Shown here piece after piece: positions 1-39,526 of a stretch of 39,526 bases of DNA (position 1 is its first letter; each line of letters starts with the position of its first letter). The stretch is from positions 1-39,526 of the forward strand of contig VXLT01000256.1 of the NCBI GenBank assembly GCA_009841475.1, read 5' to 3'. Position numbers and translations under genes: made by a program. Under the pieces are notes generated by a model that did no database searches, was not told the DNA's origin, and worked only from the letters and a program-made list of their open reading frames with translations. This DNA is from Gemmatimonadota bacterium (lineage in GTDB: Bacteria; Gemmatimonadota; Gemmatimonadetes; Longimicrobiales; Gaopeijiaceae).

Positions 1-2839
1 GGGCTACTCCCAGGATCCAGTGGCCCAGGATCACGCCGATGAACCCGAAGGGGATCACGGCCATGATGATGAACGGCTTGGTGTAGGAACGGAGGGGGAT
101 GGCGAGGAGCGCGAAAATCAGGATCAGGGCGACCGCAAACCCGCGGTACAGGGCGTCGATGGACTCCAGCTGCTGCTGCTGTTCGCCCCCGAACGTGTAT
201 GTCAGGTCCGGGTGCTCCGCGGTCAGGTCCGAGAGGATCGAACCGGCCAGGATCTCGTTGGCCTCGTCGCCCGAGATTACCGATTCGTCCACATCGGCGG
301 TAACGGTCACGACGCGGTGGCCGTCCCTGCGCCGCAGCGCCGACGGCGACACGCCCATGCCCAGCGAGGCCACGCTGATGATCGGCACCTTGTCCCCGTC
401 TGGCGTACGGAGCAGGTAGCCTTCGATGTCGGCAATCGAGTTCCGCTCTTCCTCGGGCAGCCGAACATAGGCTCGTACCTCTTCCCGGCCGCGCTGCACC
501 CGGACGGCTTCCGCGCCGAAGAACGCGGCTCTCGCCTGTCCGGCCAACTCCTGCACGGTGAGGCCGAGGGTTCGCGCTTCGGGCCGCAACTCCAGCTGAA
601 CTTCCGGGATGCCCGGGGTGTGATCCGACCGAATGTCGAAAACGCCACCCACGCCGCGCAGTCCGTCGACCACCGAGTCGGCGATCCGGGCGAGGCGCTC
701 GGGGTCCGGATGCGACAGTACGGCCTCGACCGGGTTCCCCAGGGTGAAGATCTCGCCGCTGAAGGTGATCCCGCGCACGTAGGGCAGCACACCCACCTCC
801 TCCCGCCACGCCTGCACGACCTCTCCGGTGGTGATCCGTCTCTGCTGCGCAGCGAGGAGTTTGAATTCGATGGTGGCGATATTGGCCTGCGGATTGAGGG
901 TGGGCAGCGGGTTGAGTCCGCCCGCGATTCTCGATCCCAATCCGACGGTCACCGTGACGCCGGTCAGCAGCGGTTGCGCATCTTCAGGCCGGCTGCGCGA
1001 GAGTCGTTCGATGACCCGGCGGCCCGCAGCCTCCAGCTCCCGCGCCACTTCGTACGTTCTCGGAGCGGTGGTCCCATCGGGCATCTCCAGCACGGCCGTC
1101 ACGAGATCACCCTCCACATCGTCGGCCAGCGTGGTGGGGACGATTCCCGCGGGCAACAGGGAGATGCTGAGCACGAGCATTGCAACGGCCCCTGACATCG
1201 TCACCCCGGGCCGGGACGTGGCAAACCGCAGGGCCCGGTCCAGGGGCCCCTGCACGAACCGTTGCAACCCTGCGTCGACACGACTCTGCAGTCCCGTAAA
1301 AAACCGGTCGAAGGCATTGCGCGGCACCCAGTCCGGACCGGGCAGGTGGGAAAGGTGGTTGGGCAGGACGAACAGCGATTCCACCAGCGAGACCAGCAGC
1401 ATGGCGATCATGATGATCGGCAGGGCCCGCCATACGTCGCCGACGCCGCCCGGGATGAACAGCAGCGGGACGAAGGCCACCGCCGAAGTCAGGACTGCGA
1501 ACGTCAGCGGCACCTTGATCCGCCGGACGCCGCGTATGGCGGCCGCGAGCCCGGGGGTTCCCCGATTGCGTTCGTTCTGGATCTGCTCGGCCACCACTAT
1601 GGCGTCGTCAACGATGATCCCGATGGCGAGGAGAAAGGAGAATAGGCTGATGGTGTTGATCGCCACGTCGAGTGCCATCATGACGGCGAGGGCGCCTATG
1701 CCCGAAACGGCGAGGCCCACTGCAACCCATATGGCAAGCCGAACCTGGAGAAACAGGCTGAGTGCGACCAACACCAGCAACAGACCCAGAATTCCGTTCT
1801 TCAGAAGAAGATCTGCGCGTTCCTTGTAGGCCTGGGACTCGTCGTTCCACATGGTGATGCCCACGCCGTCCGGCAAAGCCGGGATCACCTCGTTCTCCAG
1901 GTGCTCGCGGACCGTCGTGGCCACATCCATCACGTGCTCGCCACCGGCCCGATAGACCTCGACGAATACGGCGGGCCGGTTCTGATGACGGACAATCAGG
2001 TCCGCCTGCTGGAACCCGTCGCGGACCTCGGCGATGTCGCCGAGGCGCACGAGCGCGCCGTCGCGGCCGCTGATAAGGATGATCTCCTCGAAGTCCTGCT
2101 GGTCGTAGTTCTGCCCGAGGGTCCGCACCCGAACCTGGGACTGCCGGGTATCGATGCTGCCCGCCGACAGGTCGAGCGAACTGCGGCGGATCGCGCCGGC
2201 AACGTCGGTAAGCGTCAGTCCCAGGGCACTCAGCCGGTGAAGCGGCACCTCGATCGAGATCTCGTAGTTCCGGACCCCGCTGACCTCGACCTGGGAGACG
2301 GAGGGCAGCGCGGTCAGGTCGTCCTCGATCCGATGCGCCAGTTCCTTCAGCGAGCGCTCGGAGATGTCGCCGTGGACGATGAGCCGTATCATGCTGAAGC
2401 GGTTGTCCATCTCCCGGAACCGGGGACGTTCGGCACCGGCCGGGAAGGACTGGATAAGATTGACCGCAGATTCAATATCGTCCAATGCCTGATCCATGTC
2501 CGTACGGGAATCCATCTGGATCCGCACGGAGGCCATGCCCGGAGCCGCCACGGACTTGACCGCCTTCACGTCATCGAGCCCGCTGACCTGGTCCTCGATC
2601 TTGACGACGATCGACTCCTCGATCTCCTCCGGCGTGGCGCCGGGATAGGCCATCGAGACTTCGATGTGGTAGAAGGGGGTGATGGGCCAGGCTTCCCGCT
2701 CGAGGCCGGTCAGGGACACGAGTCCGGCCGCAACGATGCCCATCATCAGGAGATTGGCCGCGATGCCGTTGCCGGCCATATAGGCGAGCGGGCCGGATCG
2801 CTCGCGGCCGCCTGTCCCGGTACCCGCGTCGGGATTCAT
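1..2839 (-). CDS. RND family efflux transporter permease subunit (AcrB-like), 3' end truncated at window edge
   Basis: Minus-strand reading MNPDAGTGTGGRERSGPLAYMAGNGIAANLLMMGIVAAGLVSLTGLEREAWP..., later GIIVDDAIVVAEQI (TM4-type DD motif). Open to the window edge, so absent from the ORF track. Confidence 0.9.
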   Translation of the reverse strand, partial: MNPDAGTGTGGRERSGPLAYMAGNGIAANLLMMGIVAAGLVSLTGLEREAWPITPFYHIEVSMAYPGATPEEIEESIVVKIEDQVSGLDDVKAVKSVAAPGMASVRIQMDSRTDMDQALDDIESAVNLIQSFPAGAERPRFREMDNRFSMIRLIVHGDISERSLKELAHRIEDDLTALPSVSQVEVSGVRNYEISIEVPLHRLSALGLTLTDVAGAIRRSSLDLSAGSIDTRQSQVRVRTLGQNYDQQDFEEIILISGRDGALVRLGDIAEVRDGFQQADLIVRHQNRPAVFVEVYRAGGEHVMDVATTVREHLENEVIPALPDGVGITMWNDESQAYKERADLLLKNGILGLLLVLVALSLFLQVRLAIWVAVGLAVSGIGALAVMMALDVAINTISLFSFLLAIGIIVDDAIVVAEQIQNERNRGTPGLAAAIRGVRRIKVPLTFAVLTSAVAFVPLLFIPGGVGDVWRALPIIMIAMLLVSLVESLFVLPNHLSHLPGPDWVPRNAFDRFFTGLQSRVDAGLQRFVQGPLDRALRFATSRPGVTMSGAVAMLVLSISLLPAGIVPTTLADDVEGDLVTAVLEMPDGTTAPRTYEVARELEAAGRRVIERLSRSRPEDAQPLLTGVTVTVGLGSRIAGGLNPLPTLNPQANIATIEFKLLAAQQRRITTGEVVQAWREEVGVLPYVRGITFSGEIFTLGNPVEAVLSHPDPERLARIADSVVDGLRGVGGVFDIRSDHTPGIPEVQLELRPEARTLGLTVQELAGQARAAFFGAEAVRVQRGREEVRAYVRLPEEERNSIADIEGYLLRTPDGDKVPIISVASLGMGVSPSALRRRDGHRVVTVTADVDESVISGDEANEILAGSILSDLTAEHPDLTYTFGGEQQQQLESIDALYRGFAVALILIFALLAIPLRSYTKPFIIMAVIPFGFIGVILGHWILGVA

Positions 2840-3000
2840 CGCACCGGGCCGGTTTCGGTCTGGACGCGCACGCCTTCAGTGGCGCACTGAAGTCCATGGG
2901 TGATCACGGCTTGGCCGTCTCGCAGGGCACCAGGATGGAGCACGAGAGCAACCGCCGCCGCGGTCCCGACGCCGATAACGGCGAGTCTCCTGTTGCGCAT
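2836..3000 (-). pseudogene. Collapsed RND periplasmic adaptor (membrane fusion protein): N-terminal signal/TM joined to C-terminal tail only
   Basis: 54 aa MRNRRLAVIGVGTAAAVALVLHPGALRDGQAVITHGLQCATEGVRVQTETGPVR. The second half resembles the MFP C-terminal tail (G-L-x-x-G-x-x-V-x-x-G-L-x-x-x-x-G-x-x-V). Stop overlaps the RND start (ATGA). Confidence 0.6.
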
Positions 3001-3187
3001 GACACTGATTGTGAGGGACGCGACGTGCGGGGTCAACGTACGGGCTCCGGCGAGGGTGCCCAGCTCGGGCACGTGGACCATGATCGGCCTGCCGCAGGAA
3101 TCGCCCCGAAGGATAGTCGGTGCGGTTCCCGCGTGCCATATTGTACCATCCCGATCATCAGGATCACCCCCGGGCAACGAGGACAGC

Positions 3188-3508
3188 ATGGCCAGGTACA
3201 TGTTCCGCACCAACTACACACAATCCGGTCTGAAGGGGCTGCTCGCCGAGGGCGGCACCGGCCGCGAGGCCGCCCTGCGCCAGACGGTCGAGGGCGTCGG
3301 CGGCACGCTGGAGGGGTTCTACTACGCCTTCGGCGACTGCGACCTGTACCTCATCACCGACCTCCCCGACGAGGCAACCGCGACGGCGCTCTCGCTGAAC
3401 ATCGCCGCTGCGGGAGCGCTCACGGTGTCCGTGACCGTTCTGCTAACGGCGCAGGATGTGGACGAGGCTGTAGCGAAGCAGGTGGGCTACCGGCTGCCGG
3501 GCGCCTGA
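3188..3508 (+). CDS. GYD domain protein
   Basis: MARYMFRTNYTQSGLKGLLAEGGTGREAALRQTVEGVGGTLEGFYYAFGDCDLYLITDLPDEATATALSL..., typical GYD-domain pattern. The ORF-track start at 2900 is upstream noise. Confidence 0.85.
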   Translation: MARYMFRTNYTQSGLKGLLAEGGTGREAALRQTVEGVGGTLEGFYYAFGDCDLYLITDLPDEATATALSLNIAAAGALTVSVTVLLTAQDVDEAVAKQVGYRLPGA

Positions 3509-3676
3509 AGCACCGCCGGCCGCCGCAGAAGGGCCGAACCTGGATTGACAGCAGGGAACCATGGCTCAACTCACCGTCCGCCGGCTGTGCGCAAGCACCC
3601 CTACCTCGCCGACCGGGTCGTTCATGTCGCCGAGCTTGCCGGCCGGGAACCCCCAAGTTGAGCCCGCCGGGCTGCG

Positions 3677-4981
3677 TTACCGGGTCGGATCCCCCACCGT
3701 CCGCGGCAGCGTCCCGGTATCCGGACCCGGTTCCCCTGCCGCGCGCGGCAGGGTGTCGGCCTGGGCATCGGCCCCCGAGGCGGCGCGAGGAAGCGAAGCC
3801 CGTGCTTCAAGCGCTGCGATCGTGCGCGTAACCGCCTTCTCCGTCACCTCCGGCACGCTGTAGCTCCTCAGGATTTCGCGGAGCCGGGGCAGTGCTTCCA
3901 CCGCGTGAATCTCCGCAAGGGCGTTCGCCGCGTGCCGACCCGCCTCCCCCTCGATTGCGCCCGCGAGCGCCGCCATGATCTCCGCCCTGTATTCTCCCTC
4001 TGCGCCGAGTGTCGTGAGGCGAACGAAATCGCCGCCCAGCGCCGCGAGCACGGCGTCGACCAGTTCCTCTTCGCCCAACTGCCGCAAGGCCTCGGCGACG
4101 CGTTCGCGAATGCGCTCGCCGTCGGCCTTCCGGGCATCCCCGAGCAGGGGGACAAGCGGGCCAATCGCATCCCGGTGCCCAATCTCGGCGAGCGCCTCGA
4201 TCGCCAGCGCCCTGAGCAGGGCATCGTCGTCCCAGAGAACCGATGCGAGGGCCGGAACCGCAACGGGGTCCCTCAGTCGGCCGAGGGCGTCCGCGGCGTC
4301 GCGGCGGGAATCGTAGCTCTCCCACAGGACGTACTTGTTGTCCTCGATCCGGCCCCCCGGCGCGCGCAGGCGCCGGATGTGGATCCGCACATCGTCCTCA
4401 TACGCCCTTCCCTCGTGACAGACCTGCTGCAAAACTTCGGAGAAGAGGTCGAACAGGGTTCGGAGCTGCCCGAGATCCTTGATGACTCCGAGCGACTGGA
4501 AGTGAAGCTCGTCGACCCCGGCCGGGAACTTGCTGAACCACCCCTCCTGCGCCTTGACGGACAGGTGGATCCTGGGCTGGGCATCGATGAGGCGACGGAT
4601 CCTCTTGTTGTCGAATAGCCGCCGCACGCGCCGGGGCGCATTCCCCTTGATCACGAAATCCTGATCGAAGCGAGGGTGCCCGACCTTGATATCCTGCATG
4701 CCAAGGGCCTTCCCCAGGCTGCTGAAGACGCTCGCCCGGTAGACTTCGAACCGGAATCCCTCCGGATTGAAGTAGGGCGCGCGGAGCCTCGTGTAGGTCT
4801 GGTTCGTCTTGCCGTCGCCGTGCGTGACCGTGTCGAGCGTGACGATCCAGTCTCCGGTGCGGGCCTGGACGGCAGATGTCGCGAAGAACCCGCCCTCATG
4901 GAAGTGCCCACCCATTTCCCTGGAGAGCTGCTGCCAGATCTCCTTGCGGCTCGGCCCGAAGAGGGCCTTGAGGAAACTCAT
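3677..4981 (-). CDS. HEAT-repeat domain protein, partner of Hsp70-like protein
   Basis: MSFLKALFGPSRKEIWQQLSREMGG...; HEAT-like units (DAADALGRLRDPVAVPALASVLWDDDALLRALAIEALAEIGHRDAIGPLVPLL). Start overlaps upstream stop by 4 nt (ATGA). Confidence 0.8.
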   Translation of the reverse strand: MSFLKALFGPSRKEIWQQLSREMGGHFHEGGFFATSAVQARTGDWIVTLDTVTHGDGKTNQTYTRLRAPYFNPEGFRFEVYRASVFSSLGKALGMQDIKVGHPRFDQDFVIKGNAPRRVRRLFDNKRIRRLIDAQPRIHLSVKAQEGWFSKFPAGVDELHFQSLGVIKDLGQLRTLFDLFSEVLQQVCHEGRAYEDDVRIHIRRLRAPGGRIEDNKYVLWESYDSRRDAADALGRLRDPVAVPALASVLWDDDALLRALAIEALAEIGHRDAIGPLVPLLGDARKADGERIRERVAEALRQLGEEELVDAVLAALGGDFVRLTTLGAEGEYRAEIMAALAGAIEGEAGRHAANALAEIHAVEALPRLREILRSYSVPEVTEKAVTRTIAALEARASLPRAASGADAQADTLPRAAGEPGPDTGTLPRTVGDPTR

Positions 4982-6570
4982 CGCAGTCGTACCACCGGGT
5001 GCCTGACCTTCAGGTCGGTTTTGCGTTGCAGGTCGTGAACGGTAACACAGAGCCACCGGTTCCCGTCAACCGAATAGGTCACGCGGAGGCGGGGCGCCGT
5101 CCCCCTGCCGGCCGGACTCAGCGGCAGCGCCGGGTCGGCTTCGTTCAGGCAAAGGCAGAACGCCCGTTCGCCTGCAGTGCGGGGGACGAAGTAGTGGGAC
5201 CCGTTGGCCCGCTCTGTCCATCCGACCGGGCGCCCGGCGATGCGGCCCACCTCGCAGATGAAGAGGTTGATGTGCTGCTGGCCGTCGAATCCGGGGGCGT
5301 AGTAGCGCGTCACGAAGTTGTCGACCGTCGGGAAGCACGTGCCGCCGGGGATGAGCAGCTCGTACTCGGGATCGCCGGCCCCGTCGGGCAGGAGGCGAAT
5401 CGCGTAGTCGTGGTAGATGAAGTCCTCGACGTGCGCCCCTCCCGCAAAGATGCACGCGCCCCGCGCCACGGCCTCGAAGGGGAGCCACTCCCGCACCTTG
5501 TCGCGCCCGAGCACGTCGCCCACCACGTTGCGCACTTCGGGCAGGAGCGTGGACCCGCCTTCGAGGATCACGTCGTCGATGTCGCGGGGGAGGATGGCGT
5601 GCCGGGTCCTCAGCTCGTTCAGGAGGGCGTCCAGAAGTTCGCGAATCCGCTCATACAGCCCGTTCCCGACGAGAATGTCCTGCAGCACATGGTAGTCCAG
5701 CTTGCCGTAGGACTCGTTGCGGAAGGTGAAGTGACCCTCGTTTCCGGCGCTCGCGAGCAGCTTCACGCGCTCGGCCTCCCACCTGAGCGCAACCTCCCAC
5801 TCGGGCCAGTCGTGCAGGGCCGCCGGAACGAACCGCTCCAGAATCCAGCTGTCGATGTCGTCCCCGCCGAGCTCGACCGCCTGCTTCGCCAGCACCTCCG
5901 CCCGGCCGGTCTCCACGGTCTGCGCCCCGCGGGTTCGTACAACCGCGGCTTCCATCGATCCACCGCCGACGTCGAAGGCTACGAGGGTGGTGGGGCGCCC
6001 GACATCCACTCCGTAGCCGAGCGCCGCCGCGACCGGCTCGTCGAGTGAGCGGAACCTGATCCCGGCCGGCTTCCCCCAGAGGAGCGCCCGGATGCGTTCC
6101 CACCAGCCGCGGCGTTTCACCCGCCGCAGGATCGCCTGCAGTTCGGCCCGGTACGTCTCGTAGAATCCGCTCGGCGTGGCGATGGTGATATCGGCGACCT
6201 CCTCGCCAAAGCGCGCCTCCAGCGTGCGGATCACCTCCCGGAGGAAGAGCGAAGCGACATCCTGGGCGGTGAAGATCCTCCCGCCCGCCCGCGCCATTGC
6301 CCGGCCGCTTTTCATCCCCAGGTACCGCTTGAACCCGCGCGCGAACCCCGCGGCCCGCCCGTCCCAGTTGTAGGTGACGGCCTTCTGCCCGATCAGGATG
6401 TCCTCGCCGGCCGCGTCCATGACGCATACGCACGACGGCATGACCGGGGTCTGCGTGAGCGGCTCGAGCTTCGCGAGCTCTGGAAGGTTCACGACGTGCG
6501 GCCGCCCCGACCGGTCTTCGCAGATGGTCGTGTTGGATGTGCCGAGGTCGATGGCCCAGTGGGTTGCCAT
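4978..6570 (-). CDS. Hsp70-family (DnaK/actin-like ATPase) protein
   Basis: MATHWAIDLGTSNTTICEDRSGRPHVVNLPE (phosphate 1 motif), DVGGGSMEAAVV (phosphate 2), DVILEGGSTLLPEVR (adenosine motif). Confidence 0.9.
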   Translation of the reverse strand: MATHWAIDLGTSNTTICEDRSGRPHVVNLPELAKLEPLTQTPVMPSCVCVMDAAGEDILIGQKAVTYNWDGRAAGFARGFKRYLGMKSGRAMARAGGRIFTAQDVASLFLREVIRTLEARFGEEVADITIATPSGFYETYRAELQAILRRVKRRGWWERIRALLWGKPAGIRFRSLDEPVAAALGYGVDVGRPTTLVAFDVGGGSMEAAVVRTRGAQTVETGRAEVLAKQAVELGGDDIDSWILERFVPAALHDWPEWEVALRWEAERVKLLASAGNEGHFTFRNESYGKLDYHVLQDILVGNGLYERIRELLDALLNELRTRHAILPRDIDDVILEGGSTLLPEVRNVVGDVLGRDKVREWLPFEAVARGACIFAGGAHVEDFIYHDYAIRLLPDGAGDPEYELLIPGGTCFPTVDNFVTRYYAPGFDGQQHINLFICEVGRIAGRPVGWTERANGSHYFVPRTAGERAFCLCLNEADPALPLSPAGRGTAPRLRVTYSVDGNRWLCVTVHDLQRKTDLKVRHPVVRLR

Positions 6571-6582
6571 GTTGGGAAGGTA

Positions 6583-6647
6583 GTTGTCCGTGGATGAATC
6601 CGCGCCAGCGCCAAAGATCGGCGTCGCGCCGCGCCGGCAAGGCGAAA
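6583..6647 (-). repeat. Dispersed repeat (type L), copy 1, immediately upstream of the Hsp70-like gene
   Basis: Shares GTCCGTGGATGAATCCGC and (after an imperfect middle) GGCAAGGCG with 21827..21890. Confidence 0.6.
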
Positions 6648-6734
6648 CCCGGTCTCTTCGGGTCGCGTAACTGAATACGAACCCGCCTTCAATGTGCATG
6701 GGCGGGCCAGCCGATTTCCAGGGAGCAACACGAC

Positions 6735-8033
6735 ATGAAACGTCACGGGCATCTCGTCGCAGCCGCCGTTGGTACGGTACTCGCCGCCGTCTCGTCGCAG
6801 GCGCAGGCCCAGGACAGGCCGCTGACCCCCGATTTCCCCGAGGTCTACCGCGTCGGCGGGCTGGCGGCGGAGGACTGGGCCCAGTTCACCAGCCCCGGGG
6901 CGATGGGCTTCGATGGATCGGGCAACCTGTACATCCTCGACGAGGCGGCCTTTCAAGTGATCGTCCTCGACACGAGCGGCGAGTTGGTGAGGACGGTGGG
7001 GCGCAAGGGGGAGGGACCCGGAGAGTTCCAGCGGCCCGGCGACCTGGTGGTCTGGCGCGACGGGACCTTCGCCGTTCCCGACGCCGGCCACAATGCGTTC
7101 CAGATCTTCGGCACGGACGGCGCGCTTGAGCACTTCGTCAGGATGAGCGCCGAGCAGTCGCCTTTCGCGATGGACCCGGCGGGTCTTTCCCTGAGACCCG
7201 GCCCGCGGACAGGCGAAGTGTACCGCCAGGGCCAACCCGATGTTCTTGGACAGGTGTTCGGTGTTCTGGGGCCGCTGTTGGGCGGGGAGGTGAGCACCTC
7301 GGGAGTCGATCACCGCGGGCTCGAGCGACTGGAACTCGGGGGAGAAGTGGTGGTTGCGGAGCCGGTCGTTGAGGCCTGGCAACTACCCCGCGAGAAGAGC
7401 ACCGGGGAACTCACCCTGAACGACCTCGCGAACGAGTCCCGCGCCACGGATGCGATCGTCGGAATGATGACCGACGCCACGATGTACTTTGAGCCCGACC
7501 TGCACTGGGATGCTCTGCCCGATGGCTCGATCGCCTTCTCCGACTCCTCGGCCTATCAGGTCAAGCTTGTCGCGGCGGACGGTTCGCCGAGCGGCATGCT
7601 GCGGCGGCCGCACGAGCCCGAACCGGTCACCGGGCAAATCCGATCCCGCATGATCGAGCGGGCACTTCGTGACTTCGAGGGCCAGCTCGATGGCACGGAC
7701 GAGGAGGACCTGGCCCGCGCGCCCAACCTGCCCGACGCATTCCGCGAGGGATTGGAGAGCCGCGAATTCTTCCACGAGGTGCCGGTCGTTCGTCAGGTGC
7801 GGGCCGGCTGGAGCGGCACCCTCTGGGTCCAGCGGCGCGGTGACGAGCCCTGGGATGACGACGGCCCCATCGATGTCTTCGGCGCGGATCGCGAGTACGT
7901 GGGTACTTTCCCCGCTGGCGCCACGGAGATCCCGCCCGCCTTCGGACCCGACGGTCTGGTGGCCTTCTGGGAACTGGACGAACTCGACGTTCCGAGCATC
8001 GTCGTGAAGAGGTTGCCCGAGGCGCTGAGGTAG
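6735..8033 (+). CDS. Secreted 6-bladed beta-propeller protein
   Basis: Signal peptide [25 protein letters not shown]; blade motifs [39 protein letters not shown]. Confidence 0.8.
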
Positions 8034-8142
8034 CGCCACACTCAGGGCCGGAGCACCCGGTCCGGGCCCGGGTCGAGGAGTCGCCTCGGCGGGCGAACCG
8101 GCCGACGGAACGGGCGGCTCCCGTCAAGGAGGACCACCGGCG

Positions 8143-8877
8143 ATGGGTGACGACAACCACGATCGTGCGGCTTCGCGCCGCGACTCAAACAACAGCGGGC
8201 CCGGGATTCCGGCCGGGTTGCTTGTGGCGCTGATAGTCGCGGTTCTGGCGCTCTTCGGCATCGGTACCCGCTACCACCTCTCCGGAGACGTCAACTTCGT
8301 TCATTGTCTGTTCAGCGTGTTCTTCTCGCTGAACCTGCTGATCTGCTATTGGGAGGCGTGCCTCTTCTTCCGCCACGACTACATCGAGGCGCGCGCCGGG
8401 TATTGGCGCAGTCGACACCGGGAAACCGGCCGCACACCAGCCGTCGAATTCCTTGCCACCAGGGTTCCGCTGCGCCGGATTCTGTCCCCCAGGGTATGGG
8501 CGGACGCCTGGGCGACGTACTCGATGATCGACGCGTCGTATACCGACCGCCGTACTCTCGGCTTCACCGTCGACATCGGCAACGGTTTCGTCACGCCCAT
8601 CCCGACACTGATCCTGTACGCGGCGTATACCCTCGGCTTCCTCCCGGCCATCGCTGCCGGGATCATCGGGGCCATGCTGTTCTGGCAGTGGGTCTACGTG
8701 TCTTCGCTGTACTGGGTCAGTTTCTTCGTGGCGGGGCGCCAGGTGTACATTACCCGGGGTGAGCTGTACACCTACGTCATTGCCCCGAACGCGATCTGGA
8801 TCCTGATACCGCTGCTGGGACTGTACGTGTCAGTGCGGCTGATTCTGGAGGGAAACTACGGGATTCTGGGGTTCTGA
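8143..8877 (+). CDS. Polytopic membrane protein, unknown function (244 aa)
   Basis: Several hydrophobic segments (GLLVALIVAVLALFGIG, FVHCLFSVFFSLNLLICYW, AIAAGIIGAMLFWQWVYVSSLYWVSFF, NAIWILIPLLGLYVSVRLIL); co-oriented after the beta-propeller gene. Confidence 0.7.
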   Translation: MGDDNHDRAASRRDSNNSGPGIPAGLLVALIVAVLALFGIGTRYHLSGDVNFVHCLFSVFFSLNLLICYWEACLFFRHDYIEARAGYWRSRHRETGRTPAVEFLATRVPLRRILSPRVWADAWATYSMIDASYTDRRTLGFTVDIGNGFVTPIPTLILYAAYTLGFLPAIAAGIIGAMLFWQWVYVSSLYWVSFFVAGRQVYITRGELYTYVIAPNAIWILIPLLGLYVSVRLILEGNYGILGF

Positions 8878-8998
8878 ACCGCCACCAAGTGTTTGCTGCC
8901 GTCAACTGGATGGGCTACCTTGGTCGTCAACCTCGCGCCCCCGCGGCTTGGCGATTCAGCCCTCGCTTGTCCTTTATCGAACTTGAAGGGTCGTGCTC

Positions 8999-11422
8999 AT
9001 GCATTCAAAATGTCAAGAGAACATTACTAAATGTCATGTTTTCTTTACATTGATCGCTTCGCTCACCACCATCGCCCCGCCCCTGTACGCGCAGGACCCT
9101 CCCCCTCCGGATCCCGACAGCCTCGTAGTGCTGGAATCCATCGTGGTCACCGCTAGGAACCGGGCGGAAGCCCTGCAGGATGTCCCCATCGCCATGTCGG
9201 CGCTTTCGGGCAGGGAGCTCCGGCTTCAGCAGGTCGAAGCGACTGATCAGCTCTCCTACGCGACTCCAAACCTCAGCTTCAATTCATCCGGAGCGTTCGT
9301 CGGCGCCAAGTCGGCATCGCAAGTCTTCATTCGGGGCGTGGGACAGACCGACTACATTCCTACGACCGACCCGGGAGTCGCTGTCTACCTGGACGGCATC
9401 TACATGGCTCGGTCGGTCGGCCCGCTCATGCATCTTCTTGACATTGCACGCGTCGAGGTGCTGCGCGGGCCTCAGGGCACGCTCTTCGGACGAAACGCGA
9501 TGGGGGGTGCGGTGTCCGTGTACTCGAGACGGCCCGGCGAGGAGGCGCGCGGCAGTATCCGCCAGCGGCTCGGCATCAACGGTATGATTTACACGACCGC
9601 CGCGGGGAGTGGCCGGATCACGGAGGGTCTGTACGGAGGCGCTGCGATTTCCTACCGCCACCGGGACGGCCACGTCACCCGCGTCCACGATGGACTCGAC
9701 ATGGGCGACGACAACGCGCAGGCGGCCCGGGGATCCCTCGTGTGGCGGCCCTCGGACGACATTGAGCTGTTTGTCACGGCGGACTACTCCCGCCTCCGGG
9801 AAAACGGAGCGCCAACCGTCTCCGGGGGCGTCAACGACCGTCAGGCCTTCGCTACCTTCGGCAATGCCCTCCTGCCGGAATGCGAGGCGGTCAGGATAAA
9901 CCCCAACTTTCCCCGCGCAGGTCCGCCGACGTTCCCGCCCCCAGGGACCGCTACCGGCGGCGGCGCAGGCTGCTATGGGCCGGACAGCTTTGCGGGCGAA
10001 TACGAATCGGAGGGCACGTTTCCCGCCTTCGAAGACCTCGACTCCTGGGGAAGCAGCGCCGAGCTGTCCTGGTCGCTGGGAGACTGGGGGACGCTGACGT
10101 CGCTCACCGGTTACCGCGGGTTCAGCCTGAGGACCTCGCGCGACGCGGACAACACCCCGGCCAACATGGTGAGCAACCAGCAGGACTGGGACCACGAGCA
10201 GTTCACCCAGGAACTGCAAATCGGCGGACTGGCCGCAGGACGGCGACTACACTGGCAGACCGGCCTCTACCTGTTCCGTGAATCCGGATACGAAGTCGGC
10301 CACGTGCTCATTCCCGTCGGAGCGTCGATAATCGGACGCGACTACGATAACCGGTCGGTGGCGGGGTTCGGCCAGGTTACAGCCGATGTGACGGACCGGG
10401 TGTCGCTGACTGCTGGCGGGCGGTACACCCTGGACCGGAAGGGCCTGAACCCCGACATGTACGCCGTTGGCGACGCCTCGCAGAGCAGGGGCAGCATCTT
10501 CGGTCCCACTTGGCCGTTGCTTGAAGGGATATTCAGCTCGCCAGGGGGTCCGATGCGCCCGGGAGACCGGATGCTTCCGCGCAGGGATTTCACCGAGAAC
10601 TTCAGTTCGCTCACGGTAACGGCAACGGCGGCGTACCATTTCACGCCCGCTACGATGGGCTACGCCGGATACTCCGAAGGGTTCAAGAGCGGCGGGTTCA
10701 ACGGGCGCTTTCCGGCACCGCCGCCGGGCCACGAACCGAATTCCCCGACCGCGGCCCCCGACACCTATGAGCCGGAGGCGGTTTCCAGCTACGAGTTGGG
10801 ATTCAAGTCGATTCTGGCCCAGGGCAGACTGCTGTTCAACGTGGCGCTGTTCCGGGCCACCTACGACGAGATGCATATCATCGTACGTGAGACGTTCATC
10901 CCGAAGACGTTCAACGGAGGGACCGCCAACATCTCCGGCGCGGAGGTGGAGACCGCATGGGTGCCCGGCGGCGGCTGGAGCCTTCGGGCGAATCTGGGTA
11001 CGGTCCGGGCCGCGTACGACGAGCTCAGCGAGAGCGTTCTGGACAATTCGACCCCGATCCTCCCCGATTACCGGCTCGCCAAGACGCCGGATCTCAACTA
11101 CTCCGTCAGTGTGTCCAAGGTGGTAGCCGCAGCACGTGGCGTGGTGCTCACGCCACGGATCAACTGGTCGTTCACGGGGTCACAGTACCACGACGCGACC
11201 AACTCGTCGCATCTGTTGCAGGACGGCTATCACCTGGCGAATGCGGCATTGCGGGCCCGGATCGGTGACGGGCGCTGGCAGGTGGAGTGGGCGGCCCGCA
11301 ACCTGATGGACGAACGCTACCTCGTAACCGGAAACTCTTCGTTCAATACGGGAGCGTCCTACGTGGAGCTGGTCTACGGGCGACCGCGGGAATGGTCCGT
11401 ATCGGTAGAATACAGTTGGTGA
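8999..11422 (+). CDS. TonB-dependent receptor
   Basis: VVLESIVVTARNRAEALQDVPIAMSALSG..., plug domain RGPQGTLFGRNAMGGAVSVYSRRP, C-terminal ...YVELVYGRPREWSVSVEYSW. ATG 8999 preceded by GAAGGG. Confidence 0.93.
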   Translation: MHSKCQENITKCHVFFTLIASLTTIAPPLYAQDPPPPDPDSLVVLESIVVTARNRAEALQDVPIAMSALSGRELRLQQVEATDQLSYATPNLSFNSSGAFVGAKSASQVFIRGVGQTDYIPTTDPGVAVYLDGIYMARSVGPLMHLLDIARVEVLRGPQGTLFGRNAMGGAVSVYSRRPGEEARGSIRQRLGINGMIYTTAAGSGRITEGLYGGAAISYRHRDGHVTRVHDGLDMGDDNAQAARGSLVWRPSDDIELFVTADYSRLRENGAPTVSGGVNDRQAFATFGNALLPECEAVRINPNFPRAGPPTFPPPGTATGGGAGCYGPDSFAGEYESEGTFPAFEDLDSWGSSAELSWSLGDWGTLTSLTGYRGFSLRTSRDADNTPANMVSNQQDWDHEQFTQELQIGGLAAGRRLHWQTGLYLFRESGYEVGHVLIPVGASIIGRDYDNRSVAGFGQVTADVTDRVSLTAGGRYTLDRKGLNPDMYAVGDASQSRGSIFGPTWPLLEGIFSSPGGPMRPGDRMLPRRDFTENFSSLTVTATAAYHFTPATMGYAGYSEGFKSGGFNGRFPAPPPGHEPNSPTAAPDTYEPEAVSSYELGFKSILAQGRLLFNVALFRATYDEMHIIVRETFIPKTFNGGTANISGAEVETAWVPGGGWSLRANLGTVRAAYDELSESVLDNSTPILPDYRLAKTPDLNYSVSVSKVVAAARGVVLTPRINWSFTGSQYHDATNSSHLLQDGYHLANAALRARIGDGRWQVEWAARNLMDERYLVTGNSSFNTGASYVELVYGRPREWSVSVEYSW
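9009..9051. repeat. 19-bp imperfect inverted repeat (16/19) with 5-nt spacer
   Basis: AATGTCAAGAGAACATTAC-TAAAT-GTCATGTTTTCTTTACATT; right-arm reverse complement AATGTAAAGAAAACATGAC. Confidence 0.8.
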
Positions 11423-11459
11423 TCGTCGCAAACCCATCATTCCGAAAAAGGAGAAAAGG

Positions 11460-11747
11460 ATGTCGGCCTACGTCGTAACGCACGTTCGTGTGCACGATGC
11501 CGATGAGTACGAGGGATTCCTGGCGGCAGCGATGCCCCTGTTCAAGAAGTGGGGCGGAGAAATCGTGGTTGGCAGCACGGAGTGCACCGCCCTGGAGGGC
11601 GAATGCCCGAGCAGGGTCGTGGTTCAACGGTTTCCCGATGCCGACTCGGCCCGGGGCTTCTACGAGAGTGAGGAACGCCGGAACCTTCGAGACGCTACGT
11701 CCGAATGCTGCACGTTCCACGCCATTCTTCTGGGGGACGACGCCTAA
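11460..11747 (+). CDS. DUF1330 family protein
   Basis: MSAYVVTHVRVHDADEYEGFLAAAMPLFKKWGGEIVVGSTECTALEGECPSRVVVQRFPDADSARGFYESEE...; strong RBS AAAAAGGAGAAAAGG upstream. Confidence 0.85.
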   Translation: MSAYVVTHVRVHDADEYEGFLAAAMPLFKKWGGEIVVGSTECTALEGECPSRVVVQRFPDADSARGFYESEERRNLRDATSECCTFHAILLGDDA

Positions 11748-11780
11748 CGGAGGCGTCCGGCGGTCCGGCCTCCATCGGGC

Positions 11781-11848
11781 GTGGGCACCGCTGTCCAGCC
11801 CGGATGCATCGCCGCTCGAATGCCGGGGGGATTTTGTCCACGGGCTGC
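11781..11848 (-). repeat. 68-bp dispersed repeat (type R), copy 1
   Basis: 63/68 identity by eye to 22006..22073; begins at the base after the DctM stop codon. Confidence 0.85.
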
Positions 11849-13159
11849 CTATCCGAACATCGCCTGAGGCAGGAAGGTGACGAGTCCGGGCACGAATGCG
11901 AGCAGCACAAGCAGTGCCAGCATCGCGAACCAGAAGGGTATGATGCCGCGAAAGATCGAACGCATCGGGATGTCCGGGGCCACGGTCTTCACCACAAAGG
12001 TGTTCAGGCCGACCGGCGGCGAGATCAGCCCCATCTCGAGGGTGATTACGAGCATGACGCCGAACCAGATCATGTCGACGCCCAATGACGTGAGAATCGG
12101 CTGAACCAGCGGGATCGTCAGAACGAGGATTGCGAATGCGTCCAGAATCGTGCCCAGTACGATGAACATGGCGAGCACCACCGCAACCACCTGGGGCCCC
12201 GACCATCCCTGCTCGCCGATCCAGGCGGCCAGGGCGAGCGGTGTTTGCGTGTAGCCCAGGAACACCTTGAAGACATAGGCGCCGATGAGGATCAGGAACA
12301 CGGTGCCACACGCCCGCAGGGTCGAGAGCAGGCACTCCGCGAAGGTCTTACGGGTCAGTGAGCGGCGCGCCAATGCTACCAGCAAGGTCAGGAACGCGCC
12401 CACGCCCGATGCCTCAAGAGCGGAGAAGACTCCGGCGTAAATGCCTCCGAGGGTCACGGCGGCCAGTCCCAGGATCCAGTAGGCCCCTGTGGGTCGGCGG
12501 CCGCGCTCCGCCAGTTCGGTGGAGGTGGTTCGATCGCCCCGGGGCGCCCTGTCGGGGCGAAGGGTTACAATGATGACGATAGTCAGGACGAAGATCGCCG
12601 TCAGCAGGATTCCGGGCAGCAATCCGGCCATGAAAAGACGGCTGATGCTCTGCTCGGTCATGATGCCGTAGAAGACCAGCCCGGCCGAAGGCGGAATGAG
12701 GATGCCGAGAGTCCCTCCCGCGGCGACGGTTCCCGCCGCGAGCGACTTGTCGTAGCTGAAGCGCCGCATCTCGGGCAACGCGACGCGGCCCATGGTCAGC
12801 GCGGTCGCCAGCGACGACCCGGAAAGCGCCGAAAAGCCCGCGCTGGCGATGACCGAAGCCGCGGCAAGCCCCCCCCTGATACGGCCCAGCCAACGGTTGG
12901 CGGCGAGGTACAGATCCCGGCTCATTCCCGAGACGACGGTCAGATTCCCCATCAACATGAAGAGGGGGAGGATGATGAGCGTGTACCGCGATGACACGGT
13001 GAAGGTTTCGCCCGCGATGACGGCAAGAACGGCCTGAGGCCGGATCAGCGCGATCCCCGCCGCCCCCGCGATGAGCATGGAAAGCCCCACCGACACCCGC
13101 ATCAGGATAAGCGCGAGCAGGAGAGCGATACCGAGCAGTGCAACCACGGACCCGTCCAT
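11849..13159 (-). CDS. TRAP transporter large permease (DctM-like), cassette 1
   Basis: MDGSVVALLGIALLLALILMRVSVGLSMLIAGAAGIALIRP...LPLFMLMGNLTVVSGMSRDLY...SGSSLATALTMGRVALPEM...LISPPVGLNTFVVK. Confidence 0.92.
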   Translation of the reverse strand: MDGSVVALLGIALLLALILMRVSVGLSMLIAGAAGIALIRPQAVLAVIAGETFTVSSRYTLIILPLFMLMGNLTVVSGMSRDLYLAANRWLGRIRGGLAAASVIASAGFSALSGSSLATALTMGRVALPEMRRFSYDKSLAAGTVAAGGTLGILIPPSAGLVFYGIMTEQSISRLFMAGLLPGILLTAIFVLTIVIIVTLRPDRAPRGDRTTSTELAERGRRPTGAYWILGLAAVTLGGIYAGVFSALEASGVGAFLTLLVALARRSLTRKTFAECLLSTLRACGTVFLILIGAYVFKVFLGYTQTPLALAAWIGEQGWSGPQVVAVVLAMFIVLGTILDAFAILVLTIPLVQPILTSLGVDMIWFGVMLVITLEMGLISPPVGLNTFVVKTVAPDIPMRSIFRGIIPFWFAMLALLVLLAFVPGLVTFLPQAMFG

Positions 13160-13701
13160 CAGTTGCCCGCACCTCGCCGTTCGTCCGCGTCGGGCGCGGC
13201 GCGCCTGCGGATCAATTGGTACACAAGCAGCAGTGAGCATATCGCCGTGCCCACACCCAGCGCGTAGTAGAACGGCGTGTGCACGATGCCGATCGTTCCC
13301 GTGACCTCGGCGCACTCGATACCGCAGCCGCCCCTGGCGAGGAGGGCGTACGCCGCGACCCCGCTGGCAATCGCCCCCACAAGCCTTGCGAGCACGTCGG
13401 TCACGCGATTGAAGACACCGCCGACCACGCGTCCGATAAGGTCGACCGACACATGCGCCTGGCTCTGGGCCGCGCAGACCACAGCGGCCGCAACGAGCAC
13501 CGTGAGCGCCATGGAAGCGACATCCTCCACGCCCTGCAGGGGGGCCCGGAAGAGATGGCGCGCCACAACCTCGGCCACGGTCAGACCCACGAGCAGCAAC
13601 AGCGCCCCGCCCCCGGCGACGGCGCAGGCGGCGATCAGACCCCTTTGCAGCGCCCGTCGGACGCGACTGCGATCCCCGGGCTTCAGCCGGAAGGCCTTCA
13701 T
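13159..13701 (-). CDS. TRAP transporter small permease (DctQ-like), cassette 1
   Basis: LTVAEVVARHLFRAPLQGVEDVASMALTVLVAAAVVCAAQSQAHVSVDLI...; adjacent to DctM and DctP genes. Confidence 0.88.
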   Translation of the reverse strand: MKAFRLKPGDRSRVRRALQRGLIAACAVAGGGALLLLVGLTVAEVVARHLFRAPLQGVEDVASMALTVLVAAAVVCAAQSQAHVSVDLIGRVVGGVFNRVTDVLARLVGAIASGVAAYALLARGGCGIECAEVTGTIGIVHTPFYYALGVGTAICSLLLVYQLIRRRAAPDADERRGAGN

Positions 13702-14759
13702 CCTCCGAGCAACTCCGCCAGGATTTCAGCCACCGTCGCGTCTCCGATCCTGCGGGAGAGTTCCGCCTCGTAGACTTCCGCGACCGCCTCCAGGAGTCGC
13801 GCCTCTTCGCTCTCGGAGAGATCGATGATCTCCACACCCGATTCACGGGCAACCCGCAGACCGCGGGCAGTGGCGAGTTCGAAGACCTGACCCCCGGACT
13901 CCGACAGCCAGACGCCCGATGCCTCGTCCACCCATCTCCGTTCCTGCGGCGCGAGGAGGTCGTAGGCGCTTCGATTCATGAGCAGCGCAACCGGTGTCGC
14001 AGAGAGAGGCATCCCGATGGTGAGAAACGAGGCCACCTCGTTCAACCGAAACGCGGGAATGCCCCCCGCAGGCATCACGACTCCGTCGATTACACCTGTC
14101 TGGAGACTCTGGTAGACTTCCGTGACCGGCTGCTGCACGGGCGTCGCACCCAGAGCCGCTACGAAGGGCATTTCGACCCCGGACGGCACGCGCAACTTGA
14201 GCCCGCGAATATCCTCCAGTCTGCGCACCGGCCTGTCGCGGGTGAGCAACACCGGGGGACCGGGGGACCACATCGCCAGGATTCTCGCGTTGTAGTCGAC
14301 CTGGAGGACCGTACGGGCCCGCTGCAGGGCGGCTGTACAGTCGGTTGGGCTGTCGCACACGCCCGGGAAGGTGCTCAACGCCGTCCTGGGGAACGCAACG
14401 GCTGTGTAGCCCGGTACCACCAGGGCTATATCCGCCACCCCCTCGAGCAACATCGGGTAATACCTCCGGGCATCGCTGGCGAGGGCACCCCCCATGTACT
14501 CCGCCGCCGTCAGCCTGCCGCCGGACACTTCCGCCAACCGTTGGGTGAAGGGAACGATGACTCCGGACCTGGGGGGAGCGAGCGGGGGCAGCGGGTGCGC
14601 CAGGATCAGAGACTTGCTCCCCCCCTCGCTGCCATCGCCCCGCGGGACGGGGGTGCAGGAAGCGAGCGCGAGGAGCAGGACAGGAGTCACCGCCGCGATA
14701 TTCAAAGGTGGCAGTCCCGGCATCTCAACGCCTCGAACCCTCCGGCTGACCGGCGGCAA
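13698..14759 (-). CDS. TRAP transporter substrate-binding lipoprotein (DctP-like), cassette 1
   Basis: Lipobox LLLALASC; LILAHPLPPL...LKLRVPSGVEMPFVAALGATPVQQPVTEVYQSLQTGVIDGVVMP... Confidence 0.9.
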   Translation of the reverse strand: MPPVSRRVRGVEMPGLPPLNIAAVTPVLLLALASCTPVPRGDGSEGGSKSLILAHPLPPLAPPRSGVIVPFTQRLAEVSGGRLTAAEYMGGALASDARRYYPMLLEGVADIALVVPGYTAVAFPRTALSTFPGVCDSPTDCTAALQRARTVLQVDYNARILAMWSPGPPVLLTRDRPVRRLEDIRGLKLRVPSGVEMPFVAALGATPVQQPVTEVYQSLQTGVIDGVVMPAGGIPAFRLNEVASFLTIGMPLSATPVALLMNRSAYDLLAPQERRWVDEASGVWLSESGGQVFELATARGLRVARESGVEIIDLSESEEARLLEAVAEVYEAELSRRIGDATVAEILAELLGG

Positions 14760-16488
14760 CCTTCAGGGTGACGATGTCGACATTGTGGTACTGCTGGTGC
14801 CGGACCGACGAAGCCAGGTGCCGGAGCAGCCGCAACGAGATTGCCTGCTCCTCCTGTTCGCTCCCGGTCTCATCTCCGAGCCAGGCCAGCCGATCCTGAA
14901 GGTTCAGTTCCTCCTGTCCCGCCGTGGCAGCCTTGAATCGCATGACGGCGTGCCCTCTCTCCCGCGACGCCGTGAGCAGGAGTGCCCGCCCGCTCCGCTC
15001 CCGGTCGTCCTCTTGCCATCCCTCCGTACCGTGTGGCTCCACCAGCATGAGCAGGGTTTCCTCGGCGGCGGCCTCCATCCGTCCGATCAATGCCTCCAGA
15101 CCGGCGCCTTGGGCAAACCTGCGAATGAACTCGTTGATCCGAGGCAGTTCGCGTACGTCGACTCTTCCCCTGAACCGCGCGACGCGTGGCATGGTCAGGC
15201 CCACAAGCAGGATGGCGAGCATGCCGCCCGTGGTCATCCCGTTGTTCAGGAGTCCGCCCGCGAAGTTCGCAAAGAAGTCCGGGAAGACCACGTCGAACTC
15301 GATGGCGATACCTGTCCAGACCGCGAGTCCCGCGATGAGCCCGGACCGGGGATTGTTGCGAATCCCGGCAACGACCTCGCGCATGCCGACCACGAAGAGT
15401 GTGCACAGGGTGACGATGATGACGGCCGCCACGACAGCGTCCGGAATCGCGATGATCACCGCCACCAGCTTGGGGAAGCAGGCCAGACCGATCAGGGCAA
15501 GCCCGGCGACAAGACCCACGCTGCGAGACGCCACTCCAGTGGTCTCGATCGTGGCGATCGGCGTGGGATGGAGCGTGTTGGGAATCCCACCCGCCAGGCT
15601 TGCAATAATGTTCCCTCCCCCCTCGGCCGCCACGGCACCCTGCACGGAGCGAAAATCCACGGCGCGGGGGCTCCGCCAGGACACGCGCTGGGTTGCCACG
15701 GCTACCCCCACCGCCTTGGTGGTCCCGACAAGAGCAATGAAGACGAAGCTCGGCAGAAGCGCCCAGAAGGGCGGGCCGAAACCAAGGTCAAGCCCCGGCG
15801 GACGTCCTTCGGGCAACCCGACCCACGCCGCGTCGGCCACGCCCCCGAATTCGTAGATGCCAAAGAACGCGGCGACGACGGACCCGCCTGCGAGCCCGGC
15901 CACAGGGGCCCACAGGCGAAGTCGGGGTGACCCCTTCAGGTGGATCCCGGCGGCCACGGCAATTGTCACGCACGCGCTCAGCGGGCCGGCCGCGGCCGGG
16001 GCGCCGGCCGGGACCTCGTTCAGCATGCCGAGCACAATCGGCATGATGGTCACCGGCAGAAGCATGATGACCGTGCCCGTGACCACGGGGGTGAAGACGC
16101 GGTGCAACAGGGCGAGGTGCCGGGACAATGCCACATGCACCATCCCCGACACGAAGACCAGCGTCGCCAGCAGCGGCGGCCCCCCTTCGGCTAGAGCCGC
16201 AACACACACGGCGATGAACGGGGCGGAGCACCCGTGGAGCATCTGGTACCCGGCGCCGAAGCGTCCCGGCTGGACCGCCTGCACTGCGGTGATGATGCCG
16301 CACGCCAGCATGCCCCCGAAGATCGCCCACAGGAGGAAGTCCCCCGAATTGGCGGCCCCGAAAACGATTGTGGGGAGAAGCACCGCGGAATGCACCGAGA
16401 GCAGGGCCAACTGCGTTCCGAGCCCGATACTGATCAGCGGGCGCAGCGAGTCGGTGGCCTGGTAGCGAAGGTTCTGGTCAGGTCTCAT
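14725..16488 (-). CDS. NCS2 (xanthine/uracil-type) permease with C-terminal ~150 aa soluble domain, cassette 1
   Basis: NCS2-like core (FTPVVTGTVIMLLPVTIMPIVLGMLNEVPAG; GIPNTLHPTPIATIETTGVASRSVG) then RVDVRELPRINEFIRRFAQGAGLEALIGRMEAAAEETLLMLVE...AISLRLLRHLASSVRHQQYHNVDIVTLKV. Confidence 0.88.
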   Translation of the reverse strand: MRPDQNLRYQATDSLRPLISIGLGTQLALLSVHSAVLLPTIVFGAANSGDFLLWAIFGGMLACGIITAVQAVQPGRFGAGYQMLHGCSAPFIAVCVAALAEGGPPLLATLVFVSGMVHVALSRHLALLHRVFTPVVTGTVIMLLPVTIMPIVLGMLNEVPAGAPAAAGPLSACVTIAVAAGIHLKGSPRLRLWAPVAGLAGGSVVAAFFGIYEFGGVADAAWVGLPEGRPPGLDLGFGPPFWALLPSFVFIALVGTTKAVGVAVATQRVSWRSPRAVDFRSVQGAVAAEGGGNIIASLAGGIPNTLHPTPIATIETTGVASRSVGLVAGLALIGLACFPKLVAVIIAIPDAVVAAVIIVTLCTLFVVGMREVVAGIRNNPRSGLIAGLAVWTGIAIEFDVVFPDFFANFAGGLLNNGMTTGGMLAILLVGLTMPRVARFRGRVDVRELPRINEFIRRFAQGAGLEALIGRMEAAAEETLLMLVEPHGTEGWQEDDRERSGRALLLTASRERGHAVMRFKAATAGQEELNLQDRLAWLGDETGSEQEEQAISLRLLRHLASSVRHQQYHNVDIVTLKVAAGQPEGSRR

Positions 16489-16573
16489 GCAAGCGCATTG
16501 GAGGTACACGGCGGTTCGCGTGACTAGTGAGCCAATGATGCAATGCCATCCGCTGAATTGCCAGAAGCGCGCT

Positions 16574-16626
16574 CTGTATGTTCCGTTCGCTTGATCCTGG
16601 ACGGCCACTACGGCATTCTGGGATAG
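16574..16626 (+). pseudogene. Relic of the C-terminus of the 8143..8877 membrane protein family
   Basis: CTGTATGTTCCGTTCGCTTGATCCTGGACGGCCACTACGGCATTCTGGGATAG encodes VRLILDGHYGILG*; compare SVRLILEGNYGILGF* at the end of the 8143..8877 ORF. Confidence 0.6.
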
Positions 16627-16697
16627 CAACCGGCAGACGTTCGTCCTCGTCCAACGAGTGGGCCATTCGCATTCCCACTCGACCCGGAGGAAGACCG

Positions 16698-17909
16698 ATG
16701 AAGATTCGCAGCTTCGGGACCATAGCCGCACTGATGGCGGTGGCCTGTGCAGCAGACCAGGAGACCGACAGCCCGGCCGGAGTCCACACCGAGTTTCGCG
16801 ACAGCGCCGGGATCCGCATCGTCGAGAACGCCAACCCACCGGAGGGGTCGCGGCTGGACTGGCGGCTGGGGCCGGAGCCGCTTGTCTCGATCGGGAAGGT
16901 GGAGGGCGAGGAGCCCTACCTGTTCACTCGCATCTTCGGCGCCACGATGCTCTCCGACGGGCGGATCGTGATCGGGGACGACGGAACGAAGGAGCTGCGG
17001 GTATTCGACCGGCAGGGAAACCACCTGGAGACGTGGGCAGGGGAGGGGCAGGGGCCTGGAGAGTTCGGTCCCGTCCAGTTGTGGGGGTTATCACCGCTGC
17101 CCGGTGACTCGATCATCATCCTGCAATACGGTTTCGCGGAGCTAAGCGTCTACGGCCCGGACGGAGAGTTCCTGCGCCGCTTCGTACCGGAAAGGAGCCA
17201 GCGGGACATCCAGGACTGGACCAAGAGCCTCTGGCCGCGCGATGTGTCGCGCGATGGCCTGCTCCTCGCGGTCCAGGACCTTCTCAACAACGACCCTGCG
17301 GAGGTCGAAGTCTGGGACGCGGCGGGCGAACTTCGCGGTTCGCTGGGGATGCATCCCGGCCAGGAGGCGATCCGCGACGGTGGCGGAGTTCCCCTGGAAC
17401 CACTGATGTTCTCCCGCAACACGTTCCTGCAGGCATGGGGCGGCCTGTTCTTCATCAGTACGAACCGCCGCTACGAGCTGCGGGGGTTCGCGCTGGACGG
17501 CTCACTGGCCCGAATCGTTCGCCTCGACCGCCCTCCGCGCGTCCCGACCGACGCGCACATCGAGGCGTACATCGAAGACAGGCTGTCCTCGATTCCGAGT
17601 GACCAGGCAGACCGCCGGGCGGAGCGCCGCAGGGAACTGCTCGACATGCCGGTCGCCGAGCATCTGCCGTCCTTCGCCGTCTACTGGCCAGACGCCCTCG
17701 ACCACCTCTGGGTCTGGGAATACGAGGTTCCCGGAGAGGAAACCCCCGGCACGCTCTTCACCGTCTTCGAGCCCGGCGGCCGGGTCCTGGGGTACTTCGA
17801 GATTCCAGAGGGGATGTTCATCCTGGAGGCCGGTGCGGACTACATTCTATTCCGCGTGCGGGACGAACTCGGAGTGGAGACCGTACAGTTATGGCCGCTG
17901 GAGCGTTGA
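16698..17909 (+). CDS. 6-bladed beta-propeller lipoprotein
   Basis: MKIRSFGTIAALMAVACAADQ (lipobox); LRVFDRQGNHLETWAGEGQGPGEFGPVQLWGLSPLPGD... Confidence 0.85.
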   Translation: MKIRSFGTIAALMAVACAADQETDSPAGVHTEFRDSAGIRIVENANPPEGSRLDWRLGPEPLVSIGKVEGEEPYLFTRIFGATMLSDGRIVIGDDGTKELRVFDRQGNHLETWAGEGQGPGEFGPVQLWGLSPLPGDSIIILQYGFAELSVYGPDGEFLRRFVPERSQRDIQDWTKSLWPRDVSRDGLLLAVQDLLNNDPAEVEVWDAAGELRGSLGMHPGQEAIRDGGGVPLEPLMFSRNTFLQAWGGLFFISTNRRYELRGFALDGSLARIVRLDRPPRVPTDAHIEAYIEDRLSSIPSDQADRRAERRRELLDMPVAEHLPSFAVYWPDALDHLWVWEYEVPGEETPGTLFTVFEPGGRVLGYFEIPEGMFILEAGADYILFRVRDELGVETVQLWPLER

Positions 17910-17913
17910 AGTT

Positions 17914-17954
17914 GTAAACTCGACTTGGCAGAATGTAAGGTTCAGCTTACATTC
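17914..17954. repeat. Conserved AATGTxA dyad element between convergent genes; contains perfect 9-bp inverted repeat GAATGTAAG-GTTCAG-CTTACATTC (17931..17954)
   Basis: 28/41 positions identical by eye to 21958..21998. Confidence 0.6.
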
Positions 17955-19183
17955 GGTGGATCGGCCTCGGGTTTGGTCATGGGGATGACCTCGGGTCCGG
18001 GCGTGAACCCGTCCTCCCCCAGCAACTCCACCCGTGCCTCTTCGTCGGCCCCCGTTGCCTGCAGGATCACGTCGTAGAGCGATTCCACGCTGTGCGACCT
18101 GCCGCGCACCACCCCGTCGCGATCCACCGCGATGTAGGTGGGCACGCCCTGTATCGACCAGTCGTCGTACAGCTTGGACCGCTCCCCGACAAACCAGTTG
18201 ACGTAGGGCAGATCCATGCGCTCCTCCATGAACGCGTCAACCAGCTCCACGTTTTCGTCGATGCTGATCGTGATGACCTTGAAGTCCCGGTCTGCGAGCA
18301 GCTCCTGGAGCTTTTCGATCTCCGGCAGGCTCGCGATGCAGGGCGCGCACCAGGTCGCCCAGAAATCGAGGAGCAGCACGTTGCCGTGGTAATCGCTCAG
18401 CGACTCCTGGCCGCCGCCGACGCGGAGCGCAGTGGCCTCGGGGAGAACCGCGCCTACGGTCACGTTCTCGAGTGCGTACAGCACGGGCTGGATCGCCTCA
18501 CCGCCCGGCTCACCCCGAAAGACCTCCACGTCGCTGTATTCGTCGACCACCAGCTGTGCCATGCGGGTGACCTCCTCCCGTACTCGCGCGCGCTCGTCGG
18601 GGGTGGACCGGAGGTTGTCGACATCCATCAAACGTTCCGTGGCGGACCAGAAGGCGCCCCGGGCGCGAAGCACGCGGTGATCGCTGTTGGCGACGACGTT
18701 GTCGACCAGATCCACGCCGCGCTCCCCGCCGAAGCGGATCAACCCCAGGAGCATCCGATTGAGCCGCAGGTCGTCGATGTAGTGCGCCTCGAGAAGTTCA
18801 TGGACGGTGTCCTCGTACTGCTGGCGCTCGGCAGCGTCGACTGAGCGCAGCTCGTAGAAAGCGAAGTGCAGCGCCAGGAAGCCCAGGTCGTCCGCAGGAT
18901 TCGCCCTGGCGATCCGCATCGCCGCCTCCATGGCCGGGCCAGGGTCCAGTTCGCGCAATCCCAGCGCCGCCTCGGCTTCCGCCATCGACCTGCCCTCGTT
19001 GCCCGGCTGTCTCATCCACTCCCCGGCACGCAGCCGGTTCATCCGCTGGTCGATCTTGTAGCTCTCGATCGTCTGCCAGGCCTCGATCCGCTCGGGGCCT
19101 CCGTCGCTCCCCGAATCGGCTCCCGGACCCGTGCATCCACCAACCAGCAACAGGACGAGCAGTATTGTTGTGCTTTTCTTCAC
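17942..19183 (-). CDS. TlpA-type thioredoxin-fold lipoprotein
   Basis: MKKSTTILLVLLLVGGCTG (lipobox); GNVLLLDFWATWCAPCIASLPEIEKLQELLADRDFKVITISID (CxxC). Confidence 0.9.
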   Translation of the reverse strand: MKKSTTILLVLLLVGGCTGPGADSGSDGGPERIEAWQTIESYKIDQRMNRLRAGEWMRQPGNEGRSMAEAEAALGLRELDPGPAMEAAMRIARANPADDLGFLALHFAFYELRSVDAAERQQYEDTVHELLEAHYIDDLRLNRMLLGLIRFGGERGVDLVDNVVANSDHRVLRARGAFWSATERLMDVDNLRSTPDERARVREEVTRMAQLVVDEYSDVEVFRGEPGGEAIQPVLYALENVTVGAVLPEATALRVGGGQESLSDYHGNVLLLDFWATWCAPCIASLPEIEKLQELLADRDFKVITISIDENVELVDAFMEERMDLPYVNWFVGERSKLYDDWSIQGVPTYIAVDRDGVVRGRSHSVESLYDVILQATGADEEARVELLGEDGFTPGPEVIPMTKPEADPPNVS

Positions 19184-19204
19184 TTTACAGGCTCCATGAA
19201 AGGG

Positions 19205-21814
19205 TCAGAACCACGAAACGGTTACGGTCGTCGAAATCGTCCGGGGTGCCCCGAGCCAGGCCGCATTCTCCGTGATCGCCGACAGGTAGGACCGGTCGAA
19301 CAGGTTGTTCGCCACGATCGCGAACTCGATCGACTTGAGCCGGTCACTCAAATCTTCTCCAGTCAGATTGACGTACGCGTCCACGAGCCAGTAGGCGTCG
19401 GTGTCCCAGTCCGCTGCCAGGCTGACGCGGCGAGACGAGGTGTACTTGGCGGACACCCCCGCGCCGAAGGGCCCGGTGCGGTCGAGCGAGAGCACCCACA
19501 GGCGGGGCGGCACCCCGGTAATGTCGGTCCCCGGCACGATGCCCTGGCTCGCGTCAACCAGCCGGTCACCGCTCCCGATGTACTCGGAGTCGTTCAACGT
19601 GAGGGCGCTGTAGAACGAGGTCTCACCCGGCATCCGCACCGTGGTGGACAACTCGACACCGCTGGTCGCGATACCGCCCGCGTTGAAGTAGGCGCCGCCC
19701 CCGGGGATGAGGTAGTTGGGCCCGGTGGGTGTCTGCGGACCGATGTAGAAGATCCGGTTCTCGAAATCGATGGTATACCAGGTGGCGCTGAGCGCAAAAC
19801 GCTCCGTCGCGTACTGCAGTCCGACATCGATATTCGACGCGGTCTCGGGCTTCAGCGTCTCCAGACTGCGGCCCGGCACCTCGAGCAGCGTGCTGCTGAT
19901 CGCCTTGAAGTTCTCGGAGTAGCCCGCAAACACGTCGAGACCGGCAACCGGCGTCTCGTACGTCACGCCGCCGGAGAAGAGCAGCTTCGAATCAGAGTCG
20001 ATCCCGAGCGCCTCGCTGACCTCGAACTGGTCCTCGCGCGACACACCGACCAGGTACTGTTTGACTCCGGCGGTCAGCGCGAGTGACCCGGCGTAGAAGG
20101 TCTCCTCCACGTACCACTTGAACACGTCCTGCGGGAAGTCCCACTCGTACTGGTGCCAGTAGGCCTGCTCGTCCCACTTGAAGCTGAGCTCCGGATCCAG
20201 CATCCGGTGCCAGTCACGACCCAGGTCGCGCCGCGAGTCCTCGTACCAGATGCCGGCGCGGGTCGTGGTGCCACCCCAGCCGGTTTCGGCGGACCACTCA
20301 CCGTCCAGGGTGATGCCCAAGCGGTCCTTCCCGTAGTGGCTGTGGCGGTAGGACTGCACCGCCGTGGCCCCCGGGTGGCACGCCGGATCGACCTCCGGGC
20401 CGCCCGCGCCATAGTAGTTGAAGATGTACGAAGACTCGCATCCGGGCGTAGGACCGACCGCGACGCCATTACCGTCCACGAAGCGGATTACACCCCGCTG
20501 CGAACCGCCCCGCACCGGCGGCAGGCCCGCCAGCTCCGACTCCGGTCCGCCCGCGTCGTCGACCACGTCCACAATGTACGGCGGCAACCAGTCCCCACGG
20601 CCCCGGTTGCGATGGTAGTACGCCCCGGCGGTCACCGTCCTGAGTTCGTCGTACGACCAGTCGGCCTTGAGGTAGGCAAGCGTGTTGGTGCGCCGCGTCT
20701 GCCACCCTGGCCGGTAGAACTGGTTCAGGTACGGAACGCCGGGCCAATCGCCGACCAGCCGGTCCCAACGCGGGTTCGCCCTGAAATCGGCCTCGCTGTA
20801 GATCCGCTGGTAGGTATCCTCGTGGATGTCGTCGATCGAGAGGTAGCCCGTCAGGTCGACGGGCCCGTGCGACGACACAACCTTGGCGGCGAGGTGCTCC
20901 CGCTCGTTCCTGGCCGAGCCCTGTACCCAGTCGGTCGCCTCCTGCCGCACCGCGGCCACCCACGCCCGCGTCCTGCCGTCGAAGATCGATCCCGTCTCGA
21001 CCCGCGCGGCAAAGCGCTGGCCTTCGTTCTCGCCGAAACTGGCCGATGCGGTATAGCTCCGCTCCACCGCCGGCGCGTCCGTCAGGTAGTTGAAGGTGCC
21101 GCCCAGCGCCTCGACCGACCGCGACGCAATATCGGCCGTGCCCTGCGACACCTCGACACCGCCGAGGTTCATCGGGTCGACGAGCCGGTTCGCCTTCGCC
21201 CCGCTCCAGTAGTCCGAAGTGCCGTTCGGAAAGCCGTCGATGGTGGTGCCAACCTGCGCGTCGTTGATGGTGACCTGGAATCCGCGCATCACCACGTTGC
21301 TCGACCAGTCGTCGAACCCGTAGGCGTCCCCCTCCTGGACGGACACGCCGGGAAGGTTGTCCACGACGGCCGTCACGCCGGTGATGCTCGACTGCTGTCG
21401 CATCATCGGCTCCGCGACGAAGTTGAGCGCGAAGACCCGCGGTGCCTCGGGGATCACGACGATCGGATCGAGACGCCAGACGACGTCAAGAACGATCCGT
21501 ATTGTCTCGACGGCGCCCGCCTCGACGGAAACCGGGTGCTCCGCGGGCGCGAAACCCGCAAGACTGGCGGTTATGAGATAGTCGCCGGCGGCCAGATCGG
21601 TAAATCCGTATGACCCAAGGGGGCCCGTGATCACTCCCCGGCGCACTCCGGAACCGGTCAGCGTCACCGTGACACCGGGCAAGGGAGTGCCGCTGCCGTC
21701 CACGACCCCGCCCGTTACCGCTCCGGTTGTCTGGGCGGTCGAGGGCGGTGCGGCAATGAGCGACAGGAGCAAGGCGGGGATGGCGAGGCGCGCGACGCCG
21801 TGAGCGTGCTTCAT
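19205..21814 (-). CDS. TonB-dependent receptor with N-terminal carboxypeptidase regulatory-like domain
   Basis: MKHAHGVARLAIPALLLSLIAAPPSTAQTTGAVTGGVVDGSGTPLPGVTVTLTGSGVRRGVITGPLGSYGFTDLAAGDYLITASLAGF...; plug and barrel motifs, terminal aromatic (VTVSWF). Confidence 0.92.
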   Translation of the reverse strand: MKHAHGVARLAIPALLLSLIAAPPSTAQTTGAVTGGVVDGSGTPLPGVTVTLTGSGVRRGVITGPLGSYGFTDLAAGDYLITASLAGFAPAEHPVSVEAGAVETIRIVLDVVWRLDPIVVIPEAPRVFALNFVAEPMMRQQSSITGVTAVVDNLPGVSVQEGDAYGFDDWSSNVVMRGFQVTINDAQVGTTIDGFPNGTSDYWSGAKANRLVDPMNLGGVEVSQGTADIASRSVEALGGTFNYLTDAPAVERSYTASASFGENEGQRFAARVETGSIFDGRTRAWVAAVRQEATDWVQGSARNEREHLAAKVVSSHGPVDLTGYLSIDDIHEDTYQRIYSEADFRANPRWDRLVGDWPGVPYLNQFYRPGWQTRRTNTLAYLKADWSYDELRTVTAGAYYHRNRGRGDWLPPYIVDVVDDAGGPESELAGLPPVRGGSQRGVIRFVDGNGVAVGPTPGCESSYIFNYYGAGGPEVDPACHPGATAVQSYRHSHYGKDRLGITLDGEWSAETGWGGTTTRAGIWYEDSRRDLGRDWHRMLDPELSFKWDEQAYWHQYEWDFPQDVFKWYVEETFYAGSLALTAGVKQYLVGVSREDQFEVSEALGIDSDSKLLFSGGVTYETPVAGLDVFAGYSENFKAISSTLLEVPGRSLETLKPETASNIDVGLQYATERFALSATWYTIDFENRIFYIGPQTPTGPNYLIPGGGAYFNAGGIATSGVELSTTVRMPGETSFYSALTLNDSEYIGSGDRLVDASQGIVPGTDITGVPPRLWVLSLDRTGPFGAGVSAKYTSSRRVSLAADWDTDAYWLVDAYVNLTGEDLSDRLKSIEFAIVANNLFDRSYLSAITENAAWLGAPRTISTTVTVSWF

Positions 21815-21826
21815 GGGAGACTCCCT

Positions 21827-22073
21827 GCAGTCCGTGGATGAATCCGCCCGAGCACCGAGTGCGGCGAGGCGCCGGGCTGGCAAGGCGCGACGAAGGGCGC
21901 ATAGCGGAGCTATTCGTCCGAGGAGCAACGCAGAGCGGTGCTTCAACGAAGCTGAAAGTGAAATTAACATGACAACATGTAAAGTTCTCTTGACATTCCG
22001 AGCGCGTGAGCACCGCGGTCCAGCGCGGATGCATCGCCTCTCGAATGCCGGGGGGACTTTGTCCACGGGCTGC
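21827..22073. mobile_element. ~247-bp composite non-coding element with imperfect terminal inverted repeats (MITE-like candidate)
   Basis: Left end GCAGTCCGTGGATGAATCCGCCCG; right end reverse complement GCAGCCCGTGGACAAAGTCCCCCCG; internal AATGTCAAGAGAAC dyad; both end types recur elsewhere in the window. Confidence 0.55.
22006..22073 (-). repeat. 68-bp dispersed repeat (type R), copy 2
   Basis: 63/68 identity by eye to 11781..11848. Confidence 0.85.
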
Positions 22074-22257
22074 TCGGCCAGGGGTTGCCTCCTGCCAAGC
22101 TAGCCGGCAGCCGCTGCATCCGCACGGCGCCGCGGTAGAGCGTGGTGGGATGAAGCGTGACCGTGGGAGAGGTCCGGAGCGCCGTTGGTCAGGAAGCGCT
22201 GGCTGAAGGCGCGCCCGCCGGATCAGGGCCGCTTCATGAAGGCGCCCCACACGTGCA

Positions 22258-24297
22258 TCAAGGCGACCCCGCCGCCCGTAGCGCATCGATCCGGATCGCC
22301 GTCTGGTGCTCGTACTCCTCTTCGTGGAATCCCTCACGTCTGTATTGGATCAGGCCGTTCGGGCCCAGGTAGAAGGTCGTTGGGTACGCGAGCACCTTGA
22401 AGTCCACGGCTCTCCCCTCGTCATCGAGCAGGACCGGGAAGGTGTACCCTCCCCCGGATAGAACCTCGGCGACCGCGTCGCGGGAAGAGCCGGCGCTCGC
22501 CACGGTGAGGAAGACGACCTCGTCGTCGCCCTCGTACTCCTCCAGCAATTCGACGAAGTGCGGGAACTCGGCGAGACAGGGGCCGCACCAGGTTGCCCAG
22601 AACTTGAGGACCACGACCTTGCCGGTCAGGTCCCCGAGCGCCCACGGGACACCGTGCTGGTCGGGCAGTGTGAGGTCGGGGGGCTCGAGTTCGAGGCGGT
22701 CGCCGAGTGTCCGTGCCTCCAGCTCCGCCTGGACGATGGGCTGGCGCACAGCGAGCCGTTCATCGACGGCTTCGACCGGCAGGCCGGTCGCCTCGGCAGC
22801 CTCCTCGGCGGTGCCACGCGAGCCTCCGCCGTGGGCGAGCCCCTCCACCAGCACGTCGAGTGCCCGCCCGTTCTCGCCGGTGCGCATGAGGTGGCGCCCG
22901 AACTGCGCGAGCGTCTGGGTGCCCGGGAACTCCGTCGCAAGCTCCTCGAACAGCGCTCCCGCAGCCTCGGTCTCGCCCAGCTGTGCCAGCGCCCGGGCCT
23001 GCAGTCCGCGGGCGGAGTTGATCATCGCGCGTCGGGAACCCTCCCGCGCCTCGCCCAGACTGCCGGGGTAAAGGTAGCCCGGACGATCGGCGCGCAATGC
23101 TTCCTCCAGTTCGATCGCCTCCTCGAGCACCCACTGGGGCTCGATCCCGTAGTACAGCAGGTTGCCCAGCGCCGAGCTGGACCCCGGTATCCTGTACTGC
23201 CAGGCCATGTAGTCCACCGTGGCTTGAAACAGCCGTTCGGCGTGCTCGGGAGCGAGATCCGGCCCCGGCGGCTCGGTCGCCATGGAGACGGATCCATCCC
23301 CTTCACCCGACTCTTCAGCCACCGACCGCGCCGCCATCTGCCTGACGGCCGTAAGGCGGCGGCCGGCCCAGATCGCGCGGTGCACCAGCCGGGGAGACCG
23401 CATTCCCTCGTCGATGATGCCAAACACCTCGTCAATCGACTCCGGCAGTCCGTACAGGAGCGGCTGGAACTTCACGACCATAGCCCAGTAGCGCACATCG
23501 TCCGCCAGGATCCCGCGGTCCGGGGCCGCGAGCAGTCGCGACATCCAGTAGTCCTTGTCCTCGTCCCGCTGCAGGGGACGCAACCCGGATGCCAGCCGGT
23601 ACAGGATCGGGGCCGGCGTCTCGGCGTCGTCCCTGTGCCGCGCCGCCAGCTCTTCGAGAACCGCGGTGAGCGAGTCCCTCAGGACCTGGCTACGGTCGCC
23701 CTCCTGCAGGTCTGCGAGTGTCACCTGCGCCTCGCCCAGATGATGCTGAAACACCGGGTTGCCGACCTCCGCCTCGCGGCGGTCCATGAGAATGGCATTG
23801 TAGGCTTCGAGCTGCCCCAGGTCCGAAGCCGCACCCTGCGCATTCGAGTACAGCTCCGGTTGCCCGCTGGCGTATTGCAGCGCCTCGGGAAGGAGTTGCA
23901 TCACCTTCTCCGCGTACCGTCGATCCGACCCATAGACACCCGCCCAGTACAGGGACTGGAAGTACCCGTCCCACGCCGCAGCGTCCCCGGGCTCCAGTTC
24001 GAGGACGCGCTCCCAGGCCTCCGCAGCCGTCACGTGCAAGTCGAAGTAGGCGGCCAGCGTCGCGTATTGGGCATGGGCCTCGGCGTCGTCCGGCGTGGCC
24101 GTCCGGGCCGAGTCGAAGCGGTGCATGGCGCGCTCGAGGTGGATGGCTTCGAGGTCGGCGCGCGCGTCGGCCATGAGGTCGGAGTGGGGGCGGGCGTCGG
24201 CGCAGGCAGCCGCCAGGGTGAGGGTGGCGAGGGCGGCGGCGGCGGGCGGTGCGGCGGCGAGGGTAGCCGGAATCAGGGTGGCGGGGCGGCGTTTCAT
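22258..24297 (-). CDS. TPR-containing protein with C-terminal TlpA-type redoxin domain
   Basis: MKRRPATLIPATLAAAPPAAAALATLTLAAACADAR..., TPR-like region (DAEAHAQYATLAAYFDLHVTAAEAWERVLELEPGDAAAW), GKVVVLKFWATWCGPCLAEFPHFVELLEEY. Confidence 0.9.
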   Translation of the reverse strand: MKRRPATLIPATLAAAPPAAAALATLTLAAACADARPHSDLMADARADLEAIHLERAMHRFDSARTATPDDAEAHAQYATLAAYFDLHVTAAEAWERVLELEPGDAAAWDGYFQSLYWAGVYGSDRRYAEKVMQLLPEALQYASGQPELYSNAQGAASDLGQLEAYNAILMDRREAEVGNPVFQHHLGEAQVTLADLQEGDRSQVLRDSLTAVLEELAARHRDDAETPAPILYRLASGLRPLQRDEDKDYWMSRLLAAPDRGILADDVRYWAMVVKFQPLLYGLPESIDEVFGIIDEGMRSPRLVHRAIWAGRRLTAVRQMAARSVAEESGEGDGSVSMATEPPGPDLAPEHAERLFQATVDYMAWQYRIPGSSSALGNLLYYGIEPQWVLEEAIELEEALRADRPGYLYPGSLGEAREGSRRAMINSARGLQARALAQLGETEAAGALFEELATEFPGTQTLAQFGRHLMRTGENGRALDVLVEGLAHGGGSRGTAEEAAEATGLPVEAVDERLAVRQPIVQAELEARTLGDRLELEPPDLTLPDQHGVPWALGDLTGKVVVLKFWATWCGPCLAEFPHFVELLEEYEGDDEVVFLTVASAGSSRDAVAEVLSGGGYTFPVLLDDEGRAVDFKVLAYPTTFYLGPNGLIQYRREGFHEEEYEHQTAIRIDALRAAGSP

Positions 24298-24475
24298 GGG
24301 TAGGCCTTCCTGAGAGGGCTGGTCGCGGAGGCACACGGACGATAGCACTCGTCTATTCGATGTAGCGACACTGTACTCCGTTGACACGGGGAAAGGGTCG
24401 AGGGTTGCACCTGGCAACGCGAGGCGACGAGCTCCGTGAATACCCCCCCTCAGCACCTGGAGCGGCGAGGCGCCG

Positions 24476-25750
24476 CTAGGAACCCTCCCTCTGAATCCGG
24501 TACCGCACCACCCGCTGCACCCCCTGCTCATCCACCGTCACGGCCCACACATGGTCGCGGCCGAAGACCGGGACCGGGAAGCTGGTGAACTCCTCCGGCG
24601 CGGCCACCACGCCCAGGTAGGTTCCGTCCGGTTCGAAGACGTCGTAACGGGTGTCTTCCTCCCAGGTCACGGGGAAGGAAGCGGGGTCGCCGGGGTCGTG
24701 GTCCGCGTTCTCCACCGGGCGTCCCTCGGTCGACAGCCGCACCCAGATGCGCCCGTCCCGGCCGGCCCGCAGCGCCCGGAAGAACGGTTTGTGGCCCGGG
24801 ATCGCCGGGCCGTCCCAGTCCCAGCCCGGGAGCGACCGCCGTATGCGCGCGACGGTGAGGTCGCGCTGGTAGGCCCGCTCCGCCTCCGCTGCCGTGACCG
24901 GATCCTGGCTGCGTTCGATCCGAAGGACGCCATCGTCCCGCGCCAGGTCGATCCGATAGTCGGTTGACAGGCCGGTGAGGAAGTGGCCGCTCGGGTGAAA
25001 GGTCCAGTGAAACCGTGGGGCGAAGGGGACGCCGTAGGTCACCGACATGCCGCCGGGCGCCTCGGCCCTCACGTAGGGCGCTTCGTAGTCGCTCGAGGGC
25101 TCGGGAAGGGTGTCGAGATGCGTCCCGTCGGGGCCCAGAACGATGATTTCCATCCCGAGCTCGTCAAGGCGGAAAAGGTCGCCCGCGAGCAGATAGGTCC
25201 GGCCGCGCGTGTCTGCGTGCAGAGGCGAGAACGTGGAGACACCCCCGGCGTACCTCCACACGGCGACCTCGCCCTGCCCGGGCCCGAATACCGTGACCCG
25301 CTGGTTCTCGGGATCACGCACGGCAAGCCGCCCGTCCGGCAGGGCCGCAATGGCCTCCGCCTCGGTGAACTCGCCGGGACCCTCGCCGCGCCGTCCCAGG
25401 GTCTCTACGTACACCCCGAGCGAATCGAAGACGCGGACGTGCTGCTCCAGCAGGTCCAGGACGTAGACGGTTCCGTCGCCGGCCACCGCGATCGAGCGGA
25501 TGTTGCCGAAGAGGTACTCCTCGGGGCCGTCGAGCCGGCCGATCGTCATCTCGGGCACGAGCGTGGCTTCGGCGCCCCAGACGCTTCCCGAAAGGGTGCG
25601 GACCACCGTCGTGTCACCGATGGTTTCGATGACGGTCTCGGGTGCGGAGCCGGAAGGCGCCGAGTCGGCGCCGCAGGCGGTGAGGAGGGCGGTGCTGGCG
25701 GCCAGGAGTAGGGTGAGGGCATCTGTTCGCATCGTGGCATCTGTTCGCAT
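24476..25750 (-). CDS. 6-bladed beta-propeller lipoprotein
   Basis: MRTDATMRTDALTLLLAASTALLTACGADS (lipobox); VRVFDSLGVYVETLGRRGEGPGEFTEAEAIAALPDGRLAVRD. SD-like GAGGAGA before ATG 25750. Confidence 0.85.
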   Translation of the reverse strand: MRTDATMRTDALTLLLAASTALLTACGADSAPSGSAPETVIETIGDTTVVRTLSGSVWGAEATLVPEMTIGRLDGPEEYLFGNIRSIAVAGDGTVYVLDLLEQHVRVFDSLGVYVETLGRRGEGPGEFTEAEAIAALPDGRLAVRDPENQRVTVFGPGQGEVAVWRYAGGVSTFSPLHADTRGRTYLLAGDLFRLDELGMEIIVLGPDGTHLDTLPEPSSDYEAPYVRAEAPGGMSVTYGVPFAPRFHWTFHPSGHFLTGLSTDYRIDLARDDGVLRIERSQDPVTAAEAERAYQRDLTVARIRRSLPGWDWDGPAIPGHKPFFRALRAGRDGRIWVRLSTEGRPVENADHDPGDPASFPVTWEEDTRYDVFEPDGTYLGVVAAPEEFTSFPVPVFGRDHVWAVTVDEQGVQRVVRYRIQREGS

Positions 25751-25760
25751 CGTGGCATCT
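25719..25760 (-). repeat. 18-bp tandem duplication spanning the start codon (MRTDAT x2)
   Basis: GCATCTGTTCGCATCGTG repeated at 25719 and 25737, then partial GCATCT. Confidence 0.85.
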
Positions 25761-26040
25761 CCTCGCTCGCCGGCAGTCCCATCGCTCCTGATCTCCAGTA
25801 TGCGTTTGGCATTCGGGTTGACGAAAGTGTTGCCATGGGAGCCCGCGAACGCGCCGCCGGGGGATTCGGCCAGCGCCAGGGCTCCGTCGATGGCAAGCCT
25901 TCGTGCCACGAGGTGTCGACCAGTGCAACCCTTCGCCACCCCCCGCTGTCCATGCGACAGGTCGCTGCGGCGACAGCCCGGCACCTCCCCGCCCGGTGGC
26001 ACGCGGGGAGCGTCCCTCGAACTCGTTCACGGGAGTCATC

Positions 26041-26635
26041 ATGAACCCTCTGACGCCGCCCGCCCGCTCCGAAGTCGCCGCATCGTCCCTTCGTCAGGCC
26101 GCGATTCTCGCACTGTGCGTGGCCCCGTTGGCTACCCCTTCCGCTCACGGCCAGGACCTGGCGAGCGCACCGGTCCGCGAAGTGCGCGAAATACTGCGCC
26201 TCGGCGACGCCGTGGACGTGCCCGACTGGCTCACCTTCGCGGCCGAGCCACGCCTCATGCTGGACGCTTCCGGACGGCTCTTCGCGGTGCCCGGCAATGA
26301 CCCGCGGATCCGCCTTCTGTCCCCGGACGGCCAATTCATCCGATACATCGGCAACAGGGGAATCGATCATCCCCGGCTACTATCCGCCCGTTCGGTCACT
26401 GTTCGTCACCCATGAAGGCCGCGTCTGGCTGCGGCTGGACAGCGAAGGCGGAGACGACGACGCGGCGGACGAATGGGTCGTTGTCGGACCGGACGGCACC
26501 CCGGAGTTCAGGATAGGCGCGCCGCCGGGGGTGACCTTCAAGGCCGCGCACGGGGATCGGGTTTGGGGCACAGGAAAGACCGAGATGGACATACCGTACA
26601 TCGTTCTGTACGAATTGGGGCCGGCTCGCAACTGA
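26041..26635 (+). pseudogene. Degraded 6-bladed beta-propeller gene (internal deletion plus frameshift)
   Basis: Frame A: MNPLTPPARSEV...LLSPDGQFIRYIGNRG; frame B: IIPGYYPPVRSLFVTHEGRVWLRLDSEGG...YIVLYELGPARN; switch near 26360-26385; middle of protein absent compared with full-length paralogues. Confidence 0.7.
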
Positions 26636-26811
26636 CCGCCGCGCCTCCCCGGGGCCAGGAACGGCACGATGTCGGTTCTGCAGCCGACTCCATTGACCGG
26701 CCGACCGCGGGCGGTCTGATTCCACAAGGCACCACAAGTTGCCGCCCCCGGGCCCATCGCTAGCTTGGTCCAGGAGTCCAGCCCGCTGCGCCACGGTCCC
26801 GCGAGATCAAG

Positions 26812-27936
26812 ATGAAGCGACGCCAAACCGCATTCCCCGTGTCCGCCGCGCTGGCCTGCCTGGTGTGGGCCGCCTGCGGCGATGGCCCGACCGAGCCGCC
26901 CCGGTTCACCCTCTCGGGTACGGTGAGCGATCCTCGCCGGGAGGGGATGGTGGTGCCGGGCGTGACCGTGCGTCTGGCGGGCACGGGGGAATCCACGACG
27001 ACCGGTGCCGACGGCAAGTATCGCGTGTCCAACGTCGGGGGGACGCAAACGGTCACGGTGGCGGCCTCGCCCAGCTACGTGAGCCAAAGCGCAGAGATCA
27101 CGATGGATGCGGACCGCACGCTGGACTTCGTGCTGGAGCACACGGGTGAACCGCCGTTCGCCGGGACCCCCTGGATCACTCCGGACATCATCACCTCTTC
27201 CGATTTGACATCCTTGGGGACCGTGACCTACGCGGGGCGCGGGATCCGGCTGGTGTTCGACAGACGGTTGGGCAGGTGGACCAATGTGAATGCGTATCTT
27301 TTCGACGCACTGTTCGGCGTGCAGGAGGTGGAGTTTCACTTGAATCCGGAGTTCGCGGACACGGTGGCCTCGCGCATGGAAGTCGACAGATTCGGGCCGG
27401 CGATCGGGCGGCTGCCGGCGGCGCTGCTGTCGAACCTCCGGCAAGTGCAGATCAACGCCGGCGAAGGCGCGTTCGGGGGGAGCTCGCATACGGGCGGCCT
27501 CCTGATCCATACGGAGGACGATGCCACGGACCACATGCTCCGCGGCGGGTTCCTGGAGGAAGTCCTGCTGCATGAAGCGGCGCACATGTCGCTCGACATG
27601 CTCTACGCCGACTCCGCCGACTGGCAGGCTGCGCAGGCTGCGGACGGCGTCTACATTTCCGATTACGCGCGCGACTTTCCACAGAGAGAAGACGTCGCGG
27701 AGTCCATCCTGATGTACTTCGCGGTCCGGTATGTGCCCGATCGCGTTACCGCGGAGCTGCGTTGGCTGATCGTGACGACGATTCCGAATCGAATCGCATT
27801 CTTTGACGGAAAGAGACTGGATATGTCGCCGTTTGTGGTGACGAGTTCGTCTGTCCCGGCCCCGGACTTCGAAACCATGCGGCCGCTACCCCGGACATGG
27901 CGCCCCTTCGAGGCCCCCCTCGTCAGGAGGCGCTGA
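26812..27936 (+). CDS. Lipoprotein with carboxypeptidase-regulatory-like domain and HEAAH zinc-metallopeptidase motif
   Basis: Lipobox LVWAACG; FTLSGTVSDPRREGMVVPGVTVRLAGTGESTTTGADGKYRV; EEVLLHEAAHMSLDMLY...EDVAESILMYFAVRY. Confidence 0.7.
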   Translation: MKRRQTAFPVSAALACLVWAACGDGPTEPPRFTLSGTVSDPRREGMVVPGVTVRLAGTGESTTTGADGKYRVSNVGGTQTVTVAASPSYVSQSAEITMDADRTLDFVLEHTGEPPFAGTPWITPDIITSSDLTSLGTVTYAGRGIRLVFDRRLGRWTNVNAYLFDALFGVQEVEFHLNPEFADTVASRMEVDRFGPAIGRLPAALLSNLRQVQINAGEGAFGGSSHTGGLLIHTEDDATDHMLRGGFLEEVLLHEAAHMSLDMLYADSADWQAAQAADGVYISDYARDFPQREDVAESILMYFAVRYVPDRVTAELRWLIVTTIPNRIAFFDGKRLDMSPFVVTSSSVPAPDFETMRPLPRTWRPFEAPLVRRR

Positions 27937-27943
27937 CGCAAGC

Positions 27944-28549
27944 ATGCGACACGGCACGAGACACGGGTGGATCGAGGTCGTCGCCGGCGTCATGTTCAGC
28001 GGCAAGTCCGAGGAGCTGATGCGGCGCGTGCGGCGGGCGCTGATCGCCGGGCGGCGGGTCCAGCTCTTCAAGTCGCACCTCGACGACCGCTACGGCGGCC
28101 AGTTTCTCATCTCGTCCCACGACGGGCGGCAGGTTGAAGCCGAGCCCGTCTCCAACTCCGTGCAGCTCGCCGAGAAGATCCGCCCTGACACGCAGGTCGT
28201 CGCCATCGACGAGGCCCAGTTCCTGGACGACGGCATCTGCGAGGTCATCGATGTGCTCGCCGACGAGGGGAGGCGCGTCATCGTGGTCGGCATCGACATG
28301 GACTTCCGGGGTGAGCCGTTCGGTCCCATGGGGCCGCTCCTGGCGCGCGCGGAGCGGATCGACAAGCTGGACGCGATCTGCGTCGTGTGCGGCGATCCGG
28401 CGACGAGAAGCCAGCGCCTCATCGGCGGGAAGCCGGCGCCCGCGGAGGGCCCGACGATCCAGGTGGCGGGCGCGGAGAGCTATGAGGCGCGGTGCCGGCG
28501 GTGCCACGAGGTACCGGCGCGGGACCGGGCGCAGAGAGAACTGTTGTAG
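27944..28549 (+). CDS. tdk: Thymidine kinase (type II)
   Basis: GWIEVVAGVMFSGKSEELMRRVRRA (P-loop), VVAIDEAQFLDD, GIDMDFRGEPFGPM, CVVCGDPATRSQR...CRRCHE (zinc-binding cysteines). Confidence 0.95.
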   Translation: MRHGTRHGWIEVVAGVMFSGKSEELMRRVRRALIAGRRVQLFKSHLDDRYGGQFLISSHDGRQVEAEPVSNSVQLAEKIRPDTQVVAIDEAQFLDDGICEVIDVLADEGRRVIVVGIDMDFRGEPFGPMGPLLARAERIDKLDAICVVCGDPATRSQRLIGGKPAPAEGPTIQVAGAESYEARCRRCHEVPARDRAQRELL

Positions 28550-28584
28550 CGGCTGGAAGGCCCTGAGCACGGAGGAGGCCACCG

Positions 28585-30366
28585 ATGAAGCGTTCGCGGC
28601 GCGGCACCGGCGAGGAGCTGCGCCACGAAGTGAACGACCGGATCCCCCGGCCGCTCGCACTTGGACTCGGCCTGCAGCTCGCCGCCCTTGGCGTCAACGG
28701 GTTGGTCCTGATGCCCACGATCGTGTTTCGTGCCGGCGGCGCCGAGGAACTGGTGTTCTGGGGCGTCTTCGCGTCGGTACTGGCATGCGGCGTTGCCACG
28801 ATCCTGCAGGGCAGGAGGTTCGGGAGAATCGGAGCAGGCTACGCATTCACGCACGTGAGCTCGGCCATCTTCATCGCCGTCAGCGCGGAGGCGCTCGTGC
28901 AGGGTGGACCGGGGCTGCTCGCCACCCTGGTCGTCGCCTCCGCTGTCGCCCAGGCGGCGTTTTCGGCGCGCCTGTCACAGGTGCACCGCTACCTGACGCC
29001 CGTTGTCACCGGTACGGTGATCATGCTCCTTCCCGTCACCGTGATGCCGATTCTCTTCGACATGCTGAACGAGCTGCCGGCGGGGGCCCCTGCGTACGCC
29101 GCGCCGCTGAGCGCCGGCGTAACCGTCGCAACGATTCTCGGGGTAGCGGTCAAGGCGAGGGGAGCGTTGCGTCTCTGGGCTCCCGCCGCCGGCCTGGTCG
29201 CCGGTTCGCTGGTGGGGGCATTCTTCGGAATCTACGACTCCGGGCTGGTGGCTGAGGCCGCCTGGATCGGCGTCCCGGACGGTCGCCCCCCCGGGCTGGA
29301 CCTCGGCTTCGGACCGGCGTTCTGGGCGCTGCTCCCGGCGTTCCTGCTCGTAGCGCTGATCGGCTCCACCAAGTCGGTCGCCGTGGCGGTCGCCGCCCAG
29401 CGCGTCGCGTGGCGCCGGCCCCGCGCGGTCGACTATCGCGCGGTCCAGCGGACCGTCGCCGCTGAGGGCGCCGCGAATCTGCTGGCGGGGATGGCCGGCA
29501 CGATGCCCAACACGCCCAACGCGGGAGCCGTGGCGGCCGTCGAAGTCACCGGCGTCGCGGCGCGCAGCGTCGGAGTCGCGGCCGGGCTGGTTTTCTTCGT
29601 CCTCGCGTTGCTCCCCAAGGCGCTCGCCGCCATTTTCGCCATCCCCGCCGCAGTCGTAGCCGCCTCCATCGCCGTGGTCATGGCGACGCTCTTCACGGTC
29701 GGGATGCGGGAGGCCGTGCGGAGCATCGGGACGAACCCGCGCAACGGTCTGATCGCGGGCGTCTCATTCTGGACGGGTGTGGCGCTTGAGTTCGAGTTGA
29801 TCTTCCCTGCCTTTTTCGCGGAATTCGCGGGTGGTCTGTTGAGTAACGGGCTCACCGCGGGAGCTCTGGTGGCGCTGTTGCTGACCGCACTGACGGCACG
29901 GCGGAAGAGCCAGCTCACGGGAGTGCTGGACGTTGCCGAACTGCCCCGGATCAGGGAGTTCATCCAGTCGTTCGCCGGCCGCCACGGCCTGGAGGCGGCG
30001 GTGGGGCGGCTCGAGGCCGCGAGCGAAGAGACGTTGCTCACGCTGATACAGTCGCGCGAGACAGCCGATGAGGAGGAGGAAGCACCGGATGGCGGAAAGC
30101 GCGGGCTGCTTCTCACCGCGCACGAGGAAGACGGGGAAGCCGTGCTGGAATTCAGGGTGGGCGCGGCGGGCGCTGACGAACTCAACCTGCAGGACCGCCT
30201 GAGCTGGCTCGGGGAGCAAACCCGGGCGACCCGGGTCGAACATGAGATCTCGCTTCGGCTGCTCCGGCACCTCGCGTCGTCGGTCCGGCACCAGCAGTTT
30301 CATGACATGGACATCCTGACTCTCCGCGTCGATGCCGCTGCCGCGAGTGGGTCGCGAAGTGCGTAG
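28585..30366 (+). CDS. NCS2 (xanthine/uracil-type) permease with C-terminal ~150 aa soluble domain, cassette 2
   Basis: Paralogue of 14725..16488 throughout, including C-terminal ELPRIREFIQSFAGRHGLEAAVGRLEAASEETLLTLIQ...NLQDRLSWLGEQTRATRVEHEISLRLLRHLASSVRHQQFHDMDILTLRV. Confidence 0.88.
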   Translation: MKRSRRGTGEELRHEVNDRIPRPLALGLGLQLAALGVNGLVLMPTIVFRAGGAEELVFWGVFASVLACGVATILQGRRFGRIGAGYAFTHVSSAIFIAVSAEALVQGGPGLLATLVVASAVAQAAFSARLSQVHRYLTPVVTGTVIMLLPVTVMPILFDMLNELPAGAPAYAAPLSAGVTVATILGVAVKARGALRLWAPAAGLVAGSLVGAFFGIYDSGLVAEAAWIGVPDGRPPGLDLGFGPAFWALLPAFLLVALIGSTKSVAVAVAAQRVAWRRPRAVDYRAVQRTVAAEGAANLLAGMAGTMPNTPNAGAVAAVEVTGVAARSVGVAAGLVFFVLALLPKALAAIFAIPAAVVAASIAVVMATLFTVGMREAVRSIGTNPRNGLIAGVSFWTGVALEFELIFPAFFAEFAGGLLSNGLTAGALVALLLTALTARRKSQLTGVLDVAELPRIREFIQSFAGRHGLEAAVGRLEAASEETLLTLIQSRETADEEEEAPDGGKRGLLLTAHEEDGEAVLEFRVGAAGADELNLQDRLSWLGEQTRATRVEHEISLRLLRHLASSVRHQQFHDMDILTLRVDAAAASGSRSA

Positions 30367-31354
30367 CAGGCTGACTCTCGCACTCGCGGTCGGACTGCCG
30401 GTCGCCACCGGATGCCAGCCGGCGTCCGACGCCCGTGAACTGTCGCTGGCGCATTTCCTGCCGGCGGACCACGCCCTGAACGAGGCCGTGTTCACGCCGC
30501 TGGCTCAACAGCTCGCGGAGCTCTCGGGCGGCAAACTGACCGTCAGACAGTATCCCGCGGGCGCCCTGAACACGTCCGCGCCGGCGCAGTACTCGATTCT
30601 GCTGAGCGGCGTGGCCGATATCGCCCTTGCCGTGCCCGCCTACACCGCCGACCTCTTTCCGAAGACCGACCTGATCGCCTATCCGGGCGTCTGCAAGACC
30701 GCGATGGAATGTACCGTCGCACTGCAACGCGCCCTGTCGGTGCTGGAGGCGGAATACGAAGCGAAGGTGTTGGGGCTCTGGGGCAACGACGCCCCGGTGC
30801 TGCTCACCCGCGACAAACCGGTGCGCACGCTGGAAGACCTGCGCGGCCTCAAGATCCGCGTCTCGACCCGGAGCGCCATCCCCTTCATCGAAGCGCTCGG
30901 CGCGAGCGCGGTAATGCAGCCGGGTACGGTCGTCCACCAGAGTCTGTCCACGGGAGTCATCGACGGCGTCGCCATCTCCCCCTCGGGGATCGTGGCGTTC
31001 CAGCTTCACGAGCCGGCCGCGTACCTGACCACCTGGCTTCCCACTTCCGGGCTGCCGTTCGTTCTGCTGATGAACCAGGGTGTCTACGATGCCCTGGCTC
31101 CGGAGGAGCGGCGCTGGATCGACGAAGTCGCGGATTCGTCTCTTGCCATGGCCGGAGCCGTCGCATACGCCCGAGCTGGTGTCGAGGGTCTGCTATTGGC
31201 GGAAGGGGCGGGCGTCGAGATGATCGATCTGCCGGAGGGCGAAAAGCGCCGCTTCGAAGCGGCGATCGCGCCGGTGCGGGAAGCGGGGCTTGCACGGCGG
31301 GTGGACGACATGACCGTAGGCGAGGTCATCCGCCTGTTCGGCACGGCACGATGA
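30332..31354 (+). CDS. TRAP transporter substrate-binding lipoprotein (DctP-like), cassette 2
   Basis: LPVATGCQ (lipobox); LAHFLPADHALNEAVFTPLAQQLAELSGGKLTVRQYPAGAL...GLKIRVSTRSAIPFIEALGASAVMQPGTVVHQSLSTGVIDGVAISPSG. Confidence 0.88.
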   Translation: MPLPRVGREVRSRLTLALAVGLPVATGCQPASDARELSLAHFLPADHALNEAVFTPLAQQLAELSGGKLTVRQYPAGALNTSAPAQYSILLSGVADIALAVPAYTADLFPKTDLIAYPGVCKTAMECTVALQRALSVLEAEYEAKVLGLWGNDAPVLLTRDKPVRTLEDLRGLKIRVSTRSAIPFIEALGASAVMQPGTVVHQSLSTGVIDGVAISPSGIVAFQLHEPAAYLTTWLPTSGLPFVLLMNQGVYDALAPEERRWIDEVADSSLAMAGAVAYARAGVEGLLLAEGAGVEMIDLPEGEKRRFEAAIAPVREAGLARRVDDMTVGEVIRLFGTAR

Positions 31355-31469
31355 CAAGCCAAGTGCCGGCCTCCCCGCCCAACCTGGCGGTGCGGGTTTC
31401 GGGACCCCCGATCAGCGCGGGCGGGCGGAGGCCGCGCCCCCGCTCGGTGATTCGGCACGCGTCGCATTG

Positions 31470-33119
31470 CTATTGCCCCGGCACCCGCAAGATCGGGTAC
31501 ACCTCCCCGACCCCCAGCCTGTCCGCCAGGAATCCCCAGTTCGCGAATCCGTCGTCGGATTGCGGTTCGAGCAGGCTGAAGAGCAGGCGTCCCAGAGGCT
31601 GGTCGGCGCGCGCCCACATGTCTCCGGGACCCGGCGTCACCTGCGTCGGCTCATAGCGCCCAAAGAGGGTCTGCTCGTTGCGCCCCTGGAACGGGCGCGC
31701 GGCCGTCCGCACCGAATCGATATGGAACACCTCCACATCCAGCGGCGTCGCGTCGGCCGGCTCGAGCGCGACACCGTGCGCCCCGAGCCGGGTCAGGACG
31801 TCCTCGAGCTCCGCGGGGATCAGGTAGGCCTCGGGAACGCGCTCGGTGAGCGTCGGCATGAACGTCCCGTATTCGTACATGGGCACGACGTACTGGGTAT
31901 CGGCGCGCAGGAGCAGCGGGCGCCCGGTGAGCGGGTGGGCCTCCTCGACGGTCGCCCCCATGAGGATGTCGACCCGCTCCGCCGACCGCTCGGGTCCGGC
32001 ACGCACCGCAAGCGATTCCCCCACCACCGACGCGGCATCGGCCTCGGCGACGATCCGCCGTACCTCGTCCCCGTGCTCGTGCACGTAGTCCAGGATCTCT
32101 TCGACGAAGTACAGCGTCGCAAGCACGCGCTCCTCGAAGGACGCGTAGGAATAGGCCTCGCTCAGGATCGCGATCCGGTTGCGCAGACCGATGTAGTTGT
32201 TGTTGAACCGGGGGCGGTGGTCGAAGGTGTACCAGCCGCGCTCGCCGCCGCCGCGCCCGGACGCGTTGCCGTAATAGTAGAACTCCCAGCCGTGTTTGTC
32301 CCTGACCTCGCCGGTGACGTGGGGAAGGAGGCCGCCGCGGAGGAAGTCGTCGATCGCGGCGGGGGTGTTGGGGTGGAGCGGGGGCGAGTAGGTGAGGTGG
32401 TAGGCGTGCTGCGTCCCGTTCGTCGTGTGCAGGTCGACCGCCACATGCGGATCGTAGCTGCCGAACAATCGCGCAACCGACCGGGCCTCGGACGACTCCA
32501 GCTTCATGTGATCGCGGTTGAGGTCGTAGCCCTGCGCGTTCGGCCGCTGGCCCATCCCGCCAACCGGCCCGTGCTGTCGGCCGCGGTTGGTGAGGGTCAC
32601 GCGCTCATTGCCGTCCGCGTTGTAGATCGGCGCGACCAGCAGCACCATCGACTCGCGCCATGCGCCGTGGCGGCCCGCCAGGAGGTCGCGGAGCAGCATC
32701 TGGAGCGCCTCCTTCCCGCACACCTCGCCTGCGTGGATGTTGCCCTGCAGGTAGACGACCGTCTTGCCGGAAGCGCGGACGTTTGCCGGGCTCGGGTCGC
32801 CGACATCGCCGACTACGGCCAGTGGGAGCGCACGGCCTTCGGTCGTGTAGCCGTAGGTGGTGTAGTGGACCATCGGCGACGCGGCCGCCGCGCGCTCGAG
32901 GAAGTCCACGACGTCCGCGTAGGAGCTGGTCTCGCGGTAGTCGGTGCGTTCAGCGCGGGTGAGGAAGGCGTCGTCGGGGGGAGGAGAGGGGTTGCAGGCG
33001 GTGAGGAGGACCGCGGCCGCCAGTCCGCGGGCAAGTCCCCAGGTGCACCGGGAGCGCCGGGGTGCCGGGGTGGATGCCAGGCGGCCATGCGCCGCAGTAG
33101 CAGGGTTCAGGGTTGCCAT
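31470..33119 (-). CDS. M14 family metallocarboxypeptidase (lipoprotein)
   Basis: GLAAAVLLTACNPS (lipobox); GNIHAGEVCGKEALQ (HxxE), YDLNRDHMKLES, VAVDLHTTNGTQHAYHLTYSPPLHPN. Confidence 0.88.
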   Translation of the reverse strand: MATLNPATAAHGRLASTPAPRRSRCTWGLARGLAAAVLLTACNPSPPPDDAFLTRAERTDYRETSSYADVVDFLERAAAASPMVHYTTYGYTTEGRALPLAVVGDVGDPSPANVRASGKTVVYLQGNIHAGEVCGKEALQMLLRDLLAGRHGAWRESMVLLVAPIYNADGNERVTLTNRGRQHGPVGGMGQRPNAQGYDLNRDHMKLESSEARSVARLFGSYDPHVAVDLHTTNGTQHAYHLTYSPPLHPNTPAAIDDFLRGGLLPHVTGEVRDKHGWEFYYYGNASGRGGGERGWYTFDHRPRFNNNYIGLRNRIAILSEAYSYASFEERVLATLYFVEEILDYVHEHGDEVRRIVAEADAASVVGESLAVRAGPERSAERVDILMGATVEEAHPLTGRPLLLRADTQYVVPMYEYGTFMPTLTERVPEAYLIPAELEDVLTRLGAHGVALEPADATPLDVEVFHIDSVRTAARPFQGRNEQTLFGRYEPTQVTPGPGDMWARADQPLGRLLFSLLEPQSDDGFANWGFLADRLGVGEVYPILRVPGQ

Positions 33120-33222
33120 GGGTTCACCGCGCCTTTCCGGTGGCGAGGCCAGTTGGACCGAGGGGCTTCTGGATTAGATTGGACGGGTTCACAGGAACCT
33201 CGCAAGCCCATCACTTGACACG

Positions 33223-33765
33223 GTGAGGAACATCTTCGAGAAGCACGCTGGCCGCTTCGCGCGGACCGAGTCGTACAGCGGCCGCGTGGCATCGGCGTTC
33301 GCCGTTCCGGGCGGTGTCGCGCTTGTGGTGCTGCTCGGAGTCACCGTGGCCGAGGTCTTCTGGCGGTACGTGCTCAACAATTCGCTGCTCTGGGCCGAGG
33401 ACCTCGCCACGATGGCGCTCGCCGTGGTTGTGGCCGCGGCGATCGCGTACGGCGCCCGCGAAGGTTCCCACGTCTGCGTCAACCTGATCGCACGCCTTGG
33501 GGGCCGGCGCGTGACCAGAATCACGGACGCCGCGGCCCGGCTTCTGGGCGTCGCAGCCACCGTAGCGGCCGCGTACGCGCTGTTCGTCCACGGCAGTCGC
33601 GGTGCTTCGTACGGGGCTGTCACCCCCAGCGTCTCGATCTCCCACGCCCCCTTCTACTACGTGCTCGGCGCGTCGCTCGCCTCCTACGCACTGCTGCTCG
33701 CGTCCCAACTGCTTCTCGGGTTCGCGACCTGGAACGGCGAAGACCCCAACGAGCCTGCGGACTGA
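33223..33765 (+). CDS. TRAP transporter small permease (DctQ-like), cassette 2
   Basis: VTVAEVFWRYVLNNSLLWAEDLATMALAVVVAAAIAYGAREGSHVCVNLI...; GTG start. Confidence 0.85.
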   Translation: MRNIFEKHAGRFARTESYSGRVASAFAVPGGVALVVLLGVTVAEVFWRYVLNNSLLWAEDLATMALAVVVAAAIAYGAREGSHVCVNLIARLGGRRVTRITDAAARLLGVAATVAAAYALFVHGSRGASYGAVTPSVSISHAPFYYVLGASLASYALLLASQLLLGFATWNGEDPNEPAD

Positions 33766-35069
33766 TGGACGGAAGCAGCATCGCCCTGCTCGGATTCGCC
33801 GCCCTCCTGCTGCTGCTCCTGATCCGGGTGCCCGTGGGGCTGGCGATGATGGTCGTGGGCGTGGCCGGAATCGCCGCGATCCGCCCGGAAGCGGTCGTAG
33901 CGGTACTGGCGGGAGAGGTGTTCGGGGTGGCGTCGCGGTACTCCCTCACCATCCTGCCGCTGTTCATGCTGATGGGGAACCTGGCAGTGATCTCCGGGAT
34001 GAGCCAGGACCTCTACCAGGCTGCCCACAGCTGGCTCGGCCGCGTGAGGGGCAGTCTGGCGTCCGCGTCGATCGTCGCGTGCGCCGGATTCTCCGCACTT
34101 TCCGGCTCGTCGCTGGCCGCCGCGCTGACCATGGGGCGCGTGTCGCTTCCCGAAATGCGCCGCTACAGGTACGCCGATTCGCTGGCGACGGGGGCCATCG
34201 CCGCCGGGGGAACGCTCGGATTCCTCATCCCGCCGTCGGCGGGGCTGGTCATCTACGGGATCATCACCGAAGAGAGCATCGGACGCCTGTTCATGGCCGG
34301 TGTGATCCCCGGGATTCTGCTTACGTTTCTGTTTGTGCTCGCCGTCTGGATCGTCGTGAAGCGTGACCCGGCGAAGGCTCCCCATACCCTGGCACCGGTC
34401 GTGTGGCGGGATCGTCTCGGGGCAACTGCAAGGGCGGCCTGGATCCTGGGCATCGTCGTCGTGACCATCGGTGGCATCTACGCCGGCGTCTTCTCCGCCG
34501 TTGAGGCGGCTGCCGTGGGAGCCTTGCTGACGCTGGTCGCGGCCCTGGTACGGCGCGCACTCAACCGGGATTCGGTGAACGAGGTGGTCAGGGCCACGCT
34601 GAAGGCGAGCGGCACCGCCTTTCTGGTGCTCTCCGGCGCGTTCGTATTCAAGGTCTTTCTCGGATTCACGGGGATCGCCTTCGTCGCCGCCGAATGGGTT
34701 GGCGAGCAGGGGTTTTCAGGCACTCAGGTCGTCATGCTGGTGCTGGCGATGTTCATCGTGCTCGGCACCTTCCTCGACGGCTTCGCGATGCTCGTGCTCA
34801 CCGTTCCCCTGGTTCAGCCGATTCTCGAGTCGCTGGGCGTCGACATGATCTGGTTCGGCGTGATGATCGTCATCACGCTCGAGATGGGCCTGATTTCGCC
34901 TCCGGTCGGGCTGAACATCTTCGTGGTAAAGAGTGTGGCTCCCGACGTGCCCGTCGGGACGATGTTCCGCGGCATCGTTCCCTTCTGGCTCGCGATGCTC
35001 GCGGCGCTGATCCTGATCGGGCTGCTGCCCGCCCTGGCCACGGTCCTGCCCAACGCCATGTTTGGATGA
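33765..35069 (+). CDS. TRAP transporter large permease (DctM-like), cassette 2
   Basis: MDGSSIALLGFAALLLLLLIRVPVGLAMMVVGVAGIAAIRPEAV...SGSSLAAALTMGRVSLPEM...LISPPVGLNIFVVKSVAPDVPVGTMF. Confidence 0.92.
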   Translation: MDGSSIALLGFAALLLLLLIRVPVGLAMMVVGVAGIAAIRPEAVVAVLAGEVFGVASRYSLTILPLFMLMGNLAVISGMSQDLYQAAHSWLGRVRGSLASASIVACAGFSALSGSSLAAALTMGRVSLPEMRRYRYADSLATGAIAAGGTLGFLIPPSAGLVIYGIITEESIGRLFMAGVIPGILLTFLFVLAVWIVVKRDPAKAPHTLAPVVWRDRLGATARAAWILGIVVVTIGGIYAGVFSAVEAAAVGALLTLVAALVRRALNRDSVNEVVRATLKASGTAFLVLSGAFVFKVFLGFTGIAFVAAEWVGEQGFSGTQVVMLVLAMFIVLGTFLDGFAMLVLTVPLVQPILESLGVDMIWFGVMIVITLEMGLISPPVGLNIFVVKSVAPDVPVGTMFRGIVPFWLAMLAALILIGLLPALATVLPNAMFG

Positions 35070-35135
35070 GCCCCGGCAGGACGTGCGGAATTCCCGTATC
35101 CGGCTCTCAGCCGGGATCACGCCTTCGCCCACGGA

Positions 35136-35303
35136 AGGTTCCGCGTCCAGGTCGCGACCGTTCGCATGCCGACACTGGTCCGAGGGCCCGTCTCCCCAGT
35201 ACCACCTCGTCTCGGAGCCCGCGCGCACAACGTACTCCCACTCTGATACGCTCAGTAGCCGGTACGACTCCCCGGGGCTGCCGATTCGCTGACAGTCCGC
35301 GGA
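35136..35303 (-). pseudogene. Fragment of formylglycine-generating enzyme/sulfatase-modifying factor (FGE-sulfatase) domain
   Basis: SADCQRIGSPGESYRLLSVSEWEYVVRAGSETRWYWGDGPSDQCRHANGRDLDAEP matches the conserved YRLxxxxEWEYxxRAG...WG core; no remaining upstream or downstream domain. Confidence 0.75.
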
Positions 35304-35304
35304 C

Positions 35305-36495
35305 TCACGTCCGCCATCGGTCACCTGGCATGATTCGCCGCATGAATCCGTCAAAGCGCGGAACGGTGAAGCCGGTGTCGCCGTGGGCTGGGCTCCAGAC
35401 CATTCCCTTCGCAATCAGTTTGCTGCGGACTGGCGCAAGGGAGGTGACCGAGCGTCCCAGTTCACCGGCGATCTCGCCCGAGCGATGTGGCCCTGCACCC
35501 AACTCGGCCATTGCTCGCAGGTACCGCCGTTCAGTCTGCGTCAGACGATCGAACTGCACCATGAAGAAGCCCTCGTCGAGTGTGGCGAGAGCGGTTGCCG
35601 ACGCTGAGCGAACGTCCTCCGCAGTGATCGGTGATCGCTGTGCCGCGTCCCAGACGTGTTTTCCCCACTCCTGCAGGAAATACGGGTAGCCTTCGGCCTC
35701 GTGAAGTATCATTTCGACTGCAGCACCCTCGAACTCGACATCCAGTTCCTGTGCGGGTTTGGTGATCGCGAGCGATGCGGCGGTTGGCGACAGCGGGCCC
35801 ACTTCCGGAAAGTCGAACAGGCGCTCTGCGTAGGACTTGGCCTGCCCCATGCGTCCGCGCAGCTGGGGCAGACCCGCCCCGACAAGGGTCACGGGAAGTC
35901 TCCGTTGCGCGGCGCGGTGCAGCGCGACGATCAGCGCCGCCAACTCGCCTTCGGTCACGTACTGGAGTTCGTCGATGAACATTGCCAGCCCGGTCTCGGC
36001 GCTCAGGCATGCCTCGCCCACGGCCTCCAGGAGGGCTTGCAGGTCGAGTTCGAGGTCGCCGTTGTCCGCGAGGCCCGGCTCCGGATCGAGGTCGAGCCCG
36101 AGTTCGATGTCGTGGTATTTCACCTTGAGCGCGCCGGCGAATCCCGCCAGGCCCCGCAGGGCACGCCGTGCCAGTTCACGGGCACGCGACCTTCTCGCGA
36201 GCCTGATCATGGCCGTGCGCAACCCCGGAGTCAGCAGGGCAGGCAGGGAGCGGGATTCCGGTGCTTCAACGCGGGTAACCAGCATTCCCCTGGATTCGGC
36301 GTAGTCGCTCGATCGCAGGAGCAGGACAGTCTTGCCCACGCCTCGAAGGCCGACCACGAGGATGCTCTTGGCCGGGCGACGCATCCGCACTCTCTCAAGT
36401 GAGATCCGAACCCGGTCCAGCAGGTCTTCGCGCCCCGCCAATTCGGGGGGCGGCATGCCCGCGCCGGGCGAATAGGGGTTGAGAATCGGGTCCAT
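35305..36495 (-). CDS. AAA-family ATP-binding protein (P-loop ATPase)
   Basis: ELAGREDLLDRVRISL...SILVVGLRGVGKTVLLLRS (Walker A), LAMFIDELQYV (Walker B), DRLTQTERRYLRAMAELG (wHTH-like C-terminus). Confidence 0.88.
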   Translation of the reverse strand: MDPILNPYSPGAGMPPPELAGREDLLDRVRISLERVRMRRPAKSILVVGLRGVGKTVLLLRSSDYAESRGMLVTRVEAPESRSLPALLTPGLRTAMIRLARRSRARELARRALRGLAGFAGALKVKYHDIELGLDLDPEPGLADNGDLELDLQALLEAVGEACLSAETGLAMFIDELQYVTEGELAALIVALHRAAQRRLPVTLVGAGLPQLRGRMGQAKSYAERLFDFPEVGPLSPTAASLAITKPAQELDVEFEGAAVEMILHEAEGYPYFLQEWGKHVWDAAQRSPITAEDVRSASATALATLDEGFFMVQFDRLTQTERRYLRAMAELGAGPHRSGEIAGELGRSVTSLAPVRSKLIAKGMVWSPAHGDTGFTVPRFDGFMRRIMPGDRWRT

Positions 36496-36505
36496 GCTGG
36501 CATCG

Positions 36506-36565
36506 ATTATACGAAAGTTAGCCGGTTTATCGAAAAAAGATAATATCGCTAAACTAGCTATAACT
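36506..36565 (-). promoter_or_regulatory. AT-rich promoter with overlapping inverted repeats upstream of the AAA ATPase
   Basis: Minus-strand TATAAT at 36506..36511; TTATC-GAAAAAA-GATAA (36527..36543); GTTTATCG (36525..36532) versus CGCTAAAC (36547..36554). Confidence 0.5.
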
Positions 36566-36605
36566 CAAGAGCGGCCGCCTGCCAGGGGTGCGGGATTCCC
36601 CGCCC

Positions 36606-37013
36606 TCAGAACAACGCTTCCAGCGCCTCGGCCGGGGTAATCGCAGGCGTCGGGGAGTGCTTGAAGTCCCGAGCGTTCCTCGTGACGACGTAGCGGGCCC
36701 CGCAGGCGCGTGCCGCGGCGACCTGCATCGCGTCCTCGAAGTCGGCCATCCCCAGCCGGGCGGCATAGCCGATCGCGTTCGTACCGCATACCGCGACAGC
36801 CACGAAGCGAATCAGCTCGGTGATGAAGGCGCGCGCGTCCGCACCGCCTCGCGCGGGTGAGACGAGGTAGTAGAAGTTAGACAAGGTGTGCCATGCCACG
36901 AACGCACGCTTCGGTCCGGTCTGCAGGCGATCGATAAGCTCGGAAGCAGGGTCGGAAAACGGCTGGCGGTCGAGCGCGACGTCGATGAGCACGTCCGTGT
37001 CGATAAGGATCAA
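36606..37013 (-). CDS. PIN domain toxin (VapC-like)
   Basis: MILIDTDVLIDVALDRQPFSDPASELI...HTLSNFYYLVSP...MADFEDAMQVAAARACGARYVVTRNARDF; TTG start overlapping upstream stop (TTGA). Confidence 0.85.
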   Translation of the reverse strand: MILIDTDVLIDVALDRQPFSDPASELIDRLQTGPKRAFVAWHTLSNFYYLVSPARGGADARAFITELIRFVAVAVCGTNAIGYAARLGMADFEDAMQVAAARACGARYVVTRNARDFKHSPTPAITPAEALEALF

Positions 37014-37216
37014 AGGTACTTCCGGGCCAGGGCGTCATACCGGGGATCGTCATGGTTCGCGGGCCGGAACTGCCCTCTCCACCGCGACGCGAAGGACGGC
37101 TCGCCGACGGAAGCCTCTTCCCGCAGGGCCCGTTCGGCCGCCAAGCCCGTGGACAACCCGCGTGAGCACCCGCGTGACCCGCGCGGCAGCTCTGACCTTG
37201 CTGTCCCCCGAGTCAT
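37010..37216 (-). CDS. Putative cognate antitoxin (short, N-terminus unclear)
   Basis: Directly upstream and overlapping the PIN gene; C-terminus ...SFASRWRGQFRPANHDDPRYDALARKYL looks like an antitoxin toxin-binding tail. No recognisable DNA-binding N-terminus. Confidence 0.45.
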   Translation of the reverse strand: MTRGTARSELPRGSRGCSRGLSTGLAAERALREEASVGEPSFASRWRGQFRPANHDDPRYDALARKYL

Positions 37217-37222
37217 GTTATA

Positions 37223-37241
37223 CTATCTACTAAAGAGATAG
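37223..37241. promoter_or_regulatory. Inverted repeat CTATCT-ACTAAAG-AGATAG in the divergent antitoxin/beta-propeller intergenic region
   Basis: Perfect 6-bp arms with 7-nt spacer, next to TATACT and between divergent starts. Confidence 0.45.
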
Positions 37242-37269
37242 GTGATTGACCTGATTTCAGGAGTTCGGC

Positions 37270-38442
37270 ATGAACGCGATCCGCCTCGCCGCCACCACAC
37301 TCTTCACCTTCGTCGCGCTGACCTGCGACATCACCGGCGTGATCGCTCAGACGATCGTGGAGAGCGGGTCCCCTCGCGAATCCGACCTTGTGCTCGCCGA
37401 CGAGCCGGTGGTGCGCGTGGGAATGCTCGACGGCCCCGTCGAATACCTCTTCGGCAACATCACCGGCGCCGTCCGGCTCAACGATGGGAGCGTCGTCGTC
37501 GCGGACGAGCAGAGTCACGAGGTTCGAATGTTCGACGCGGGCGGGGGGCACGTGTGGACCAGCGGACGCGAAGGAGAGGGGCCGGGCGACTATCGGGGAC
37601 TCTGGTTGCTGCGAGGGTGCCCGGGAGCGACGGTCACGATTTACGACTGGCAACTCAAGCGAATCACCGAACTCGACTCGGAAGGCCACGTGGTTGGCAC
37701 ACGGGCGCTCCGCAGGGCTGGCGGACCCGGTCCCCATGGGGCACCCGCATGCTCGCCAGGCGGCGACCTGGTGTTCACCGATTGGCCGGACAGTGAGCAG
37801 GAGGCCGTGGGTGAGTACCGCTGGGAGATGTCGCTGAGCTGGGCGCGAGACGACGGCGTGGCCACCCTGCGATCAGGTATCCCGGGGAGGGAGCTCTACC
37901 ACCATGGTGGCGGTATCGTCGGTTCGGTAACGTGGGGCAGGGAAATGGCCTTCGCGGTCACGGCCACCGGCGTCTGGTACGGATCGGCGGACGACTACGA
38001 ACTCGAACACGCCGACTGGACCGGCCGCGTCACGCGCGTCGCGCGGTGGAGCGGACCGGACCTCGCGGTCACGCGCCAACACCTGGACCGCTACCGGGAC
38101 TTCCACCTGGCCCGGTACGAAACGACCGAGGAGCGCCGAGACTTCGAGAGGGCGAGGTGGCCGGAGATTCGGGACGGCCTGCCGGAGCGATTTCCCGCCT
38201 TCGTGGAGAGGGGGCTCCTTCCGCTACCGGACGGCAGCGTCCTGGTGGCGCCGCACTCCTGGCGGGACCTCTGGGGCAACGAGTTCCACCTGCTGGGCCC
38301 GGACGGCACATGGCTCTACCGCCTGACGATCCCGTCCGGCCGGACGCTTCTCGACGCGGGCCCGGGCTGGGTGCTGCTCCTTGAGAAAGGGGAGTTCGAC
38401 GAGCAGAGCGTGGCGGTGTACGAGCTGGTGGAGGGGTCATGA
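37270..38442 (+). CDS. Secreted 6-bladed beta-propeller protein
   Basis: MNAIRLAATTLFTFVALTCDITGVIAQ...; LDGPVEYLFGNITGAVRLNDGSVVVADEQSHEVRMFDAGGGHVWTSGREGEGPGDYRGL. Confidence 0.82.
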   Translation: MNAIRLAATTLFTFVALTCDITGVIAQTIVESGSPRESDLVLADEPVVRVGMLDGPVEYLFGNITGAVRLNDGSVVVADEQSHEVRMFDAGGGHVWTSGREGEGPGDYRGLWLLRGCPGATVTIYDWQLKRITELDSEGHVVGTRALRRAGGPGPHGAPACSPGGDLVFTDWPDSEQEAVGEYRWEMSLSWARDDGVATLRSGIPGRELYHHGGGIVGSVTWGREMAFAVTATGVWYGSADDYELEHADWTGRVTRVARWSGPDLAVTRQHLDRYRDFHLARYETTEERRDFERARWPEIRDGLPERFPAFVERGLLPLPDGSVLVAPHSWRDLWGNEFHLLGPDGTWLYRLTIPSGRTLLDAGPGWVLLLEKGEFDEQSVAVYELVEGS

Positions 38443-38492
38443 CCGGGCTACAGCTCTGGCCACTGGACCGGGTGGGAGAATAGGGCGGTAAC

Positions 38493-39526
38493 TCAGCCAC
38501 CCTTGTCGAGGTGGTGAACCCTTACCGTGGGAACACCCAGTTCGTCCCGGTGAGTGCCGTACACGCGGCCGCGCGCAACCTGGCTGAGGCTGAAGCCGCC
38601 GGGCATCTGCACCGCGCCGAACCAGCGTCCGTCGGAGCCGAGGACGGTCCATCGTTCGGGGGCGGGGTCGGGTTGGGGAGGGGTGCGAACCCAGATGTTC
38701 CCTTCGTCGTCGGCCAGCAGCCGGTCGAAGAACGGCTTGTGCTCGGGCAGCCAGGGGAAATCGTCCAGCTGAATGCGGCGACCGCTCTCACTACCAACCA
38801 CTTGTTGGTTGTTCCATTCCTGTCTTTCCTCTGTGGTGATGGGGGCGGGCGTCGCGTGCCAGCGCAGGATGCGCTTCAGCGCCCCATCGGAGGCGACGAT
38901 GCGAACCTCCGCCCGCTGGGAGTAGCCGAACAGCAGATCGTCACCCGTTAACCGAATGGGCAGGACGCGCGTGGTCCACGGGACGGCCCGGGTGAAGATC
39001 TCTGCATATCGGAACTCGTGCCCCTCGATCACGCGCGCGACGGTGTCTCGCCCAGCAAAGGACTCGTCCGTCCACGCGAAGTCCCAGTAGGTAAGGCCCT
39101 GCGGCCCCTCCGGCTCCGCCGTCCGATACCGGTCGGTAACCAGGAAGCGCCGGCAATCACCGGACCTCAGAAAGACACTCAGAGGCATCTGGGTCCGGCC
39201 ATCGACCGTCGCCAAGCGTCGTATGAAGCGGCCTTCGGAATCGAAGTAATTGTACGCATACACATCAGCCGCGATGATCGTGTCTCCCTCGCAGGCAAAC
39301 ACTGTGGAAAGGTCCTCGAGTTCGCCCGGGCCCTCGCCCTGTCCACCGAACCGATGGGTGAACTGACCAACGGAATCGAAGACCATCACCTCGGAGGTGG
39401 TGGCGTCACCGACCGCCAGGCTCCCGTTGGTGAGGACATTCAACCCCCGAACGCGCCCCCAGGGGGGGTTGTCGGGATCGTCGCCCCCTTCAGCCCCCGC
39501 GCCGATTGAGAGTCCCGGTTCGGCAA
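38493..39526 (-). CDS. 6-bladed beta-propeller protein, 5' end beyond window
   Basis: Frame stays open to the right edge (AEPGLSIGAGAEGGDDPDNPPWGRVRGLNVLTNGSLAVGDATTSEVMVFDSVGQFTHRFGGQGEGPGELEDL); the ORF-track start at 39443 is internal. Confidence 0.82.
   Translation of the reverse strand, partial: AEPGLSIGAGAEGGDDPDNPPWGRVRGLNVLTNGSLAVGDATTSEVMVFDSVGQFTHRFGGQGEGPGELEDLSTVFACEGDTIIAADVYAYNYFDSEGRFIRRLATVDGRTQMPLSVFLRSGDCRRFLVTDRYRTAEPEGPQGLTYWDFAWTDESFAGRDTVARVIEGHEFRYAEIFTRAVPWTTRVLPIRLTGDDLLFGYSQRAEVRIVASDGALKRILRWHATPAPITTEERQEWNNQQVVGSESGRRIQLDDFPWLPEHKPFFDRLLADDEGNIWVRTPPQPDPAPERWTVLGSDGRWFGAVQMPGGFSLSQVARGRVYGTHRDELGVPTVRVHHLDKGG

Follow-up and report, generated by a model that had tools for sequence, protein, structure and literature searches.

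Two cassettes pairing an NCS2-fold permease with a TRAP transporter in a Gemmatimonadota genome: a candidate joint uptake module

Gene content and layout of the two cassettes

The window, i.e. the whole stretch of 39,526 nt that was analysed, contains two cassettes in which the gene for an NCS2-fold permease with a C-terminal extension accompanies the genes for the DctP, DctQ and DctM subunits of a TRAP transporter. All eight genes described in the earlier note were found in place and score above the Pfam cut-offs, with a complete TRAP set (PF03480, PF04290 and PF06808) in both cassettes, and the paralogy claimed for cassette 2 holds for every gene, with identities to cassette 1 of 58% (NCS2), 48% (DctP), 38% (DctQ) and 67% (DctM). 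The features are:

8993..11422, plus strand: TonB-dependent receptor, convergent with cassette 1 (PF00593, E 6e-31; PF07715, E 2.5e-14)
11849..13159, minus strand: dctM, large TRAP membrane subunit, cassette 1 (PF06808, E 1.6e-88; TGATG overlap with dctQ)
13159..13701, minus strand: dctQ, small TRAP membrane subunit, cassette 1 (PF04290, E 3.9e-15; ATGA overlap with dctP)
13698..14723, minus strand: dctP, TRAP solute-binding protein, cassette 1, with lipobox-like ALASC (PF03480, E 7.4e-34; ATG 14723; conserved Arg)
14725..16488, minus strand: K-type NCS2-fold permease with GHKL-like domain, cassette 1, 587 aa (PF00860, E 7.5e-39; ATG 16488; TM8 Lys)
14728..15186, minus strand: GHKL-like C-terminal domain (anti-sigma-factor fold) of the cassette 1 NCS2 protein (alignment to the modelled and fold-matched cassette 2 domain)
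28585..30366, plus strand: K-type NCS2-fold permease with GHKL-like domain, cassette 2, 593 aa (PF00860, E 1.6e-38; model nearest to UapA/UraA)
29371..29373, plus strand: codon of Lys263 in TM8, equivalent to UapA Glu356 and UraA Glu241 (alignment; Lys in 50/50 clade members)
29902..30363, plus strand: GHKL-like C-terminal domain (anti-sigma-factor fold) of the cassette 2 NCS2 protein (AlphaFold model; top Foldseek matches UsfX, RsbW and SpoIIAB)
30332..31354, plus strand: dctP, TRAP solute-binding protein, cassette 2 (PF03480, E 2.3e-33; PDB relatives)
31470..33119, minus strand: M14 zinc carboxypeptidase, 549 aa, between dctP and dctQ of cassette 2 (PF00246, E 8e-15)
33223..33765, plus strand: dctQ, cassette 2 (PF04290, E 2.3e-19)
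33765..35069, plus strand: dctM, cassette 2 (PF06808, E 1.7e-90)

The likely start codons in cassette 1 are ATG 16488 (NCS2), ATG 14723 (DctP), ATG 13701 (DctQ) and ATG 13159 (DctM). The genes had been described as overlapping or touching, and cassette 1 is indeed a tight operon, with translationally tight junctions in which ATGA is common to dctP and dctQ, and TGATG to dctQ and dctM. The 35 nt overlap of the NCS2 and dctP genes proposed for both cassettes fared less well: with ATG 14723 as start, the cassette 1 DctP begins 2 nt past the NCS2 stop codon, the overlap having arisen because the ORF list took an upstream TTG as start, and in cassette 2 it depends on the use of ATG 30332. Since it is an artefact in cassette 1 and is absent from many relatives, this overlap was discarded as a shared regulatory feature. 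The gene order NCS2, dctP, dctQ, dctM is the same in both cassettes, except that in cassette 2 it is broken by the M14 carboxypeptidase gene on the opposite strand; no homologue of this gene was found in any other cassette examined, making it specific to cassette 2. The genome has nine NCS2 matches, most with the same C-terminal extension, and TRAP neighbours are present only at these two.

Homologues of the TonB-dependent receptor flank many other cassettes, and none was found near the c-type or Acidobacteriota cassettes. The a and b copies of the receptor are 55–60% identical, similar to the a and b copies of NCS2; the genome contains two close copies and no more.

Linkage and common history of the NCS2 and TRAP genes

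By the residue at a single TM8 site the NCS2 family falls into classes K, E, D, R and Q, and the Lys-type (K-type) proteins form one clade. Same-strand TRAP genes are no more than 2.5 kb away from 39 of the 50 K-type copies, as against 1 of the 85 other NCS2 paralogues; four further K-type copies lie at contig ends. As the K clade is monophyletic, its many loci trace back to a small number of independent events, so that the Fisher value for this linkage overstates its significance. A separate sample of 71 genomes of the phylum yielded nine NCS2-DctM pairs within 5 kb, all of them K-type. The genes stay adjacent in at least five gene orders in Gemmatimonadota, Acidobacteriota and Pseudomonadales, with K-clade members also located on Acidobacteriota contigs of up to 3.9 Mb and on one Pseudomonadales chromosome, while a second NCS2 lineage adjoins a TAXI-type TRAP instead of the DctP type. 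NCS2-TRAP adjacency is thus kept across genomes and phyla rather than being rare, and the pairing is not due to chance: the K-type NCS2 with its degenerate GHKL tail is genetically tied to a complete TRAP set across three phyla.

Some K-type NCS2 genes lack a TRAP neighbour (L148, L145, two in L172, L192 and L088/L183) and are therefore able to work alone; no decayed TRAP remnants were found beside the genes in L148 or L145, though synteny marks the same site. TRAP genes without NCS2 were found in L127 and in L126, where DctQ has shrunk to 23 aa. Separately, TAXI matches of ~30 aa were seen in L088 and between the NCS2 genes of L087. A SulP-STAS anion carrier is present in the same operon-like run as the window-type TRAP in the two genomes where this TRAP lacks NCS2. 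The SulP gene also occurs alone beside another dctP (G005-G008), so that SulP was downgraded as a clean functional stand-in for NCS2, and the SulP-TRAP adjacency may be a single event.

The question whether all four subunits duplicated together was answered by their trees, which point to one common history. The split between a and b cassettes recurs in all four trees, and hence the cassettes diverged as units; the split of a and c from the rest likewise appears in all four (support 0.99–1.0), and pairwise distances among the subunits are correlated (r 0.89–0.95). Many of the cassette-bearing MAGs, belonging to several phyla, are taken to be from marine-sponge symbionts, judged partly from MAG names. 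In the open literature searched there was nothing relevant on NCS2 paired with TRAP, or on sponges with xanthine permeases.

Binding site and C-terminal domain of the K-type permease

Membership of the NCS2 family and fold is supported by the PF00860 match, by Foldseek (UapA, E 3e-14) and by a TM-score to UraA of 0.85 by target length, and the TM1 Gln that is essential in UapA (Gln85) is kept in the K-type proteins. The curated NCBIfam cut-offs (TIGR00801, TIGR03173) were not reached, with scores of 144–162 of 414 for pbuX and 127–129 of 292 for ncs2, less than half of what is required. In UapA, E356 in TM8 touches xanthine and is irreplaceable (PMC4837479, PMC3405029). Alignment to UapA and UraA showed that this Glu is Lys in 50/50 TRAP-type copies, and that the TM10 Gln/Glu (UapA Q408, UraA E290) is replaced by Gly, Thr, Ser, Asn or Pro in the K clade (Gly/Thr in the window), which also lacks the TM10 Asn at the position of UapA N409. 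Further changes in the clade are TM8 Asp to Val, Ile, Leu or Ala, TM3 Met to His (46/50) and TM9 Asp to Glu (45/50). The label of nucleobase-type permease given in the earlier note was therefore dropped on the binding-site residues: judged by its sequence, the K-type NCS2 is probably not a nucleobase permease, and xanthine, urate and uracil, which had been suggested as substrates, are unlikely because the TM8 and TM10 nucleobase contacts are replaced.

The fusion noted earlier proved to be a degenerate GHKL domain with an anti-sigma-factor fold, which bears on the idea of a regulatory link. Pfam and PDB sequence searches with this domain gave no match and only the fold search succeeded: with the AlphaFold model of the cassette 2 tail (pLDDT 75), the top 17 PDB matches were all anti-sigma factors, including UsfX, RsbW and SpoIIAB (Foldseek E 1e-6 to 1e-4, TM about 0.55–0.6). 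R36, E42-E43, N95, L121 and H130 are invariant across 102 tail sequences. Of the ATP motifs, DxGxG is present in only 6/102, and the helix after E42-E43 has no conserved N-box Asn. The same tail is found in E-, D-, R- and Q-type paralogues without TRAP, and next to the cassettes no gene for a STAS or sigma-factor partner was noticed.

Possible functions and comparison with known transporters

The conserved Arg of DctP pairs with the ligand carboxylate in SiaP-type structures, and this position (Arg176) is invariant in 37/37 cassette DctP proteins. The NCS2-TRAP cassette appears to be a hitherto undescribed module for the joint uptake of an acid, and a shared substrate or a regulatory link between NCS2 and TRAP can reasonably be inferred. 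We put the chances at about even that each cassette works as a single unit for organic-anion uptake, with NCS2 acting on that acid or a related one, either as an anion carrier or as a transceptor. The TonB-dependent receptor, where present, would carry the anion across the outer membrane, DctP, lipid-anchored or free, would bind it, and DctQM would import it with the sodium gradient. The K-type NCS2 would no longer be a nucleobase:H+ symporter; the change of an acidic residue to Lys in its core binding site suggests that this anion, or one chemically close to it, is bound by NCS2 as well, which would act as a second carrier in exchange, in uptake at low affinity, or in the release of surplus anion or product. 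The anti-sigma-like domain on its cytoplasmic side might report transport state or loading to regulation, by analogy with SulP/SLC26 proteins and their STAS domain. With its GHKL ATP motifs missing, the tail is only a candidate signalling domain; this counts against the explanation, as do the genomes in which K-type NCS2 or the TRAP occurs without the other, the monophyly of the K clade, the SulP adjacency as a possible single event, and the cassettes near which no TonB-dependent receptor was found. In its most specific form, which we advance tentatively, the K-type NCS2-GHKL protein may be a dedicated TRAP partner: an anion-binding transceptor for the DctP ligand, which would give an otherwise one-way importer the capacity for exchange or sensing and signal via its pseudo-anti-sigma domain.

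This specific form is matched in likelihood by a pure receptor without transport, which senses the TRAP substrate and controls TRAP expression or activity via the anti-sigma-like domain. The loss throughout the K clade of residues irreplaceable for UapA transport (E356 and N409 positions), the anti-sigma fold and the invariant tail residues are consistent with such a receptor; the retained Gln85 and NCS2 fold argue against it, as do the lack of a noticed partner gene and the presence of the tail in paralogues without TRAP, which makes it not specific to TRAP control. Slightly less likely are two separate permeases that are merely co-expressed and handle different compounds of one nutrient source, with an acid taken up and a product exported, or a second compound taken up. 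That either system is found alone in some genomes, and that NCS2 genes have TRAP neighbours of two unrelated classes (DctP and TAXI), would fit such independence, but not the strong common history, the adjacency kept through several rearrangements, or a binding-site charge reversal that falls in exactly the TRAP-linked clade. An ordinary nucleobase or xanthine permease beside a TRAP for a purine-derived acid is very improbable: the best Pfam and NCBIfam names are Xan_ur_permease and pbuX, but the NCBIfam scores are far under the cut-off and the TM8 and TM10 contacts are both replaced. Chance adjacency, duplicated once and passed to a few relatives, can practically be dismissed: most loci do fall in one NCS2 clade, but the gene orders, the three phyla, the second TRAP class, the 9/9 K-type pairs and the comparison of K-type with other NCS2 proteins contradict it.

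A whole clade annotated as xanthine/uracil permease probably carries or senses something else, and the possible cooperation of a UraA-fold carrier with a TRAP system can be put to the test here. If the transceptor does share the DctP ligand, the cassette would be a composite transporter in which two carriers of unrelated fold are controlled jointly. As the NCS2 family is multi-copy in presumed sponge-symbiont MAGs of several phyla, the host may be the source of its ligand in this symbiosis.

Compared with UapA and UraA (NCS2/NAT, SLC23), the K-type NCS2 shares the fold, PF00860 and the TM1 Gln, but differs in the TM8 Lys, the loss of the TM10 Gln/Glu and Asn, the C-terminal GHKL-like domain and the genetic tie to TRAP. 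The TRAP part resembles known DctP-DctQ-DctM systems in that all three subunits exceed the Pfam cut-offs and DctP keeps its conserved Arg. It differs in the additional NCS2-GHKL gene of the operon and in the TonB-dependent receptor that neighbours many copies. The tail has the element order and fold of the GHKL proteins UsfX, RsbW and SpoIIAB, but lacks the ATP motifs and a Pfam match, and is fused to a carrier. Finally, NCS2-GHKL resembles SulP/SLC26-STAS in combining a UraA-type fold with a cytoplasmic domain of a kind known from anti-sigma partner switching, although Pfam matched no Sulfate_transp or STAS domain in either window NCS2 protein and the tail has the RsbW/SpoIIAB rather than the SpoIIAA/STAS fold; with its anti-sigma-type domain joined to a UraA-fold carrier, NCS2-GHKL is the mirror image of SulP-STAS.

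The two cassettes and their surroundings

The window is one entire contig (C14) of a 4.18 Mb draft genome, and the two complete NCS2, DctP, DctQ and DctM cassettes proposed in the earlier note were confirmed, with 8/8 genes above the Pfam cut-offs:

8993-11422, plus: TonB-dependent receptor, convergent with cassette 1
16488-14725, minus: cassette 1 NCS2
14723-13698, minus: cassette 1 dctP
13701-13159, minus: cassette 1 dctQ
13159-11849, minus: cassette 1 dctM
28585-30366, plus: cassette 2 NCS2
30332-31354, plus: cassette 2 dctP
31470-33119, minus (opposite to cassette 2): M14 carboxypeptidase gene, inserted between dctP and dctQ in cassette 2 only
33223-33765, plus: cassette 2 dctQ
33765-35069, plus: cassette 2 dctM

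In cassette 1, NCS2 and dctP are separated by 2 nt, dctP and dctQ have ATGA in common, and dctQ and dctM TGATG, a spacing that looks like that of a translationally coupled operon. The 35-nt overlap of NCS2 and dctP proposed for both cassettes agrees with the listed ORFs of the track; for cassette 1, however, an upstream TTG accounts for it. Both DctP proteins have lipoprotein-like signal regions (ALASC and VATGC, respectively), and 20 of the 37 DctP proteins from cassettes have a lipobox-like signal.

The host genome contains just two close copies of the TonB-dependent receptor, this one and another at the edge of contig C258. Receptor orthologues remain with the a-type cassette group, and a receptor group of 55-60% identity flanks many b-type cassettes in other positions, while no such receptor was found in the examined flanks of c-type or Acidobacteriota cassettes. 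At the Pseudomonadales locus L209, an unrelated receptor is located 5' of dctP on the same strand.

Linkage and co-inheritance of NCS2 and TRAP genes

Flanks were read at about 150 loci, and an NCS2 gene was counted as linked if TRAP genes lay no more than 2.5 kb away on its own strand. For NCS2 genes of the K-type, the TM8 residue class of both window copies, 39 were linked, 7 were not and 4 were at contig ends, versus one linked, 65 unlinked with full flanks and 19 at contig ends for the other classes. A separate, evenly drawn sample of 71 genomes of the phylum (90 NCS2 and 79 DctM matches) contained nine NCS2-DctM pairs within 5 kb on one strand, all K-type (9/9). Since the K-type proteins form a single clade (support 99-100), the linkage p-value is not to be treated as independent evidence. 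Independent signals come from the rearranged gene orders, from the TAXI case and from the distant cassette at L209. Adjacency is kept in orders including NCS2-P-Q-M, Q-M-NCS2-P, NCS2-Q-M-P and Q-M-P-NCS2, with P-Q-M-NCS2 on the L209 chromosome. In genus g5 (loci L087 and L175), tandem K-type NCS2 genes lie 3' of genes for a TAXI-class solute-binding protein (PF16868, E 2e-61) and for a DctQM fusion (TIGR02123, E 2e-184), as follows for L087:

11499-14368: TAXI-type TRAP system
7656-11451: K-type NCS2 genes
6509-7534: broken NCS2 copy

We consider it near certain that the NCS2-TRAP pairing is conserved. The sole linked copy outside the K-type (L205 1075-6070, Actinomycetes MAG) is a Q-type NCS2-GHKL gene directly 3' of a different DctP/DctM set, possibly a second, independent pairing. 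Two distant K-type NCS2 genes have an opposite-strand NIPSNAP-domain gene just 3' of them (L209 11839-12156, L183 11302-11628).

For 37 complete cassettes, each of the four subunit trees separates a/c-type from the rest (support 0.99-1.0), and the subunits agree in their pairwise distances (r 0.89-0.95). This answers the earlier question of whether all four genes duplicated together, as NCS2, dctP, dctQ and dctM diverged together.

K-type NCS2 genes without TRAP genes were found at L148, L145, L172 (two copies), L192 and L088/L183, and at L067, which has an assembly gap. A search for TRAP remnants at L148 and L145 gave none, and their site is the same as in TRAP-bearing relatives. Conversely, two genomes have window-type TRAP genes without NCS2, in a same-strand run of SulP-STAS, PQQ dehydrogenase, dctQ, dctM and dctP:

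L127 (G001), 5019-12204: SulP-STAS/PQQ/TRAP run
L126 (G033), 6398-11618: the same run, decaying, with DctQ down to 23 aa and broken PQQ and SulP frames

This run is suggestive because SulP proteins are anion carriers with the same membrane fold as NCS2. The SulP gene is also present alone in other genomes, so the two SulP-TRAP cases may be a single event. At L067, a related PQQ dehydrogenase (4361-6339) lies directly 3' of the K-type NCS2 gene, across the gap. Genome G020 lacks a window-type dctM; next to its D-type NCS2 gene lies what is left of a cassette 2-type dctP (L129 6623-7178), which would represent a lost cassette.

Binding site of the K-type NCS2 proteins

A profile of 61 fusion proteins was aligned to UapA and UraA. 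In UapA, xanthine is held by Glu356 (TM8) and Gln408 (TM10) (PMC4837479), and Q85, E356, D388 and N409 are irreplaceable (PMC3405029). In the K clade, Gln is kept at the Q85 position wherever aligned, D388 is replaced by Glu in 45/50, E356 is replaced by Lys in 50/50 and the TM10 Gln/Glu is lost (Thr/Gly/Ser/Asn/Pro at Q408). The D360 position has Val/Ile/Leu/Ala, N409 is mostly Ala/Pro/Gly, and TM3 carries a His in 46/50 proteins, a position mostly Met in other classes. Like the K clade, the E-type paralogues have no TM10 Gln/Glu, but they retain Glu, Asp and Asp. The substitutions at E356 and Q408 speak against the earlier designation as a nucleobase-type permease, which the K-type NCS2 very likely is not. 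The central charge reversal suggests an anionic ligand, and the carboxylate Arg of DctP, kept in 37/37 cassettes, would fit an acid common to TRAP and NCS2; that both handle the same or a related anion has about even chances.

The fusion family and its C-terminal domain

The host genome has nine PF00860 matches, the majority being proteins or fragments of one family that share a C-terminal extension of ~150 aa, and only the two NCS2 copies in the window have TRAP neighbours. Relatives, all of one family and nearly all multi-copy, were present in 38 of 159 genomes of the order. For the NCS2-GHKL fusion family as a whole (loci such as L019, L020, L023, L024 and L098), up to 8 copies are reported per genome. 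Among 85,488 species genomes scanned, the MAGs with relatives carried the labels Gemmatimonadota, Acidobacteriota, Nitrospira, Nitrospinota, Dadabacteria, Binatia, Rhodothermales, Alphaproteobacteria and Gammaproteobacteria. Not all NCBI labels can be trusted: several records filed under 'Gammaproteobacteria' are contigs from genomes of the window's own family, and the 'Bacteroidota' locus L159 is therefore not taken as a fourth phylum. We infer that isolate names such as RHO, COS and APA stand for sponges in Robbins et al. 2021 (PMC8163846), namely Rhopaloeides, Coscinoderma and Aplysina. The TM8 classes of 135 fusion proteins (K 50, E 37, R 28, Q 12, D 8) track the tree with six changes, suggesting several substrate classes.

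The families involved are already known; a limited search of open-access papers found no description of the combination, of the lysine class or of a carrier/anti-sigma-fold fusion. The full-length model has the NCS2 fold of UapA and UraA. Sequence searches with the C-terminal domain gave no relative, and the 17 best PDB matches of its AlphaFold model (102 sequences, pLDDT 75) were all anti-sigma factors (E 1e-6 to 8e-4). Residues R36, E42, E43, N95, L121 and H130 are invariant. The domain is best called a pseudo-GHKL domain, for which a regulatory role is plausible. It resembles UsfX, RsbW and SpoIIAB in fold, but differs from them in having no ATP motifs recognisable in the aligned sequences and in being fused to a carrier.
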